A DNA stretch of 64,000 nt from an uncultured Ignavibacteriota bacterium (lineage in GTDB: Bacteria; Bacteroidota; Ignavibacteria; UBA10030; UBA8401): assembly GCA_903884005.1 (NCBI GenBank), contig CAISDA010000043.1, positions 1 through 64,000 of the forward strand, given 5' to 3'. The position numbers were made by a program, and so were the translations under genes. Position 1 is the first letter of the stretch; each line of letters begins with the position of its first letter. Below, piece after piece: positions 1 to 64,000 of the stretch. The notes below the pieces were generated by a model that saw only the letters and a program-made list of their open reading frames with translations, did not search any database and was not told where the DNA came from.

Positions 1-400
<400 letters not shown>

Positions 401-503
401 AATATTTTTATTATACACATTGTTGGTGTATCAATAAACCTTTGCAGATCGTACGAGCGTGGAATGCATGCGCTATACACGATTCATTCTTCTTAAATTT
501 TTT

Positions 504-619
<116 letters not shown>

Positions 620-634
620 TTTATTTTTTCAATG

Positions 635-672
635 ATCCCGTTCCGCTTTTTTGCGGGACGGGATTTTTTTTT
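635..672 (+). terminator. Rho-independent terminator of the rRNA operon
   Basis: A 12-bp stem (ATCCCGTTCCGC with GCGGGACGGGAT, one G-U pair) around a T-rich loop is followed by a run of nine T. It begins 15 bases after the 5S end and closes the rrn operon. Confidence 0.9.
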
Positions 673-709
673 GTATCTTTGAACTTCCCGTCACTCTTAC
701 GGACAGCAT

Positions 710-1672
710 ATGAAAATTCTCATCACCGGTATCGGCGGATTCGCCGGCAGCCACCTCGCCGACTTTATCGCCACAGCTCACCCCTCCGCCGAACTCTTCG
801 GCATCGTCCGAGACTTCGAAAAAACCGATAACCTGAAAACGCTGCTCAACCAGGTGACGCTTCACCAATGCGACATCACCGAGTTCCAGTCCGTCTTCAA
901 GGTCATCAAGGAAACCAAACCCGATATCATTTTCCATACCGCCGGACAGGCGTTCGTGCCCAGTTCGTTCGAGTTCACCGCCGACACGTTCAAAACAAAC
1001 GTTATCGGCACGATCAATATTTTCGAAGCCGTCAAGGCCTGCGAAACCAACCCCCGCATCGTCGTCGTCACCTCGGGCGAAGTGTATGGCGAAACCTTCG
1101 GCATGCCAGCGCTCCACTCGGAACAGTCCGTGCCGCGCCCGGTCAACCCATACGCGGCCAGCAAAACAAGCGTCGATTACGTCGCGCAGACATATAAAAA
1201 TTACGAGGGGCTCAATATCGTCATCGCCCGCCCCTTCAACCATACGGGGCCGCGGCAAAAACCTGCCTTCGTCTGCTCGTCCCTCGCCCGGCAAATCACG
1301 ACGCTCGTAAAAAATAATTCGCCTTTGAATTTAAAAGTTGGTAATATAAAAGCACGCCGCGATTTTACCGACGTGCGGGACATCGTCCGCGGCTATTGGA
1401 TGCTGTCACAGATCGATAACCGCTCAAATTTTATTTTTAACCTCTGCTCCGGACATATTTTTTCTATCGAAGAGATCATCGACATGTATGAAACGATCGC
1501 CGGCAAACGCTTCGAGCTGATCGTCGAGGCCAAACGCCTCCGCGGCTACGATATTCAACTGTTGGCCGGCAACCATTCGGCGATCGTGAACTCCGTCGGA
1601 TGGAAACCGCAGATTGATTTTCACACGACACTGACAGACCTTTACGATTACTGGATGAAAAAGGAGAATTGA
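710..1672 (+). CDS. GDP-4-keto-6-deoxy-D-mannose reductase-like SDR (Rmd type)
   Basis: This is an extended short-chain dehydrogenase of 320 residues. It has an N-terminal NAD(P)-binding glycine motif ([10 protein letters not shown]), a serine-containing SGEVYG strand and the YxxxK catalytic pair in PYAASK. The overall pattern, including [10 protein letters not shown] and [10 protein letters not shown], matches GDP-6-deoxy-D-lyxo-4-hexulose reductases. These reduce the product of Gmd to GDP-D-rhamnose. The next gene, two bases downstream, is a clear Gmd, which supports this substrate. A GDP-mannose 4,6-dehydratase paralogue or another sugar epimerase cannot be excluded from sequence alone. 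It is the first gene after the rRNA terminator, and no strong promoter was seen in the 35-base gap. Confidence 0.8.
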
Positions 1673-1674
1673 CC

Positions 1675-2718
1675 ATGGCAAAAAAAGCGCTCATCACAGG
1701 CATCACGGGCCAGGATGGTTCGTACCTGACGGAACTCCTTCTGGAAAAAGGCTATGAGGTGCACGGCATCATACGCCGCTCGAGTTCGTTCAACACCGGA
1801 CGCATCGACCATCTCTATAATAATCCGGAAATTTCAGGAAAGACATTGTTCCTGCATTATGGCGACCTGACCGATACGAGTAACCTCAACCGCCTCCTCG
1901 AAAAAATTCACCCGGAGGAAATCTATAACCTTGCCGCGCAAAGCCATGTGAAAGTGTCGTTCGAAGTCCCCGAATATACGGCCGAGGTCGATGCCGTAGG
2001 CACGCTGCGGTTCCTCGATGCGATACGAGAGACCGGCATGAAGACGAAATTGTACCAGGCGTCCACGAGCGAGCTCTACGGATTGGTGCAGGAAGTTCCA
2101 CAGTCCGAAACGACGCCGTTCTATCCCCGCAGCCCGTACGGCGTTGCAAAACTCTACGGCTATTGGATCATCGTCAACTACCGCGAAGCATACAACATCT
2201 TCGCGTGCAACGGCATTCTCTTCAATCACGAATCGCCGCGCCGCGGCGAAACCTTTGTGACGCGCAAGATCACGCTCGCCGCCGCGCGCATCAAACTCGG
2301 CCTGCAGAAGGACCTGCTGCTCGGCAATTTGAACGCAAAGCGCGATTGGGGATACGCTCCCGAATTCGTCGAAGGCATGTGGCGCATGCTGCAGCGCGAC
2401 GTTCCCGAGGATTTTGTGCTCGCCACCGGCGAAATGCACGAGGTCAGGGAATTTGTCAACGCCGCATTCAATGAGGTCGACATCGAACTCGACTGGGTCG
2501 GCGAGGGTGCCGATGAAAAAGGCCTCTCAAAAAAGGACGGCTCCGTGCTCGTTGCCGTCGATCCGCGATACTACCGCCCCACCGAAGTCGAGCAGCTGCT
2601 GGGCAACGCGACGAAGGCGAAAGAAAAATTGGGATGGAAAGCGCACACAACGTTCGCCGATCTGGCCCGCCTTATGGCGCGCGCCGATTTTGAGAAGGTC
2701 AAAAAGCGCGGGTATTAA
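1675..2718 (+). CDS. gmd: GDP-mannose 4,6-dehydratase
   Basis: Converts GDP-D-mannose to GDP-4-keto-6-deoxy-D-mannose, the branch point for GDP-fucose and GDP-rhamnose. Gmd hallmarks are the opening glycine motif [31 protein letters not shown], the ASTSELYG strand, YxxxK (YGVAK), the signature [17 protein letters not shown], and [19 protein letters not shown]. At 347 residues it has normal length. The ATG at 1675 is chosen over an in-frame TTG six bases earlier because AAGGAG at 1661-1666 is then eight bases away. The upstream reductase ends at 1672, so the two are probably translated from one message. Confidence 0.97.
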
Positions 2719-2725
2719 CTGTATC

Positions 2726-2810
2726 TTTCATGAATCCAGGGTTCATCACCCCGCATGAAAATACCCGTTTCGCAGACGCAGCATTGCAGGGCGAGATGGT
2801 ATCTCGCCCA
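2726..2810. repeat. Dispersed 85-bp repeat with conserved hairpin, copy 1
   Basis: This segment matches 57028-57113 over about 85 bases with roughly a dozen differences. It ends in the hairpin at 2789-2809 (arms GGGCGAGAT and ATCTCGCCC, loop GGT) that defines a family with about ten copies in the window. It fills the gap between gmd and the next gene. No open frame is conserved in it. Confidence 0.85.
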
Positions 2811-2870
2811 GATTTCTGTATGGCGAATTGATGTTTTCCATCCCCCTTTTGCATTTTCCTAACTGATACT

Positions 2871-3809
2871 ATGGACAAAGACTCTAAAATTTTCGTCGCC
2901 GGCCACCACGGACTTGTCGGCTCGGCTATTGTGCGCGCGCTTGCAGCCGAGGGATATGCATCGATCCTCACACGGACGCATGCCGAATTGGACCTCGAAG
3001 ATCAAGGCGCCGTTCGGGCGTTCTTCGATGCCGAACGTCCCGAGTATGTCTTCCTCGCCGCAGCGAAGGTCGGCGGCATACATGCCAACAGCACGTATCC
3101 GGCGGACTTCATCTATAAAAATCTGCAGATACAGAACAGCCTCATCCATGCGAGCTACACGCATGGCGTGAAGAAATTGTGCTTCCTCGGCAGTTCGTGC
3201 ATCTATCCGAAGATGGCGCCGCAACCGATGAAGGAGGAATACCTCCTGACCGGAACTCTTGAACCGACGAATGAACCGTACGCCATTGCGAAGATCGCGG
3301 GCATCATCATGTGCCAGGCCTACGCCCGGCAATACGGCGTCAATTTCATTTCCGTGATGCCCACGAATCTCTACGGGCCCCACGACAATTTCGACCTTCA
3401 AAGTTCACACGTGCTGCCGGCGCTCATACGTAAGTTTGTCGACGCGCATGCGAAGTCCCTTCCCTCGGTTGTCTTGTGGGGCAGCGGTACGCCGCGGCGC
3501 GAATTTTTATATGTCGACGATATGGCCGAGGCATGCCTTTTCCTGATGAATACGTACAACGACAGCAGCATCGTGAATATAGGCACCGGCGACGATGCGA
3601 CCATTCTTGACGTCGCAAAGCTCATTGCCGAAAAAGTCGGGTACACAGGGGAGCTGGAGTTCGATGCATCGAAACCCGACGGCACACCAAAAAAACTGCT
3701 CGACGTCTCAAAGATCGCAGGGCTGGGATGGCGCGCGAAAGTCTCGCTTCCCGCGGGACTCGAACGCACCATCGACTGGTACCGGAAAAACAATAAAAAT
3801 TCTAAATAG
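2871..3809 (+). CDS. fcl: GDP-L-fucose synthase (GDP-4-keto-6-deoxymannose 3,5-epimerase/4-reductase)
   Basis: Epimerises and reduces the Gmd product to GDP-L-fucose with NADPH. Family marks over its 312 residues are the cofactor motif [13 protein letters not shown], the [18 protein letters not shown] segment, GSSCIYPK with its conserved cysteine, YxxxK in YAIAKIAG, and [12 protein letters not shown]. Length is typical (about 310). It follows gmd after a 150-base gap filled by the dispersed repeat. The Rmd-like gene upstream would compete for the same intermediate, so this locus can make both deoxyhexoses. Confidence 0.96.
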
Positions 3810-3922
3810 ACTGAGTGTGAGCTAACCCGCCCTGCGCCGTGCAGGGCTGATGTTGCATGCTTTTTTTTTCAGGTCGGCATGTCTGCCGCCTGACGTGAAC
3901 ACACACAATGTAGGGGGCGCCA

Positions 3923-5254
3923 ATGAAAATTGCAGTTGTCGGAACAGGGTATGTCGGTCTCGTGACGGGAACGTGTTTCGCCGATACGGGAAACTTTGTG
4001 ACGTGCGTGGATGTCGATAAGGAAAAATTGAAGAAGCTGCACAATAAAGAGGTCACGATCTACGAACCAGGCCTCGATATGTTGTTCCAGCGCAATATCG
4101 TGCAGAAGCGCATCACGTTCACGAACGACCTGGCGTCTGCGGCGCTGTCGTCGGAAATTGTTTTTTTATGCCTTCCCACGCCGCAGGGCGAAGACGGGTC
4201 CGCCGACCTGAAATACATCATGGGCGTGTCTGAGCAGCTCGCGCACATATTCACGGAAGCCGGGAACGGGGAGTATAAGATCGTTGTCAACAAGAGCACG
4301 GTTCCCGTGGGCACTGCCGGAAAGGTCGCGGCGATTTTCGCCGCCGCCGGAGCGACGAACGTGGATGTGGTCTCGAATCCGGAGTTTCTGCGCGAAGGAT
4401 TTGCCGTCGACGATTTCATGCGGCCCGACCGCATCGTGCTCGGCGCATCGAGCGCTGCGGCGATGGAAAAAATGAAAATACTCTACGAGCCGTTCGTGCG
4501 CCAGGGCAATCCCATCATCGAAATGAATATTCAGAGCGCAGAAGTGACGAAGTATGCCGCGAATTCGTACCTTGCCATGCGCATCACGTATATGAACGAG
4601 CTCGCGAATTTCTGCGAGCGTGTCGGCGCCGATGTGGATATCGTCCGCAAAGGCATGGGCACCGATCAGCGCATCGGCAAGCGTTTCCTCTTCGCCGGCA
4701 TCGGCTACGGCGGTTCCTGCTTCCCGAAGGATGTGAACGCGCTCATTAAAACCTCTGAAGAGGCGCAGGCGCCGATGCAGCTGCTGAAGGTCGTGGACCT
4801 TGTGAACAAGGAACAAAAACTCGTGCTGGTGAAGAAGCTCCTCGAGTATTTTAACGGCTCCGTTAAAGGCAGACATTTTGCGGTCTGGGGTCTCGCATTC
4901 AAACCGAACACCGACGATGTACGCGAAGCGCCATCGGTGGTCATCATTAAAAAGCTGCTCGCACTCGGTGCAACCATCAGCGCCTACGATCCGGCTGCGA
5001 TGGAAACATCGCGCTTCGACCTCGACGACACGATCACCTATGCCGCAAACGAATACGACGCTCTTGGCGGGGCCGATGCACTGCTTGTGCTTACAGAATG
5101 GAACGAATTCCGTAATCCGGATTTCGAAAGGGTCAAAGCGCAGATGAAGGCGCCGGTCATTTTCGACGGTCGGAATATTTTTACGCCCGAAAAAATGGCT
5201 GCACTGAACATCACGTATTTCAGCATCGGCCGTCAGGCCGTTCGAAGCCGTTAA
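3923..5254 (+). CDS. ugd: UDP-glucose 6-dehydrogenase
   Basis: Oxidises UDP-glucose to UDP-glucuronate in two NAD-dependent steps. It opens with the Rossmann motif [19 protein letters not shown], contains the NPEFLREG segment, and has the catalytic cysteine in [12 protein letters not shown]. The C-terminal UDP-binding part includes [19 protein letters not shown]. At 443 residues it has usual length. A ribosome site (AGGGGG) lies six bases before the ATG. The gene after it decarboxylates the product, so the pair forms a UDP-glucose to UDP-xylose route. Confidence 0.97.
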
Positions 5255-5285
5255 CTCATCACCTCACTATTCATACGGACACCTT

Positions 5286-6221
5286 GTGAAAACATCTGTC
5301 GTTACCGGCGGTGCCGGATTTTTAGGCTCGCATCTGTGCGAGCGGTTGCTCAACGAAGGCCATGCAGTGATCTGCATCGACAATCTGCTCACCGGCTCAC
5401 TGGATAATATCGGAGGGCTCTTCGAAAATAAATCGTTTCAGTTCATCCACTACGACGTGACGAATTTTATTCACGTTCCCGGAACGATCGATTACGTATT
5501 CCACTTTGCGTCGCCGGCAAGCCCCATCGACTATCTGAAGCTTCCCATACAGACATTAAAGGTCGGGTCGCTCGGAACGCATAAGGCCCTCGGTTTCACG
5601 AAGGCGAAAAACGCGCGATTCCTCCTCGCCTCCACATCCGAAACATACGGCGATCCCGAAGTGCATCCGCAGGTCGAGGAGTACTGGGGCAACGTGAATC
5701 CCGTCGGGCCGCGCGGCGTATACGACGAAGCCAAACGGTTTGCCGAAGCATTGACGATGGCCTATCATCGCTATCACGGAGTAGAGACGCGCATCGTGCG
5801 GATCTTCAACACCTATGGCGAACGCATGCGCCTGGAAGACGGCCGCGCCATTCCCGCGTTTGCCTCCCAGGCACTGAGGAACGAAGATGTCACAGTGTTC
5901 GGCGACGGTTCGCAGACCCGAAGCGTCTGCTACGTGTCCGACCTCATCGAAGGCATCTACCGCCTTATGCTTTCCGATTATATGATGCCGGTGAATATCG
6001 GCAATCCCGAAGAACTCACCATGCTCCAGCTCGCACAGGAAATCATCGCGCTCACGAAGAGCTCCAGCAAGATCGTCTTCAAGGAACTTCCCACGGACGA
6101 TCCCAAATTGCGTCAGCCCGATATCACGAAAGCCAAAGCACTTCTCGGCTGGGAACCAACGGTGAACCGTGCCGAAGGATTGGTCAAAACGCTCGCATAT
6201 TTCAAGTCGAAGATCGGATGA
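5286..6221 (+). CDS. UDP-glucuronate decarboxylase (UDP-xylose synthase)
   Basis: An extended SDR of 311 residues with the cofactor motif [15 protein letters not shown], the segment [32 protein letters not shown] with the active-site Ser/Thr and Glu, and YxxxK in YDEAKRFAE. These are the signatures of UDP-xylose synthase. It forms UDP-xylose from UDP-glucuronate and lies 31 bases after ugd, which makes that substrate. The start is a GTG at 5286; no ATG is available nearby. dTDP-glucose dehydratases are related but lack the SPIDY signature. Confidence 0.93.
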
Positions 6222-6363
6222 TGCGCCATTGCTGATGATTTGGCGGCTATTTGCCGACTAGTGTGGGCGGCTATTTGTCCGCCGATATTGTATTTGTTCT
6301 GAATCTCTCTTACATTACGCAACGGTTGTTTCCGATCACCAGTACTTACCAGCGCCAACGATC

Positions 6364-8076
6364 ATGAAAATCGACATACCATCCTATCCGGTTCCCCATA
6401 TTTCGTCTGTTCAAGACATGCTCGTGCGATCGGCGCGGTCGTTCGGAGATAAATTGGCCCTCGAGGATTGCTCCCCGACGCCGATCCCGCGCGTAACATA
6501 CGCTGCCTTACTGAACACGGTGTTGAAATTCGGCACAGCGCTCCAAAAGATGGATCTTCCGGCGCGCAGTCACATCGCCGTGATCAGCGACAACCGCGTT
6601 CAATGGGCATTGAGCTATCTCACCGCCATGTGCTTCAATTATGTCATCGTCCCGATCGACAAAAATTTAACGCAGAATGAAATCCTCAATGTGATCCACG
6701 AATCGGATGCGAATGCGATCATTTATTCGGACGCCTTCGACGAGATGCTGCGAGAGAAACGCGCCACGCTGAAAAAACTCAAACAGTTCATCAACATGGA
6801 TATTGCGAAGGCGAACGGTTTTGTTCACTCAATGCCGGAGATCATCGGCTCGAGCCTGCCTGTGTCCATCAACGTGCTGCCGACAATCGATCCGGAAGAA
6901 ATGGCGGTGATCATTTTTACTTCCGGCACGCTGGGCAGGGCGAAGGGTGTGATGCTGTCGCAAAAAAATATTGCGTCGAACCTGATAGGCATGCTGACCG
7001 CGATGCAGATGTACCCCGAAGACAGATTTCTCTCCGTGCTGCCGATGCATCATACATACGAATGCAACTGCGGCATGCTCTGCCCGCTCACGGCAGGCTC
7101 ATCGGTGCACTATGCACGGTCGCTTAAGACCGTCGTGGACGATATGCAGCATGTCCGTGCGACGATGCTGCTCGGTGTGCCGCTGTTGTACGAAAAAATG
7201 TTCAAGCGGATCTATAAAACGGTGAACGAAAAAAAATCGACGGCGCTTCTTGTTCCGCAGCTGATCCGTGTCTCGAATGTGTTCGAGAAGATCGGGTGGA
7301 AGAATGTCAAAAAACTCATCTTCAGGGAAATGCACGAAAAATTCGGCGGTTCGATCCGCATCTTCGTCGCGGGCGGCGCGGCTTCCGATCCGTCCGTGGC
7401 AAAAGGGCTGCGCGAGTTCGGTTTCACCTACATACAGGGATACGGATTGACGGAGACCTCGCCCATTCTCGCACTCAACCGCCTGGCATGGTTTAAGGAC
7501 GATGCTGCAGGACTCCCGCTGCCCAATGTCGATGTGAAAATTTACGCGCCCGATGCTGACGGCGTCGGCGAGGTGTATGCGAAAGGCCCCAATGTCATGC
7601 TCGGCTACTATAAGAACCCCGAGGCGACACGCGAGGCGTTCGATGACGGCTGGTTCAGGACGGGCGATTATGGATTCATTGACGGTGACGGGTTCCTCCA
7701 CATCAGCGGCCGCAAGAAAAATGTGATCATCTCGAAGAGCGGCAAGAACGTGTACCCCGAAGAAATTGAAGACGTGCTCAATCACAGTCCGTTCATCCTG
7801 GAGTCGCTCGTGTTCGGGGAACACGACGAGAAACAGGGCGAGGTCATCGCCGCAAAGATCGTTGTCGATACCGAGGCGTTTATTGAACTCTCCAGCGCCA
7901 AAGGCGTATCGATCACTGCCGAACTGATACACGAGGTTGTTCACACCGAAGTCCAGCGCATCAATAAGGAACTGACGTCGTTTAAACAGATCAAAAATTT
8001 TTACATTCAAGATCAGGAATTTCAGAAAACGTCATCGCAGAAAATTAAACGGTACGCCGTGCTCTCGGAATCATAA
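6364..8076 (+). CDS. AMP-forming acyl-CoA synthetase (long-chain fatty acid-CoA ligase family)
   Basis: A 570-residue ANL-superfamily adenylating enzyme that activates a carboxylic acid with ATP and probably loads it on CoA. Motifs in order: the P-loop-like IIFTSGTLGRAKGVMLSQ near residue 183, GYGLTETSP, FRTGDYGFIDGDGFLHISGRKKN, the hinge, and a C-terminal lysine-rich end KTSSQKIKR carrying the likely catalytic lysine. It resembles FadD-type long-chain ligases. Chain-length preference cannot be told from sequence. It stands alone after a 142-base gap with two short direct repeats (GGCGGCTATTTG near 6244 and 6268). Confidence 0.9.
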   Translation: MKIDIPSYPVPHISSVQDMLVRSARSFGDKLALEDCSPTPIPRVTYAALLNTVLKFGTALQKMDLPARSHIAVISDNRVQWALSYLTAMCFNYVIVPIDKNLTQNEILNVIHESDANAIIYSDAFDEMLREKRATLKKLKQFINMDIAKANGFVHSMPEIIGSSLPVSINVLPTIDPEEMAVIIFTSGTLGRAKGVMLSQKNIASNLIGMLTAMQMYPEDRFLSVLPMHHTYECNCGMLCPLTAGSSVHYARSLKTVVDDMQHVRATMLLGVPLLYEKMFKRIYKTVNEKKSTALLVPQLIRVSNVFEKIGWKNVKKLIFREMHEKFGGSIRIFVAGGAASDPSVAKGLREFGFTYIQGYGLTETSPILALNRLAWFKDDAAGLPLPNVDVKIYAPDADGVGEVYAKGPNVMLGYYKNPEATREAFDDGWFRTGDYGFIDGDGFLHISGRKKNVIISKSGKNVYPEEIEDVLNHSPFILESLVFGEHDEKQGEVIAAKIVVDTEAFIELSSAKGVSITAELIHEVVHTEVQRINKELTSFKQIKNFYIQDQEFQKTSSQKIKRYAVLSES

Positions 8077-8168
8077 GCCGACGGCGCCGTTCCGGCGGCT
8101 CTCGAGCTGCCGTCGCAAGATTCTGCGGGATGCACCGCCCGTGCCCGGTATCGTAGAGGACAATGCCA

Positions 8169-8951
8169 ATGAAAACGATCTTGGTTGTTGAAGACGACCC
8201 TGCTGTCCGTGAAAACATCCAATTCCTCTTGGAGGAATCCGGATACAATGTCGTGACTGCGAACGACGGCAGCCAGGGGATCGCGCTCGGTGTCAAGCTC
8301 ATTCCCGATCTGATCCTCTGCGACATCATGATGCCGCATGCCGACGGATACAGGGTCCTGGAAGCATTGCGGTCGACGCTTGAAACGGCCGCCGTTCCGT
8401 TCGTGTTCCTGACGGCAAAATCGGAGATGGCGGATATGCGGCGAGGCATGCTGCTCGGCGCGGATGACTTCATCCTGAAGCCGTATAAGGCGGGAGACCT
8501 GCTGCAGTCCGTCGTCACGCAGATGAATAGAAAGCCGAACGCTCACACGCAAGTATCGGCGCCCGCACGAAGCGCGGAACCGGCGCGCGACCATACGGAG
8601 CATGAACTCGTGCTGGCCGGCAGCACGCCCGAGGTGTTCAAGATCGCGGACATCAAGTTTATCAAGGCCGAAGAGGAATATTCCATTGTTCACACTTCCG
8701 ATGGAAAAAAACATGTGGTGAGGCGGTTGCTCAAGGAATGGGCGGAACATCTGCCTGCGTCGATATTCCTTCGGATACACAGGTCGATTCTCATCAACCT
8801 TAATCATGTCGTTAAGATAGAACGGTGGTTCAATCATTCGTATCGTGTGTTCCTGAAGGATGTCGATGAACCTCTCGTGATGAGCCGCCGCTACAGCACT
8901 CAATTGCGGGCAAAAGTAAAAGAACGGACCGACACCGATCCTCCGAAGTGA
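8169..8951 (+). CDS. Response regulator, CheY-like receiver plus LytTR DNA-binding domain
   Basis: Residues 1-120 are a receiver domain: the acidic pair in VVEDDPAVREN, the phospho-acceptor Asp in LILCDIMMPHADGY, and the lysine in FILKPYKAGD. After a short linker, residues 155-258 are a LytTR domain (FIKAEEEYSIVHTSDGKKH, FLRIHRSILINLNHV). The ATG at 8169 fits the ribosome site GAGGA at 8156-8160 with eight bases of spacing; an in-frame ATG at 8163 would be too close. No sensor kinase is adjacent, so it is an orphan whose partner and target promoters are unknown. Confidence 0.93.
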   Translation: MKTILVVEDDPAVRENIQFLLEESGYNVVTANDGSQGIALGVKLIPDLILCDIMMPHADGYRVLEALRSTLETAAVPFVFLTAKSEMADMRRGMLLGADDFILKPYKAGDLLQSVVTQMNRKPNAHTQVSAPARSAEPARDHTEHELVLAGSTPEVFKIADIKFIKAEEEYSIVHTSDGKKHVVRRLLKEWAEHLPASIFLRIHRSILINLNHVVKIERWFNHSYRVFLKDVDEPLVMSRRYSTQLRAKVKERTDTDPPK

Positions 8952-9074
8952 CGCTCTCTGGCACGGTGGATACATCACTCCCAGGATCGCTCCAACCCCA
9001 TGGGGACGCCATGACGTGCGCGGCTCCTCCAATCCCGCCATCAGCGCCTCGCGCGAATAAAACGGCGCGGTTTG

Positions 9075-9103
9075 TTGACTTTTCCCCATTTTCTTGCTAA
9101 TTT
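9075..9103 (+). promoter_or_regulatory. Sigma70-type promoter upstream of gap
   Basis: TTGACT at 9075-9080 and TAATTT at 9098-9103 are separated by 17 bases and lie 60 bases before the gap start codon. Confidence 0.6.
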
Positions 9104-9164
9104 TACACAGCTTTATTTTATTCTGCATACATACGCATATTCTATTTCTCACTTGGAGGATTTC

Positions 9165-10175
9165 ATGGCTTTAAAAGTTGGCATTAACGGGTTTGGCCGC
9201 ATCGGGCGCAACGTGCTCCGTGCAGCGATAAAATACGGACCCGGCATTGAAATTGTAGCTATTAATGACATCACCAGCCCCACCACGCTTGCACATCTTT
9301 TGAAACACGATTCCGTGCTCGGTAATTTCGAAGGCACGGTCGTGCTGAAAGACAATATCCTTATCGTCAACGGAAACCCGATCAAAGTGTTCGCCGAAAA
9401 AGACCACAACGGATTGAAGTGGGGCGAACTCGGAGTTGATATCGTTGTTGAATCGACGGGATTGAAACATTTCACCGACGGCGACGCGGCAAAAGATCAC
9501 ATCAAGAACGGCGCGAAGAAGGTCATCCTCTCCGCTCCCGGAAAGGCCGATCTCACAGTCGTGCTCGGCGTGAACGACCAATTGCTCGACATGGCCGCAC
9601 AGGACGTGATCTCGAATGCATCGTGCACGACGAACTGCCTTGCACCAATGGTGGATGTGCTCAATAAAACATTCGGCGTGAAAAAAGGGTTGATGACCAC
9701 GATCCACTCGTACACGAACGATCAGCGCCTGCTCGATCTGCCGCATGCCGACATGCGCCGCGCACGCGCTGCCGCGCTCAACATCATTCCGACCACCACC
9801 GGCGCCGCCAAGACGGTCGGCAAGGTCATCCCCGAACTCGCCGGCAAACTGGACGGGTTCTCGCTCCGTGTGCCGACACCGACCGGATCGATTACCGATT
9901 TTGTCGCCGAACTCGGACGCGAAGTCACGAAGGACGAAGTCAACGCCGCATTCAAGACTGCAGCGGACGGACGCCTCAAAGGCATCATGGAATACAGCGA
10001 CGAGGATCTCGTGCTGTGCGATATCGTCGGCAATCCCTCTTCGGTCATCATCGATTCGAAATTGACGATGGTCATGGGCACGACCGTGAAAGTCTTCGGA
10101 TGGTACGACAACGAATGGGGCTACTCATGCCGCGTTGTGGACTTGATCAATAAAATCGGCTCGTTGCTGAAGTAA
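9165..10175 (+). CDS. gap: Glyceraldehyde-3-phosphate dehydrogenase, type I
   Basis: Catalyses the NAD-dependent phosphorylating oxidation of glyceraldehyde 3-phosphate in glycolysis. It begins [16 protein letters not shown] and contains the catalytic cysteine in [12 protein letters not shown], the [13 protein letters not shown] segment and the C-terminal WYDNEWGYS. At 336 residues it has standard length. The ATG at 9165 is preceded by GGAGGA at 9155-9160; an upstream in-frame extension from 9072 overlaps the promoter and is rejected. Its own terminator follows, and pgk is next on the same strand. Confidence 0.97.
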
Positions 10176-10197
10176 GGACGGGACGGTCAAGAAGCTC

Positions 10198-10239
10198 AAA
10201 CGGCTGATCCTGCACTGTGCGGGCTCAGCCGTTTTTTTT
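10198..10239 (+). terminator. Rho-independent terminator after gap
   Basis: A perfect 10-bp stem (AAACGGCTGA with TCAGCCGTTT) around a 17-base loop is followed by eight T. It separates gap from pgk. Confidence 0.9.
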
Positions 10240-10397
10240 CTTTGAACTGTCGCCGCGCGCACACAGCGTGCGCGATACACGCGCGAGCGTTTTCCCATGC
10301 CTCTGCGCATGGCGGCGGGAATCCATTTCCGCCGTATCATCGGAATGGATATCGCTATCACATTCCAAAAACGATTCACTAATATTACCCGACTGCC

Positions 10398-11594
10398 ATG
10401 AATAAACTTACGATCAATGATATTCAACTCGGCGGCAAGCGTGTTCTTGTGCGCGTCGATTTCAATGTTCCGCTCGATGAAGCGCAGCATATCACGGACG
10501 ACACCCGCATCGTCGAATCGCTTCCGACGATCAAAAAGATCCTCGCCGATGGCGGCAAGGCGATCCTCATGAGCCATCTCGGCCGTCCCAAGGGGAAAGT
10601 AAAGCCGGAATTCAGCCTGAAACCCGCTGCAGACCGTCTCGCCGAACTTCTGGGCCAGCCTGTCACCTTCGCATCCGATTGCATCGGGCCGATCGCCGAT
10701 GCGGCCGTGGCGAAACTGCAGAACGGCGAATGCCTGTTGCTCGAAAATCTTCGCTTCCGCAACGAAGAGGAGGGTAACGACCCGGCGTTCGCGAAAGCGC
10801 TTGCGCAGCACGGCGACGTGTACGTGAACGATGCTTTCGGCACCGCGCACCGTGCCCATGCCTCAACCGAAGGCGTCACGAAATTCATCGCAACGTGCGT
10901 CGCTGGGTTCCTCATGGAAAAGGAACTCGCATTCCTCGGCACGGCCGTTGAAAAACCCGTACGCCCGTTCGTTGCGATCCTGGGCGGCGCTAAAATTTCA
11001 GGAAAGATCGATGTCATTCAAAGCCTCATGAGCAAGGTCGATACGCTCATCATCGGCGGCGGCATGGCGTATACATTTTTCAAGGCACAGGGACTCGAGA
11101 TCGGCAAATCGCTGCTCGAGGCCGATAAGGTGGACCTGGCGCGTCAGATCCTTGCAGAGGCGGCGGCAAAAAAGATCGATCTGCTCCTGCCCGTCGACTG
11201 TATCGTGGCATCCGATTTCAAGAACGATGCCGAGAAAAAAACTGTTTTAAAGAACGAGATTCCCGCCGACTGGCAGGCGCTCGATATCGGTCCTGCAACA
11301 GTGAAGCTCTTCGCCGACTGTGTGAAGAATGCGAAGACCGTGGTTTGGAACGGCCCTATGGGCGTTTTTGAAATGCCCTCATTCGCCGCCGGAACCAATG
11401 CGGTCGCTTTGGCGTTAGTGGAAGCAACGCGTGGCGGTGCAACCACGATCGTCGGCGGCGGAGATTCGGCTGCGGCTATCGCACAAGCGGGCCTCTCGAA
11501 ACAAGTCTCCCATGTATCGACCGGCGGCGGTGCATCCCTCGAGTTCCTCGAAGGGAAAGTGCTTCCCGGCGTGGAAGCACTGAACGATAAATAA
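10398..11594 (+). CDS. pgk: Phosphoglycerate kinase
   Basis: Transfers phosphate from 1,3-bisphosphoglycerate to ADP. Hallmarks are the N-terminal RVDFNVPLD, the MSHLGRPKG segment, the LLENLRF strand, [12 protein letters not shown], and the nucleotide-binding C-terminal GGGDSAAAI with [11 protein letters not shown]. At 398 residues it has the expected length. It follows gap after that gene's terminator, so it probably has its own promoter in the 220-base gap, although no convincing one was found. Confidence 0.97.
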
Positions 11595-11624
11595 TGCTCA
11601 ACGGTACGGTGAATTCTTGTGATT

Positions 11625-11785
11625 ACTCGCTGTACACACACATCATTGTCATTCTGAGCGAAGCGAAGAACCTAAAAGAGATCATTGATGGAAGCATGTA
11701 ATCAATGCTGCATGTCATTTTCTGAAAAGGTTCTTCGGCCGCTCAAGCTTCCTCAGAATGGCAGGGGGTGTTGAACACGGTGAGT
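11625..11785. repeat. MITE-like inverted-repeat element, copy 1
   Basis: About 161 bases bounded by ACTCGCTG and CGGTGAGT. Inside are facing copies of GTCATTCTGAGCGAAGCGAA and a degenerate complement ending in CTCAGAATGGCA. Two more copies are at 18835-18999 and 39966-40157. It carries no open frame of note and ends 32 bases before the rhomboid start codon. Confidence 0.75.
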
Positions 11786-11817
11786 CGTTGCTAATATATT
11801 TTCTTTCTTAATCTCAT

Positions 11818-12717
11818 ATGGCATATAATAATTCCGGCAACTATTATCGACCCAGCCCCATCGGCGGATTCAGTTTCTTTCCGCCGGTGATCAAGGCGCT
11901 GTTGATTTCCAACGCCGCCGTGTTTCTCGGCATGATGTTCCTGGGAAATTTTCATCTCGGCGAAAATTATCTCGGCGAATATTTTTATCACTACTTTGCG
12001 CTGCTCCCGATCGGCGCAGGGTTCCTGCCATGGCAGCTGTTCACGTACATGTTCATCCATGCCGGCTTCACACATCTGCTCTTCAACATGCTTGCGCTCT
12101 GGATGTTCGGCATGGAACTTGAAAATACGATGGGGTCGCGCAAATTCCTGCTCTTTTATATCTTGTGCGGCCTCGGCGGCGGTCTCGTCAATCTGCTCGT
12201 CGCCCCGTTGTTCACCGCGGTCGGTCCCACGGTCGGTGCCTCGGGCGCCATTTACGGCGTCCTTCTTGCATTCGGCATGATGTTCCCCGACCGGCTGATC
12301 TTCATTTACTTCTTCATCCCGATCAAAGCAAAATATTTCGTCATCCTCTATATGGCGCTCGAAATTATTTCGGTCGGCAGCACCGATGGCATCGCGCACT
12401 TCGCCCATCTGGGCGGCGCGCTGGTCGGATTTGTCTTTCTGCTCACAGACGGGTATCAATTCGGATCGGGATCGGGCCGCTCGGCAACGATGTTCACGTC
12501 CGCATTCTCACGGCGACAGGCGCCGCCAAGCTCCGATTATACCAACGTCAGCGATGCGCGTATCTACGACATACGCGATCACGCGCACTCGAATGAAGAA
12601 ATTGAATTGCAGAGACATATCGACGAGATCCTGGACAAGATCAGCAAGGACGGGTACCAAAGTCTGACGGCCGAAGAAAAAAGACTGTTGTTTGAAGCGA
12701 GCAAGAAATTAAATTAA
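11818..12717 (+). CDS. Rhomboid-family intramembrane serine protease
   Basis: A polytopic membrane protease of 299 residues, with about six membrane segments between residues 25 and 215. The catalytic serine is in GASGAIYG (Ser142) and the catalytic histidine in HFAHLGG (His197). The accessory HAGFTHLLFNML motif (residues 81-92) stabilises the oxyanion region. The last 80 or so residues are a charged soluble tail without recognisable domain, predicted cytoplasmic. It probably cleaves membrane proteins within the bilayer; the substrate is unknown. A MITE-like repeat ends 32 bases upstream and a terminator follows seven bases after the stop. Confidence 0.92.
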   Translation: MAYNNSGNYYRPSPIGGFSFFPPVIKALLISNAAVFLGMMFLGNFHLGENYLGEYFYHYFALLPIGAGFLPWQLFTYMFIHAGFTHLLFNMLALWMFGMELENTMGSRKFLLFYILCGLGGGLVNLLVAPLFTAVGPTVGASGAIYGVLLAFGMMFPDRLIFIYFFIPIKAKYFVILYMALEIISVGSTDGIAHFAHLGGALVGFVFLLTDGYQFGSGSGRSATMFTSAFSRRQAPPSSDYTNVSDARIYDIRDHAHSNEEIELQRHIDEILDKISKDGYQSLTAEEKRLLFEASKKLN

Positions 12718-12723
12718 GGACGC

Positions 12724-12751
12724 AGTGCGCATGCATGCGCCGCACTTTTTT
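12724..12751 (+). terminator. Probable terminator after the rhomboid gene
   Basis: AGTGCG pairs with CGCACT across an 11-base loop and is followed by six T. The stem is short, so confidence is moderate. Confidence 0.6.
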
Positions 12752-12757
12752 CATAAA

Positions 12758-12838
12758 GTAACCCGCCGCCGTTGTATTGGTGCGCATGTAGGGCGAGCTG
12801 TTCGCTCGCCCGCTCGAGTGAAACGATGCGAGTTACTT
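12758..12838. repeat. Double-hairpin repeat, complete copy
   Basis: About 81 bases, bounded by GTAACCCGC and GCGAGTTAC in inverted orientation. It holds the family hairpin at 12791-12811 (GGGCGAGC with GCTCGCCC). It is most like the copy at 29399-29476: both share the leader GTGCGCATGTAGGGCGAG and closing GTTAC. Confidence 0.8.
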
Positions 12839-12856
12839 TGAGGTACAAGGGATACT

Positions 12857-13978
12857 ATGGAAAATCTTCTTCACGTGATACAGCCGGTGACGCTCTCGCC
12901 GGTGGAGTATAAGGTCGGTGTGCGCAAAAAAACACGCCAGGTCTTAATCGGCGGGATCAGGGTCGGCGGCGGCGCTCCCATCTCCGTCCAGACAATGACT
13001 AAGACGAAGACCGACGACATTGCCGGCACCGTCGATCAGATCCGTCGGGCGCACGAGGCCGGATGCGATATTGTGCGCGTCACGGTGAATGATACGGAAG
13101 CCGCCGAGGCGATGGCAGAGATCGTCCGCCAATCGCCCCTGCCCATCGTGGCCGATATTCACTTCAATCATATCTTTGCCTTGAAGGCGATCGAAGCCGG
13201 CGTCGCGAAAGTGCGCATCAATCCGGGCAATATCGGATCGAAGGACCGCATCCGCCAGGTGCTGACCGCCGCCAGGGAAAAAGGCATTCCCATTCGCATC
13301 GGCGTGAATTCCGGGTCGCTCGAAGAGGACATCCTCCAGAAGCACGGCTATCCGACCGCCGAAGCCCTCTACGAAAGCGCCATGCGCCATGTGGAGATCT
13401 GCGACGAATTTAATTTCAAGGACGTCATCATTTCGGTGAAGTCAACGGACGTCCGCTTGATGATCGAAGCCTATCGGCTTGTGGCTGCGCGCACGGACAT
13501 CCCTCTGCACCTCGGCGTGACCGAAGCCGGTCTCATGCGCATCGGCACGATCAAGTCGGCGGTCGGCATCGGTACGCTGCTCGCCGAAGGCATCGGCGAT
13601 ACCATCCGCGTGTCGCTCACGGACGATCCGGTGAAGGAAGTGGAAGTGGGAAAGGAAATTCTGCGCACGCTCGGACTGGCCACGCGCAATATCGAACTCA
13701 TCGCATGTCCCACGTGCGGTCGCCTCGAAGTGGATCTGTTCGCCATCATGGGCGAGCTGGACAAACGGCTTGCGGGGATCAAGAAGCCCATCAAGATCGC
13801 TGTGCTCGGCTGCGTCGTGAACGGCCCCGGCGAGGCAAGCGAAGCCGATATCGGCATCGCCGCCGGCAAGGGTGTCGGCATTCTCTACCGCAAAGGCGTC
13901 ATGATCCGCAGGGTGAAAGAGAGCGAGATCGTCGACACGATCGTGGAGGAAGTGAACAAGTTCCAGCCCGAAGCATGA
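12857..13978 (+). CDS. ispG: 4-hydroxy-3-methylbut-2-en-1-yl diphosphate synthase, short form
   Basis: Sixth enzyme of the MEP isoprenoid pathway, a [4Fe-4S] enzyme that reductively opens methylerythritol cyclodiphosphate. The TIM-barrel part opens with VRVGGGAPISVQTMTK and includes VADIHFN and KVRINPGNIG. The iron-sulfur part has CPTCGR and CVVNGPGEA, which supply the three cluster cysteines. At 373 residues it lacks the large central insertion found in plant, Bacteroidota and many Chlorobiota enzymes. A ribosome site (AAGG) lies six bases from the start. ispD is in the same window at 57264. Confidence 0.96.
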   Translation: MENLLHVIQPVTLSPVEYKVGVRKKTRQVLIGGIRVGGGAPISVQTMTKTKTDDIAGTVDQIRRAHEAGCDIVRVTVNDTEAAEAMAEIVRQSPLPIVADIHFNHIFALKAIEAGVAKVRINPGNIGSKDRIRQVLTAAREKGIPIRIGVNSGSLEEDILQKHGYPTAEALYESAMRHVEICDEFNFKDVIISVKSTDVRLMIEAYRLVAARTDIPLHLGVTEAGLMRIGTIKSAVGIGTLLAEGIGDTIRVSLTDDPVKEVEVGKEILRTLGLATRNIELIACPTCGRLEVDLFAIMGELDKRLAGIKKPIKIAVLGCVVNGPGEASEADIGIAAGKGVGILYRKGVMIRRVKESEIVDTIVEEVNKFQPEA

Positions 13979-14044
13979 CGGTGCCTGCGGGGCGCTGCCT
14001 CTAGAGCGCAGTCTGCTTGCCCGCGGCCTTCTTTTTTCTCGGAA

Positions 14045-14097
14045 GTACCTCGTTGCCGTTGCATCGGTGCGATGTGGGGCGAGATGATATCTCGCCC
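14045..14097. repeat. Double-hairpin repeat family, partial copy
   Basis: The left flank (GTACCTCGTTGCCGTTGCAT followed by CGGTGCGATGTGG) matches the other long copies. The hairpin at 14077-14097 has arms GGGCGAGAT and ATCTCGCCC. The right half is missing. The rest of the roughly 310-base gap between ispG and the next gene holds only the terminator at 14201-14237. Confidence 0.7.
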
Positions 14098-14200
14098 AGG
14101 CACGGCATTGAGATACCCGCATGTTGCGTTCCATACATGCTTCCTCCCGCACACAGTTCACCTGATATACACGCATGGAATCGGGCCTCCACCTCCGCCT

Positions 14201-14237
14201 AAAAAAAAACGCCCTGAGAAACCATCTTCTCAAGGCG
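14201..14237 (-). terminator. Rho-independent terminator for the minus-strand membrane gene
   Basis: Read on the minus strand, CGCCTTGAGAA pairs with TTCTCAGGGCG (one U-G pair) across a five-base loop and is followed by nine T. It lies 55 bases past the stop of the gene at 14293-14667. Confidence 0.85.
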
Positions 14238-14292
14238 ATATTCGGCACACTCGTTGTGTGTGCGTGGTCGGGCAGAGCAACCGTTGGGCTGT

Positions 14293-14667
14293 CTACTTCA
14301 CGTCTTCCGTCGGCCCCTGCTTTGCAGCCATGGCGTAGAAGATCACCAGGCCGATGCCGCCGAAGAGAAAGATAAAGCCGGACATCAACTGGGGCTCGCG
14401 TATCCATGGAACCGCCGCGCTCACCATCCCGCCGATAAGAACACCTGCCCCGATAAATGCGGCGAGCATGCCCCATTTGAGTGAACTCAACGGGTTGACG
14501 CGCCACGTCGATTTGTGTGAATACAAATGCTTCACGTCTTCAGACGCGAGGCCCTTTTCTATGATCATCATGCGTTCGCGATGACGGTCATCGTAGACTT
14601 TGAAAAGAATAAATGCTATTGATAAGAACATTGTAATGGGTATCAATACTTCGCCTACATGTTCCAT
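14293..14667 (-). CDS. Small membrane protein of unknown function (DUF6249-like)
   Basis: A 124-residue protein with three predicted membrane segments: residues 5-22 (VLIPITMFLSIAFILF), about 67-87 (MLAAFIGAGVLIGGMVS) and about 97-115 (SGFIFLFGGIGLVIFYAM). A charged loop with DDRHRERMMIIEKG follows the first segment. This pattern resembles DUF6249-type inner membrane proteins, common next to ECF sigma/anti-sigma pairs in Bacteroidota-type genomes. The ATG at 14667 has a strong AGGAGGA site; a longer frame from 14793 runs through the intergenic region and is rejected. It is divergent from the sigma factor gene, so they probably share a control region. Confidence 0.75.
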   Translation of the reverse strand: MEHVGEVLIPITMFLSIAFILFKVYDDRHRERMMIIEKGLASEDVKHLYSHKSTWRVNPLSSLKWGMLAAFIGAGVLIGGMVSAAVPWIREPQLMSGFIFLFGGIGLVIFYAMAAKQGPTEDVK

Positions 14668-14834
14668 GAGATCCTCCTGTTGTGTGGTGTAGTGTCGGGT
14701 TGTGCGGCTATTTGTTATATTGGACTCGAGTTTCACCACCAGGGTTTCACTCTTCCCATTGAAACCTTGGCCGCACCATATCAGTCTAATCATGTAGCCG
14801 GTCTTCGTCGTGTGCGCGGTACCGCGTTTCTCTT

Positions 14835-15437
14835 ATGGTCGAAAATGACAACGACATACTGTCCCGTATTCTGAAGGGAGAGCATCGGGCCTATGCCGAA
14901 ATGATCGACAGGCACAAGGACCGTGCAATGACTCTCGCCATGAGGATGCTGAAGAATCGCGCCGATGCCGAAGAGGCGCTGCAGGACGCATTCGTGCGCG
15001 CATTTCATGCGCTGCCGGGGTTCGAAAAGAAATCGAGCTTTTCAACATGGTTCTATCGGATCGTGTTCAACGTCTGTTCGACACTCTTGTCGAAACGGCC
15101 AGGCGTGCATGTCTCCTCGTTCAATGCCGATAGCGATGACCCGATGAAGGCTGAAGACCCGGTCTCCGGCGATATGCCCGACGTGGATTATGAGGCGGCG
15201 GAATTCCAGTTCATCGTTCGTGAAGCGATCGATGCGATGCCCGAGCAGTACGCCGCAATACTCACATTGTTTTTCATGCAGGAAATGAGTTATGAGGAAA
15301 TCGTCGACGTGACAGGGTTGCCGCTGGGTACTGTGAAGAACCGCCTTTTCAGAGCGAGGCTGCTCCTGCAGCGAGAAGTGCAGAAACGGTGCGGCGAGAC
15401 CATGCATGTCCGTTATGAAAGGGAGGGTGGACGATGA
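14835..15437 (+). CDS. RNA polymerase ECF sigma factor (sigma-70 family)
   Basis: 200 residues with sigma region 2 (residues about 20-90: YAEMIDRHKDRAMTLAMRML, then DAEEALQDAFVRAFHAL and STWFYRIVFN) and region 4 (residues about 130-185: AMPEQYAAILTLFFMQEMSY, then LPLGTVKNRLFRARLLLQ). Region 3 is absent, as in the ECF group. The next gene overlaps by four bases and encodes a membrane anti-sigma factor. The divergent small membrane gene and the downstream sulfur-redox genes are candidate targets, but no ECF-type promoter could be assigned. Confidence 0.95.
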   Translation: MVENDNDILSRILKGEHRAYAEMIDRHKDRAMTLAMRMLKNRADAEEALQDAFVRAFHALPGFEKKSSFSTWFYRIVFNVCSTLLSKRPGVHVSSFNADSDDPMKAEDPVSGDMPDVDYEAAEFQFIVREAIDAMPEQYAAILTLFFMQEMSYEEIVDVTGLPLGTVKNRLFRARLLLQREVQKRCGETMHVRYEREGGR

Positions 15438-15985
15438 AGCATTTGTCCGAACGTGAAGTATGCGACTATGTCGACGGCCTTATGGGCGCACATCACGCCG
15501 CCGCGGCGGAGCACATCGCCGCCTGCGGCTCATGCCGCTCGCTCGTGGCGCTGCATCGGCGGATCCGGAGTGAAGCCGCGCACGGAAGCGAAGGTCTGCT
15601 CTCCGAGGACTTCACGAAACGCATCATGCGCGACATACACATGCCGCAGGCCGCGCCGCGCTTTTCGTGGCTCGTCGAAAACAGTGCACATATCGTTGCG
15701 ATGATCTTCGTGGCCGGTATTGTGGGCGGTATCTTTTATGTTGCCGGGCAGGCCTCGCCTGAAGCCGACAGTTCGGTCTATAGCCGGCAGCTATCGCTCT
15801 GGCACGATTCCTATTCGTCTGTGATGAACGCGATTGCTGCGCGCAACAGAGAATTATTGCTTCCCGTCGTGTCTGAAACAACCGGTTTCTTCAACAGTGT
15901 GTTCGTCATGGCCGTCGCAGCGTTGCTCGTTCTCGGTTCGCTGGACAAACTCCGGGTCTTCTCTAAGTTCGTCAAAACCAGATGA
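15434..15985 (+). CDS. Putative membrane anti-sigma factor with zinc-finger motif
   Basis: 183 residues. The N-terminal cytoplasmic part carries HIAACGSC (HxxxCxxC, residues about 31-38), the zinc-binding motif of anti-sigma ZAS domains. Two membrane segments follow, near residues 90-110 (AHIVAMIFVAGIVGGIFYV) and 155-170 (VFVMAVAALLVLGSL). The start ATG overlaps the sigma factor stop (ATGA), so the two are translationally coupled. It is inferred to hold the ECF factor at the membrane until a signal releases it; the signal is unknown. Confidence 0.85.
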   Translation: MKHLSEREVCDYVDGLMGAHHAAAAEHIAACGSCRSLVALHRRIRSEAAHGSEGLLSEDFTKRIMRDIHMPQAAPRFSWLVENSAHIVAMIFVAGIVGGIFYVAGQASPEADSSVYSRQLSLWHDSYSSVMNAIAARNRELLLPVVSETTGFFNSVFVMAVAALLVLGSLDKLRVFSKFVKTR

Positions 15986-16078
15986 CCGGCAGCAGGCGCA
16001 TCACTGCATCAATGAGCCGATAAGAAGAAACCGATAGACCGATTTTCGGCAGGATCAAAGACGAAATTTTTTCTGCGT

Positions 16079-16327
16079 CTATTCGTTGCTGGCCTTGATG
16101 AACCGGCTGCAGAACAACCGAATGGAATTCGTGTTCTGCGATGACGGTATTGACGAGGGGTCCAAGGGCTCAGGTTCTTCCACTGCGCGTTCTCCGGCGC
16201 ACTTATACCTGAATATCCGTTTATCGTTGCCCATGAGGGCGGAAGGCTCATCGTTTGTAGAGCGGGATTCGAATAACCTAAAGGACTGGTCTTCTGACCA
16301 GGATACTACCGGAACAGCTCTCTTCAT
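16079..16327 (-). CDS. Hypothetical small protein
   Basis: A possible gene of 82 residues, beginning MKRAVPVVSWSEDQSFRLFE. An excellent ribosome site (GGGGAGG) lies four bases before the ATG at 16327, which is the main reason to list it. It is hydrophilic, has two cysteines and no membrane segment, signal peptide or known domain. A frame of similar length exists on the plus strand over the same bases but has no ribosome site. It lies alone between the anti-sigma gene and the cytochrome promoter. Confidence 0.45.
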   Translation of the reverse strand: MKRAVPVVSWSEDQSFRLFESRSTNDEPSALMGNDKRIFRYKCAGERAVEEPEPLDPSSIPSSQNTNSIRLFCSRFIKASNE

Positions 16328-16401
16328 ACAACCTCCCCGACACATGTGTGTAAGTACAATGTTGAACATAAATATTTAATGCGAAAATGTCAAATGAATT
16401 T

Positions 16402-16430
16402 TTGACTTTCTTTGAATCCTTTCCTATACT
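16402..16430 (+). promoter_or_regulatory. Sigma70-type promoter upstream of the octaheme cytochrome gene
   Basis: TTGACT at 16402-16407 and TATACT at 16425-16430 with the ideal 17-base spacer. It is 60 bases before the start codon, so the gene does not depend solely on the nearby ECF factor. Confidence 0.7.
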
Positions 16431-16490
16431 TCTGCATCTCACTTCTAGATAAGTGTAGACGGTCCCTCTTTTACGGACATTCAGACTCCC

Positions 16491-18050
16491 ATGAAAAAAT
16501 CCCTCATTATCTTTTCGGTTATTGCACTATTTCTGCTGACTGCGATCATCCTGCAATCAACACGGCCATATCAACCGCATCCGGTAGCAGAGCTGAAACT
16601 CAAATACTCAAAAAAACATGTCCCGTCGGTCGATCATAGCAAATTAGCGGCCCTCCAGGTGAAATTTACGACCCCTGAACAGGTCACCGAGGCATGCAAC
16701 GCATGCCACACCGAACGATACAAAGAGGTCATGCGTTCCTCGCACTGGAACTGGTCGCGCGAAGAATATATTCCCGGCCGCGGTATCCGCACGATAGGCA
16801 AGAAAAACGTCCTGAATAATTTCTGCATCGGCACTCAGGGCAACCAGCAAAGCTGCGCCAAGTGCCATGTGGGCTTCGGCATGAACAACGCTGATTTCAG
16901 TTTCGACAATCCGTCCTATGTCGATTGCATGGCCTGCCATGATAATTCCGGAAAATACAAGAAGGCGGCAGAGAGGGGCGGCGCTCCCGATCCGACGGTG
17001 AATTTAACGGAGATCGCGGAGCACGTCGGACAGCCGCAGCGGTCAAATTGCGGCACGTGCCATTTTTACGGCGGCGGCGGCAATAATGTGAAGCATGGCG
17101 ATCTGGAAATGTCCATGTTCGATCCATCGAAAGACGTCGACGTGCATATGGCATCCGAAGGCGTCGACCTTCAATGCACCGCATGCCACGTCACGCGCAA
17201 CCATGCGATGGCGGGAAAGGTGTACTCGCTCTCGTCAATGAATCGGAACCGCTCCACGTGCGAGCAGTGCCATACCGATCGCCCCCATAATAGCGACGTG
17301 ATCAACCAGCATACGGTGAAGGTGGCATGCCAGACATGCCATATCCCCGTGTATGCAAAAGTGAACGCGACGAAAATGTCGTGGGATTGGTCGACGGCGG
17401 GACGCTTACGCAACGGCGAACCCTACGACGAAGATGACGCGGATGGGAACCATGCATACATGTCCATTAAAGGATCGTTCGTGTGGAAGAAAAACGTCGA
17501 ACCCGAATACGTATGGTTCAACGGCACGGCGAATCATTATCTGCTCGGCGATAAGGTCGATACGAATGACGTGATACGCATCAACTCATTCAACGGATCG
17601 TATGACGACCGGGATTCGAAGATCATTCCCGTGAAGATCCATCGTGCACGCCAGATCTATGATCCGGTCAACAAGACGCTCATACAGCCGCTGCTGTTCG
17701 CCGCTCAGAAAGGGGAGGGAGCGTTTTGGAAGGATTTCGACTGGAACGCTGCCGCCGCCGCGGGCATGAAGGATGTTCATCTGCCGTACAGCGGCACGTA
17801 CACATTCGTCAATACGGAAATGTACTGGCCCATCAATCATATGGTCTCGAAAAAAGAAAAGACGGTCGCGTGCGCGGAATGCCACAGGCGCGAGAACGGG
17901 CGGCTGGCAGCGCTCCAGGGATTCTACATGCCCGGCCGGAATTATAATGCCGGTGTGGAAGTCGCGGGAAAAGTGCTCATACTCCTTTCCATCCTTGGTG
18001 TGGCCGGCCATGCAGCCGTCAGGGTTGCCGCCGGCAGAAAAAGAAAGTAA
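16491..18050 (+). CDS. Octaheme c-type cytochrome, tetrathionate reductase family
   Basis: 519 residues with an N-terminal signal-anchor (residues 4-22) and a C-terminal membrane helix (about 492-512) followed by RKRK, so the body is probably periplasmic and membrane-anchored. There are eight CXXCH haem sites, at residues 69, 122, 146, 187, 229, 257, 280 and 461. The spacing and overall sequence fit the octaheme tetrathionate reductase family described from Shewanella. An additional free cysteine is at residue 112. The likely role is reduction (or oxidation) of a sulfur or nitrogen oxyanion; the true substrate cannot be read from sequence. The cytochrome b gene downstream would link it to the quinone pool. 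Confidence 0.9.
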   Translation: MKKSLIIFSVIALFLLTAIILQSTRPYQPHPVAELKLKYSKKHVPSVDHSKLAALQVKFTTPEQVTEACNACHTERYKEVMRSSHWNWSREEYIPGRGIRTIGKKNVLNNFCIGTQGNQQSCAKCHVGFGMNNADFSFDNPSYVDCMACHDNSGKYKKAAERGGAPDPTVNLTEIAEHVGQPQRSNCGTCHFYGGGGNNVKHGDLEMSMFDPSKDVDVHMASEGVDLQCTACHVTRNHAMAGKVYSLSSMNRNRSTCEQCHTDRPHNSDVINQHTVKVACQTCHIPVYAKVNATKMSWDWSTAGRLRNGEPYDEDDADGNHAYMSIKGSFVWKKNVEPEYVWFNGTANHYLLGDKVDTNDVIRINSFNGSYDDRDSKIIPVKIHRARQIYDPVNKTLIQPLLFAAQKGEGAFWKDFDWNAAAAAGMKDVHLPYSGTYTFVNTEMYWPINHMVSKKEKTVACAECHRRENGRLAALQGFYMPGRNYNAGVEVAGKVLILLSILGVAGHAAVRVAAGRKRK

Positions 18051-18214
18051 CCGGCAGATGCCGACGGAAATACTGCCGGCACACGCACTGCTGCCGTGAA
18101 CGAGAGCACGATGGCCGGCGCTTCACAGTTGTGTTCTGAAAAATTTTCCGGCAATGATAATCGCCGGTGCGGCACTAAACAACCGACGTAACAGCGTACT
18201 AAATTTTCACATCG

Positions 18215-18829
18215 ATGAAAAAACAACTTGTCTACAAACGTTTCAACCGCTTCTGGCACTGGACGCAGGCGGGATTGATTTTTTTCCTGGCGATGACCGG
18301 TTTCGAGATCCATGGTGCGCTCGCGTTCTTCGGATTCGAGAACGCCGTCCGCTATCACAGCAATGCCGCCGTCGTGTTCATGGTGCTCATCGTTTTCGCG
18401 ATCTTTTGGCATTTTACGACGGGCGAGTGGAAACAGTACCTGCCCACAATGGACAACCTGCGCGAACAAATCGCGTATTACCTCGACGGCATCTTCCGCA
18501 ATGCCCCGCATCCGACCAGGAAAACCGTGCTGAGCAAACTCAACCCGCTGCAGCGCCTCGTGTATCTCGGCTTGAAAATTCTTGTCATTCCCGTCATGGT
18601 CATGTCCGGGCTGCTCTATATGTATTACCGCTACCCCCAGAAGTACGGCATCGAGTCGATCAAAATTTTCAATTTGGAGACGGTCGCGGTCTTTCACACC
18701 ATCGGCGCCTTCGTGCTCGTGTCATTTGTGATCGTGCACCTGTATCTCATCACGACCGGGCACACGCTCACCTCGAATCTCAAGGCGATGGTCACCGGCT
18801 ACGAAGAACTCGACGAAGAAAAAAAATAG
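18215..18829 (+). CDS. Cytochrome b (b561/HydC-like) membrane subunit
   Basis: 204 residues with four predicted membrane helices: RFNRFWHWTQAGLIFFLAM at the start, NAAVVFMVLIVFAIFWHF, ILVIPVMVMSGLLYMYY, and VFHTIGAFVLVSFVIVHLYL. Histidines at the start (FWHW), in FWHF, in FHTIGA and in IVHLY are placed as ligands of two b haems. This is the electron-transfer subunit type that carries electrons between quinol and a periplasmic multihaem cytochrome. It follows the octaheme gene by 164 bases, and the pairing is typical of that family. Confidence 0.88.
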   Translation: MKKQLVYKRFNRFWHWTQAGLIFFLAMTGFEIHGALAFFGFENAVRYHSNAAVVFMVLIVFAIFWHFTTGEWKQYLPTMDNLREQIAYYLDGIFRNAPHPTRKTVLSKLNPLQRLVYLGLKILVIPVMVMSGLLYMYYRYPQKYGIESIKIFNLETVAVFHTIGAFVLVSFVIVHLYLITTGHTLTSNLKAMVTGYEELDEEKK

Positions 18830-18834
18830 TAAAT

Positions 18835-18999
18835 ACTCAGAGTGCATCTAAATCACTGTCATCCTGAGCGCAGCGAAGGATCTAAAATATTGACCGTCAG
18901 TGGCAGCTAATAATCGTTGTTGCTTGTTATCACGCATATAGTAGATTCTTCGATCGCTGCGCTCCCTCAGAATGACATGGACTTGCGTGGACGGTGAGT
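18835..18999. repeat. MITE-like inverted-repeat element, copy 2
   Basis: About 165 bases bounded by ACTCAGAG and CGGTGAGT. The inner arms are GTCATCCTGAGCGCAGCGAA and, facing it, CGCTGCGCTCCCTCAGAATG. It ends 33 bases before the YeeE/YedE start codon, matching the placement of the other two copies. Confidence 0.78.
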
Positions 19000-19032
19000 A
19001 ATTGCAAAAACTAATTGTATCGGAGATAGGTT

Positions 19033-19551
19033 ATGGAAAAGACCACAACATACATGAACCCGTACCTCGCCGGTTTTCTGCTCGGACTGGTGCTCCTTGC
19101 TACGATCTACGTGACGGGACGCGGACTCGGGGCAAGCGGAGCGATGAAGAGCGTCCTCATTGCCGGTGTTGAAACCGTTGCGCCCGCGCATGCCGCTGGC
19201 GGAAAATTTTATATTGAATACACGAAGGAGCATCCCGAAAGCCCGCTGAAAAATTGGCTTGTCTTCGAGGTCGTCGGCGTGATCATAGGCGGGTTCCTGT
19301 CCGGACTGGTCTCCGACCGCCTCGGGTTCACCGTCGAAAAGGGACCGCGCGTGCGCTCGGCCGTGCGGCTTGGCATGGCAACGCTTGGAGGGTTGTTGTT
19401 CGGCCTCGGCGCCCAGTTCGCCAGAGGCTGCACCAGCGGCGCCGCCTTGAGCGGCATGGCTGTGCTTTCCACCGGCGGCTTCATCACCATGCTCGCCATC
19501 TTCGGCACGGGCTATATCGTCGCCTATGTGTTCAGAAAATTCTGGATCTGA
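19033..19551 (+). CDS. YeeE/YedE-family transporter, first half
   Basis: A 172-residue membrane protein with about four helices. It carries the family's conserved cysteine in FARGCTSGAALSG (Cys133), which in thiosulfate transporters of the TsuA/YeeE type relays the substrate thiol through the pore. Full-length TsuA holds two such halves; here they are separate genes, this one and the next 75 bases downstream. A good ribosome site (GGAG, seven bases upstream) fixes the start. The neighbouring octaheme cytochrome suggests that the cargo is thiosulfate or a related sulfur anion. Confidence 0.88.
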   Translation: MEKTTTYMNPYLAGFLLGLVLLATIYVTGRGLGASGAMKSVLIAGVETVAPAHAAGGKFYIEYTKEHPESPLKNWLVFEVVGVIIGGFLSGLVSDRLGFTVEKGPRVRSAVRLGMATLGGLLFGLGAQFARGCTSGAALSGMAVLSTGGFITMLAIFGTGYIVAYVFRKFWI

Positions 19552-19625
19552 GCCCGGCGCGAATTCATGCGGACACGCCGCGCATCGCATTGCCATTTGA
19601 CCGTTCACACTTGATCGTTACTCCT

Positions 19626-20819
19626 ATGGGACCATTAGTACCTGAAATCATCGGCAACGAACTCAACTACATCGTTGCGCTCCTCATCGGCATAGCCTTC
19701 GGCTTCGTGCTCGAGCAGGCCGGATTCTCGTCGTCGAGCAAGCTGGCCGGAGTGTTTTACGGCTACGACTTTACCGTGCTCCGCGTTTTTTTCACCGCCG
19801 CACTCACGGCAATGGCCGGCTCCATCATTCTCGGCTACCTCGGACTTCTTGACATGGAGATGATCTATGTCAATCCGACGTATCTCTGGGCGGCAATCGT
19901 CGGCGGGGCCATCATGGGAGTCGGATTCATTGTCGGCGGATATTGTCCCGGCACAAGCATCTGCGGGGCGGCTATCGGAAAGATCGACGCGATGTTCTTC
20001 GTTGGCGGGACGCTCTTCGGCGTTATCATCTTCGCCGAGGGATACGCGGCGTTCGAAGGTCTCTATAACGGGAGCTTCCTCGGCAATCTGAAAGTGTTCC
20101 ATTCTCTGGGAATGACGCAGGGAGTGTTCGCGCTGCTGTTGGTGATCGTGGCGCTCGGCGCATTCTATGCGACCGATTGGATCGAAGGAAAGGTCACACA
20201 TCGGACCGGGAGGAGACCGGACCGTCTGCGTAAACAATACGCGTTGTTCACCGGTATTGCGGTGGTCGTCGGTTTCGCCCTGCTCTTTACTCCCGACCGA
20301 AAGACGGCGATACTCGATCGGGCATCGGATGCCGGCTACTTATCGGTGCAGAAGGTGCAGATGATGACAAGCGATGAACTTGCCTATCGTCTTCTCGACG
20401 AAGATCCCGCCCTGCAGGTGATCGACGTGCGGAGCGCCGAGCAGTACGATAAAATGACCCTGCCGCGCGCCGTCAATTGCGCTCCCGGCAATTTGTTCAA
20501 CAAGGAATGGAACGATATGCTGACGGCGAGGAATAAGCGGCGTGTGTTCATTGCCGACAGCGAACTCGACGAGCGGAAAGCCGATGCTGTGGCTCAGGCC
20601 TTGGGCATAGAAAATACATTTGTGCTCCAGGGCGGTCTTGCGGAATTTGCATCCACGATACTCCGCTATCAGTCGCCTGTGTCGATCACCGACGACCAGA
20701 CCGCCGATACGGACCGGTTCCGGCTGCGCGCCGCGCCGGCTCTTGCCAGATTGATCGCCGAATCGAAGAACAAGCCGAAGGTAGTGAAGATCGTGAAGAA
20801 GATCGCCGGCGGATGCTGA
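19626..20819 (+). CDS. YeeE/YedE-family transporter, second half, fused to a cysteine-less rhodanese-like domain
   Basis: 397 residues. Residues 1 to about 235 are a membrane part with the paired cysteines of the family in GGYCPGTSICGAAIG (Cys107, Cys113). Residues about 246-350 have the rhodanese fold pattern (LQVIDVRSAEQYDKMTLPRAVNC), but the catalytic loop reads FIADSELDERK at 308-318 where an active rhodanese has cysteine. The protein ends KKIAGGC, leaving a cysteine as the last residue. The ATG at 19626 is chosen because an upstream in-frame extension to 19254 overlaps the previous gene. The complete transporter probably needs both half-genes. Confidence 0.87.
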   Translation: MGPLVPEIIGNELNYIVALLIGIAFGFVLEQAGFSSSSKLAGVFYGYDFTVLRVFFTAALTAMAGSIILGYLGLLDMEMIYVNPTYLWAAIVGGAIMGVGFIVGGYCPGTSICGAAIGKIDAMFFVGGTLFGVIIFAEGYAAFEGLYNGSFLGNLKVFHSLGMTQGVFALLLVIVALGAFYATDWIEGKVTHRTGRRPDRLRKQYALFTGIAVVVGFALLFTPDRKTAILDRASDAGYLSVQKVQMMTSDELAYRLLDEDPALQVIDVRSAEQYDKMTLPRAVNCAPGNLFNKEWNDMLTARNKRRVFIADSELDERKADAVAQALGIENTFVLQGGLAEFASTILRYQSPVSITDDQTADTDRFRLRAAPALARLIAESKNKPKVVKIVKKIAGGC

Positions 20820-20851
20820 TGGTGTCGGCATCCCGTACGTGTCCTGAATAT

Positions 20852-20881
20852 CGTAGAGACACAATGCAGTGCGTCTCTGCC
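20852..20881. repeat. Short palindromic repeat unit (GTAGAGAC type)
   Basis: GTAGAGACACAATGCA and GTGCGTCTCTGCC form an imperfect palindrome. It resembles the widely scattered GTAGAGACGC...GCGTCTCTAC palindromes of many bacterial genomes. A single copy was noticed here, in the 179-base gap between two converging genes; it may also act as a weak hairpin. Confidence 0.45.
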
Positions 20882-20998
20882 GTTCCAATGTACTTCGGTC
20901 CTTCAGGCGTAACGCAGCATCCATTGAATGCGCTGCAACACGGCGCAATGGTAGTAACTCGGTACGGTGCCTTGGGCTCACGGCAGAGCGCCCTGCTG

Positions 20999-21223
20999 TT
21001 ATTTAAATAATTTTTTCCACTTCTCATCCATTGCCTGCTTCGAACTCGCCGCGCAGTACTTCGCATGCATCGCCGCGAGCAGTTCGCGCGACAGTTCGTC
21101 CAGTTCTTCGTCGTCCCTGTCCCGCTTCTCGTACATGGTAAAGCGCGTCTGTTCCTCGCGCGACATGCGCGGCACGCTGTCGCGCATGTCGCGGACCATT
21201 GCATGCTGTTCCTCATGAGTCAT
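20999..21223 (-). CDS. Hypothetical small hydrophilic protein
   Basis: 74 residues, highly charged and probably helical, with runs such as KRDRDDEELDELSRELLAA and a lysine-rich end KWKKLFK. A ribosome site (GGAG, six bases before the ATG at 21223) supports translation. One cysteine lies in HAKYCAASSK. No domain is recognised. It is the last gene of a minus-strand block, 45 bases beyond the ATPase stop, so it may be co-transcribed with it. Confidence 0.6.
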   Translation of the reverse strand: MTHEEQHAMVRDMRDSVPRMSREEQTRFTMYEKRDRDDEELDELSRELLAAMHAKYCAASSKQAMDEKWKKLFK

Positions 21224-21268
21224 GGTATTCTCCGTCGGGTTTCCTCTTCCATAACGACAATCTTTATT

Positions 21269-22603
21269 TCATACACTCCTATCGAAAAGATCATCCAACC
21301 GTGAAATGAGATAGAACGGAAGGTTCATCAATACGAATTGTGTGCCTGCGATAGTTTTCGACTTTTCAACGGAGAACTTTCCTGAGTAGATCCTAACGGC
21401 ATAGTGATGAGGCGCCCTGTCGATAAACTGGTGAAGTGACCGCAGCCGCCCGGTTGCGCCGGATTTCACTTCAATAGGGAGCAGCAGGTCGCCGTGCTTC
21501 CATACGAAGTCGACCTCCGCGTTTGAATTATTGCCATCTCTCGTCCAAAAATTCAACGCATACAGCGGCGATGCAACCAGCGACATCAATTCCTGGCCGG
21601 CAATGTGTTCGGCGATCTTGCCTTCATAGACATCATCGATGTTTTTCGATCCGAACACATCTCCCTGCAATCCCGCAGCGAAATTTATCAATCCCGTATC
21701 CAGCACTTGAAGCTTCGGCGATTTTTTTATATTGGGTCGGATGGGAAGCGATGTCGCGAATGTGGGATAGGCGAGTTGCAGCAGCATTGTTTTTTCCAGT
21801 GTGCGGAATGCTTCGCCTACCTCACGTGATTTATAATTCGAGTGGCCGAATCCTTGAAATGTAATGCGGCTCCCCGCGGCGATGAGCGACTGTTTGATCG
21901 TGTGCCGCATGATATTTGTCATCGTCGCATTGCCTGCATATTTTTCAACATCATCGAGGTATGATGTTATCAATCCTTCGTAGATGCTTCGCAATGCCGT
22001 GAGGTCTCTATGGGCGGCGTAGTGCGCAACAATCTCCGGCATGCCGCCGGTCAATGTATAGAGCCGAAACAATCCGGACAGTTTGTCGTGGGCATAGTCG
22101 GGCACATCCAGCATCTGCACAAATTCAAGACTTTGCGTTTCGCCGATCGCTCCGAGAAATTCAATAAAACTGCACGGATGAATTTTCAGATATTCAACTC
22201 TGCCCACTGGGAAACTGATATGCGAATCCATCAGTGATTCCAATAACGAACCGGCGGCGATCACGAAGATCGCTGGCGTCTCCTCATAAAAATATCGGAG
22301 CATGGCAACTGCTTCGGGCGAGGTTTGTATCTCATCGATGAATACTAACGTGCGTCCACCGCGTGGTATGTTTTTATAAAAATGAATCGCTGTCAGGAGT
22401 TCGTCGGCGGTATAATTTTTTTCGAATAATTCCCGATCCCGCTTCAATTCTAGATTGAGGCTGATAAAATTGTGAAAATGGCGTGAAAAAATTTTGACAA
22501 CTGTAGTTTTCCCTACTTGCCGGGCTCCCCGAAGCACAAGGGGTTTTCTGTCCGGCTTTGCCGCCCATCGTGTCAGTTCTTCCAATATTGTGCGCGTAAA
22601 CAT
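21269..22603 (-). CDS. AAA ATPase with C-terminal DUF4143 domain
   Basis: 444 residues. The N-terminal ATPase has the Walker A motif GARQVGKTT (residues 26-34), Walker B LVFIDEIQ and a sensor region AIFVIAAGSLLESL. The C-terminal half matches DUF4143 (YDVFGSKNIDD-like segment, then NFWTRDGNNSNAEVDFVW, PIEVKSG), which has a restriction-endonuclease-like core (E/D-V-D, E-V-K). Such proteins are common, often laterally moved, and their function is not established. The ATG at 22603 follows GAGG by six bases; a TTG six bases upstream is in frame. Base composition is more AT-rich than the neighbours. Confidence 0.88.
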   Translation of the reverse strand: MFTRTILEELTRWAAKPDRKPLVLRGARQVGKTTVVKIFSRHFHNFISLNLELKRDRELFEKNYTADELLTAIHFYKNIPRGGRTLVFIDEIQTSPEAVAMLRYFYEETPAIFVIAAGSLLESLMDSHISFPVGRVEYLKIHPCSFIEFLGAIGETQSLEFVQMLDVPDYAHDKLSGLFRLYTLTGGMPEIVAHYAAHRDLTALRSIYEGLITSYLDDVEKYAGNATMTNIMRHTIKQSLIAAGSRITFQGFGHSNYKSREVGEAFRTLEKTMLLQLAYPTFATSLPIRPNIKKSPKLQVLDTGLINFAAGLQGDVFGSKNIDDVYEGKIAEHIAGQELMSLVASPLYALNFWTRDGNNSNAEVDFVWKHGDLLLPIEVKSGATGRLRSLHQFIDRAPHHYAVRIYSGKFSVEKSKTIAGTQFVLMNLPFYLISRLDDLFDRSV

Positions 22604-22897
22604 GGGCAACCTCTATATGTTTCATATAAAGTAACAAAACATATGATAATAATCAATTATATTATAACAAAACATAACAATAAACGACATAAAAACGTAA
22701 TAAAATATGACTAATTGTTCCGATGCCAAAAAAATTATCAACAACGGTAACTCACGGAATGCGCGGGGGGCGGCATTGTGCCAACTATCTCGTCCTTGAC
22801 AGCAAAATTTCCATTGTAACTGGAAATCGGACGCGGATGCGCTGTTTGGGGCTTCGTATGCCACAAAAAGAAAACCTCTTCTGTGGCATACGGTCGG
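22604..22897. other. AT-rich intergenic region with a strong hairpin
   Basis: About 290 bases between the ATPase start and the end of hom. The first 130 or so are extremely AT-rich, with many TATAAC/ACATAAT tracts, and probably hold the ATPase promoter. At 22855-22892 an 11-bp perfect inverted repeat (CGTATGCCACA with TGTGGCATACG, 16-base loop) lies just past the hom stop and may end its transcript. Short frames here show no sign of coding. Confidence 0.6.
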
Positions 22898-24217
22898 TCA
22901 GCGTAAAATTGGAATGACTTTCGGCTCTTCCGTGAGCAATCCGGGAGCGTGTGCGGTAATGTCCGCAACGGCGCTTTTGATCTGATGCAGTGTGCACGGC
23001 ATTGTGACGACGGAAAACACTGCGTTCTTCGTATTGTGCCGGTTGTGGCTCACCGTGTCGATGTTGATCTGTTGGGCGCCGATTGCAGAGGTGATCAATC
23101 CTGTAATGCCGGGACGGTCTTCGGTGGAGAACGTAATGTTATACGGGAACTCACAATAATCCGCATCGACCAGCTCGTGAGGCGTCGATGCGGGAATATT
23201 TTCAACGGCCGCTCCGTACCGGGAGGCGAACACGATATCGCCGACGATGGAACTTGCGGTTTCCAGGCTTCCCGCGCCGGCGCCGATGAAATATTGTTTT
23301 CCGGCATAGGCGTTTCGCACCTCAACACAATTGGTGGCGCCGTGCACCTTCGAAATAAAATTGTCGTGATGAACCATCATCGGAATGACGGCGGCAAATA
23401 TTTTTCCGCCGCTCTTTTTGGCATGGCAAATCAACTTAATTGAACAATCCATCTCATTGGCAAAATCAATATCCTCCTTGGCGATATGCTGAATTCCCAC
23501 CTTCAGCAGATCGCCGCAGCGCACATCCGCGCCGAACGCCAGCTTCATCAGAATGACGAGCTTGTGTGCCGCGTCGCCGCCGCTGATGTCCAGAGTCGGA
23601 TCCGCTTCGGCGTACCCCGCCTTCTGCGCCAGCGATAACGCAGTCTGAAAATCGAGCCCGTCGAGCTCCATTCGCGACAGAATATAATTGCTGGTGCCGT
23701 TCATGATGCCGGAAATTTCCTGCACCTCGTCTCCCGTAAAACATTCCCGTATCGCTTTAATGATGGGAATGGCGCCACAGACGCTCGCTTCGTACCCGAG
23801 TGTCACGTTGTGCTCTTTTGCCGCTGCAAATAGACTCTCTCCTTTTTCAGCAAGCATTGCTTTGTTGGCGGTCACCAGGTGTTTCTTTGCGTTCAACGCA
23901 CCGAGCATCAACGAGAGCAAATATTCGCTCGTTCCGCCGATTGTCTCAACCACGCAATCGATCTCGTTGTCATTGATCACCTCCGCAATGCAGGCAGAGG
24001 CTTCTTCTCGGGTGAGATCTTTTCCGCCTCCGCAAAACAGCGAGAGAGGAATGTCGTAGGCCTGTGCACTCTTGGCGGGGAAGAGGTCGACAATTTTTTT
24101 CAATTCAATGGTGCGTGACGATCGGCCGGAGAGCGTCGTCTTCATATCCAACAAAATTTTTGCAACGCCGCTTCCCACGGTGCCGCAGCCCAGAATTGCA
24201 ACGGTAAAGTTTTTCAT
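22898..24217 (-). CDS. hom: Homoserine dehydrogenase
   Basis: Reduces aspartate semialdehyde to homoserine for threonine and methionine synthesis. The N-terminal cofactor motif is ILGCGTVGSGVAKIL; the segments VTANKAMLAEKGE, YEASVCGAIPIIKAIRE, GIMNGTSNYIL and AEADPTLDISGGDAAHKL mark the catalytic domain. A C-terminal ACT domain (from about residue 350, TEDRPGITGLITSAIG) gives 439 residues in all and probably binds threonine. This is the monofunctional form, without aspartokinase. It stands alone in the minus-strand block. Confidence 0.95.
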   Translation of the reverse strand: MKNFTVAILGCGTVGSGVAKILLDMKTTLSGRSSRTIELKKIVDLFPAKSAQAYDIPLSLFCGGGKDLTREEASACIAEVINDNEIDCVVETIGGTSEYLLSLMLGALNAKKHLVTANKAMLAEKGESLFAAAKEHNVTLGYEASVCGAIPIIKAIRECFTGDEVQEISGIMNGTSNYILSRMELDGLDFQTALSLAQKAGYAEADPTLDISGGDAAHKLVILMKLAFGADVRCGDLLKVGIQHIAKEDIDFANEMDCSIKLICHAKKSGGKIFAAVIPMMVHHDNFISKVHGATNCVEVRNAYAGKQYFIGAGAGSLETASSIVGDIVFASRYGAAVENIPASTPHELVDADYCEFPYNITFSTEDRPGITGLITSAIGAQQINIDTVSHNRHNTKNAVFSVVTMPCTLHQIKSAVADITAHAPGLLTEEPKVIPILR

Positions 24218-24317
24218 GACCAGGGTAAATTGTTAAAGTGAGGAGATTGTTTCGTTAGGTAAGTTGATGGTTCAACCTCAATATTCTGTTATGTACAAAC
24301 TGAATGAAAATGAAGTT

Positions 24318-24542
24318 TTAGCGGTTTTGGAAAAAAACATCGATTGTTAGCCCGATATTTTTTGCGATCTGGCGCAAAAGAATCGGTGATATATCGCGGC
24401 TTCCATGGAAAGGGACCGTCGTGAAACGTCCATCACTGTGGCGGAATTGTCTGTGGAATCCCCGTTGTCGAACTTGGACAAATCCAAGCTTCTCAAGAAT
24501 CGCGGTTACCTCAGAAGGCTTTAAAACCGGATGATGCCCCAT
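24318..24542 (-). CDS. hicA: HicA-like toxin (predicted mRNA interferase)
   Basis: 74 residues with the double-stranded RNA-binding-like HicA fold: VTAILEKLGFVQVRQRG, then FHRQFRHSDGRFTTVPFHG with the catalytic histidine region and the closing SPILLRQIAKNIGL. HicA toxins cleave mRNA and are held by HicB. The start is one base after the stop of the HicB gene, so the two are translationally coupled. The antitoxin-first order is the reverse of the E. coli hicAB operon. Confidence 0.88.
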   Translation of the reverse strand: MGHHPVLKPSEVTAILEKLGFVQVRQRGFHRQFRHSDGRFTTVPFHGSRDISPILLRQIAKNIGLTIDVFFQNR

Positions 24543-24543
24543 G

Positions 24544-24753
24544 TTAGGAGATGGTTACTTTTTGCGTCCCGATATATTCCGATTCGAATTCGGGCTCGCC
24601 ATCCTCTAAGAGCATTTCTATGACTTCCCGTAAATTCCGATACAGTTCATCGAGCGTTTCTGCCTGGGAATGTGCTCCCGGAAAATTTGGCACATACCCT
24701 ACATACAGACTGGTATCGGTGCATTGTTCAATAATTGCTGTGAATTCTTTCAT
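24544..24753 (-). CDS. hicB: HicB-like antitoxin
   Basis: 69 residues with the HicB_lk fold: an opening strand FTAIIEQ, then YVGYVPNFPGAHSQAETLDE and LYRNLREVIEMLLEDGE. It is the short form that lacks a C-terminal DNA-binding domain, so it may neutralise the toxin without strong autorepression. It lies directly upstream of hicA and forms a type II toxin-antitoxin pair. Confidence 0.88.
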   Translation of the reverse strand: MKEFTAIIEQCTDTSLYVGYVPNFPGAHSQAETLDELYRNLREVIEMLLEDGEPEFESEYIGTQKVTIS

Positions 24754-24883
24754 CGGGTGTCTGCAATTCTGATGAACGTAATCGTTGATAATGCATTCTT
24801 CTCATTTGCCAGTAGGACTGTAATAATGTACACCTCTTTTTAATCATCTGCAAACGGAGCAAATGCACTGATTACCGATCAAT

Positions 24884-26113
24884 TCACTCTCCGTCGTGTT
24901 TCCGCTTCGTATACTGTTTGTCCGCCGTGAGCGGCTCGGTGTACGGCCCACTCCAGCTTTTATAAAAAATATCGTTCAGGCGCTGGGCCAAGGGCACATT
25001 CCGGATGATCACGCCAAGGTTGCGCGACTCATGAAAATACCCGCGCTCGGCATTGCTTGTGCCAAGCCAGAACGCGCGTCCGTCCGCGATAATGTATTTG
25101 CAATGCTCAACGCGTCCGAACGAAACATAGCCGCCCTCCCAATCGGGGATAGCGGAATATTTCAATTCAACATTCGGCACTTGTGCCAGCTCCTTCAGTC
25201 CCTTCTCGGCGCGCGTGTCTTTCTGCCAGTCCGCGACGATGATCTTCACCGCGACGCCCCGTTTCGCAGTGCGCCGGATCGCTTCGGTCAGCGCGAATGT
25301 CTCGCCTTTTTTCCATGCCTCGGGTGAATACGACAGAAACTGCATGACGACTTCCGTTCGCGCGCCGTCGAGAAGGCGAAGGATGTTCACCTCATCCCAA
25401 TGGGCCGAATCGGGTATGACCGAAATGGGACTGCATGTCGGGAAAAGATACACAGTGTCCTGCTTCTGCCGGATGATGCGTTCGGGCGCCGTGAACAGGG
25501 ACGTGTTCCAATGCAGATCGCCTACCACGCCTCCCTGGGCCAGCTGCCAGTCGGCGTCGAAGAGCGCTGCGTAGAAAACCACGGCATCCTTCTGAAGTAT
25601 CCTGAACCCCAGTTCGTGTATGTGCTTGAGCGACCGCCAATCGAAATTTTGACTGCCAAAGTACACTTCCCTGCCATCGACGATAAAATATTTCGAATGC
25701 TGTATGCCGCCGGCGATCTTTTTATAATCAATCGTGCGCGACTCGATGTTCGGTTGTCTGCCCAGCATATCGACCGTTTCGGGATACGTCTTGTACATCA
25801 TCGCATCGACCAGCACGCGCACGTGCACGCCGCGTTTGGCTGCCGCGCATACGGCAGTGATGACTGCTTCCATCGGTTCGCCTTTTTTATCTGATATATA
25901 GAACTGCTCGATATCCAGTGTGCGCTGGGCTCGGCCGATCATTTCCACCCACACGACGTCGGCATTGCGTATGTCTGCATTGTCCAGCATCGTTCCGATC
26001 GGCACCGATTCGACCAGTTCGATCTCCTGGCCGAAACACCGTGCCGGCACGATCGGGCCGGCAGCAGCCACGATGCAGAGCGCCAACAGCGCAACGCGAA
26101 TTCTTGTCTTCAT
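24884..26113 (-). CDS. Secreted phospholipase D-superfamily protein
   Basis: 409 residues with a signal peptide (MKTRIRVALLALCIVAAAGP, cleavage near residue 25-30). It has two complete HKD motifs: His139-Lys141-Asp146 in HSKYFIVDGREVYFGSQN, and His337-Lys339-Asp344 in HCKYIIADGRAFWLGTSN. The two motifs would form one active site through a phosphohistidine intermediate. It may act on phospholipids or nucleic acids in the periplasm or outside the cell; the substrate is not clear. It is divergent from the GroES-like gene. Confidence 0.9.
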   Translation of the reverse strand: MKTRIRVALLALCIVAAAGPIVPARCFGQEIELVESVPIGTMLDNADIRNADVVWVEMIGRAQRTLDIEQFYISDKKGEPMEAVITAVCAAAKRGVHVRVLVDAMMYKTYPETVDMLGRQPNIESRTIDYKKIAGGIQHSKYFIVDGREVYFGSQNFDWRSLKHIHELGFRILQKDAVVFYAALFDADWQLAQGGVVGDLHWNTSLFTAPERIIRQKQDTVYLFPTCSPISVIPDSAHWDEVNILRLLDGARTEVVMQFLSYSPEAWKKGETFALTEAIRRTAKRGVAVKIIVADWQKDTRAEKGLKELAQVPNVELKYSAIPDWEGGYVSFGRVEHCKYIIADGRAFWLGTSNAERGYFHESRNLGVIIRNVPLAQRLNDIFYKSWSGPYTEPLTADKQYTKRKHDGE

Positions 26114-26235
26114 TGTGCTTCTTCTCCGTAAGAAAATGATGCGCGCTTTTTTTCCCCCGAGCGATTCCCGTGTCGTGCGCGTGTATCATTCGTAATATTT
26201 TAGTATATTCGATACAAATGAACAAAATATTCCTT

Positions 26236-26622
26236 ATGAAAGCCACATCCAGGAAAAAAATAATTCTCGTCGGCGACCGCGTGCTGATCCAGCCCGACAA
26301 GAATCAGGATCTCACATCGCACGGGCTCTACCTGCCTCCCGGCGTGAAGGAAAAAGACAAGGTCCAGAGCGGCTTCATTGCCAAGGTCGGGCCGGGGTAT
26401 CCCATGGTGAATCCGAACTTTATGGACCAGGAACCGTGGGAATCGGCGGCGAAGGACCCGGTGAAGTATATTCCCCTGCAGGCCGAAGAGGGTGATTACG
26501 CGCTCTTTGTGCGCGATGCAGGCATCGAATTGGAATACGAAGGCGAATCGTACATCATCATCCAGCAATCGCAGATTTTAATGCTGATCCGTCCGGATAC
26601 GCTTGCCGAGCTGGGCCTATGA
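26236..26622 (+). CDS. Orphan GroES-like co-chaperonin paralogue
   Basis: 128 residues. The GroES pattern is visible: VGDRVLIQPDKNQD at the start, a candidate mobile loop (LTSHGLYLPPGVKEKDKVQS), GFIAKVGPGYP, and the end ESYIIIQQSQILMLI. An insertion of about 30 residues (from MVNPNFMDQEPW to YIPLQAEEG) sits in the middle, and no groEL is adjacent. It is therefore probably not the housekeeping GroES. The start could also be the ATG at 26218; neither has a clear ribosome site. Its stop overlaps the next start (ATGA). Confidence 0.8.
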   Translation: MKATSRKKIILVGDRVLIQPDKNQDLTSHGLYLPPGVKEKDKVQSGFIAKVGPGYPMVNPNFMDQEPWESAAKDPVKYIPLQAEEGDYALFVRDAGIELEYEGESYIIIQQSQILMLIRPDTLAELGL

Positions 26623-26888
26623 CCGAAAACGACGATCTCCTCATCTTCTCCGAAGCGCATCTCCATGCACAGCTCGAGACGGCGCCATACACACTCGGTT
26701 TTTATACCGTTCATTTTTACACGCACAACGCCCTGCCGGCAGTGGAGGCTACCGATACTGTGGCCGAATTTTACCTGTATCCCTCGGGCGGCACGCTGCG
26801 CGATGCGGCGTTCAATATCGTCTTTTACGATTCACAATACGACACCTATCGCGGATTCATTCCGCCACACACGCGAACCGCACACTAG
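26619..26888 (+). CDS. Hypothetical protein coupled to the GroES-like gene
   Basis: 89 residues, rich in aromatic residues (FYTVHFYTHN, FNIVFYDSQYDTYRGF), with no membrane segment or known domain. Its ATG overlaps the GroES-like stop by four bases and its stop is 14 bases before the kinase start, so the three are almost certainly one operon. A longer frame of the kinase gene overlaps this region in another register, but the coupling argues that this is the translated frame. Confidence 0.65.
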   Translation: MTENDDLLIFSEAHLHAQLETAPYTLGFYTVHFYTHNALPAVEATDTVAEFYLYPSGGTLRDAAFNIVFYDSQYDTYRGFIPPHTRTAH

Positions 26889-26902
26889 CAAGGACGAACT
26901 TA

Positions 26903-29299
26903 TTGCAGACCGTTGAAATTCTTGAAAGCATCTCCGGCGGATTTTTTGCGCTGGATAACGAGTATCACTTTACATACTGGAACCACGCCGCCGAAGAGGG
27001 GACCGGTTTCGTTCGCACCGACGTGCTGGGCAAGCATGTCTTCGAAATATTCCCGAACGCCGAGCATGATGAGATCGGCGAATGTTATCGCAAGGCCATG
27101 AGCACGCGCACGTTTCAGTCGCTCATCAGCTGCTATCGCGACACCCGGTATGAACGATGGTACGATATCCGCGTCTATCCGAACGACAAGGGCCTGTCGG
27201 TGTTCTTTCAGGATATCAGCGATCAGAAACAGGAGGAAATGCAGCGGGCCGCGCTTCTGGAAGTGTCGCACGTCATCAACTCCGGCAAACAAATCGACCA
27301 GCTCTGCGCCCACTTCGTGAAGGCGATACAAAAGCGATACGGACTGTCGCTCCATGCTGTGCTCCTGTATCTCTACCGCCCCCAGCAGAAACAGCTGGTG
27401 CTCATGGCTCCGGACGGACTGCCGGCGTCTCTGCAGCAGGCGATCGCGTCGCTGCAAATCGATACATCACCCATGCACGGCGTGGTGGAAACCGCGCGCT
27501 TGGGCTCCTCGATCGTCACATCGGATATCGCCCGCAGCATCCTCTACGCGCATGCCCCGGAACTCGTCGTGACATCGTCCACGACCACGCTCATCGTGCT
27601 CCCGCTGAAAGTCGATACGGAACTTGTCGGCGTTCTCGAGATTCAACTGAACAAAGAACGGATGTTCGCGGAAAAAGAACTGTCATTCCTCTCGTTTCTC
27701 ACCACCGAGGCGGCGGTGGGCATCAGCCGGCGCATCCTGCTCGACGAATTGCGCGTAAAAAATGTCGATCTCGAAATCCAGCGCGCGCAAACCGCGGAGG
27801 CGAACGATACGCTCAAGCGGTTCCTCGCGTTCTTTAGCCACGAACTCCGCTCGCCGCTGAATTCGGTGATCGGATATTCCGAGCTCTTGCGCGATACGGC
27901 CGACCGGCTGACGGCTGCAACCGTGGCCGAGTACGGCAAGACCATTTATTCGAGCGGTTCGCATCTGCTGCACCTCATCAACGACATTCTCGATCTCTCG
28001 AAAATTGAAGCCGGAAAATTCGACCTTCACTTTTCGCCTGTCGGGCTGAGGCCGCTCCTGGAAGGAGTGCGCGAAACGGTCCGGCCGATGCTGGAGGCAA
28101 AAACCATCGCATTCGAGCTCGTCATGAACGACGATATCGAAGAACTGGTCGTCGACGAGGTCCGTCTGCGCCAGATCCTCCTGAACCTCGTCACGAACGC
28201 CGTCAAGTTCAGCTACGAGGGTTCCCGCATCATCACCACCGTGCAGCGCGTACAGAACGACGTGGAATTTACCGTGCAGGATTTCGGATGCGGCATCGGC
28301 AAAGACGAACAGGCGCTCTTATTCAAGCCGTTCCTGCAAACGTTTTCCGGCGTCAACGGGGGCGAAGGCACGGGGCTCGGCCTGGCGATCACAAAAAAAT
28401 TAGTCGAGCTCCACGGCGGGTCCATCTTCGTCGTGAGCGAAGTCCGCGAGGGGAGCACGTTCAGCGTGCGCATGCCGATGATGGTGCAGGCGGACAACGA
28501 TGCGGAGAAGATCATGCGTGCGATCGCCTCGGCGCACGGATCGAAAGCCCCGCGCCGCGTGCTTATCGTGGAAGACAAGCCGCATGCATACACGCTGCTG
28601 CGGACCTACCTCCAGGATGCGGGATACGAAACGGAGATCGCCGTCAACGGCGTGGAAGCGCTCGAAAAGGCCAAGCTCTGGAAGCCCGATGTGATCACGC
28701 TGGACATTCTACTGCCGGTGAAGGATGGCTGGCAGGTGCTGCGCGAATTGAAGGACCATCCGCTGTGCCGCGAGATCCCCGTCATCATCATTACGATGGT
28801 GGACGAACGCAATGTCGGATTCAGTCTCGGCGCCGCAGAGTATTTTGTGAAGCCGGTGCAGAAGGATTCGCTGCTCCATGCCCTGAAGCGCGTGGCCGAA
28901 CGGCATCCCCATGTCGCCAACGCGGCAAAAATTTTAGTCATCGATGACGACAAGGCCGCGACGGACCTGGTGCAGGTGATCCTTGAAGCTGAAGGGTGCA
29001 CGGTGCTCAAGGCCAACAACGGACGCGACGGCCTTGCGATCGCAGAGCGCGAACGCCCGGATCTGATCCTTCTGGACCTGGTGATGCCCGAATTTTCCGG
29101 ATTCAACGTCGCATACCAATTGAAGCATAACCTTGCAACCTACACGATCCCCGTGATGATCATGACATCGATGGAGATCGATGATGAGACCCGCCACCAG
29201 CTCGACGGCTTTGTCGTCGGGTTGATGAAAAAATCGGGATTCACAAAGCGCGACCTCCTCAACGAGATCGCGGCCATCAACAATCAACAACTGAGGTAG
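26903..29299 (+). CDS. Hybrid sensor histidine kinase (PAS-GAF-HisKA-HATPase-REC-REC)
   Basis: 798 residues without membrane segments, so a cytoplasmic sensor. Order: PAS (1-115), GAF (about 119-285), HisKA with the phosphorylated histidine in FFSHELRSPLN (His313), HATPase (about 410-530; N box LVTNAVKFS, G box GTGLGLAITKK), receiver 1 (about 552-665, Asp in ITLDILLP) and receiver 2 (about 676-798, Asp in LILLDLVMP). A TTG at 26903 is taken as start: AAGGA lies eight bases upstream and the PAS domain begins at once. The open frame continues upstream to 26603 but overlaps the small gene. The stop TAG is formed by the following repeat. Confidence 0.92.
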   Translation: MQTVEILESISGGFFALDNEYHFTYWNHAAEEGTGFVRTDVLGKHVFEIFPNAEHDEIGECYRKAMSTRTFQSLISCYRDTRYERWYDIRVYPNDKGLSVFFQDISDQKQEEMQRAALLEVSHVINSGKQIDQLCAHFVKAIQKRYGLSLHAVLLYLYRPQQKQLVLMAPDGLPASLQQAIASLQIDTSPMHGVVETARLGSSIVTSDIARSILYAHAPELVVTSSTTTLIVLPLKVDTELVGVLEIQLNKERMFAEKELSFLSFLTTEAAVGISRRILLDELRVKNVDLEIQRAQTAEANDTLKRFLAFFSHELRSPLNSVIGYSELLRDTADRLTAATVAEYGKTIYSSGSHLLHLINDILDLSKIEAGKFDLHFSPVGLRPLLEGVRETVRPMLEAKTIAFELVMNDDIEELVVDEVRLRQILLNLVTNAVKFSYEGSRIITTVQRVQNDVEFTVQDFGCGIGKDEQALLFKPFLQTFSGVNGGEGTGLGLAITKKLVELHGGSIFVVSEVREGSTFSVRMPMMVQADNDAEKIMRAIASAHGSKAPRRVLIVEDKPHAYTLLRTYLQDAGYETEIAVNGVEALEKAKLWKPDVITLDILLPVKDGWQVLRELKDHPLCREIPVIIITMVDERNVGFSLGAAEYFVKPVQKDSLLHALKRVAERHPHVANAAKILVIDDDKAATDLVQVILEAEGCTVLKANNGRDGLAIAERERPDLILLDLVMPEFSGFNVAYQLKHNLATYTIPVMIMTSMEIDDETRHQLDGFVVGLMKKSGFTKRDLLNEIAAINNQQLR

Positions 29300-29353
29300 G
29301 GCGAGCTGTTAGCTCGCCCGCTCGAGCGAAGCGGGGTAAATTTTTGTGAGTTA
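29299..29353. repeat. Double-hairpin repeat, right part
   Basis: Hairpin at 29299-29319 (arms GGGCGAGCT and AGCTCGCCC, loop GTT), then a diverged second part ending GTGAGTTAC. The kinase stop codon is the TAG at its left edge. Confidence 0.75.
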
Positions 29354-29398
29354 CGAGGGAACGAGGTCTGTTCGCCAACGGCAAACGTTTTTCTCGGA

Positions 29399-29476
29399 GT
29401 AACTCGCTGCCCTTGCATCGGTGCGCATGTAGGGCGAGCTGTTAGCTCGCCCGCACCGCGTGCGCGGTGCAAGTTA
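29399..29476. repeat. Double-hairpin repeat, complete copy
   Basis: 78 bases bounded by GTAACTCGC and GCAAGTTAC. Hairpin 1 is at 29432-29452 (GGGCGAGCT, loop GTT, AGCTCGCCC) and is followed by hairpin 2 (GCACCGC with GCGGTGC). It lies 100 bases after another copy. Confidence 0.82.
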
Positions 29477-29496
29477 CTTACGAGCAGGGGGCCCAT

Positions 29497-29628
29497 ATGC
29501 ATGAATACATTCTCATCGCCGTTGCCGTCATCGTTTTTGCGATACTCATCAAGATCGGACTCAAGGTCCTGAAGTGGGGGATCATCGCATTGATCCTCTA
29601 CGCCCTCTGGCGCATCGTCATGCACTGA
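29497..29628 (+). CDS. Small single-pass or hairpin membrane protein (43 residues)
   Basis: The frame starts at the ATG in GCCCATATGCATG and encodes 43 residues. There are two hydrophobic stretches, YILIAVAVIVFAILI (4-18) and WGIIALILYALW (27-38), separated by KIGLKVLK. A weak ribosome site (AGGGGG, five bases upstream) precedes it. The composition (leucine, isoleucine and valine, with flanking basic residues) is that of a real small membrane protein rather than chance. Nothing is known about its role; it stands alone between repeats. Confidence 0.5.
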   Translation: MHEYILIAVAVIVFAILIKIGLKVLKWGIIALILYALWRIVMH

Positions 29629-29633
29629 GAGTG

Positions 29634-29703
29634 TTATTCGTCGCGCAGCGACTCCGCCGGATCGATGCATGCGGCCATACGCCCGCTCGTCTTGAGTGTC
29701 TCG
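29634..29703 (-). pseudogene. Possible remnant of a MacB/FtsX-type ABC permease C-terminus
   Basis: On the minus strand the frame ending at TAA (29634-29636) reads [12 protein letters not shown] followed by IDPAESLRDE and stop. The last ten residues are almost exactly the usual C-terminus of MacB/FtsX-like permeases. Upstream of it the frame shows no membrane segment. It may be the stump left after deletion of such a gene. The match is short, so this is tentative. Confidence 0.3.
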
Positions 29704-29779
29704 TTCTGCGAGGAGGCGAGCGATCACGCAGCAATCGCCCATACTGTCGATGGCGTGTGAACGCTGGTGTGCCAAATTC

Positions 29780-29822
29780 TTGATTTCCGAAAAATTTTAT
29801 GGTACATTAATTGTATACAATT
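29780..29822 (+). promoter_or_regulatory. Promoter with palindromic operator candidate before the glycosyltransferase gene
   Basis: TTGATT at 29780-29785 and TACATT at 29803-29808 are 17 bases apart. Directly after, at 29809-29822, is the perfect 14-bp palindrome AATTGTATACAATT, which would cover the transcription start. Its core TTGTATACAA fits the t.GT..AC.a pattern of FadR-type GntR operators. No GntR gene is in the window. The other 280 bases between the small membrane gene and 29912 hold the permease remnant and nothing else noticed. Confidence 0.55.
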
Positions 29823-29911
29823 TTTTTTCGAAGCACCGATCGCATACGCCGCCGCTCACCAGGGGCAGCATTCGGGCGGCGTTCAATCCCTCGCCACTAC
29901 AGGAGCTTTCC

Positions 29912-31381
29912 ATGAGTACCATTACGGTCGTTCTGCCGTTCAGCGCCGAACCATATTTCACACAGACACTGCTCGCGTTAGGCGCAGAGGCCGCCGTGAA
30001 AAAAATACTTGTTGCGCACGACGGTTCGTTTACCGCCAAATTCCCGAAGACAGAGGAAATGTTCGTTGAGTCGATGACTTCGGGCAAGACACTGAACGCG
30101 ATCGTCGCGAAATGTGCCACGACGCATCTCCTGTTCATCACGCAGGCGCAGGAAATGGTTTTCGGACAGCGCGCGATCGCCCGCTTCATCGATTGCGCCG
30201 TGCAAACCAATGCCGGAATGGTCTATTCAGACTACTATGACATCAAGAACGGCACCCGGTCCGAGCACCCGGTCAACGATTATCAATTCGGCAGCATACG
30301 CGATAATTTTGAGTTCGGCGCGGTGATGATGTTCTCTCGCGCGGCGGTGAAAAAAGCCCTTGCGAAATTCGGCAAGATCGAAAAAGTGGAACGGGCCGGA
30401 CTCTACGATCTCCGTCTGAAAGTATCCACCGTAGCGCCGCTGTTCCACATACAGGAATATCTCTACACGAAAGTGGAATCTGATCTGCGCAAGAGCGGCG
30501 ACAAAATGTTCGACTATGTCGATCCGCGCAACCAGCTCGTTCAGAAGGAACTGGAAATCGTCGCAACGAAGCATCTGAAACACATCGGCGCATATTTGAA
30601 GCCGAAATTTGCGAAGGCTCCCGGGGCCGCAGGAGAATTTCCCGTTGAAGCAAGCGTCATCATTCCCGTGCGCAACCGCGATAAGACGGTCGGCGACGCA
30701 GTGAAGAGCGTGCTGACGCAGAACGCGGACTTCACCTATAACGTGATCGTCGTAGACAACCACTCGACTGACGGCACCACCGCAATCCTCGCAGAGCTCG
30801 CGGCGCAGGACCCGCGCGTGAAGCGCATCATGCCGGAACGGACCGACCTCGCTATCGGCGGCTGCTGGAACGAGGCAGTGATGAGTCCGGAATGCGGTCG
30901 CTATGCCGTGCAGCTCGACTCGGACGATCTTTATATCGACAACGATACGCTGCAGAAAGTCGTCGATGCGTTCCGCGCCGGCGGGTATGCGATGGTCATC
31001 GGTTCATACAAACTCGTGAATGCGAACCTCGAGGAAATTCCGCCGGGACTCATCGACCACAAAGAATGGACGCCGGACAACGGACGCAATAACGCGCTTC
31101 GCATTAACGGGCTTGGGGCTCCTCGCGCGTTCAACACGGCGCTCTTGCGCGAGATCGGACTCCCGAACGTCAGTTACGGCGAGGATTACGCCGTGGCGCT
31201 CCGCCTCTCTCGCAACTACCAGATCGGCAGGATCTATGAACCGCTCTATCTGTGCCGGCGATGGGAAGGCAATACCGATGCGGCGCTGCCCATCGACAAG
31301 ATCAACCGCAACGATTGGTATAAAGACAAGATCAGGACCATCGAGCTCATGGCACGCCAAAAAACGGCAAAAAAATTGTAA
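29912..31381 (+). CDS. Family 2 glycosyltransferase with two GT-A-like domains
   Basis: 489 residues. The second half (about 247-480) is a typical GT2 domain: [32 protein letters not shown], and the metal-binding DSDD (336-339). The first half (about 1-200) looks like a second, degenerate GT-A fold: [19 protein letters not shown] with a possible acidic motif YSDYYD. There is no signal peptide or membrane helix, so it should act in the cytoplasm. The ATG at 29912 follows AGGAG by seven bases. It heads the locus with the DUF4922 and SpoIID genes; donor and acceptor are unknown. Confidence 0.85.
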
Positions 31382-31559
31382 TGTGCCAGGAGCACTCGTA
31401 ACGCAGCGTATCCCGGAGGGGTGTGTGAACGGCTGTTCATCCATCCCTCTTTTTCTTGTATGCCGTATCGCCGCGTTGGTGCGCCCCATGCATCTGCTGC
31501 CCGGACCGGCGTGCTGTTGACGAGACGGAACCTATGACGCATTCATCGAAAGGCTTATC

Positions 31560-32054
31560 GTGACGTATCGCGAGTGGACCGAGAACGATTTTGAACCTGT
31601 GCGGCATGTGCTGCTGGACACGTGGCTCGATGCCTACGGCTCTTTCATTCCCGAAGAAGACATCAGCGGCTATTTCGCCTCTACCTATTCGATCGACAAA
31701 CTTTCCGCCCTCTATCGATCGCCGACATCGAAAGGCTATATCGCAGAGGACAATACTGCCGTCGTCGGCTTCGAGCGGCTGCAGTACGATGAAAAGCAGA
31801 ATCGGCTGTATGTATCGTCCGTCTATGTGCTCCCGGGGAACCAGGGGAAAGGGATCGGCCGTCATCTGCTGCTGCTCGCAGAGGAAGAAGCGCGGCGTCT
31901 TCGTCTGGACCGCATCTGGCTGGGCGTGATGACGCAGAATATTCCTTCGGTGGAATGGTATAAAAAAATCGGCTTCACATTCATTCAGGAAGAGCCCTTC
32001 ACCATGGGCGCCACCGTTGTTCAACACCTGATCGGATATAAATTGGTTGTATAA
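31560..32054 (+). CDS. GNAT-family N-acetyltransferase
   Basis: 164 residues with the acetyl-CoA binding motif A in VYVLPGNQGKGIGRHLLLLA (Q/RxxGxG/A pattern: NQGKGIG) and the closing EWYKKIGFTFIQEEPF. The start is a GTG at 31560 with GAAAGG six bases upstream. It follows the glycosyltransferase after 178 bases and precedes the DUF4922 gene by 23, so it is probably part of this operon and might acetylate an amino sugar or a peptide. Substrate prediction from GNAT sequence is unreliable. Confidence 0.87.
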   Translation: MTYREWTENDFEPVRHVLLDTWLDAYGSFIPEEDISGYFASTYSIDKLSALYRSPTSKGYIAEDNTAVVGFERLQYDEKQNRLYVSSVYVLPGNQGKGIGRHLLLLAEEEARRLRLDRIWLGVMTQNIPSVEWYKKIGFTFIQEEPFTMGATVVQHLIGYKLVV

Positions 32055-32077
32055 TACATTGAGAAAGTATACCGTGC

Positions 32078-33052
32078 ATGCTTGAGAACATCATCTTTGA
32101 ACGCTACGACGCGGCAACATCGCTCACGGAACAGTCGCTCCGCCTGCTGCACCAGCAGCAGCAGACCTGGCCGCAGCTTATCGATGGCTATGCCGCCTTT
32201 GCGGATGTCCGGCAGCGGAATATCGCATGTGACGGCTTTTCGATCATCCTCCAATTCAACCCGAAACGCATCGTCTCATCGGGAGCGAAGATCGATGCGG
32301 CGACGATCAAGGAACGGAAATGTTTCCTGTCCATCGAGAATCTGCCTCCGGAACAGCGCGGCATTCTCTATCGGAATCATTTTCTTGTGCTCTGCAATCC
32401 GGCTCCGATCGTGAATCAGCACTTTACACTGTCGCATATCGAGCATGTTCCTCAGGCGATCGAGGCGTACATCGGAACCATGCTCCTGCTCGCGCAGGAT
32501 TTTTCACCGTCCTTCACCGTGTTCTATAACGGACCGCGGTGCGGCGCTTCCGCGCCCGACCATATGCATTTCCAGGCTGCCCCCGCGCGTGTCATTCCGG
32601 TCGAAGTCGATGCAGTAAGCGCAGAGCGTCGCGTGCCGGAGCGGACGGTCGAGGGCGTTGCGATCCTCACGCTGAAAAATTACGGACGCCAGGCGATACT
32701 GCTCGAGTGCGACGATGCCGCCCGGCTCGAGTCCGTGTTCCATCGGTTAATGTCGTCCATGAAGGCTGAGGAACGAACGACAGAGGAACCCAAAGTGAAC
32801 GTCCTCTGCACATACACGGACGGGCTGTGGCGCATCATTCTGTTTCCGCGGGCGAAGCATCGTCCCGATGCCTATTTTAAGGAAGGCGATGAACAGATCC
32901 TGCTGAGTCCCGCCTCGATCGATATCGGGGGCCTGGCCGTGACGCCGCTGGAGCGCGATTTCATCCGTGTGGACGCGCCAACGATCGAACAAATTTTTAC
33001 GGAAGTGTCCCTGACGCGTGCTGAAGTGGAGCGCATCATCGCCGCCGTGTAG
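32078..33052 (+). CDS. DUF4922 protein, HIT-superfamily nucleotidyltransferase/phosphorylase-like
   Basis: 324 residues. The key motif is PDHMHFQ (His162-x-His164-x-Gln166), the HxHxQ pattern that carries the nucleophilic histidine in GalT, Ap4A phosphorylase and GDP-hexose phosphorylase branches of the HIT superfamily. Preceding it is FYNGPRCGASAPDH, typical of DUF4922. The protein is cytoplasmic. By fold it should form or break a nucleotidyl-phosphate bond, perhaps on a sugar 1-phosphate; its true reaction is unknown. The stop TAG is supplied by a dispersed repeat. Confidence 0.8.
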   Translation: MLENIIFERYDAATSLTEQSLRLLHQQQQTWPQLIDGYAAFADVRQRNIACDGFSIILQFNPKRIVSSGAKIDAATIKERKCFLSIENLPPEQRGILYRNHFLVLCNPAPIVNQHFTLSHIEHVPQAIEAYIGTMLLLAQDFSPSFTVFYNGPRCGASAPDHMHFQAAPARVIPVEVDAVSAERRVPERTVEGVAILTLKNYGRQAILLECDDAARLESVFHRLMSSMKAEERTTEEPKVNVLCTYTDGLWRIILFPRAKHRPDAYFKEGDEQILLSPASIDIGGLAVTPLERDFIRVDAPTIEQIFTEVSLTRAEVERIIAAV

Positions 33053-33120
33053 GGCGAAATGTCATATCACCCGCACCGCGTGCGCGGTGCCGGTTTTTTT
33101 CATCGCACCCCGAACGGGTG
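33050..33120. repeat. Double-hairpin repeat, diverged copy
   Basis: Begins TAGGGCGAAATG at the DUF4922 stop. The first hairpin is decayed (GGGCGAAAT against ATATCACCC). The second is intact (GCACCGC with GCGGTGC), and a further GCACCCCGAACGGGTGC hairpin follows. It fills the gap before the SpoIID gene. Confidence 0.7.
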
Positions 33121-33141
33121 CAGGTCATTAGGAGCTTTTTC

Positions 33142-34476
33142 ATGATATCCCAGGAACCGATCATCAAAGTCGGCATCTTCGAACAGTATACGGAAGTACG
33201 CGGCGACCTCATCGGCAAATTCAACATCGATCATAACATCATCGTCAACGGCGCATTCCACGCCGTTGTGGAGAACGGCGATGTCGTGATGTACGGCGGG
33301 CAGGGCATTGAACTGCTGCGCGCGCAGGAGATCCGCTGCACGCCGGTCGACGACGGCACGTTCGTGCTCCACGACGTCGTCATCGGCATCAATTTCCATT
33401 GGGAACGGAAGGAAGACCAGACTTTCGAAGGCGGGCTGACACTGCGTGCGTGCGACAACGGAACGCTCACGGCCGTTAACGAGATCGCCGTCGAAAAATA
33501 TTTGGCCAGCGTCATATCATCCGAAATGAGCGCGACAGCGCCGATCGAGCTGCTCAAGGCCCACGCGGTAACATCGCGCTCCTGGCTGGTGGCGATGCTT
33601 GAACAGAAAAAAAAGATCTCGAATCTCGGCATCCCGTCGCAGCGCACGATCCGGACGGAGTCTGAACTCACACGGTGGTACGACCGTGAAGACCATGATG
33701 CGTATGATGTGTGCGCCGACGACCACTGCCAGCGCTATCAGGGCGTGTCCAAAATTATTTCCACTGCGGCGAAAGAGGCGGTCGACGCGACGCGCGGCAT
33801 GTTCCTAGTCTACGACAATGAAATATGCGACGCGCGTTTCTACAAGGCGTGCGGCGGCATGACGGAACTCTTCGAGAACGCGTGGGCCGATACGCCGGTG
33901 CCGTACTTGACGAACGTGTCGGATGCGCCTCAGGAGTTCGCCCCCGTGGCAACCGAAGACGATGCCCGCGAGTGGATCCTGGCGAATCCCGATGCGTATT
34001 GCAACACCACTGACGGCGCGATCCTGCGCGCAGTGCTCCCGTCGTTCGATCAGGAAACGACGGATTTCTTCCGCTGGAAGGTCGTCTACGCGCGCGAAGA
34101 ACTCGAAGCATTGATACTGAAAAAATCAGGCATCGATTTCGGCACGTTGCTCTCTCTTACGCCGCTGGAGCGGGGCCCGTCCGGCAGGATCTATAAATTG
34201 CGGATTGAGGGCTCGAAGCGGACACTTGTTGTGGGCAAAGAATTGGAGATCCGCCGCTGGTTCTCGAAGAGCCATATGTACAGTTCCGCGTTCGTCGTCG
34301 ATACCGATCGCGACGCCGAGGGCGTGCCGCGTTCGTTTACGTTCACCGGCGCAGGCTGGGGACACGGCGTCGGCCTCTGCCAGATCGGCGCGGCGGTGAT
34401 GGCGGTGAAAGGATTGCATGCGGAGGAGATCGTGAAGCATTATTTCCGCCATGCGCAGCTTGCTGTTCTTTATTAA
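33142..34476 (+). CDS. SpoIID/LytB-domain protein without signal peptide
   Basis: 444 residues with a SpoIID domain: the catalytic glutamate in VISSEMSATAPIELLKAHAV (Glu128), the AVTSRSW segment, the conserved cysteines in CADDHCQRYQG and FYKACGGMTE, and the closing GAGWGHGVGLCQIGA. Characterised SpoIID proteins are lytic transglycosylases that cut glycan strands lacking stem peptides, outside the membrane. Here the ATG at 33142 (AGGAG seven bases upstream) gives MISQEPIIKVGIFEQY with no signal or membrane helix, so it should stay in the cytoplasm. It lies between a HIT-like enzyme and the AmpG-like permease. Confidence 0.88.
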   Translation: MISQEPIIKVGIFEQYTEVRGDLIGKFNIDHNIIVNGAFHAVVENGDVVMYGGQGIELLRAQEIRCTPVDDGTFVLHDVVIGINFHWERKEDQTFEGGLTLRACDNGTLTAVNEIAVEKYLASVISSEMSATAPIELLKAHAVTSRSWLVAMLEQKKKISNLGIPSQRTIRTESELTRWYDREDHDAYDVCADDHCQRYQGVSKIISTAAKEAVDATRGMFLVYDNEICDARFYKACGGMTELFENAWADTPVPYLTNVSDAPQEFAPVATEDDAREWILANPDAYCNTTDGAILRAVLPSFDQETTDFFRWKVVYAREELEALILKKSGIDFGTLLSLTPLERGPSGRIYKLRIEGSKRTLVVGKELEIRRWFSKSHMYSSAFVVDTDRDAEGVPRSFTFTGAGWGHGVGLCQIGAAVMAVKGLHAEEIVKHYFRHAQLAVLY

Positions 34477-34515
34477 CTATTCACTCATCAAACCACCACA
34501 AAGGTAACCCGTACG

Positions 34516-35856
34516 ATGGTACAGTCAACGAACAAAGCCTCTCGAAATCCGTGGGCATGGGTGCCGACACTCTATTTTGCCGAAGGCATACCCTATGTGA
34601 TCGCCATGTCGGTGTCCGTGATCATGTATAAAAAAATGGGAATCTCGAACGCCGATATCGCGCTCTATACCAGCTGGCTGTACCTGCCGTGGGTGATCAA
34701 GCCGCTGTGGAGCCCGGTGGTCGATCTGTTGAAGACCAAACGGTTCTGGATCGTCACCATGCAGCTCATCGTCGGCGCCGCGCTCGCCTGTGTGGCCCTC
34801 ACCATTCCGCTGCCGAATTTTTTCCAGGTCACTATCGCGATCCTCTGGCTCATGGCGTTCAGCGGGGCGACGCACGATATCGCGGCGGACGGCTTCTACA
34901 TGCTCGGCCTCGACGCAGGCACGCAGGCTGAGTTCGTCGGACTGCGCAGCACGTTCTACCGCATCGCCATGCTCTCGGGACAGGGACTGCTGGTGATCGT
35001 TGCGGGATATTTTGAAAAACACAGCGATGCTCTTTTTGCATCCGGGTTTATCCCGGCATATTTTCAAAGTCAGGGCGCCATTCCCTTTGCATGGTCGCTT
35101 ACGTTTTTCATCGTTGCTGCCGTCTTTCTTTCTCTCTTCATCTACCACTTGTTCGTCTTGCCGTATCCGGTCTCTGATACCCCCAAGGTCGGCAGCCAAT
35201 CGGCGAATTTCCTTCCCGAATTTTTCAAGACGTTCGGCTCCTTCTTCAACAAAAAAGGGATTCTCCTGACCCTCGCCTTCATGCTGCTTTACCGGTTCAA
35301 CGAATCACAGCTGGTCAAACTCATCACCCCGTTCCTGCTGGATGCACCCGAAAAAGGGGGACTTGGACTATCAACGCTGCAGGTAGGGATTGCATATGGA
35401 ACATTCGGCGTCGGTGGACTGATGATCGGCGGCATCACGGGCGGCATCGCGATCGCAAAGAAGGGACTTCGGTACTGGCTCTTTCCAATGATGATCATTA
35501 TTCATTTTCCCGATCTCGTCTATATCTTCCTGTCGCAGACACATCCCGATAATTTTCCGCTCGTCTGCGGCCTCGTTGGCATGGAGCAGTTCACCTACGG
35601 CTTCGGCTTCACCGCCTATATGATGTATATGATCCGCGCCTCAGAGGGCGAACATAAGACTGCGCACTACGCCATCTGCACGGGCATCATGGCAATGGGC
35701 ATGATGATCCCCGGCATGTTCGCCGGCAAGCTGCAGGAATGGCTCGGCTATCAGACATTCTTTTTGACCGTGCTCATCTCGCTCATTCCGGCATTGCTCG
35801 TCGTCTCGCAGCTCAAGATCGATCCGGAGTTCGGCAAGAAAAATGTAAAGGCATAA
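34516..35856 (+). CDS. AmpG-like MFS permease (muropeptide importer candidate)
   Basis: 446 residues and about twelve membrane helices. The N-terminal YFAEGIPYVIAMSVSVIMYK and LPWVIKPLWSPVVD are characteristic of AmpG-type transporters, which bring GlcNAc-anhydroMurNAc peptides into the cytoplasm. Other segments include ATHDIAADGFYM. The gene starts 39 bases after the SpoIID stop and is followed by a strong terminator, so it closes that operon. The next operon encodes a sugar kinase and a NagZ-type glycosidase, which supports murein recycling. Confidence 0.85.
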   Translation: MVQSTNKASRNPWAWVPTLYFAEGIPYVIAMSVSVIMYKKMGISNADIALYTSWLYLPWVIKPLWSPVVDLLKTKRFWIVTMQLIVGAALACVALTIPLPNFFQVTIAILWLMAFSGATHDIAADGFYMLGLDAGTQAEFVGLRSTFYRIAMLSGQGLLVIVAGYFEKHSDALFASGFIPAYFQSQGAIPFAWSLTFFIVAAVFLSLFIYHLFVLPYPVSDTPKVGSQSANFLPEFFKTFGSFFNKKGILLTLAFMLLYRFNESQLVKLITPFLLDAPEKGGLGLSTLQVGIAYGTFGVGGLMIGGITGGIAIAKKGLRYWLFPMMIIIHFPDLVYIFLSQTHPDNFPLVCGLVGMEQFTYGFGFTAYMMYMIRASEGEHKTAHYAICTGIMAMGMMIPGMFAGKLQEWLGYQTFFLTVLISLIPALLVVSQLKIDPEFGKKNVKA

Positions 35857-35910
35857 GGTCGTCGCGCCGCCGGCGTCATGCACTGCCGCTGCACACAGAG
35901 GCTACAATGA

Positions 35911-35948
35911 AAGGGAGCATTCGATCGAATCGGATGCTCCCTTTTTTT
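35911..35948 (+). terminator. Rho-independent terminator after the AmpG-like gene
   Basis: AGGGAGCAT pairs with ATGCTCCCT over a 13-base loop, followed by seven T. It ends the operon that begins at 29912. Confidence 0.85.
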
Positions 35949-35981
35949 CCACTTTGCCCTCCGTCCATTGCGCCCGGGTTC

Positions 35982-36010
35982 TTGCTTCTCTTGCGCTATC
36001 TTCGTAATTT
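35982..36010 (+). promoter_or_regulatory. Promoter of the kinase-NagZ operon
   Basis: TTGCTT at 35982-35987 and TAATTT at 36005-36010 with 17-base spacing. Transcription would begin near 36017, after the in-frame ATG at 36014, so translation should start at 36062. Confidence 0.6.
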
Positions 36011-36061
36011 GGTATGCAAAATATTTCTTATTCAATTCCTACCCTTATCTGTAGACATCGA

Positions 36062-37033
36062 ATGAAATCTAACCGTTTTGTTATCGGCATGGACGGCGGG
36101 GGCACAAAAACAGCCGCCATCATTGCCGCGCTTGACGGCACCATTATCGCCGAACATGTCGCCGGGCCGTCAAATTTCCAGACCATCGGCGTTGAAACAG
36201 CCGCGCAGACAATCTTTTCGCTCATCAACGAATGCTGTCGTTCGGCGAACTGTGCGCCTTCCCACATCCAGGCGCTGACGCTCGGCCTCACAGGCGCAGG
36301 CCGCGTTGCCGATCAGAAGCGCATGGCCGACGGCCTAAAAAAATATTCGCGGGCGCAGGGTGTTCTTCTCAAAAAAGTGATCGTCGAAAGCGATGCGCGC
36401 ATTGCGCTCGAGGGCGCATTTAACGGCCGGCCGGGGATCATTTTGATCGCAGGCACCGGCTCTATCGCGTTCGGAAAAGATATCAAAGGCGCGATCCACC
36501 GTGTCGGCGGATGGGGACGCATTCTGGGGGATGAAGGAAGCGGATATTTTATCGGCCGCTGCGGCATCACCGCCGTCACGCGCTTCATCGACGGCCGCGG
36601 CACGAAGACCCTGCTCGCGAAACTTGTGGCCGACACATTCCACCTCGCCGATCAAACGGACATCATCACCGCCGTCTATAAAAATAATTTTGATGTCGCC
36701 TCCGTTGCTCCGCTCGTGCTCGAAGCCGCGGCAAAAAAAGACCGGGTGAGCCTGCTTATCATCGAACAGGCCGCCGCCGAATTGACCGATCATGTCCGCG
36801 CATTGACCGCCGCACTTCTGCCGGTCTCCCGCAAAAAGATCAAAGTCAAGATCCCCGTATCGTTCATCGGCGGACTCATTGCCAACGATACGCTCTTGCG
36901 GCGTATGCTCACGGAGCAGCTCACGGCAACTCTGCCGCATATTCACATTACAGAACCGATGTCACCGCCGGCGTTCGGCGCCGTGGTCATGTCGCTCATG
37001 GCTCTTCCTCATAAAGAATCAACGCACTCATGA
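36062..37033 (+). CDS. BadF/BadG/BcrA-type kinase, probable GlcNAc/MurNAc kinase
   Basis: 323 residues of the ASKHA fold. The phosphate-1 loop is IGMDGGGTKTA (residues 8-18); then LGLTGAGR, and the sugar-kinase signature IAGTGSIAFG with GGWGRILGDEGSGYFIG. The family includes N-acetylglucosamine kinase and the MurK kinase of MurNAc. The NagZ-type gene directly downstream overlaps by four bases and would release the sugars this enzyme phosphorylates. Which amino sugar it prefers cannot be read from sequence. Confidence 0.85.
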   Translation: MKSNRFVIGMDGGGTKTAAIIAALDGTIIAEHVAGPSNFQTIGVETAAQTIFSLINECCRSANCAPSHIQALTLGLTGAGRVADQKRMADGLKKYSRAQGVLLKKVIVESDARIALEGAFNGRPGIILIAGTGSIAFGKDIKGAIHRVGGWGRILGDEGSGYFIGRCGITAVTRFIDGRGTKTLLAKLVADTFHLADQTDIITAVYKNNFDVASVAPLVLEAAAKKDRVSLLIIEQAAAELTDHVRALTAALLPVSRKKIKVKIPVSFIGGLIANDTLLRRMLTEQLTATLPHIHITEPMSPPAFGAVVMSLMALPHKESTHS

Positions 37034-39957
37034 AATTTTCCGTTCTTGTTGCTCCGTCTCGCAGTGCATGCGCGTGTGCCATTGTCTGCTGTCTTTTACT
37101 GTGGGGATGCGCATCCGAACGATCGGCAGAGCGTCCGGCTCAGCTGCCCCCGATAGTTCGCGCCCCGGTCGATTCACTGCCTCCTGCGCCGTTGCCGGCG
37201 CGCACGACGTGGGTCGAGACGACGCTCCGCCGCATGACGCTTGAAGAAAAAGCAGCCCAAATGGTCTGTGTGTTCACATTCTCGCATTATTACGCGAGCG
37301 ACAACGACCGGTGGAAGGAACTGGAACGCCTCGTGACGAAACGCAAGATCGGGGGATTCGTTTTTTCGGAAGGACCGCTCTATGCATATCCGGTCTACGC
37401 CAACAAGCTGCAGAAACTCTCGGATGTGCCGCTGTTGATCTCCACCGATTTCGAACGCGGCCCCGGCATGCGTGTGGATGAAGCCACAATGCTGCCTCGT
37501 GCGATGGCTATCGGTGCGACGCGCGATACGCGGCTTGCCTACGAGGCGGGCCGTGTCACTGCCGCCGAAGGCCGCGCCCTTGGCGTCCAGCAAAACTATG
37601 CGCCTGTCGCCGACGTGAACGTGAACCCGAAAAATCCCGTCATTAACACGCGCTCATTCGGCGGGGATCCCCGGCTTGTGGCCGATATGACATCGGCGTT
37701 CGTCCGCGGCACTCAGGACGGCGGGATGATCGCTACGGTCAAACATTTTCCCGGCCACGGCAATACAGACACCGATTCGCACGTCGGCACGCCGAGTGTG
37801 GATGCTTCGCGCGAACAGTGGGAAGCGAACGATCTGATGCCGTTCAAAGCCGCCCTTCGCGCCGGCGCACTGTCCGTGATGACCGGCCATATTATTTCAT
37901 CGTCGTACGACAACACCAATACACCGGCGTCGGTCTCGTCTGCATTGACGACCGACCTGCTTCGCACATCGCTCGGCTTCAGCGGTCTGGTGGTGACCGA
38001 TGCCATGGACATGCGCGGCATCTCACGCTCCTATTCGAACGATGAAGCGGCGGTGCTTGCGGTCAAAGCCGGCAATGACGTCGTGCTCATGCCTCTCGAT
38101 GCCGACGGAGCCATCGATGCCATCGTGCGCGCGGTGAAGCGCGGAGACATCACGGAATACCGCATCGATGCATCGGTGCGCCGCATCCTCCAGGCGAAAT
38201 CGTGGTGCGGACTGGACACGAACCGGTTCGTCGATATCACCAGGGTGAGTGATGCCGTCGCAACGGCTCCGCATCAAGCGCTGGCACGAGAGATCGCGCT
38301 GAAGTCCGTGACCGTTCTCGGCAATACGCACCGCGTGCTTCCGCTGTCTATGGCCCGCACAAAAAAAATCGTCGACGTGGCATTCACGGAAAAAGAGGGG
38401 CAGTCGGAGGGCCGGGTGTTTCATCGCGCGGTCCGCCGCTATCACCGCAATTCGGAATTGTTCAAGATCGATCCCCGCTCCAACGCCATGGAATATGCCT
38501 CGGTGCTCGAGAGGGCGAAGACCGCCGACATCATCCTTCTTCATTTTTATTGCGAGGCCCGTTCGCGCGCTGCCTACATCCCTGTCCAATTCGCCGAATG
38601 CGTGAAGAAACTCCTCGCGCTCAAAAAAACAACGGTCGCTGTCTCGTTCGGCAATCCGTACATCGTGCTCGATTTCCCGTCCGTTGAAAATTATGTGTGC
38701 GCCTACAGTTCGGCCGATGCCTCGATCGACGCCGCCGCAGAGGTGCTCTTCGGCGAAGAACCGGCCGAGGGAAAATTGCCCGTGACGATTCCCGGACTGT
38801 ACGCCTTCGGCGAAGGATCCGTGTACGGCATGCACTCCGGACTTCGCACCGGAGCTCCGGAAGATGCCGGGTTCGATCCTGCAGCACTCGCTGCGGCCGA
38901 CTCGGTTGTCCTGGCGGGTATTGCGCACAAAGCATATCCCGGCGCAGTGCTGCTGGTGGCAAAGGACGGGATCATCGTGAAGAACCAGGCATACGGACAT
39001 TACACGTATGATGCGGATGCGCCCCCGATGTCTCCCGAAACGATCTTCGACATGGCTTCGGTGAGCAAAGTGATCTCCACGACCACGGCCGTCATGCGCC
39101 TGTACGACGAACACAAGATCGACCTCGATGCCGCCGTCGCTTCATACCTGCCCGCCTTCGGCCGGATGGGAAAAGAGAAGATCACGGTGCGCAATCTGCT
39201 GCTCCATAACAGCGGACTGCCGGGATGGAGAAAATTCTATACGTTCTGCACGACTCCCGCATGCGTCATGGATTCGCTCTTTGCAACACCGCTCGACTAT
39301 CCGACGGGGACGCAGATGATCTACAGCGATCTCGGATTCATCACATTGGGAAAAGTCGTCGAAAAGATCACACACACAACGCTCGATCAGTACATGGATT
39401 CCGTATTTTTCAAGCCGCTCGGGATGACCATGACGCTGTATAATCCGCCTGCGCAATTGCGCGCTCGTATCGCTCCCACAGAGATCGATTCGTTCTGGCA
39501 GAAAACGTTCAAGCCCGTTCAGGGACGCGTCCACGATGAGAACGCCGCCACGCTCGGGGGCGTCTCTGGACATGCGGGACTCTTTTCCACCGCTGCCGAT
39601 CTTGCCGTCCTGCTCCAGATGGAACTCAACGGCGGCACGTACGGCGGCAAGCGATACATCGAGGAAGCCACGATCACACTGTTCACCAAACGCCAGAGCG
39701 ACCTCAGTTCGCGCTGTCTGGGATGGGATGCGAAAAATCTGACCGGTTCATGGGCGGGGAAACTCATTTCGAACCGCGCGTTCCTCCACACAGGATTCAC
39801 CGGCACTTCGGTCGTGGCCGATCCGGATAAAAAATTGATCGTCGTGTTGCTCACAAACCGCGTCTATCCGACACGCGAGAACAGCGGGCTTGCAAAGGTG
39901 CGCCCGGTTCTCCACGACGCCATCGTGAAAGCGATCGAGAACGAGAAGGAAGAGTAA
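37030..39957 (+). CDS. Lipoprotein: GH3 beta-N-acetylhexosaminidase (NagZ-like) fused to a serine beta-lactamase-like domain
   Basis: 975 residues. A lipoprotein signal with lipobox LLWGC (cysteine at residue 33) places it in the periplasm on a membrane. Residues about 55-400 are GH3: KHFPGHGNTDTDSH (Lys238-His239 with the Asp/His dyad) and the nucleophile in VVTDAMDMRG (Asp324). A GH3 C-terminal segment follows. From about 620 a class C beta-lactamase/PBP domain begins, with SVSK (Ser677, Lys680), YSD (Tyr765) and HTGFTGTS near the end. The glycosidase would remove GlcNAc from muropeptides; the second domain may be an amidase, esterase or peptidase. The architecture is known in Bacteroidota-type genomes. 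Confidence 0.92.
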   Translation: MKFSVLVAPSRSACACAIVCCLLLWGCASERSAERPAQLPPIVRAPVDSLPPAPLPARTTWVETTLRRMTLEEKAAQMVCVFTFSHYYASDNDRWKELERLVTKRKIGGFVFSEGPLYAYPVYANKLQKLSDVPLLISTDFERGPGMRVDEATMLPRAMAIGATRDTRLAYEAGRVTAAEGRALGVQQNYAPVADVNVNPKNPVINTRSFGGDPRLVADMTSAFVRGTQDGGMIATVKHFPGHGNTDTDSHVGTPSVDASREQWEANDLMPFKAALRAGALSVMTGHIISSSYDNTNTPASVSSALTTDLLRTSLGFSGLVVTDAMDMRGISRSYSNDEAAVLAVKAGNDVVLMPLDADGAIDAIVRAVKRGDITEYRIDASVRRILQAKSWCGLDTNRFVDITRVSDAVATAPHQALAREIALKSVTVLGNTHRVLPLSMARTKKIVDVAFTEKEGQSEGRVFHRAVRRYHRNSELFKIDPRSNAMEYASVLERAKTADIILLHFYCEARSRAAYIPVQFAECVKKLLALKKTTVAVSFGNPYIVLDFPSVENYVCAYSSADASIDAAAEVLFGEEPAEGKLPVTIPGLYAFGEGSVYGMHSGLRTGAPEDAGFDPAALAAADSVVLAGIAHKAYPGAVLLVAKDGIIVKNQAYGHYTYDADAPPMSPETIFDMASVSKVISTTTAVMRLYDEHKIDLDAAVASYLPAFGRMGKEKITVRNLLLHNSGLPGWRKFYTFCTTPACVMDSLFATPLDYPTGTQMIYSDLGFITLGKVVEKITHTTLDQYMDSVFFKPLGMTMTLYNPPAQLRARIAPTEIDSFWQKTFKPVQGRVHDENAATLGGVSGHAGLFSTAADLAVLLQMELNGGTYGGKRYIEEATITLFTKRQSDLSSRCLGWDAKNLTGSWAGKLISNRAFLHTGFTGTSVVADPDKKLIVVLLTNRVYPTRENSGLAKVRPVLHDAIVKAIENEKEE

Positions 39958-39965
39958 TACTGACT

Positions 39966-40157
39966 ACTCACCGTTCTCTCTAGTTCATATCATTCTGAAA
40001 AATTCATCTTGACCAAGGTCAAGAATCTTCTGCATATGACATAGCTACTCTGTCATTCTGAGCGCAAGCGAAGAATCTTGCATCGTGTGAGTAGTCGGCG
40101 AGATTCTTCAATCGCTCGAGCTCCTTCAGAATAACAAAAACTGAAAATGCGGTGAGT
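39966..40157. repeat. MITE-like inverted-repeat element, copy 3
   Basis: About 192 bases bounded by ACTCACCG and CGGTGAGT, a perfect 8-bp terminal inverted repeat. The inner arms are GTCATTCTGAGCGCAAGCGA and, facing it, CGCTCGAGCTCCTTCAGAAT. It ends 38 bases before the pruA start codon. Confidence 0.8.
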
Positions 40158-40195
40158 AGATACAAGAAATTTACATAATCATAAAGGATGATCGC

Positions 40196-41752
40196 ATGGC
40201 ACCAACCCCGTATAAAAACGAACCGCTCACCGATTTCACGACACCGGCAAACCGGAAAGCAATGCAGAAAGCGCTCGCCGTCGTTGCGAAAGAACTCGGC
40301 AAAGAATTTCCGCTTGTCATCGGCGCAGAAGAGATCACCACAACAGACAAGCTGTATTCGTACAATCCCTCGCATCCGTCCGCCATCATCGGCATCTTTT
40401 CGAAGGCTACGCCCGAGCTGGCAGTGCGCGCTATCGAGACGGCGGCGAAAAAATTCGAAGAATGGAAATTCGTCGCGCCCGCGAAACGCGCCGAGTATCT
40501 GTTCAAGGCGGCGAAGCTCATGCGCAAACGCAAGCATGAATTCAGCGCCGCGCTCACATACGAGGTTGGCAAGTCGTGGGCCGAAGCCGATGCCGACACA
40601 GCCGAGGCGATCGACTTTCTCGAGTATTACGGACGCGAAATGCTGCGCTACGCGCAGAAACAGCCGATCGTGAAGGTCGCCGGCGAAAAGAATGAACTTG
40701 TCTACATTCCTCTCGGCGTCGGCGTGGTCGTGCCGCCGTGGAACTTTGCACTGGCCATTCTTGCCGGTATGACGGCCGCAGCCGTTGTTGCGGGGAACAC
40801 TGTCGTACTCAAGCCGTCGTCCGATTCGCCGTTCCTCGGCGTTAAATTTTTCAACCTCATGCGCGAAGCCGGACTGCCTGCGGGCGTCATTAACTTCGTG
40901 CCTGGCTCAGGCGCCGCAGTGGGCGATGTGCTCGTTTCAAATCCCCTCACGCGCTTCGTGTCGTTTACGGGATCGAAGGAAGTCGGCATCCATATCAATG
41001 AACTTGCGGCAAAGGTGCAGCCGGGACAAAAATGGCTGAAGCGTGTCGTCGCCGAAATGGGCGGTAAGGACGGTATCGTCATCGACGATCAATGTGATCT
41101 CGACGGCGCCGTGTCCGCGACCGTCGCCTCTGCGTTCGGATTCCAGGGCCAAAAATGTTCGGCCGCATCGCGCGCGATCGTGGTGGAAAAAGTGTACGAT
41201 GCCTTTGTGGCGAAGGTCGCCGAAAAGACCAAGGCGCTTGCCGTAGGCGATCCCGCGGATCCCGCCAATTATATGGGACCCGTTGTGAACAAGGGATCGA
41301 TGGAAAAGATCCTGCAGTATATCGAGACCGGCGTGAAGGAAGGCGGCCGATGTGTTGCCGGCGGCACGCGCGCCGAAGGCGACGGATTCTTCATCGCTCC
41401 TACGGTGATCGCCGATGTGAAACCAACAGACACGATCGCGCTGGAAGAAATTTTCGGTCCCGTGCTCGCCATCATCAAGGTGAAAAATTTCGACGAGGGG
41501 CTGGACGTGGCCAACAATACCGAGTTCGGCCTGACCGGCGGCGTGTGGACGAACAATGCGAAGAAAGCCGAGAAGGCGAAGCGGACGTTCCACGTGGGCA
41601 ATTTTTACATCAACCGAAAGATCACCGGCGCCTTCGTGGGCGTTCATCCGTTCGGCGGCTTCAACATGTCCGGCACGGATTCGAAGGCCGGCGGCAGGGA
41701 TTATTTGCTGCTGTTCATGCAGGCGAAACTCATATCCGAAAAAATTAAATAA
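40196..41752 (+). CDS. pruA: L-glutamate gamma-semialdehyde (1-pyrroline-5-carboxylate) dehydrogenase
   Basis: Oxidises glutamate semialdehyde to glutamate in proline breakdown. An aldehyde dehydrogenase of 518 residues: the opening YKNEPLTDF and the PSHPSAIIG segment are typical of the RocA/PruA group. It has the Rossmann part [18 protein letters not shown], the general-base glutamate in [10 protein letters not shown] and the catalytic cysteine in [13 protein letters not shown]. There is no fused proline dehydrogenase domain and no putA-like gene nearby. A ribosome site (AAAGGA) precedes the ATG. Confidence 0.94.
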
Positions 41753-41792
41753 TACTACACGCACCATTCATATTGGTTTCTATGGAGGTTTC

Positions 41793-42956
41793 ATGAAGAT
41801 CCACGAGTATCAGGGAAAAGATATTTTACGCGCATTCAAGGTGCCGGTGCCGAAAGGCGGCGTTGCATTTTCGGTGGATGAAGCGGTGAGCGTTGCCGAA
41901 ACGCTCGGCGGCAGTGTGTGGGTGGTCAAGGCGCAAATTCATGCCGGCGGCCGCGGCAAAGGCGGCGGCGTGAAAGTCGCCAAGAGCATCGACGAAGTGC
42001 GCACGTTCGCCTCGCAGATCCTCGGCATGACGCTCGTGACGCATCAGACCGGCCCCGAGGGCCGTTTGGTGAAGCGCCTCCTGATCGAAGAAGGCGCCAA
42101 TATCGCGCGCGAAATGTACGTGGGCATCACACTGGACCGCGCGTGCTCGATGAATTGCGTGATGGTCTCGACCGAAGGCGGAATGGAAATTGAAAAGGTC
42201 GCCGCCGAAACGCCCGAAAAGATCGTAAAGGAATATGTCGTTCCCTCCGCCGGCTTCAGGGAATTTCAGGCGCGGCGGCTCGCCTTTGCGCTCGGACTCA
42301 CCGGCGACGCATTCAAAGGCGCCGTGAAATTTCTCCTGGCCCTCTATAAGGCCTATGAAGCGACGGACGCGTCGCTCTTCGAGATCAATCCGCTTGTCGT
42401 CACCAAAGAGGGCACCGTGATCGCGCTCGATGCGAAAGTGAATTTCGACGACAGCGCGCTCGCGCGCCATCCTGAGTTCGACGCATTGCGTGATCTGGAC
42501 GAAGAAGAACCGCTCGAGATCGAGGCATCGAAATCGAATCTCAATTATATCAAGCTCGACGGCAATGTCGGCTGCATGGTCAACGGCGCCGGCCTCGCCA
42601 TGGCAACAATGGATATCATCAAACTGGCCGGCGGGGAACCCGCCAACTTTCTCGACGTGGGCGGCGGAGCCAATGCCGAAACCGTCGAAGCGGGGTTCAA
42701 GATCATTCTGGCCGATAAGAATGTGAAGGCGATCCTCATCAACATTTTCGGCGGTATCGTGCGCTGCGACCGCGTCGCGAACGGCGTTGTGGAAGCCGCG
42801 AAAAAAGTGCATGTCGCGATCCCGATCGTCATACGCCTGGCTGGCACGAACGCCGACCTTGCCGCTGTGATCCTGCAGGAATCGGGCATGAGTTTCCTTG
42901 TCGCCACGGACCTGAAGGATGCTGCCGAAAAAGTCACACGTGCGCTTGGTGCATAA
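41793..42956 (+). CDS. sucC: Succinyl-CoA synthetase (ADP/GDP-forming), beta subunit
   Basis: 387 residues. The N-terminal ATP-grasp domain begins [15 protein letters not shown] and includes [14 protein letters not shown] and [10 protein letters not shown]; the C-terminal part has [10 protein letters not shown] and [11 protein letters not shown]. It forms succinate and NTP from succinyl-CoA with the alpha subunit SucD, which carries the phosphohistidine but is not encoded in this window. The ATG at 41793 follows GGAGG by six bases; the frame extends upstream but overlaps pruA. Confidence 0.96.
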
Positions 42957-42989
42957 GATAGTTGTCACTTTTCATCAGAAGACGGTACT

Positions 42990-44441
42990 ATGAACGGGAA
43001 ATACGAAGCGGTCATTGGTCTGGAAGTGCATGCGCAGATGCTGACACAGTCGAAGGCGTTCTGTGCATGCACCACAACATTCGGGAACGGACCGAATCAT
43101 AACACCTGTCCGGTGTGCCTCGGCATGCCGGGCGTGCTGCCGGTGCTGAACAGGAAACTCGTTGAGTACATACTCGCAATGGGCCTGGCGACGAATTGTT
43201 CCATCACGCAGCGCTCCGTGTTCGCTAGGAAAAATTACTTCTATCCCGATCTTCCGAAAGGGTACCAGATCTCGCAGTATGAGGACCCGATCTGCCAGTT
43301 CGGCCATCTGGACGTTGAATTGAACGACGGCACCGTGAAACATATCGGCATCACGCGCATCCATATGGAGGAAGACGCAGGCAAACTCGTGCACGACATG
43401 CATGTCGACACGCTGGTGGACGTGAATCGCTGCGGCGTGCCGCTCATCGAAATCGTGAGCGAACCCGACATGCATACCTCGCATGAAGCCTATCAATACC
43501 TCTCGATGATCAAACAAATCGTCACGTATCTCGGCATCTGCGACGGCAACATGGAAGAGGGCAGCCTCCGGTGCGATGCCAACGTCTCTGTGCGCCTGCG
43601 CGGAACCGACAAGCTCGGCACGCGCACCGAAGTGAAGAACCTGAACTCATTCCGCAACGTGGAGCGCGCGCTCGAATACGAGATCGCGCGCCAGATCGCA
43701 TTGATCGAAGATGGCGGCAGGGTCGTGCAGGAAACGCTCATCTGGGATGCCGACAGGAATGTCGCCCTCTCGATGCGCTCCAAGGAAGAGGCGCACGACT
43801 ACCGGTACTTTCCCGATCCCGATCTTGTGCCGGTGGTCGTCAGCGACGCATGGATAGAGCGGGTCCGCGCTGAACTGCCCGAACTGCCGCAGAAACGGCG
43901 CGACCGCTTTGTTGCCGACTTTCATCTCCCGAAATACGATGCCGATATTCTTACGCTCGAGCGCCCGCTGGCCGAGTATTATGAAACCGCGGCAGGCTGC
44001 CTGAGTGCAAAAAATCCGGAAACGTTCAAGGCCGTCAGCAACTGGGTCATGACGGACGTGCTGCGCGCAGTGAAAGAGTCGAACATCACGATCGCCGATT
44101 TCCCCGTGACGCCTGCCCATCTCTCGGCAATGGTGAACCTGATCACCGAAGGCACCATCAGCGGCAAGATCGCAAAGGATGTGTTCGAGGAAATGCTCGC
44201 CGGCGGCGAAGCGCCCATGGCGATCGTCCAACGCAAAGGGCTCGTGCAGATCTCCGACACCGGCGCGATCGAGGCGATCATCAATGAGATCCTCGCCGCC
44301 AATGCCGCGCAGGTCGAACAGTACCGTGCGGGCAAAACGCAGGTCTTCGGCTTCTTCGTCGGCGCCGCCATGAAGGCGATGAAGGGCAAGGCGAATCCGA
44401 ACATCGTGAACGCGCTGCTGAAGAAAAAACTGGACGTGTAA
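42990..44441 (+). CDS. gatB: Aspartyl/glutamyl-tRNA amidotransferase subunit B
   Basis: With GatA and GatC it converts Glu-tRNA(Gln) and Asp-tRNA(Asn) to the amidated forms. Signatures are GLEVHAQM at the start, [44 protein letters not shown], and the C-terminal tRNA-binding YqeY-like tail ([16 protein letters not shown]). It has normal length at 483 residues. gatA and gatC are elsewhere. The adjacent cysteines of CACTTTFGN and CPVC fit the zinc site. Confidence 0.96.
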
Positions 44442-44497
44442 CACAACAACAAACGAAGTACACTTTCTATTCTCCTACTCTAACTCGAGCGCATATC

Positions 44498-45247
44498 ATG
44501 AGAAAAAAAATAATCGCAGGCAATTGGAAAATGAACAAGACGGTCGCCGACACATCCGACCTCATCAACGCCCTGAAGGCGAAACTGACGGAACCAAAGG
44601 CGGGCGTCATCGTGTGCCCTCCGTACACATCGCTGGCGCTTGCCGTCGAGCTTGCCAAAGGCACGCCGATCAAAGTCGGCGCGCAGGACGTGTCGGTGAA
44701 CGACGACGGAGCCTTTACAGGCGAGATCTCCATCGGCATGCTGAAGGCGGCCGGGTGCGAGTATGTTATTGTCGGCCACTCGGAACGCCGCCAGTACTAT
44801 AAGGAAACGGACGAACTCATCAACCGCAAAGCGCAAAAAGTGTTCGCCTCCGGACTCATCCCGATCATCTGCGTCGGTGAAACGCTCGCAGAGCGCGAGT
44901 CGGGCATCACATCGCAGATCATCACCGGACAGATCAAGGGTGTGCTTGCCGGATTGACACCAGGGCAAATGGAAACAGCGATCATCGCGTACGAACCCGT
45001 CTGGGCGATCGGGACGGGAAAAACCGCGACCACACAGCAGGCAGAAGAAGTGCATCTCCTCATCCGGACGCTCATTGCCGAATTATATTCCCCCGAAACA
45101 GCCGAAAAGGCGGTAATCCAATACGGTGGCAGCGTGAAACCCGATAATGCAAAGGAACTGCTTGCCCAGCCGAATATCGACGGAGCCCTTGTCGGCGGCG
45201 CTTGCCTGAACGCGGACTCATTTGCCGCCATTATCGATGCCGCCTGA
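44498..45247 (+). CDS. tpiA: Triosephosphate isomerase
   Basis: Interconverts dihydroxyacetone phosphate and glyceraldehyde 3-phosphate. 249 residues with the classical GNWKMNK, the catalytic histidine in IVGHSERR, the glutamate in AYEPVWAIGTG, the loop closing on phosphate, and YGGSVKPDN and GGACL near the end. It lies 57 bases after gatB. A long hairpin follows the stop. Confidence 0.97.
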   Translation: MRKKIIAGNWKMNKTVADTSDLINALKAKLTEPKAGVIVCPPYTSLALAVELAKGTPIKVGAQDVSVNDDGAFTGEISIGMLKAAGCEYVIVGHSERRQYYKETDELINRKAQKVFASGLIPIICVGETLAERESGITSQIITGQIKGVLAGLTPGQMETAIIAYEPVWAIGTGKTATTQQAEEVHLLIRTLIAELYSPETAEKAVIQYGGSVKPDNAKELLAQPNIDGALVGGACLNADSFAAIIDAA

Positions 45248-45284
45248 TCCTGGCGCAACCCCGTGAATACGTTGAACTCTTAAA

Positions 45285-45325
45285 AAACGCTCTAAGTTAA
45301 TGTAATATATTGACTTAGAGCGTTT
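45285..45325 (+). terminator. Long inverted repeat, probable terminator of tpiA
   Basis: Arms AAACGCTCTAAGTTAAT and ATTGACTTAGAGCGTTT pair over 17 bp with one U-G and a seven-base loop. A is rich before the stem and T after it, so it may work in both directions. It could alternatively be an operator for the gene at 45420. Confidence 0.65.
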
Positions 45326-45334
45326 ATATTTTCA

Positions 45335-45363
45335 TTGCTTTCAGCCTTTTTTTGTGTTATATT
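45335..45363 (+). promoter_or_regulatory. Sigma70-type promoter upstream of the GH2-like gene
   Basis: TTGCTT at 45335-45340 and TATATT at 45358-45363 with a 17-base spacer, 57 bases before the TTG start codon. Confidence 0.55.
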
Positions 45364-45419
45364 ATAGTGTTTTTTACTGTTGAAAGGGGCATTTCAATAT
45401 CATTTCACGTGTCAGACAT

Positions 45420-48005
45420 TTGAGCCAATCTTATCAATCCTCGGTTGTTCGTCTTCTACTGGTTATCGCCTTTGCGATACTCACTTCGACGAAACTCACC
45501 GCTCAACACTATATCTATCAAAACGGCGGCCATTCACGTCCTGAAGTGCTCCATTATTCCGGAGCTGCGCGGTCTGTCATCGACCTTGCCGGAACGTGGA
45601 GCTATTCGGTCAACGACGGCCGCTCATGGGCTGACGTGCAAGTGCCGTCCTCATCAGATTATGAAGGCAAGATCACTTTTACGCGCAAATTCACCGCCGA
45701 CACCTCGATGCTCTCACGAGGCGGATTCACCATTGTCGCGTATGGCATCAATTATTCCTGCCAGATCTATATCAACGAAGTCTATATCGGCAAGCATGAG
45801 GGCGGATATACGTCCTTCTCGTTCGATGTGCCGGCAAATACGATACAGCCCGGCTCCGAAAATGTGGTCCGCATCCTGACCGACAATCAGCTTGGCGCAA
45901 AAAACACCATCCCGCTGCGTCAGCAGATCGGCGGGTTTAAAAATTATGCAGGCATCCTGCGGGATATATTTCTGGTCAACACAGCATCCGTGTGGATCGA
46001 TAACCTGACGGTGATCACCGAGAGCATCGATGCGCGCGGCGTCCGCGCCGTTGTCAAGGTGAACGTGACGGGCCGCGACATGCTTTCGGCCGGCGTCGGA
46101 CTGCCGTCATCGGTGGCCGTTGAAGTGATAGAAAAAAACAGCGGCGCCGTTATCGGACGCGGTTCCTCCGGCCTGACACCGGTGGTCAATAAGGATGTCA
46201 CCGTGCAGATTCCGGTGACACTCGCAGCGAAATTGTGGAGCATCGATGCTCCCGAGTTATACACCGTGAAAGCGGTGCTGACCGCCTCGAACGGAAGGGT
46301 CATCGACGAGGCCCTCACTGTTACCGGCTTCCGAACTATCGCAGTGCAAAAAAAATCGATCCTGCTCAATGGGTCTCCCATCATCATCCGCGGCGCGGCA
46401 TGGATGGAAGACACTCCGTCCCACGGCGCATCATTGTCGTATGAAGAGATGGAAAAAGACATTGCGCTCATTAAAAATCTCGGCGCCAACACAGTGCGCT
46501 TTGCATTTCATCCGCCTCACCCGTACGTGCTCGATCTCTGCGACCAGTTCGGGTTGTTGGTGATGGAAGATATGCCGCTCATCGAGATTCCCGAAAAGAT
46601 CGCTTCGGTCGATAATTTTCGTCAGCTTGCCGAAAATTATCTCCGCGAGATGATCCAGCGAGACAGGAATCACCCCGGTGTCATGGCATGGGGTTTGGGC
46701 GACGGCGTGCAGGATGCCGATGTCGCAGACCGGAGCCTCGTTGCCTCTCTTCACCGGTATGTGAAAGAGACCGACGGGCGGCTCACCTACAGCACGTCGC
46801 ACTTCGGCTCAACGATGGATTGTTCGCGCGATGTGGATATCGCCGCCGTGTCCATCGGTGTTCGCGAGGTGAAGGATTTCCGCCAGATGCTGCAGGACTG
46901 GGTCGCTGCGCATCCGGCTCAACCGGTCATCGTGTCGAAATATGGAAGAGAGATCGAACAGGGCAACCGCAGCGGGTACAGCGATCCGATGTCTCAGGAA
47001 GCACAGGCGCGATTCCTCCTCCAGCGCTACAACGTGATCAGGGAAACCGGCATCGCCGGCGGAGTTGTGTGGTCGTTCAACGACTGGCGCGGCGACCGTC
47101 CGATATTGACCGTGAGACTGCAGAATGCCGAATTGATGACCGCCGGCATTGTCGAGATGACGCGCGAAAAAAAGATCGCGTATGATGTGGTCCGCAGTAT
47201 GTACCTCGGCGAAAAATCAGCAGCGCTTCCTATCGGCACTGCATCACCGGGCTCCCCCGTGTCGTACGTGCTGGTGGGGCTGCTGCTGCTCATTCTCTTC
47301 GCATGGCTCATCAACAGCAACCGCCGCTTCCGCGAAAGCGCCATCCGCGCGCTGTTCCGGCCCTATAACTTTTTTGCCGATGTCCGAGACCAGCGTCTGC
47401 TCTCGCCGATCCATTCAACGCTGCTCGTGGCGATCGTCTCCGTCACATTCGCGATCATTTTTTCAAGCATCCTCTACCATTTCCGGTCAAACACCGCGTT
47501 CGACTACGTCCTGACCCATGTGCTCTTCAGCAATGCGGCAAAATACGCCGCGATCCAGCTCACGTGGAACACCCCGCTCTGCATCGTCGCGGTGTCCGTG
47601 TTCATGTTCATCTGGTTCTTTGTCGTCACGCTGCTGGTACAAGGCATCTCTTTTTTCGTCAAGGCGCGCGTGACGCTCTATCATTCGTTCGCAGTGTCGG
47701 TCTGGTCAACGCTGCCGTGGATCGTTTTTATTCCCCTCGGTATGATCGTGTTTCGCGTCATGGAGAACGATGCGTATGTGGCCCCGGTCCTCGGCCTGTG
47801 CAGTGTGATCTTCATCTGGATCTTCTTCCGCATTATCAAAGGCATGTCCGTCATCTATGATGTTCTGCCTGCGAAGGCGTATCTCGTCGCGTTCATCGTT
47901 ATGTCCGTGATCTGCGGCGGTGTATTTTTGACATTCGACCATTATTTCTCGACGTCTGCATACATCGATTATTTCATCACTATGGTGCTTCCATCGATGC
48001 GCTAA
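45420..48005 (+). CDS. GH2-like pseudoglycosidase fused to a polytopic membrane domain
   Basis: 861 residues. A signal peptide (residues about 8-29) is followed by a GH2 sugar-binding domain (about 50-185), a GH2 Ig-like domain (about 190-300) and a GH2 TIM barrel (about 305-590). Where GH2 enzymes have Asn-Glu, this has WGLGDG (Gly429), and where they have the nucleophile Glu before Tyr-Gly, it has SKYG (Lys507), so both catalytic residues are gone. From about 614 there are six or so membrane helices, starting SPVSYVLVGLLLLILFAWLI; this region resembles Yip1-like domains. It may bind a glycan outside and act through the membrane part. The start is TTG; no better one exists. Confidence 0.82.
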   Translation: MSQSYQSSVVRLLLVIAFAILTSTKLTAQHYIYQNGGHSRPEVLHYSGAARSVIDLAGTWSYSVNDGRSWADVQVPSSSDYEGKITFTRKFTADTSMLSRGGFTIVAYGINYSCQIYINEVYIGKHEGGYTSFSFDVPANTIQPGSENVVRILTDNQLGAKNTIPLRQQIGGFKNYAGILRDIFLVNTASVWIDNLTVITESIDARGVRAVVKVNVTGRDMLSAGVGLPSSVAVEVIEKNSGAVIGRGSSGLTPVVNKDVTVQIPVTLAAKLWSIDAPELYTVKAVLTASNGRVIDEALTVTGFRTIAVQKKSILLNGSPIIIRGAAWMEDTPSHGASLSYEEMEKDIALIKNLGANTVRFAFHPPHPYVLDLCDQFGLLVMEDMPLIEIPEKIASVDNFRQLAENYLREMIQRDRNHPGVMAWGLGDGVQDADVADRSLVASLHRYVKETDGRLTYSTSHFGSTMDCSRDVDIAAVSIGVREVKDFRQMLQDWVAAHPAQPVIVSKYGREIEQGNRSGYSDPMSQEAQARFLLQRYNVIRETGIAGGVVWSFNDWRGDRPILTVRLQNAELMTAGIVEMTREKKIAYDVVRSMYLGEKSAALPIGTASPGSPVSYVLVGLLLLILFAWLINSNRRFRESAIRALFRPYNFFADVRDQRLLSPIHSTLLVAIVSVTFAIIFSSILYHFRSNTAFDYVLTHVLFSNAAKYAAIQLTWNTPLCIVAVSVFMFIWFFVVTLLVQGISFFVKARVTLYHSFAVSVWSTLPWIVFIPLGMIVFRVMENDAYVAPVLGLCSVIFIWIFFRIIKGMSVIYDVLPAKAYLVAFIVMSVICGGVFLTFDHYFSTSAYIDYFITMVLPSMR

Positions 48006-48035
48006 GCGCGGCCCACCGAGAGAGATTGCGGAACC

Positions 48036-51000
48036 ATGTATCTATCAAATATTGAAATCATAGGCTTTAAATCGTTCGCCAACAAAGTGGGGCTCACGTT
48101 CGATGCGGGCATCACGGCCATTGTCGGCCCGAACGGGTGCGGCAAGACCAATGTGGTCGATGCCATCCGGTGGGCGCTCGGCGAACAAAAAGCCAGCACG
48201 CTCCGCTCGGACAAAATGGAAGACGTGATCTTTAACGGCACCAAGAGCCGTAAGCCCACGGGTATGGCGGAAGTCTCCCTCACCATCCAGAACACTAAAG
48301 GAATTCTCCCCCTCGAATATTCCGAAGTCACCATCACGCGGCGCGTCTACCGTTCGGGCGAGAGCGAATATTATCTGAACAAGACGCTGTGCCGTCTGAA
48401 GGACATCAAAGACCTCTTCATGGATACGGGGATGGGCTCCGACGCGTATTCCGTCATCGAACTGAAAATGGTCGAGATCATTCTTTCGGACAGGACCGAC
48501 GAGCGGCGCAGACTGTTTGAAGAGGCCGCCGGCGTCACGAAATACAAGCACCGCCGAAAGGACGCATTCCGGAAATTGGATTCGGTGCAGGCCGATCTTA
48601 CACGCGTCAACGACATCGTGAAGGAAGTGCTGAAGGCGGTCAACTCCCTTGAGCGCCAGGCCAACAAGGCCGAGCAATACAACATTGTGTCCGCGCAGCT
48701 CAAGACGCTCGAGGTCGACCTCTACGAACACGACTATGCATTCGTGCTCGGCCAGATCGGGCCGCTGCAGGAGCAGCTCGTCCTCGCGCTCGAGGAAAAG
48801 AACAAATTATCTGCCGGCCTCTCCGAAGAGGAGACGATGCTCGATACGCTCCGCACCGAATTGGGAGACCTCGAAGACCGGCTTGCCGAAGCGCAGATCG
48901 AAGTGACGGAGCAGCAGCAGCGCATCAACCTTTCGCAGCAGCACAGAGTGAAGAATTCGGAACGGACTATCGCCCTGAACGATGCGATCGAACGGTACGA
49001 ACGGGAAAAAGTGGAGCTCCACGATCAGGAAATAGAACTGCAGACGCGCGTCGATGACGTGACCGTCGCGATCGCCGAAACGGCCGCCAAGGTCGAAGCG
49101 TCCGGTGCGCAGTACGCGGTGAAGAAGGCGGAGCTGGACGAATTCACGATCCAGGTCGATGCAAAAAAGGCGGAGGTGAAGGCGCAGCAGGATAAGGTCA
49201 TCGTGCTGCTGAACGAACTCTCCTCCAAACGACAGGGATACGAGCGCGCTAAGGCGCGCGTCGAAAATATCGCGGGCCGCATCGAATATTCGCTCGAAGA
49301 AAATGAAGTGTACGCGGCGGATGTGAAGGAGAACGAACGGTTCGTCGCCACGCTGTCCGTGCAGGACCGTGAACTGCGGAAACGGTTTTCCGAAGCGGAC
49401 CTCGCTTCGCATGCCGCCGAAACGACCGTCGCATCGCTCCACAAGAATATTTCATCACTGAAGAACAAAGAGCTGGACGTGCGGGGCCTCGTTGAACGGA
49501 AGCGCTCGCGCCTCGAATTTCTCCAGCACCTGGTTGAAAGCCACGACGGATTCTCCGAAGGCGCGAAATACCTGCTCCAGCACGACGACTGGAAATCCGC
49601 CATGCTCACGACCGTCGCCGATTCCCTGTCGACGGAACCCGCATACCGCCTTGCCATCGCCTCGGTGCTCGGCGAAACCGCCAATTATATCGTCGTGCGC
49701 TCGATCGACGAAGCCTATCGCGGCGTGGAACTGCTGAAACAAAGCGGCAAGGGCCGAACGACGTTTATCTGCCTGGACAAGATCCCGGCGCGCCGGTCCG
49801 CACCGCGCGCGTCGAAGCACGACGCAGTGCTTGCCTGGGCTCGCACGGCCGTCACCTGCGACGACCTCTACGGCCCGCTGTGCGACCATCTGTTGGACGA
49901 TGTGGCCATTGTGCGGGACATTCACGCCGCCTCCGCGGTGTTCAGCGAAAATCCCGGCGTCACGTGCGTAACGCTCGACGGCGAGGTCCTCACCAATGCC
50001 GGCGTGCTGAAAGGCGGCAGCGTTCGGGCCGAAGACGGCGGCATGATCGGCAAGAAAAAACAGATCGCCGACCTGCAGGCGGAACTCGACACCATGAAAG
50101 AGGAGCTCGAGGCGCTGCAGTCCGCCATCACCGACAATGAGGACGCCCTCGCTGCCATCGATGTGAAGGCGCTGACCGCCGCAGCAAAAAAAATCGAACA
50201 GGAAATGAGCTCGGTCGAAATGCGCATCGCGCAGATCGAATACGAGAAGAAGCGCCTCGAAGAGAACATACAGCGCAACCGCGCCGAAAGCGACCGCCTG
50301 CGCCTGGAAGCCTCCGGGCTCCAGCATGACCTGCAGTCGCTCCTGCCCGATATCGAAACGCTCGAACACCAAAAATCAGCCGCCGAGCAGCAATCCGGCG
50401 CGTCGGTGAGCGAACTCGAAACGATGGAGGTGCTCTGGAGCCGGTATGCCGACGTCGCGAACAAAGCGCAGATGGAACTGCTGCAGCTCGAGAACGACGG
50501 AAAAAATTATTCTCGCGAACTCGAATACACGCTGGCAACCATCAAAAACATCCATACAACGCTCGCCCAGCGCGATGTGGATGTCGAGACCGCGACCACG
50601 GACATCGGCCGGCTCACCGTCGAACTGACCGAAACAGAAACGGAATTGTCGCGGCTCACCGCCGATCTGAAAAAGATCGCCGAACGCCGTAAGGTCGTCG
50701 AAGGCGAATACAACACGAAGCGCAACCGGATGCACTCGATCGAACTGAAGATCAAGGACGAACGCCGCGCACACGAAACCTCAATGGGGCTTTCGCACGA
50801 ACTCGAACTGAAGATCTCCGGGCTTACGCTTACGGCGCAGAATCTGCTCATGCGCGCTAAGGATGAACTCGAGCTCGCGCTGGAACTGAAGGAATATCCC
50901 GCGGATGATCCGTTCGATATCGAGACGGCGCGCGAAGCGGTCCGGCAGTTCAAGGAAAAGATCCGCTCCCTCGGCGCCGTGAACTTCGCGGCCTTCGACG

Positions 51001-51587
51001 AGTTCCAGAAGGAAAAGGAGCGCCACGACTTCATCGTGAGCCAGCGCGACGATCTTGTCGAGGCCGAAAAAACACTTGTCTCCACCATCGAAGAGATCAA
51101 TGCCACGGCGCAGCGCGAATTCCTCACTACATTCGAAAAGATCCGCGAGAACTTCATCACCACGTTCAAGGGATTGTTCGAAGAGGGCGACGAGTGCGAT
51201 CTGAAATTGGAAGAGGGCGTCGATCCGCTGGAGGCGCGCGTCGAGATCATCGCCAAACCGCGCGGCAAACGGCCCACATCCATCGACCTGCTCTCGGGCG
51301 GCGAAAAAACGCTCACGGCCATCGCGCTCCTGTTCGCGATCTATCTCGTGAAGCCCAGCCCGTTCTGTATCCTGGACGAAGTGGACGCGCCGCTGGACGA
51401 CTCGAACATCGACCGCTTTTCGCGCATCATCCGGAAGTTCGCCGACAACACGCAGTTCATCGTCGTCACGCACAATAAACGGACGATGGAATCAGCCAAC
51501 GCGATGTACGGCGTCACGATGGAGGAGCAGGGCATCTCGAAGCTTGTCTCCGTACGCTTCAACGAAAACAAAGTGGCGAAGAATTGA
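48036..51587 (+). CDS. smc: Chromosome segregation protein SMC
   Basis: 1183 residues, full length. Walker A GPNGCGKTN is at 31-39; two long coiled-coil arms (about 170-500 and 680-1010) flank a hinge (about 505-675) with GFSEGAKYLLQ and GETANYIVVRS. The C-terminal head has the ABC signature LLSGGEKTL (from residue 1085) and Walker B FCILDEVDAPLDD. It condenses and aligns the chromosome with ScpA and ScpB, which are not in this window. A one-base stop/start overlap couples it to the next gene. Confidence 0.97.
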   Translation: MYLSNIEIIGFKSFANKVGLTFDAGITAIVGPNGCGKTNVVDAIRWALGEQKASTLRSDKMEDVIFNGTKSRKPTGMAEVSLTIQNTKGILPLEYSEVTITRRVYRSGESEYYLNKTLCRLKDIKDLFMDTGMGSDAYSVIELKMVEIILSDRTDERRRLFEEAAGVTKYKHRRKDAFRKLDSVQADLTRVNDIVKEVLKAVNSLERQANKAEQYNIVSAQLKTLEVDLYEHDYAFVLGQIGPLQEQLVLALEEKNKLSAGLSEEETMLDTLRTELGDLEDRLAEAQIEVTEQQQRINLSQQHRVKNSERTIALNDAIERYEREKVELHDQEIELQTRVDDVTVAIAETAAKVEASGAQYAVKKAELDEFTIQVDAKKAEVKAQQDKVIVLLNELSSKRQGYERAKARVENIAGRIEYSLEENEVYAADVKENERFVATLSVQDRELRKRFSEADLASHAAETTVASLHKNISSLKNKELDVRGLVERKRSRLEFLQHLVESHDGFSEGAKYLLQHDDWKSAMLTTVADSLSTEPAYRLAIASVLGETANYIVVRSIDEAYRGVELLKQSGKGRTTFICLDKIPARRSAPRASKHDAVLAWARTAVTCDDLYGPLCDHLLDDVAIVRDIHAASAVFSENPGVTCVTLDGEVLTNAGVLKGGSVRAEDGGMIGKKKQIADLQAELDTMKEELEALQSAITDNEDALAAIDVKALTAAAKKIEQEMSSVEMRIAQIEYEKKRLEENIQRNRAESDRLRLEASGLQHDLQSLLPDIETLEHQKSAAEQQSGASVSELETMEVLWSRYADVANKAQMELLQLENDGKNYSRELEYTLATIKNIHTTLAQRDVDVETATTDIGRLTVELTETETELSRLTADLKKIAERRKVVEGEYNTKRNRMHSIELKIKDERRAHETSMGLSHELELKISGLTLTAQNLLMRAKDELELALELKEYPADDPFDIETAREAVRQFKEKIRSLGAVNFAAFDEFQKEKERHDFIVSQRDDLVEAEKTLVSTIEEINATAQREFLTTFEKIRENFITTFKGLFEEGDECDLKLEEGVDPLEARVEIIAKPRGKRPTSIDLLSGGEKTLTAIALLFAIYLVKPSPFCILDEVDAPLDDSNIDRFSRIIRKFADNTQFIVVTHNKRTMESANAMYGVTMEEQGISKLVSVRFNENKVAKN

Positions 51588-52312
51588 TGAAACGCGAATT
51601 GACATACAGCGTTTTCACCGATTTCGACGCGACCATCACGCGCGAGGATATTGGCGACACGCTGTTCCGAAAATTCGGCGACTACGACGTGTGCGTCGAA
51701 AATTACCGGAAGTTCCGTGCCGGCGAGTTGGATGCCAGAGAATGCTGGCGGCTGAACTGCGCCACGATCACCGCCATGACCCCCGACGCATTCCATGCGT
51801 TTGTTGACGGTATCGGGGTCGACGGATCGTTCGCCGTGTTCGCCGATTTCTGCGCGAGCCGGGCAATCCCCGTTACCGTCGTCAGCGACGGGTTCGACGC
51901 GTATATCGCGCGCGTGCTCGCCCACGAGGGACTCTCGTCTTTGCCGTTCTTCTCAAACACCGTTTCGTTCGGCACGGACGGCACGATCACGCCGACATTC
52001 CCGCATACCGATGCCGAGTGCACGTCGTGCGCCAATTGCAAGCGCAATCATCTGCTCACGCGCGCAGGCGACGAGCATGTTGTCGTCTACATCGGCGACG
52101 GCTATTCGGATTGCTGTCCGGCACGCTATGCCGATCTTGTCTACGCGAAACACGCGCTCTTGAAATATTGTGAAAAGGAAAATATCACGTACCATCGCTT
52201 CGAAACGTTCCGCGATGTGCTGAAGCATTTCAAGCACCTCGTCGAAACAACCGCGCCGCGCAAACGCCGCACTGCGGAGATGGCACGCAACGAAATTTTT
52301 ATGCAGGGATGA
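51587..52312 (+). CDS. MtnX-like HAD-IB family phosphatase
   Basis: 241 residues with the HAD motifs VFTDFDATIT (Asp nucleophile and acid), TVVSDGFD, and IGDGYSDCCPA. The C-terminal part YAKHALLKYCEKENITYHRF matches MtnX, the phosphatase of methionine salvage. A cysteine cluster ECTSCANC lies near residue 147. No other salvage genes are in the window, so the substrate is uncertain. The ATG at 51587 overlaps the smc stop by one base; a TTG three bases earlier is also in frame. Confidence 0.8.
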   Translation: MKRELTYSVFTDFDATITREDIGDTLFRKFGDYDVCVENYRKFRAGELDARECWRLNCATITAMTPDAFHAFVDGIGVDGSFAVFADFCASRAIPVTVVSDGFDAYIARVLAHEGLSSLPFFSNTVSFGTDGTITPTFPHTDAECTSCANCKRNHLLTRAGDEHVVVYIGDGYSDCCPARYADLVYAKHALLKYCEKENITYHRFETFRDVLKHFKHLVETTAPRKRRTAEMARNEIFMQG

Positions 52313-52315
52313 CCA

Positions 52316-52894
52316 ATGGACGTTCGACAGAAAATTTTTGAAATGCGCGGCTACACTCCCGTTCCGTTCGTCGTGCTGATGCTGCTCTTCGCCCAGCCGA
52401 CGCTCGAATCGATCGTGGCCGGGCTTGTTATTGCCGTCGCCGGAGAGGCGCTCCGGTTCTGGGGTGTCGCGATCGTGGGCACCGAAACGCGCACGACCGG
52501 ACCGGTGGGCGCGACGCACCTCATTACCGACGGACCGTTCGGATATGTCCGTAATCCGCTCTACGTCGGCAATATGACCATTTATTTCGGGTTCGGGATC
52601 ATGTCCAACGCCCTCATGCCGTGGTTGGCCGTCGGCGCCCTCGCGTATTTTGTGTTTCAATATCATATGATCGTGTCGCGTGAAGAGGAACACCTGGCCT
52701 CTGCATTCGGCGACGAGTTCGTCCGTTATTGCCGCAATGTGCCCCGGTTCATTCCGCGGCTCACCCGGTATGCCGGCGAGCACTCGTTTCACCGCGGCCC
52801 GGATCTGAAACGCGGCCTGGAGTCCGAACGGAGAACGCTGCAAGCCTTTGGCATTATTTTCGCACTGATCGTGCTTCGCGCCATCATCAGTTAA
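52316..52894 (+). CDS. Isoprenylcysteine/phospholipid methyltransferase-like membrane protein
   Basis: 192 residues with about four membrane helices. The motif GPFGYVRNPLYVGNM and the later EEEHLASAFGDEF followed by YCRNVPRFIP define the ICMT/PEMT family, SAM-dependent methyltransferases embedded in the membrane. Bacterial members methylate lipids, quinone precursors or unknown substrates. It lies three bases after the phosphatase and 12 before lpxB, so it may act on envelope lipids. Confidence 0.82.
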   Translation: MDVRQKIFEMRGYTPVPFVVLMLLFAQPTLESIVAGLVIAVAGEALRFWGVAIVGTETRTTGPVGATHLITDGPFGYVRNPLYVGNMTIYFGFGIMSNALMPWLAVGALAYFVFQYHMIVSREEEHLASAFGDEFVRYCRNVPRFIPRLTRYAGEHSFHRGPDLKRGLESERRTLQAFGIIFALIVLRAIIS

Positions 52895-52906
52895 GACGGA
52901 ACCCGC

Positions 52907-54028
52907 ATGATTGAACGTGTCATGATCATTGCCGGAGAGGCGTCGGGCGACGCGCACGGAGCAGGCGTCGTGCGCGAACTCAAGCGCCGCAGCCCCGCCC
53001 TCGATTGTTTCGGCATCGGCGGCGACAAAATGGAACGCGAAGGCATGACGCTCGTGTATCATGTGCGCGACATGTCGTTCATGGGCTTCGTGGAGGTAGT
53101 GAAGCATCTCCCGCTGATCCGGGCGGTAGAACGCAGGCTCGAAGGGCTGCTTCGCACCCACAAGCCCGACGTGCTGCTCTTGATCGACTATCCCGGATTC
53201 AATCTTCGCTTTGCGCGCATCGCGAAGAAATACGGTGTCCGCGTCCTCTATTATATCAGCCCGCAAGTGTGGGCATGGAAGAAGGGGCGCCTCAAGACCA
53301 TGCGCGGCATCATCGACAAGATGCTTGTCATACTGCCGTTCGAACAGCAGCTCTATGAAGAGCACGGCATCCCCGTCGAATTCGTCGGGCATCCGCTGCT
53401 CGAAGAAATGCATGTCACAGAGTCGCGCAACGAATTCTGCAGCCGCATCGGTATCGATCCTTCGCGCCGCATCGTCGCGCTGATCCCCGGAAGCAGAACG
53501 CAGGAGATACACGGCCTGTTCCCGACCATGCTCGAGGCGGCCGCGATGCTGAGGAAAAAATACGCGCTGGAGATCGTGGTCGCTGCCGCTCCGAATATTC
53601 CGCTCGGGCTCTATCGCGGCATGATCCCTCCAGGCATGCCGATCACGATCGCCGAGCACGCCGCGCATGCGGTCATGAAATATGCGCACTCGGCCATGGT
53701 CACGTCCGGAACAGCGACGCTGGAAACGGGATGCTTTGGAACGCCGATGGTGGTCGTCTATAAAACGTCGTGGATCACCTATTGGCTTGCGCGCCTCGTG
53801 GTGCGCATCAAAACGATCGCCCTGGTGAATATCGTTGCGGGCAGGACCGTCGTGCCGGAATTGATACAGCACAGCGCCACACCGGCGGCAGTCGCAGGCA
53901 TCATCGAAGCGTATCTCGCCGATGCCATCAGGTATAAGGCGGTCCGAAATGACTTATCCTCAGTGATGCTCAAGCTGGGCGATGCGGGCGCATCGATAAA
54001 GGTGGCAGACGCCATCATGGCACAATGA
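52907..54028 (+). CDS. lpxB: Lipid-A-disaccharide synthase
   Basis: Condenses UDP-2,3-diacylglucosamine with lipid X in lipid A assembly. 373 residues of GT19: IIAGEASGDAHGAGVVREL, FGIGGDKM, the segment SFMGFVEVVKHLP, IDYPGFNLRFA, YYISPQVWAWKKGR, FVGHPLLEE, LIPGSRTQEI, and SGTATLETGCFGTPMVVVY. The next gene overlaps by four bases. With lpxK in the window, the organism makes lipid A. Confidence 0.96.
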   Translation: MIERVMIIAGEASGDAHGAGVVRELKRRSPALDCFGIGGDKMEREGMTLVYHVRDMSFMGFVEVVKHLPLIRAVERRLEGLLRTHKPDVLLLIDYPGFNLRFARIAKKYGVRVLYYISPQVWAWKKGRLKTMRGIIDKMLVILPFEQQLYEEHGIPVEFVGHPLLEEMHVTESRNEFCSRIGIDPSRRIVALIPGSRTQEIHGLFPTMLEAAAMLRKKYALEIVVAAAPNIPLGLYRGMIPPGMPITIAEHAAHAVMKYAHSAMVTSGTATLETGCFGTPMVVVYKTSWITYWLARLVVRIKTIALVNIVAGRTVVPELIQHSATPAAVAGIIEAYLADAIRYKAVRNDLSSVMLKLGDAGASIKVADAIMAQ

Positions 54029-54714
54029 GCATGGAGAACCGGGCAGTCCAAAGAATCGTCTTCAGGCTCCTTGCCGCGATCGTGCGAGGTGTCTGCCGCA
54101 CGCTCCGCGTGAAGCGCGTGCATGCGCTTGCTGTGGACGCACTCCGCAGCGAAAAGAAAAATTTTGTCGTCGCATTCTGGCACGGTTCCATGGCGCTCGG
54201 GTGGCATGCGCATGCGCCGGCGCAGACAGAGACGATGTCGGCACTTGTGAGCCTGAGCAAGGACGGTGCGATCCTCGCCGCCGTCCTCGAACGGTGGGGC
54301 TTCACGCTCATACGCGGCTCGAGCCACATCGGAGGCAAAGAGGCGCTGCAGTCGATGGTCGATGCGGCCTCGCGCGGCAGTTCGCTATGCGTAACGCCCG
54401 ACGGGCCGACGGGACCGCGCCACCGGATGAAACCCGGCGCGCTCCTAACGGCGCAGCGGGCCGGCATTCCACTGGTAATCGTCGGCATCGCGGCGAAGAA
54501 CAAGAAAGTGTTCACACGGAGCTGGGATAAATTCGAGATCCCGCTGCCGTTTTCACGCGTGTGCCTCTGGTACGAGGGGCCGTTCGTGATCCCCGCCGAT
54601 GCGGACAGGGAAACGGTGAACGCGATGCTCGAAACAGTGCAGCAACGACTGGATGATGCGCATCTGAACGCGCATCATGCGTTGGGCATAGAAGTCATCG
54701 AGAGATCTTTGTAG
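54025..54714 (+). CDS. DUF374 / lysophospholipid acyltransferase-family protein
   Basis: 229 residues. The WHGSMALGWHAHA opening and PDGPTGPRHRMKPGAL are the DUF374 signatures, a branch of the LPLAT acyltransferases in which the early motif is FWHG rather than HxxxxD. Members are encoded in lipid A gene clusters and are thought to work on lipid A or related lipids. It overlaps lpxB by four bases (ATGA) and ends in a TAG supplied by a repeat. Confidence 0.82.
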   Translation: MSMENRAVQRIVFRLLAAIVRGVCRTLRVKRVHALAVDALRSEKKNFVVAFWHGSMALGWHAHAPAQTETMSALVSLSKDGAILAAVLERWGFTLIRGSSHIGGKEALQSMVDAASRGSSLCVTPDGPTGPRHRMKPGALLTAQRAGIPLVIVGIAAKNKKVFTRSWDKFEIPLPFSRVCLWYEGPFVIPADADRETVNAMLETVQQRLDDAHLNAHHALGIEVIERSL

Positions 54715-54758
54715 GGCGAGCTGTTAGCTCGCCCGCACCGCGAAGCGGTGCCGGCCAT
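54712..54758. repeat. Double-hairpin repeat, right part
   Basis: Begins TAGGGCGAG at the DUF374 stop. Hairpin 1 is at 54714-54734 (GGGCGAGCT, loop GTT, AGCTCGCCC); hairpin 2 is GCACCGC, loop GAA, GCGGTGC. It lies between the acyltransferase and lpxK. Confidence 0.8.
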
Positions 54759-54778
54759 TAGAATTTGGACACAGCGCG

Positions 54779-55816
54779 ATGAAGCCATTACCGATACTGC
54801 AGCCGTTCTCGTACCTCTACGGCGCCGTCGTTGCGGTGCGGAATATGTTCTTTGAGAATAATGTATTACGATCGGTGCGGGTTCCGGTGCCTGTCATCTC
54901 CGTGGGCAATATCACCAGCGGTGGAACAGGGAAGACCCCAATCGTCGAACTTATCGCGGCAATGGTCCGGGATGCGGGCAAGCGCGCCGCCATCGTGAGC
55001 CGCGGCTACGGCCGTCTCACGTCCGGCTTCATGCTCGTCTCCGACGGGATCACAGTGTTCGCCGGTGCGGACGAAGCGGGAGACGAAGCCTTCCAGATGG
55101 CGAAGAAACTCCGCGGCGTTCCGGTGATCGCAGACGAGGTTCGCACACACGGCGCGCTGCTCGCCATCGAGCGCTGTCTGGCGGATGTTGTCGTGCTCGA
55201 CGACGGATTCCAGCACCGGGCACTCAGGCGCGACTGCGACATTGTGCTCATCGACGCGCTTCATGAGCCTTGGCATATGCCCATGCTGCCGGCAGGGCAT
55301 CGGCGCGAGCCGCTCTCGAGCCTTCGCCGGGCCGATGCTGTCATCGTCACCAAGTGCGCTCCGCAGACAGACCGCACCGCGCTCGAGCACAGGGTCCGTC
55401 AGTTCACCGATGCGCCCGTGTTCACCAGTTCGTACGCTCCCGTCTCGTGCGTCGAGCGCGGGTCGGGCGAATCGACGCCCGTGTCCTCGCTCCGGAACAC
55501 GACGGCAGTTGTCTTTTGCGGCATCGGGCAGCCCGAGAGTTTCAGGCACACGGTTGAATCCCTCGGCATCCGCATCGCATCGTTTCACGCGTTCGGCGAC
55601 CATCACCGGTTCACAGTCCGGGACCTGCGGGAGCTCACACAGGCAATGGCTCGTACGGGAGCCGGATATCTGCTCACGACAGAAAAGGACGCCTGCCGGC
55701 TCGACGGACTGTTCGATCCGTCTTTTCCGGTGCTGTCTCTGGTGATGGAAGCGGCTGTTCACGACGCCGAAAAATTTGCGGCCATGATTTTTTCTTTATT
55801 TCCATCGACACAGTGA
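54779..55816 (+). CDS. lpxK: Tetraacyldisaccharide 4'-kinase
   Basis: Phosphorylates the lipid A disaccharide at the 4' position on the inner face of the membrane. 345 residues with Walker A SGGTGKTP (47-54), IVSRGYGR, GDEAFQMAKKL, VLDDGFQHRALRRD and the late TTEKDACRL. An N-terminal hydrophobic stretch associates it with the membrane. It is separated from the DUF374 gene only by the repeat. Confidence 0.95.
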   Translation: MKPLPILQPFSYLYGAVVAVRNMFFENNVLRSVRVPVPVISVGNITSGGTGKTPIVELIAAMVRDAGKRAAIVSRGYGRLTSGFMLVSDGITVFAGADEAGDEAFQMAKKLRGVPVIADEVRTHGALLAIERCLADVVVLDDGFQHRALRRDCDIVLIDALHEPWHMPMLPAGHRREPLSSLRRADAVIVTKCAPQTDRTALEHRVRQFTDAPVFTSSYAPVSCVERGSGESTPVSSLRNTTAVVFCGIGQPESFRHTVESLGIRIASFHAFGDHHRFTVRDLRELTQAMARTGAGYLLTTEKDACRLDGLFDPSFPVLSLVMEAAVHDAEKFAAMIFSLFPSTQ

Positions 55817-55912
55817 GTCACATGGTGTGTCGACACTGTTCCACCCTTGTGCCTGTAAGCGCAAGGGTTATGTTCCACTAATGGGCTCTCTCGCCCGCAA
55901 AGGACCACTTCA

Positions 55913-56950
55913 ATGAAACTTTCCGACTTCAAGTATCCGTTACCGCGCAATCTTGTAGCCAAGTACCCTGCGTCGCCTCGCGACCACTCGCGGCTAATGG
56001 TGTTGAATCGCGCCGATGAAACTATTGAAGACCGCCACTTCAGCGATATCGCCGACTACTTCAAGAAGGGTGATACGCTCGTCGTGAACGAGACGAAGGT
56101 CTTCCAGGCGCGCCTCTTCGGAAAGAAGGAAAAAACAAACGCCAAGATCGAGGTGTTCCTTCTCCGCCAGTTGAACATCGAGGACAATATCTGGGATGTC
56201 ATCGTCGACCCGGCGCGCAAGGTCCGCATCGGCAACAAGATCTACTTCGACGACGGCCAGCTCTGGTGTGAAGTGATCGATAATACCACCTCGCGCGGCC
56301 GCACCGTGCGCTTCAATTATGCCGGCGATTTTTTTAAGGTCATCGACCGCATCGGCCAGACACCGCTGCCGTATTACATCAAACGCGAACCGACTCCGAA
56401 AGACAAGGAATCGTATCAGACCGTCTTCGCCAAAACAGTCGGTGCCGTCGCTGCTCCCACCGCCGGCCTGCATTTCACAAAGCCGCTCATCAAGAAACTC
56501 GAGAAAAAAGGCGTCAAGGTCGCCCCCGTGCTTCTCCATATCGGCCTGGGAACATTCCGCACGGTGGAAGTGGAAGACCTGACCAAGCACAAGATGGATT
56601 CGGAATATTTCGAAGTGCCCGCCGAATCGGCGCTCATCGTCAACAAGTCGATCGATACGAAGAGCAATGTCTTTGTCTGCGGCACCAGCGCCTGCCGCGC
56701 CGTGGAATCGTGCGTCACTACGGATGGACATCTTAAACAAGGACGCGGATGGACCGACAAATTCATTTTCCCTCCGTACGATTTTAAGATTGCCGACAAG
56801 CTGATCACGAATTTTCATATGCCCGAATCGACGCTGCTCATGCTCGTCTCCGGATTTGCCAACCATGAGTTCGTCATGCGCGCCTATAAGCAGGCCATCA
56901 AGAAAGGGTACCGCTTCTACAGTTACGGCGATGCGATGCTGATCCTGTAA
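55913..56950 (+). CDS. queA: S-adenosylmethionine:tRNA ribosyltransferase-isomerase
   Basis: Transfers and rearranges the ribosyl group of SAM to 7-aminomethyl-deazaguanine in tRNA, giving epoxyqueuosine. 345 residues: FKYPLPRNLVAKYPASPRDH at the start, VVNETKVFQARLFG, PLPYYIKREPTPKDKESYQT, VAAPTAGLHF, LHIGLGTFRTVEVED, and NFHMPESTLLMLVSGFA. Normal length; no other queuosine gene is near. Confidence 0.96.
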   Translation: MKLSDFKYPLPRNLVAKYPASPRDHSRLMVLNRADETIEDRHFSDIADYFKKGDTLVVNETKVFQARLFGKKEKTNAKIEVFLLRQLNIEDNIWDVIVDPARKVRIGNKIYFDDGQLWCEVIDNTTSRGRTVRFNYAGDFFKVIDRIGQTPLPYYIKREPTPKDKESYQTVFAKTVGAVAAPTAGLHFTKPLIKKLEKKGVKVAPVLLHIGLGTFRTVEVEDLTKHKMDSEYFEVPAESALIVNKSIDTKSNVFVCGTSACRAVESCVTTDGHLKQGRGWTDKFIFPPYDFKIADKLITNFHMPESTLLMLVSGFANHEFVMRAYKQAIKKGYRFYSYGDAMLIL

Positions 56951-56977
56951 GTGTACCGGTGCAGCTAGAGATGCACA

Positions 56978-57015
56978 GGGCGGAATAATATTCCGCCCCG
57001 CACTCCGAAGCGGTG
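56978..57015. repeat. Double-hairpin repeat, variant stem
   Basis: Hairpin 1 at 56978-56998 has arms GGGCGGAAT and ATTCCGCCC with loop AAT: both arms changed in step relative to other copies. GCACTCCGAAGCGGTGC follows as a weaker second hairpin. Confidence 0.78.
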
Positions 57016-57027
57016 CGAACAGTGTAG

Positions 57028-57113
57028 CGTTCATGAAATCGGGATTCACCACCCCGCATGAAAATACCAGTTTCGCAGACGCAGCGTTGTAGGGCGAGCT
57101 GTTAGCTCGCCCA
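57028..57113. repeat. Dispersed 85-bp repeat with conserved hairpin, copy 2
   Basis: Partner of 2726-2810: the shared core is CACCCCGCATGAAAATACC and TTTCGCAGACGCAGC. It ends in the hairpin at 57092-57112 (GGGCGAGCT and AGCTCGCCC). Confidence 0.85.
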
Positions 57114-57148
57114 TGCTTCACCTTTTTTCCTGTAGCGCGCGCTGATAT

Positions 57149-57192
57149 CTCGCCCCGTGCTTTTCATAGCAGGGCGAGACGGTATCTCGCCC
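57149..57192. repeat. Repeat-derived segment with hairpin, sharing 25 bp with the ispD 3' end
   Basis: Hairpin at 57172-57192 (GGGCGAGA with TCTCGCCC). The preceding 25 bases (CTCGCCCCGTGCTTTTCATA plus GCAGG, 57149-57173) recur with one change at 57930-57954, where they cover the last codons and stop of ispD. Confidence 0.75.
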
Positions 57193-57263
57193 ATATTCCG
57201 GAAGAATTCGTGTGTTAGAAGTTACCATGCATCTATGAGCGATGCTCATTGTCGAGGGCGCGT

Positions 57264-57950
57264 ATGTATACGAGCGTTATCATACCGGCAGCCGGATTCG
57301 GCGAGCGAATGGGTTCGGCGATCGGAAAACAGTTCCTCGTGCTGAACGGCGAGCCGATCATCGTTCACACGCTCAGGCAATTCCAGCGCGCCGACGTCAT
57401 CGACGAGATCATCGTCGTCACGCGTGAAGAATCGTTCGCGATGCTCGGCCAACTCATCGCCAACGGCGGCCTCACAAAAGTCCGACCGCTAATGAAAGGG
57501 GGGAGGACCCGCCAGGATTCTGTCTGCAACGGACTCTCCGCAGTGAACGAGCGCTGCGACATTGTTCTGGTGCACGACGCGGTGCGCCCCTTCATAGCCC
57601 GGGAGGTGATCGCTCAAGCAGCCGAGGCTGCGGCCGTGTCCGGTGCGGCCATCGTGGCTGTGCGCGCAAAAGATACCATGAAGCTGGCGGGCCCCGACGG
57701 CCGCGTCGAAAAAACGCTCGATCGTGCTTTCTTGTGGAACGTGCAGACCCCTCAGGCATTCCGGTTATCCATCCTGCGCGATGCCTACGCTCTTGCCGCC
57801 TCTCGCAACACCGCCGCAACAGACGATTCGTCGCTTGTCGAGCAGCTCGGCATCGCTCCTGTCATCATTGAAGGCAGCTATGATAATATTAAAATAACGA
57901 CCCCCGAAGATCTGCTCGTCGCCGAACTCCTCGCCCCGCGCTTTTCATAG
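57264..57950 (+). CDS. ispD: 2-C-methyl-D-erythritol 4-phosphate cytidylyltransferase
   Basis: Third step of the MEP isoprenoid pathway. 228 residues: the nucleotide-binding VIIPAAGFGERMGS with the basic end KQFLVLNGEPI, GGRTRQDSVCNGL, VLVHDAVRPF, and the closing GSYDNIKITTPEDLLVAE. The ATG at 57264 follows GAGGG by five bases; an in-frame TTG at 57249 is less likely. The final residues (LLAPRFS) and stop coincide with a 25-bp sequence that also occurs upstream, so the C-terminus may have been replaced by repeat DNA. Confidence 0.95.
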   Translation: MYTSVIIPAAGFGERMGSAIGKQFLVLNGEPIIVHTLRQFQRADVIDEIIVVTREESFAMLGQLIANGGLTKVRPLMKGGRTRQDSVCNGLSAVNERCDIVLVHDAVRPFIAREVIAQAAEAAAVSGAAIVAVRAKDTMKLAGPDGRVEKTLDRAFLWNVQTPQAFRLSILRDAYALAASRNTAATDDSSLVEQLGIAPVIIEGSYDNIKITTPEDLLVAELLAPRFS

Positions 57951-58024
57951 CAGGCGCACTCGCCGCGCCTCAGAGTACGTTCCCGCATCGGGCAGAATGA
58001 ATTATGGATTCGGAGATTCTTGTC

Positions 58025-58054
58025 TTGATTTTCTCATGGAAATAGTAGTATTAT
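58025..58054 (+). promoter_or_regulatory. Candidate promoter upstream of plsY
   Basis: TTGATT at 58025-58030 and TATTAT at 58049-58054 with an 18-base spacer. This predicts a leader of about 150 bases before plsY. The 259-base gap holds nothing else convincing. Confidence 0.5.
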
Positions 58055-58209
58055 TGTAGTATGGATTGCAGACTCGGGGACGCTCCGGCACTCGAGTTCG
58101 CTGCTGTGTCTCAGGCCCGCGCGGCACACTATTCATGCCATCAAGATTCGCCGAAGTGTGCCGATAATACAGCAAACCGGGTGTGGTATCAAGTAACAGT
58201 GAGGATCGT

Positions 58210-58884
58210 ATGTGGAATCTTATGATTGTCGTGTTGTTAAGCTACATCGTTGGATCGATACCGACGAGTATCATTGCAACAAAGCTTGCCCGGTCCGGCG
58301 ACATCCGGAAGTTCGGCAGCGGTAATGCCGGAGGCACCAATGTGCTTCGCATGTTAGGATGGAAGATCGGCGTGGCCGTCATCATCTTCGATCTGCTCAA
58401 AGGGGCCGCAGCCGCATATTATATTCCCCGCATCTTTTGGGAACCTGGCCTGCCGTTCCAAAATCAAACACCGTTCGCCGATTTTACGATCGTGCAGATC
58501 ATCTGCGGCGTCGCGGCGATCTTCGGACATATCTGGACGCTGTTCGCCGGGTTCAAAGGCGGCAAAGGGGTCGCTACGGGAGCCGGTATGCTGCTCGGCC
58601 TTGCCCCGGTTGAATTCGCCATTGCCATGACCGTCTTCGGCCTGGTGTTCACGGCATCGCGCTACGTCTCGCTCGGGTCGATCTCCGCAGCGTGCGCGTT
58701 TCCCCTGACCATGTTCTTCCGCGAAAACGTGTTCAATGTTCAGATACAGGGGTACCACACGCTCATCTACTTCGCCATCGGCACGGCACTCCTCCTCGTG
58801 TTCACACATCGGGAGAACATACAACGGCTGATCGACGGTACCGAAAGCAAACTGACGAGTTTTCACGGCGCTAAAAAGAAGTAG
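58210..58884 (+). CDS. plsY: Acyl-phosphate:glycerol-3-phosphate acyltransferase
   Basis: Makes lysophosphatidic acid from acyl-phosphate at the inner membrane. 224 residues with about five helices and the three conserved PlsY loops: SYIVGSIPTSII, GSGNAGGTNVLRMLG, and GHIWTLFAGFKGGKGVATG. The ATG at 58210 follows GAGGA by four bases; a GTG at 58183 is in frame but has no ribosome site. gpsA, which makes its glycerol 3-phosphate substrate, is the next gene. Confidence 0.95.
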   Translation: MWNLMIVVLLSYIVGSIPTSIIATKLARSGDIRKFGSGNAGGTNVLRMLGWKIGVAVIIFDLLKGAAAAYYIPRIFWEPGLPFQNQTPFADFTIVQIICGVAAIFGHIWTLFAGFKGGKGVATGAGMLLGLAPVEFAIAMTVFGLVFTASRYVSLGSISAACAFPLTMFFRENVFNVQIQGYHTLIYFAIGTALLLVFTHRENIQRLIDGTESKLTSFHGAKKK

Positions 58885-58999
58885 CGCCGGCGGGTGGATC
58901 CGCGGATGCCCGCGCCCGGAGTAACTCGTGCATATAATGAATGAGGCGCACACCTGTGCCTCTTTTCTTTTTTTCTCATCGGTCCATGTCGGGTGTCTC

Positions 59000-59998
59000 A
59001 TGCGCATTGCAGTCTTAGGAGCCGGGAGTTGGGGAACGACGCTCGCCATCCTGTTGTCTGAAAATCTTCACGACGTGACGCTCTGGACGTTCGATCCCGC
59101 TCATGCGGTGTCCATGCTCGAGTCCCGCACAAATCCAGATTTTGTTCCGGGCTCCACCATCCCTCCGCAGATCGCGATCACGTCCGATCTCGACAGGGCC
59201 GCCTACGACAAGGAGCTCATCGTTGCCGCCGTGCCGTCGCAGTTCCTCCGGTCGGTGCTCAAAGACATTGCCCACCACGAGCTGTCGAATACGATCATCG
59301 TCAATGTCGCCAAGGGAATTGAAAACACATCACTCATGACCATGTCCGAGGTCATGCTCGACGTCCTGAAGTTCGAGAAGAAACAGAACCTCGCGATCAT
59401 CTCGGGACCCAGCCATGCCGAAGAGGTCATTAAAAAAATTCCGACCGCTGTTGTCTCGGCGGGCTTCACCATGCGCACCGCGCGCGTGGTCGCCCAGGCA
59501 TTCACAACGCCGTACTTCCGGGTCTACCTGAGCGACGACATCCGCGGCGTCGAACTCGGCGGCGCGCTCAAAAATGTCATCGCCATCGGCGCCGGCGTTG
59601 TGGACGGAGCCGGGTTCGGCGACAACACGAAGGCGGCCATCATCACGCGCGGCATCGCCGAAATGACACGCCTCGGCGACAAGATGGGCGCGCTGCCGCG
59701 CACGTTCACCGGACTCTCCGGTGTCGGCGACCTTATCGTGACGTGCATGAGCAAGCACTCGCGCAACCGCTACGTCGGCGAGGAACTGGGCAAGGGACGC
59801 AAGCTCGATGCGATCATCAGCGACATGAAAATGGTCGCCGAAGGCGTCGCCACCTGCCGGTCCGCCGTCGACCTCGCCCTGAAGCATCACACGCACATGG
59901 CGATCTTTTCGGAAGTGTACGATATCATGTTCACCGGCAAAGACCCGCACGCGGCCATGCACGACCTGATGTCGCGCGAAATCAAGGGGGAACTGTAA
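59000..59998 (+). CDS. gpsA: Glycerol-3-phosphate dehydrogenase [NAD(P)+]
   Basis: Reduces dihydroxyacetone phosphate to glycerol 3-phosphate for phospholipids. 332 residues: IAVLGAGSWGTTLAILL at the start, the segment VNVAKGIE, SGPSHAEEV, and the catalytic lysine region LGGALKNVIAIGAG, then GDNTKAAIITRGIAEM and LSGVGDLIVTC. The ATG at 59000 starts right at the cofactor strand; the frame extends to a GTG at 58928 but that extension is unlike the family. Confidence 0.95.
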   Translation: MRIAVLGAGSWGTTLAILLSENLHDVTLWTFDPAHAVSMLESRTNPDFVPGSTIPPQIAITSDLDRAAYDKELIVAAVPSQFLRSVLKDIAHHELSNTIIVNVAKGIENTSLMTMSEVMLDVLKFEKKQNLAIISGPSHAEEVIKKIPTAVVSAGFTMRTARVVAQAFTTPYFRVYLSDDIRGVELGGALKNVIAIGAGVVDGAGFGDNTKAAIITRGIAEMTRLGDKMGALPRTFTGLSGVGDLIVTCMSKHSRNRYVGEELGKGRKLDAIISDMKMVAEGVATCRSAVDLALKHHTHMAIFSEVYDIMFTGKDPHAAMHDLMSREIKGEL

Positions 59999-60065
59999 GC
60001 CCTCATTGCGTATGAGATAGTACGCGGCACGAAAGTACAACATCCGGCCGAAGTATGAACAAGCA

Positions 60066-60122
60066 CGGCGGCCGCTGATGCATCAACCGCCGTTCATCGA
60101 AAGAGAGCGGCGCTTTTTTTTT
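60066..60122 (+). terminator. Probable terminator after gpsA
   Basis: Two alternative stems (CGGCGG with CCGCCG, or GCCGCT with AGCGGC) are followed by nine T. The T run ends four bases before the recG start codon, so it must let through or be independent of recG transcription. Confidence 0.6.
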
Positions 60123-60126
60123 GCCT

Positions 60127-62313
60127 ATGCCCCCAGAATCCATATCGCCCCTGCAGGCCGTCCGCGGCATCGGCCCGAAACGCGCCGCCGCGCTCAAAGC
60201 GATCGGCATCGATTCGGTCCCGAAGCTGCTCTATTATCTTCCGTTCGATTACCTTGACCGCTCGCGCATCACCAAAATTCGGGACCTCCCGAACTTCGTC
60301 GACGCCGGTAACGAAGTGACCGTGATCGGCTCGGTGTTCCGCTCCGAGGTCCGGCACCTGCGCAATCGGAAAAAAATGTTTTTCCTGACGCTGCAGGACG
60401 ACTCCGGTTTCCTCGCATGCGTCTTCTTCCACGGCGCCCAATATTTCAAGGACGCCTTCGAAGCCGGCGACGTTATCGCCGTGTCGGCGGTGCCGAAAGT
60501 CGACAAGCTGCACCGTGTGCAGTTCGTTGAACCCGAATTCGACCGCCTCACGATGAAGGACCCCGACGACGACACCGATTGGAATTCGCTGCTGAACACC
60601 GGCGCCATCATTCCGAAATATTCTTCCACTGAAGAGCTGAAGAAGGCGGGACTCGATTCGCGCGGCTTCCGGAAGATCATTCGCTCTGCGGTGCGATACA
60701 ATCTCGATATGCTCAGAGAACATCTTCCCGATGCCATCAGAGAAAAACACCGCCTCACGGACATTCGCAGAGCGATCGCACAGATCCATTTCCCCGTCTC
60801 GAACAAGGACCGCACCGACGCGGTGCGCCGTTTGAAGTTCGACGAACTGTTTTATTTCCAGTTGCTCATGGCCTATCGCCGCAGGGAACTCAAAGGGGCG
60901 CTCACAGGCATCGCATTCCGGTCGGACCCCGTGCTTGCCCTGGCAATGGCAAACGCGCTTCCGTTCGCGCTCACCGATGCACAACGCCGCGTGCTCGGCG
61001 AAATCACGGCGGACATGGAAGCGCCCGTGCCCATGAATCGCCTGCTCCAGGGAGATGTCGGCAGCGGCAAGACGATCGTCGCGCTTGCCTCAATGCTCCG
61101 CGCAGTGGACTCGGGGTATCAGGCGGCGATCATGGCGCCCACGGAGATCCTCGCCGAACAGCACTGGCGCAGCATCCGGTCGTTTCTCGGCGCGCTCCCG
61201 GTGAATGTCCGCTTGTTGGTCGGCGGACAAAAGAAAAAACTGCGCGCCGATGTGCTCGAAGACATACGCCGTGGCACGGCGAACATCGTTGTCGGAACGC
61301 ATGCACTGCTCCAGGAACATGTCGACTTTGCCAATCTCGGCTTCGTCGTCATCGATGAGCAGCACCGGTTCGGCGTGGCGCAGCGCGCTGCACTCCGTCA
61401 GAAGGGCCGCAGCAATCCGGATGTTCTCGTCATGACCGCCACGCCCATACCGCGCACGCTCGCGCTCACCGTGTATGGGGACCTGGATGTTTCCGTTATC
61501 GACGAACTCCCCAAAAACCGCAGGCCGATCCGCACCGCCCTCCGCACGGAGAAGGATAAAGGAAAGATCGTTGCGTTCGTCCGCACCGAGATCGCGCGCG
61601 GCAGGCAGGCGTATATTGTGTATCCGCTGATCGAGGCATCCGAAAAATCCGACCTCAAGGCCGCCGTCGCCGAGTTCGATGTGTTCCGCACGCGTGTCTT
61701 TCCCGAGCTCCGTCTGGGACTTCTGCACGGAAGGCTTCCATCCGAAGAAAAAGACGAGCTCATGCAGCGCTTCAAAGAGGGGGGGCTCGACATTCTCGTC
61801 GCCACGACGGTGATCGAGGTCGGCATCGATGTTCCCAATGCCACCATCATGATCGTCGAGAACGCGGAGCGTTTCGGCCTGTCGCAGCTGCATCAGCTGC
61901 GGGGCCGCGTCGGCCGCGGCGCGGACCAATCATACTGCATCCTCATGTCCGACAGCCGCGCGGACGCGAAGCAGCTCGAACTCATTCCCGATCGCGCCGA
62001 AGCGCGCCGCCAAGCCGCCGCACTGCACCGGAGGCTCGATACGATGGCAGCCACCAACGACGGATTCGCCATCGCCGAAGTCGACCTCGAACTGCGGGGC
62101 GCCGGAGAGTTCTTCGGCACGCGTCAAAGCGGACTTCCCGAATTCGTCATCGCCAATATTGTGACAGACGCGGACATCCTTGCGCTCGCGCGCGACGAAG
62201 CGTTTGCCGTCGTCGCACGCGATCCCTCTCTGAGCGAGCCCGAACATGCGGCAATGCGGCGGCACTTCGAATCGACATACAAAAACCTCCTCTCCTTCAT
62301 ACGCGTCGGATGA
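60127..62313 (+). CDS. recG: ATP-dependent DNA helicase RecG
   Basis: Remodels stalled replication forks and Holliday junctions. 728 residues: the N-terminal wedge/OB domain begins PLQAVRGIGPKRAAALKAIG and runs to about 190. The helicase has Walker A LLQGDVGSGKTIVAL, DEQHRFGV (DEQH box), MTATPIPRTLALT, and the C-terminal VATTVIEVGIDVPNAT and QLHQLRGRVGRG. The FGTRQSGLPEF motif near the end is RecG-specific. A TTG six bases upstream of the chosen ATG is also in frame. Confidence 0.96.
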   Translation: MPPESISPLQAVRGIGPKRAAALKAIGIDSVPKLLYYLPFDYLDRSRITKIRDLPNFVDAGNEVTVIGSVFRSEVRHLRNRKKMFFLTLQDDSGFLACVFFHGAQYFKDAFEAGDVIAVSAVPKVDKLHRVQFVEPEFDRLTMKDPDDDTDWNSLLNTGAIIPKYSSTEELKKAGLDSRGFRKIIRSAVRYNLDMLREHLPDAIREKHRLTDIRRAIAQIHFPVSNKDRTDAVRRLKFDELFYFQLLMAYRRRELKGALTGIAFRSDPVLALAMANALPFALTDAQRRVLGEITADMEAPVPMNRLLQGDVGSGKTIVALASMLRAVDSGYQAAIMAPTEILAEQHWRSIRSFLGALPVNVRLLVGGQKKKLRADVLEDIRRGTANIVVGTHALLQEHVDFANLGFVVIDEQHRFGVAQRAALRQKGRSNPDVLVMTATPIPRTLALTVYGDLDVSVIDELPKNRRPIRTALRTEKDKGKIVAFVRTEIARGRQAYIVYPLIEASEKSDLKAAVAEFDVFRTRVFPELRLGLLHGRLPSEEKDELMQRFKEGGLDILVATTVIEVGIDVPNATIMIVENAERFGLSQLHQLRGRVGRGADQSYCILMSDSRADAKQLELIPDRAEARRQAAALHRRLDTMAATNDGFAIAEVDLELRGAGEFFGTRQSGLPEFVIANIVTDADILALARDEAFAVVARDPSLSEPEHAAMRRHFESTYKNLLSFIRVG

Positions 62314-62688
62314 CCCTGAGTATTTATTTTCTGCCGCGATCCCTCTTCAGCTGCGAACGATTGTACGCGCCTTCGTGTTTACGATACTGAATGATGCGAA
62401 CGGATCTGCCGCGAAAATATTTTTATTGTGCGAACAAAATAAATTTTCACGCGCAGCGGCCGCCGATACTAAAAAAAAATCGCGTTGTGCATTCACCATC
62501 CGTCGTTGTGAAAAATTCATGCGTTGATTAATTTTTTTCAATACGCATCATTTATCGCACTTTCTTCTTGACTACAACGTATAGAAGATTATATTAGTAA
62601 CAGAAAATAGATTTAAATTTATTTGAAAAATTATTTTTTTGTCGTTCACGCATCGCGAAAGGTATCGATTTTTTTTGATAGCCCCTAC
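62314..62688. other. AT-rich intergenic region with promoter candidate
   Basis: About 375 bases with no convincing gene. It becomes AT-rich towards the right. At 62568-62595 TTGACT and TATATT are 16 bases apart, a likely promoter for the ATP-grasp pair. The frame of the next gene extends into this region but there is no ribosome site and the translation is unlike the family. Confidence 0.55.
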
Positions 62689-63774
62689 ATGGAAATAGCA
62701 CTCGTCTACAACTTGAAGAAGGAAGAATCAGCGCCGGCACGTACCGGCGATTCACAGCCTTCGAGTCAGAACATCGTCGATGTCAGTACGCAAGTTCGCT
62801 TCTCTTCAACGAGCGCAGACACGTACGCCGAATGGGATACGATCGATACGATCACGGCTGTGCGAGACGCTCTTGCCCTTCGACACTCAGTGGCGATGAT
62901 TGAAGCCGATGCTGATGCATTCGAACTGTTGCGCCGCACCCGGCCCGAGATCGTGTTCAATATCGCCGAAGGCCAATATGGCGTGTCGCGTGAAGCGCAA
63001 ATTCCCGCGATCCTCGAGATGCTGAACATCCCCTACACGGGTTCCGATGCGCTCACACTTGGCATCTGTCTCGATAAGTCCCGCGCAAAGGAAATTCTTT
63101 CGCACTATGAAATTCCAACTCCGAAATTTTTCGTCATCACTGCCGTGCACGAACTCGATGCGGCTCGCATTCCCCTGCCGTGTATAGTGAAGCCGCTCTA
63201 TGAAGGATCGAGCAAGGGCATTTTCAATGCCTCGCTCGTCCGGACGCCCGCCGAATTGGCTCTTCAGGTGGAACGCATCGTTGCAACTTACGCGCAGCCT
63301 GCGCTGATCGAAGAATTCCTTCCGGGACGTGAATTCACGGTGGCCATGCTCGGGAACGGTGCCGGGGCCCGTGTGCTGCCGATCGTTGAAATTCAATTCG
63401 ATTCGCTTCCCCAGGGCGTGAATCCGATCTATTCGTTCGAAGCAAAATGGATCTGGGACCAATCGGACAACCCTCTGGATATCTTCACGTGCCCGGCTCA
63501 GGTCTCCGCACCGCTGCAATCGGCGATAGAAAAAATTTGCCTCGATACATACCGCGTGCTGCGCTGCCGCGACTGGTCGCGCATCGACGTGCGTCTTGAT
63601 GCCGCCGGAAACCCCCATATCATTGAAGTGAATCCGCTGCCGGGCATTTTGCCGAACCCGGAAGAAAATTCCTGCTATCCTAAAGCCGCTCGCGCAGCCG
63701 GTATGTCGTATCAACAGCTGCTGAACAATGTTCTGGATGCAGGGTGCAGCCGGTACGGGCTGAACGGGCAATAA
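62689..63774 (+). CDS. D-alanine-D-alanine ligase-like ATP-grasp protein
   Basis: 361 residues. After an atypical N-terminal part with a long linker (about 15-45, rich in Ser and Thr), the Ddl-like core is clear: VFNIAEGQYGVSREAQIPAI, YTGSDALTLGICLDKSRAKE, LPCIVKPLYEGSSKGI, ALIEEFLPGREFTVAMLGN, and the metal ligands in IIEVNPLPGILPN. It joins a carboxylate to an amine using ATP. The highly degenerate N-terminus and a second gene directly downstream suggest a special peptide ligase rather than the housekeeping Ddl. Start at the ATG 62689. Confidence 0.85.
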   Translation: MEIALVYNLKKEESAPARTGDSQPSSQNIVDVSTQVRFSSTSADTYAEWDTIDTITAVRDALALRHSVAMIEADADAFELLRRTRPEIVFNIAEGQYGVSREAQIPAILEMLNIPYTGSDALTLGICLDKSRAKEILSHYEIPTPKFFVITAVHELDAARIPLPCIVKPLYEGSSKGIFNASLVRTPAELALQVERIVATYAQPALIEEFLPGREFTVAMLGNGAGARVLPIVEIQFDSLPQGVNPIYSFEAKWIWDQSDNPLDIFTCPAQVSAPLQSAIEKICLDTYRVLRCRDWSRIDVRLDAAGNPHIIEVNPLPGILPNPEENSCYPKAARAAGMSYQQLLNNVLDAGCSRYGLNGQ

Positions 63775-63808
63775 CACCATGAAATACAAGAAGTTATAGA
63801 AAATCATC

Positions 63809-64000
63809 ATGAAAAATCAGCTTCACGTCTCTATTATATATAATGAACCGACCATCACGACGGAGAATGGACGAAAGTATGTGTCCGCATCGGGGCTCTT
63901 GAACACGAATGCCTCGTTCGAAAAGGCGCACGAAGCCGGCCTTCTGGATATGTCCGAAGTCGGCGTGCTGGAGCAGAAGGAAGACATTGAAAGCGCATTG
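63809..64000 (+). CDS. N-terminal part of a further gene in the ATP-grasp operon (cut by window edge)
   Basis: An open frame of 64 codons runs from the ATG at 63809 to the end of the window, 34 bases after the previous gene. It begins MKNQLHVSIIYNEP, the same kind of opening strand (hydrophobic strand then a Tyr-Asn turn) as the IALVYNL start of its neighbour. This suggests a second Ddl-like ATP-grasp protein; the catalytic domain is not in the window, so the identity is unproven. Confidence 0.6.
   Translation, partial: MKNQLHVSIIYNEPTITTENGRKYVSASGLLNTNASFEKAHEAGLLDMSEVGVLEQKEDIESAL

Follow-up and report, generated by a model that had tools for sequence, protein, structure and literature searches.

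Within a window of 64,000 nucleotides from an uncultured Ignavibacteriota bacterium (the whole stretch of DNA analysed), a seven-gene locus contains a conserved core of three genes, encoding a family 2 glycosyltransferase (GT2), a DUF4922 protein and a SpoIID protein without export signal. The link of this core set to the peptidoglycan recycling pathway is well supported. Based on gene content, fusions, co-occurrence, folds, missing export signals and uneven presence of AnmK, we tentatively propose, with slightly less than an even chance, that the three proteins form an alternative cytosolic branch of AmpG-dependent recycling in which SpoIID handles the anhydro end; we infer every reaction of the set, and its direction, from these indications. 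The features of the locus are the following:

29912-31381, plus strand: GT2, soluble two-domain family 2 glycosyltransferase, 489 aa, core gene 1 (PF00535, 76.4 bits, residues 248-389)
31560-32054, plus strand: GNAT acetyltransferase, accessory, 164 aa (PF00583, 67.8 bits)
32078-33052, plus strand: DUF4922, predicted Ap4A-phosphorylase/GalT-fold enzyme, 324 aa, core gene 2 (PF16269, 183.2 bits, cut-off 23.6)
33069-33100, plus strand: terminator-like hairpin (33069-33094, z -3.4) and seven T, between DUF4922 and SpoIID
33142-34476, plus strand: homologue of SpoIID-type lytic transglycosylases, lacking an export signal; core gene 3, 444 aa (PF08486, TIGR02669)
34516-35856, plus strand: AmpG-like muropeptide permease (MFS), 446 aa (MFS_1 and BT1)
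35909-35945, plus strand: intrinsic terminator, fold of -25.7 kcal/mol, z -8.1, then a T run
36062-37033, plus strand: BadF-type MurNAc/GlcNAc kinase (MurK/NagK-like), 323 aa (PF01869, 142.2 bits)
37030-39957, plus strand: exported GH3 beta-N-acetylglucosaminidase-like (NagZ-like) protein with a PBP4B/class C beta-lactamase-fold domain, 975 aa (PF00933, 283 bits; PF00144, 219.7 bits)

All seven genes of an earlier, sequence-only reading were found on the one strand where it had placed them, and since related genomes repeat the same gene order, the arrangement is more than chance. The terminator claimed at 35911-36010 was recovered at 35909-35945. The promoter claimed in the same interval was not: a scan covering sigma70-like promoters only gave two sites in 29000-41000 (6.3 expected), neither of them in 35911-36010. 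A second, terminator-like hairpin lies inside the first of the two claimed operons. As this hairpin, a copy of a palindromic repeat whose other copy lies at 29454-29469, separates DUF4922 from SpoIID, the locus may consist of three transcription units.

The GT2 start, ATG at 29912, aligns with those of relatives in a frame open from 29696. The predicted model (pLDDT 91.4) had chondroitin polymerase K4CP as best structural match across both domains (Foldseek E 6e-22; VIA Z 25.8, rmsd 21, 405 aligned), indicating a GT-A fold. What we take to be the D-x-D and E-D motifs of GT-A glycosyltransferases are represented by D336-S-D338-D339 and G423-E-D425, none of which varies among 48 sequences. GT2 adjoined DUF4922 in 43 of 53 loci of the phylum, as counted from loci and not from whole genomes. 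The DUF4922 model (pLDDT 94.6) was closest to yeast Apa2 (4i5t; VIA Z 22.6, rmsd 3.3, 271 aligned), with Arabidopsis ADP-glucose phosphorylase at a lower score. Its fold and the H162-x-H164-x-Q166 motif, invariant in 57 sequences, place it in the Apa2 branch of the HIT/GalT superfamily. It shares the whole fold and motif with Ap4A phosphorylase, GalT and ADP-glucose phosphorylase but differs from them in sequence (about 16% identity) and gene context. By its fold, DUF4922 is thus a putative enzyme of the covalent nucleotidyl-histidine kind; our literature search returned no paper on the bacterial family.

SpoIID scored above the curated cut-offs of TIGR02669 (170.3 versus 83.3 bits) and PF08486 (87.3 versus 23) and matched the solved structure 4rwr (E 2.7e-24). 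E128 aligned to the SEM of 4rwr, and H185, C191, H195 and C196 lie in a region that aligns to the H-C-H-C stretch of 5i1t; all five residues were invariant in 14 sequences and are presumably the catalytic glutamate and the zinc ligands. The domain and these positions are therefore those of SpoIID/LytB lytic transglycosylases, from which the core type differs by the lack of export signal or anchor. Export was judged by simple hydropathy (11-residue mean within the first 45 residues) rather than by a signal-peptide predictor: none of 78 full-length relatives had a strongly hydrophobic N-terminus (highest mean 2.08), against 2.47-3.41 for five distantly related, exported-looking SpoIID proteins that are encoded close to AmpG in f42 genomes and 3.06 for the GH3 lipoprotein of the window. 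Moreover, in locus L038 SpoIID is fused behind GT2 and DUF4922, two cytosolic enzymes, in a single chain of 1266 aa, which places it in the cytosol. The cytoplasmic character earlier supposed for GT2, DUF4922 and SpoIID is supported. GT2 and DUF4922 are fused in seven loci, distributed over two phyla.

The permease had TIGR00901 (AmpG family) as best NCBIfam model (E 1.5e-48), but at 165.5 of 350 bits it stayed below the curated cut-off, hence the name AmpG-like. The BadF kinase had 8zo3, 'N-acetylmuramic acid/N-acetylglucosamine kinase', as best solved relative (E 9.5e-46); against NF046058 (NagK) it reached 124.7 of 370 bits, and its sugar specificity is only predicted. The GH3 gene, which overlaps that of the kinase by 4 bases, encodes a genuine GH3 protein (6k5j, GH3 beta-N-acetylglucosaminidase, E 4.8e-75). 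It falls short of the NagZ model NF003740 (159.7 of 207 bits) and carries a hydrophobic N-terminus with a lipobox-like LLWGC.

The association with recycling was apparent in whole genomes. Core-type SpoIID occurred in 58 of 392 genomes of the phylum, all 58 among the 62 with DUF4922, and in 39 of the 58 no contig carried the two genes less than 10 kb apart. An AmpG-like permease was present in 62/62 DUF4922 genomes versus 125/392 overall. The profiles used for AmpG and SpoIID derive from proteins of genomes that carry the core, a choice that makes detection in such genomes more likely. Among 80 named loci, the neighbours were AmpG (36), NamZ (17), MurK-like (14), MurQ (9) and MurU-like with AmgK-like (9); these labels rest on query proteins whose identity was verified against Pfam, NCBIfam or PDB. 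The core was near NamZ, MurK and MurQ in Bacteroidales, while all nine MurU/AmgK-like neighbourhoods were in deltaproteobacterial records. The outcome that the sequence-only reading had named as refuting it, DUF4922 and SpoIID regularly without any recycling gene in the neighbourhood, was observed in part: 40 of 53 newly fetched phylum loci carried no recognised recycling gene within a stretch reaching up to about 10 kb either side of DUF4922, but all those genomes have an AmpG-like gene somewhere. Together, the 62/62 AmpG-like genomes and the AmgK/MurU-like, NamZ, MurK and MurQ neighbours support the claimed link with recycling.

The skeleton of the gene set is already in print as the ampG operon of Tannerella forsythia (Tanf_08345-Tanf_08385), given in the available part of PMC5388701 as co-transcribed gtf-gtf-lytB-ampG-ybbC, then murT-murK-murQ. 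AmpG function has been demonstrated in T. forsythia, where the protein occupies the same gene position and works at 27% identity to E. coli AmpG. Our assignment of gtf, gtf and lytB to the core relies on gene names and gene order rather than on sequence comparison. The operon order resembles that of Dysgonomonas hofstadii (L165), GT2-DUF4922-SpoIID-AmpG-NamZ-NagX-kinase-MurQ, whose kinase matched the solved T. forsythia-type MurNAc kinase 8ow9 (E 3.5e-101). The window differs by another BadF kinase and the GH3-beta-lactamase protein in place of murTKQ, as well as by the GNAT gene and the internal terminator. In the available part of PMC7670621, T. forsythia, for which no AnmK orthologue is predicted, grows on GlcNAc-anhMurNAc imported by AmpG, and the processing of this disaccharide is stated as an open question. 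Our literature search found no study of gtf, gtf and lytB, which are only named in the accessible parts of these sources. The present analysis thus names three candidate enzymes for that question, which go with AmpG across the phylum and appear beyond it.

AnmK was absent from 32/54 tested SpoIID-positive genomes, compared with 1/56 named DUF4922-negative genomes and 0/4 with DUF4922 but without SpoIID. Its state changed at least 13 times on the DUF4922 tree; the association is only partly corrected for kinship, and the absence of AnmK may follow other traits of the lineages concerned. It nevertheless supports a non-textbook handling of the anhydro-sugar, as had been suggested. The core set is however no simple substitute for AnmK, since 22/54 genomes, that of the window included, carry both AnmK and SpoIID. 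In addition, the four DUF4922-positive, SpoIID-negative genomes (f49 and f58) have AnmK, and a NagZ-like GH3 without export signal adjoins DUF4922 or sits a few genes off; DUF4922 and GT2 must therefore do something beyond NagZ and AnmK.

In the genome of the window we located AnmK (G000:C79:93841-94971) and MurQ (G000:C17:82119-83027). AmgK was detected by NF045759 in 0/41 genomes (the window's and 40 relatives), a model that a divergent kinase could escape and that scores below cut-off in the controls Caulobacter and Deinobacterium. With AnmK and MurQ present and AmgK undetected, the usual breakdown route is open there. The earlier wording 'simply broken down to UDP-MurNAc' runs two routes together, this catabolic one through AnmK/MurQ and an anabolic one through AmgK/MurU. 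The window's genome shares with E. coli-type recycling (AmpG-NagZ-AmpD-AnmK-MurQ) the AmpG-like importer, a sugar kinase, MurQ and AnmK. The locus differs by its exported NagZ-like GH3 and three extra cytosolic enzymes tied to AmpG, and many genomes that carry the core set lack AnmK. The nine deltaproteobacterial loci resemble Pseudomonas-type AmgK-MurU recycling in having AmgK-like and MurU-like genes close to the core; the homologue tested (L132) scored far under curated cut-offs. The window's genome and its 40 relatives gave no AmgK match.

A model of the proposed branch would begin with AmpG importing GlcNAc-anhydroMurNAc, with or without peptide, and the core set would stand beside the textbook cytosolic steps (NagZ, AnmK) as an alternative. 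SpoIID would work on the 1,6-anhydro end in the reverse of its known direction, opening the ring with either an acceptor or water receiving the sugar; MurNAc in its ordinary form could then arise without AnmK. We know of no report of such a ring-opening activity. GT2 and DUF4922 would process the GlcNAc part via a nucleotide sugar, DUF4922 interconverting it with sugar-1-phosphate and GT2 making or, in reverse, breaking the GlcNAc-MurNAc bond. Free MurNAc would pass to the BadF/MurK kinase and MurQ, or to AmgK and MurU in deltaproteobacterial hosts. If right, gut and anoxic-sediment bacteria recycle their walls by non-textbook chemistry, and the enzymes that determine cytosolic muropeptide pools would differ from those of E. 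coli. The analysis makes DUF4922, a domain of unknown function, accessible to testing as an enzyme. A more specific version is possible but on balance doubtful: the strained 1,6-anhydro bond would serve SpoIID as energy-rich donor, opened without ATP with transfer of the disaccharide to an acceptor, and GT2-DUF4922 would recover GlcNAc as nucleotide sugar or sugar-1-phosphate. This would amount to AnmK- and NagZ-independent, energy-saving wall recycling in gut Bacteroidales, Ignavibacteria and Syntrophaceae.

GT2 and DUF4922, with a GT4 glycosyltransferase where present, could instead use recycled amino sugars to assemble an oligosaccharide, either cytosolic or lipid-linked, SpoIID trimming or releasing MurNAc-containing chains. 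GT2 is similar to enzymes that build or decorate chains and whose structures were solved with UDP-GlcNAc or UDP-GalNAc (K4CP, TarS, TarP). In 17 stretches of the window's class the gene immediately after SpoIID encodes a GT4, an arrangement that suits glycan synthesis no less well, and the available part of PMC5388701 cites earlier work in terming the T. forsythia operon 'glycosylation related'. We judge such a synthesis rather unlikely: flippase, polymerase and ligase were not found among the ten recurring neighbour families scanned, AmpG accompanies DUF4922 throughout, and AnmK loss is not predicted by it. It comes close to the sequence-only reading's 'activated and transferred to an acceptor'.

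It is unlikely, too, that the pair acts as a split disaccharide phosphorylase, in which GT2 in reverse (GlcNAc-MurNAc + NDP to NDP-GlcNAc + MurNAc) and phosphorolysis by DUF4922 (NDP-GlcNAc to GlcNAc-1-phosphate + NDP) replace cytosolic NagZ and save phosphate, the role of SpoIID being separate. The phosphorylase Apa2 as closest relative, ahead of ADP-glucose phosphorylase, and the GT2-DUF4922 fusions in two phyla argue for this scheme. So do the hydrophobic N-termini in 9/10 single-domain GH3 genes fetched from core-positive genomes, compared with their lack in 6/7 GH3 of AmpG stretches from 20 DUF4922-negative genomes. Syntrophaceae are moreover energy-poor. Reversal of GT2 would however be uphill unless strongly pulled, and some loci, those of the f49/f58 type and L063 (G333, SpoIID-positive), carry a GH3 without export signal close to DUF4922; the GH3 of L218 (G111, SpoIID-positive) also looks cytosolic.

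An ordinary recycling locus of AmpG, BadF kinase and NagZ, with three unrelated neighbours, would agree with AnmK and MurQ in the window's genome and with core genes lying apart from recycling genes in many f7 and f14 genomes. It is very unlikely in view of AmpG in 62/62 and SpoIID with DUF4922 in 58/58, even where unlinked, and because the core of another phylum is independently linked to AmgK/MurU-like genes. Finally, SpoIID might enter the periplasm non-classically and work there like any other lytic transglycosylase. Its conserved glutamate and zinc-site positions are consistent with this, but it is most improbable given 0/78 hydrophobic N-termini, the contrasting f42 proteins and the L038 fusion.

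The accessory GNAT gene adjoins the core in the family and order of the window's genome, and three deltaproteobacterial loci (L096, L097 and L102; 212-224 bits) encode a fusion of this GNAT type with DUF4922.

The seven genes of the locus lie where the sequence-only reading had placed them, all on the + strand; the terminator that closes the AmpG unit is entered among them.

29912-31381, +, GT2 (two-domain glycosyltransferase)
31560-32054, +, GNAT
32078-33052, +, DUF4922 (Ap4A-phosphorylase/GalT fold)
33142-34476, +, SpoIID (lytic-transglycosylase homologue)
34516-35856, +, AmpG-like (muropeptide importer)
35909-35945, strong terminator (z -8.1)
36062-37033, +, BadF
37030-39957, +, GH3-beta-lactamase

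That reading had set both a terminator and a promoter at 35911-36010; the terminator was recovered, and the promoter scan of this interval gave no sigma70-like site. Taken as a whole its observation was right, and its interpretation was borne out in part. The order GT2-GNAT-DUF4922-SpoIID-AmpG-BadF-GH3 recurs in the closest relatives: among 24 DUF4922 loci of relatives, several of them on short contigs, we counted GT2 in 18, GNAT in 19, SpoIID in 22, AmpG in 21, BadF in 16 and GH3 in 10. GT2, DUF4922 and SpoIID (the core set) very probably take part in AmpG-dependent recycling, and the locus represents a known type of pathway in variant form, with uncharacterised, strongly coupled enzymes and a concrete missing-enzyme question.

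Co-occurrence was scored in 392 phylum genomes, for which at least 90% completeness was requested. DUF4922 was present in 62 of them and not 68, six weak half-profile matches (G340, G065, G193, G337, G374 and G169; E 4e-6 to 9e-4) being counted as negative; secondary or fragmentary matches in G255, G085 and G333 were left out of the fetched loci. Core-type SpoIID (E up to 1e-60) was found in 58/392 genomes, all within the 62 (Fisher p 4e-65, ignoring kinship), and an AmpG-like gene (E up to 1e-40) in 125/392 overall and 62/62 with DUF4922 (p 3e-37, ignoring kinship), figures that may be somewhat flattered since the SpoIID and AmpG profiles were built from proteins of core-positive genomes. In 39 of the 58 genomes SpoIID and DUF4922 did not share a contig at a distance of 10 kb or less, and in families f7 and f14 SpoIID often stands away from GT2-DUF4922.

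GT2-DUF4922 was the tightest pair among farther relatives: it occurred in 43 of the 53 phylum loci newly fetched and, in a scan of genome contigs from which the best 80 of 585 relatives were taken, in 75 of the 80 named loci. Eight loci carry core-gene fusions. Seven of these join GT2 to DUF4922; two come from f50 genomes and five from loci of Syntrophaceae, Smithellaceae or Smithella. The eighth, L038 (family f50), unites GT2, DUF4922 and SpoIID in a single 1266-aa chain. Pfam confirmed the fusion in L115. A GNAT of the window's type is fused to DUF4922 in three deltaproteobacterial loci. Identity to the window's protein in the aligned sets was 48-69% for GT2 and 43-68% for SpoIID. In genome G260 (L082, L194) a GT2-DUF4922 fusion coexists with a second, unfused GT2 located elsewhere, which heads the run GT2-SpoIID-AmpG-NamZ-NagX-MurK-MurQ. 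The SpoIID frame of G220 (L186) is interrupted by one in-frame TAG, from decay or sequencing error.

Of the 80 named loci in this set (best 80 of 585), 46 had one or more recycling genes. By labels that depend on score thresholds of our choosing, AmpG occurred in 36, NamZ in 17, MurK-like in 14, MurQ in 9, MurU-like with AmgK-like in 9, NagX-like in 8, a sodium:solute symporter that we take to be MurT from its position in 7 and a large FAD/Fe-S oxidoreductase in 5. Checking of these labels with query proteins supported NamZ by Pfam and MurQ over the NCBIfam cut-off; the kinase query matched MurNAc kinase structures 8oqw and 8ow9 (E about 1e-101), and the MurU-like, AmgK-like and NagX-like queries gave clear scores, yet below curated cut-offs. 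The nine MurU/AmgK loci of this best-80 set belong to Syntrophaceae (3), Smithellaceae (1), Syntrophobacterales (1) or are named deltaproteobacterium only (4); in L132 the order is SpoIID-MurU-AmgK-GT2-DUF4922. Against the linkage with recycling genes that the sequence-only reading had named as a check, only 13 of the 53 phylum loci had a recycling gene within the stretch (up to ~10 kb each side of DUF4922). A GlcD/GlpC-like FAD/Fe-S oxidoreductase follows the core at L071:10646-16154 and L161:13892-16807, possibly with D-lactate as substrate; MurQ releases D-lactate. L071 additionally has an ornithine/DAP/arginine-decarboxylase-like gene after the core.

Most of the predicted DUF4922 model (pLDDT 94.6) could be aligned with Apa2, the Ap4A phosphorylase of yeast (VIA Z 22.6, rmsd 3.3, 271 aligned); next, at Z 8 to 10, came a DUF4931 protein, uridylyltransferases and Arabidopsis ADP-glucose phosphorylase. 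Apa2 was also picked up by the sequence profile (E 4e-4), in an alignment that pairs the H-x-H-x-Q motifs. Residue 85 of the window's protein (32330-32332) is Ser, and Cys in at least 90% of relatives; it belongs to a CFLC motif, which by analogy with GalT we take to be a possible metal site. SpoIID retains the catalytic-glutamate and zinc-ligand (H-C-H-C) positions of solved SpoIID proteins. A strongly hydrophobic N-terminus was absent in all 78 full-length SpoIID relatives (highest 11-residue mean 2.08); five distant SpoIID proteins of family f42 near AmpG reached 2.47 to 3.41. These f42 proteins (L202, L203, L209, L211, L216) come from DUF4922-negative genomes, where their genes lie near AmpG in the opposite orientation. 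AmpG-like proteins are often ~600-650 aa long (L067, L070, L126, L162, L165, L167 and many further genomes) and match the profile as halves (~2-168 and 164-426), which indicates an insert of ~200 aa between the halves.

With both of its domains the GT2 model (pLDDT 91.4) matched chondroitin polymerase K4CP, itself a two-domain enzyme, though the domains are arranged differently (rmsd 21); its second domain matched TarS/TarP; the VIA comparison barely covered the N-terminal domain (residues 1-240). In 17 stretches of the window's class (L039, L047, L054, L073, L074, L075, L078, L177-L180, L186-L188, L190, L191 and L195) the gene immediately after SpoIID encodes a GT4 glycosyltransferase, several with shared or overlapping ends. 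The core set may have a glycan-building role, for which the K4CP-like GT2 and the GT4 gene in the window's class both speak.

In the textbook scheme of recycling, anhydroMurNAc enters through the kinase AnmK, which we detected by Pfam PF03702, a partial match in G247 (E 1e-10) being scored as present. Among the 58 SpoIID-positive genomes AnmK was found in 22 and absent in 32, four (G343, G380, G398 and G416) being outside the test; it was present in 4/4 DUF4922-positive, SpoIID-negative genomes. Genomes found without DUF4922 had AnmK in 55 cases and lacked it in one identified genome (G026). For 17 more AnmK-negative genomes the DUF4922 state is unassigned; as 18 AnmK-negative genomes of their class are SpoIID-positive, they may well be the same ones, and with all 17 taken as DUF4922-negative the association still gave p = 1e-4 (Fisher, ignoring kinship). 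AnmK state changes at least 13 times on a quick DUF4922 tree of 58 genomes with many weak forks. The set as a straight AnmK substitute was rejected as a rule, since SpoIID and AnmK coexist in 22 of the 54 SpoIID-positive genomes tested. AnmK and MurQ are both present in the window's own genome. AmgK was detected neither there nor in its clade by NF045759, nor in the clade by a single divergent query run without positive control.

The AnmK pattern would be explained most economically if SpoIID acted on the anhydro end, running the lytic-transglycosylase reaction backwards. GT2-DUF4922 would then process the GlcNAc part via a nucleotide sugar. The MurNAc produced would pass to BadF/MurK and MurQ in Bacteroidota, and to AmgK and MurU in deltaproteobacterial hosts. 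In f49/f58 genomes, which lack SpoIID, DUF4922 occurs together with AnmK and a NagZ-like protein that has no export signal; this shows that DUF4922 has a task of its own. As to a possible replacement of cytosolic NagZ by the set, single-domain GH3 genes fetched from core-positive genomes, among the NagZ matches listed, encode hydrophobic N-termini in 9/10, the exception being L218 (G111); the GH3 protein of L063 (G333) likewise appears cytosolic.

A described counterpart is the co-transcribed ampG operon of Tannerella forsythia, given in PMC5388701 (Figure 2) as xanthan lyase, gtf, gtf, lytB, ampG, ybbC, then murT, murK, murQ, with GppX as activator. The same gene order is seen in Dysgonomonas L165 and, for the first part, in Bacteroides clarus L161; by position the second 'gtf' probably corresponds to DUF4922 and 'lytB' to SpoIID. 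According to PMC7670621, T. forsythia AmpG imports both GlcNAc-anhMurNAc and GlcNAc-MurNAc; an AnmK orthologue is not predicted there, and how these fragments are processed after import is called an open question. MurK and a neighbouring kinase, K1058, flank the cluster (PMC10465942, excerpt); nothing on genomic AnmK was found in the available portion of PMC6721243. Searches found no study of gtf/gtf/lytB (Tanf_08350/08355/08360) and led only to PMC5388701. Literature searches returned only plant GGP for DUF4922, only Chlamydia and Acinetobacter work for SpoIID with AmpG and recycling, and only bile-acid work for SpoIID in Bacteroides thetaiotaomicron.

Finally, the gap between the DUF4922 and SpoIID genes holds another hairpin with a T run; it is a palindrome copy, the other copy being upstream of GT2. 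The palindrome CACCGCGTGCGCGGTG occurs twice in the window, at 29454-29469 and 33074-33089 (0.01 expected by chance). A REP-like palindrome, GGGCGAGCTGTTAGCTCGCCC, is present with at most one mismatch in five copies, at 12791-12811, 29299-29319, 29432-29452, 54714-54734 and 57092-57112, for a chance expectation of 0.00.
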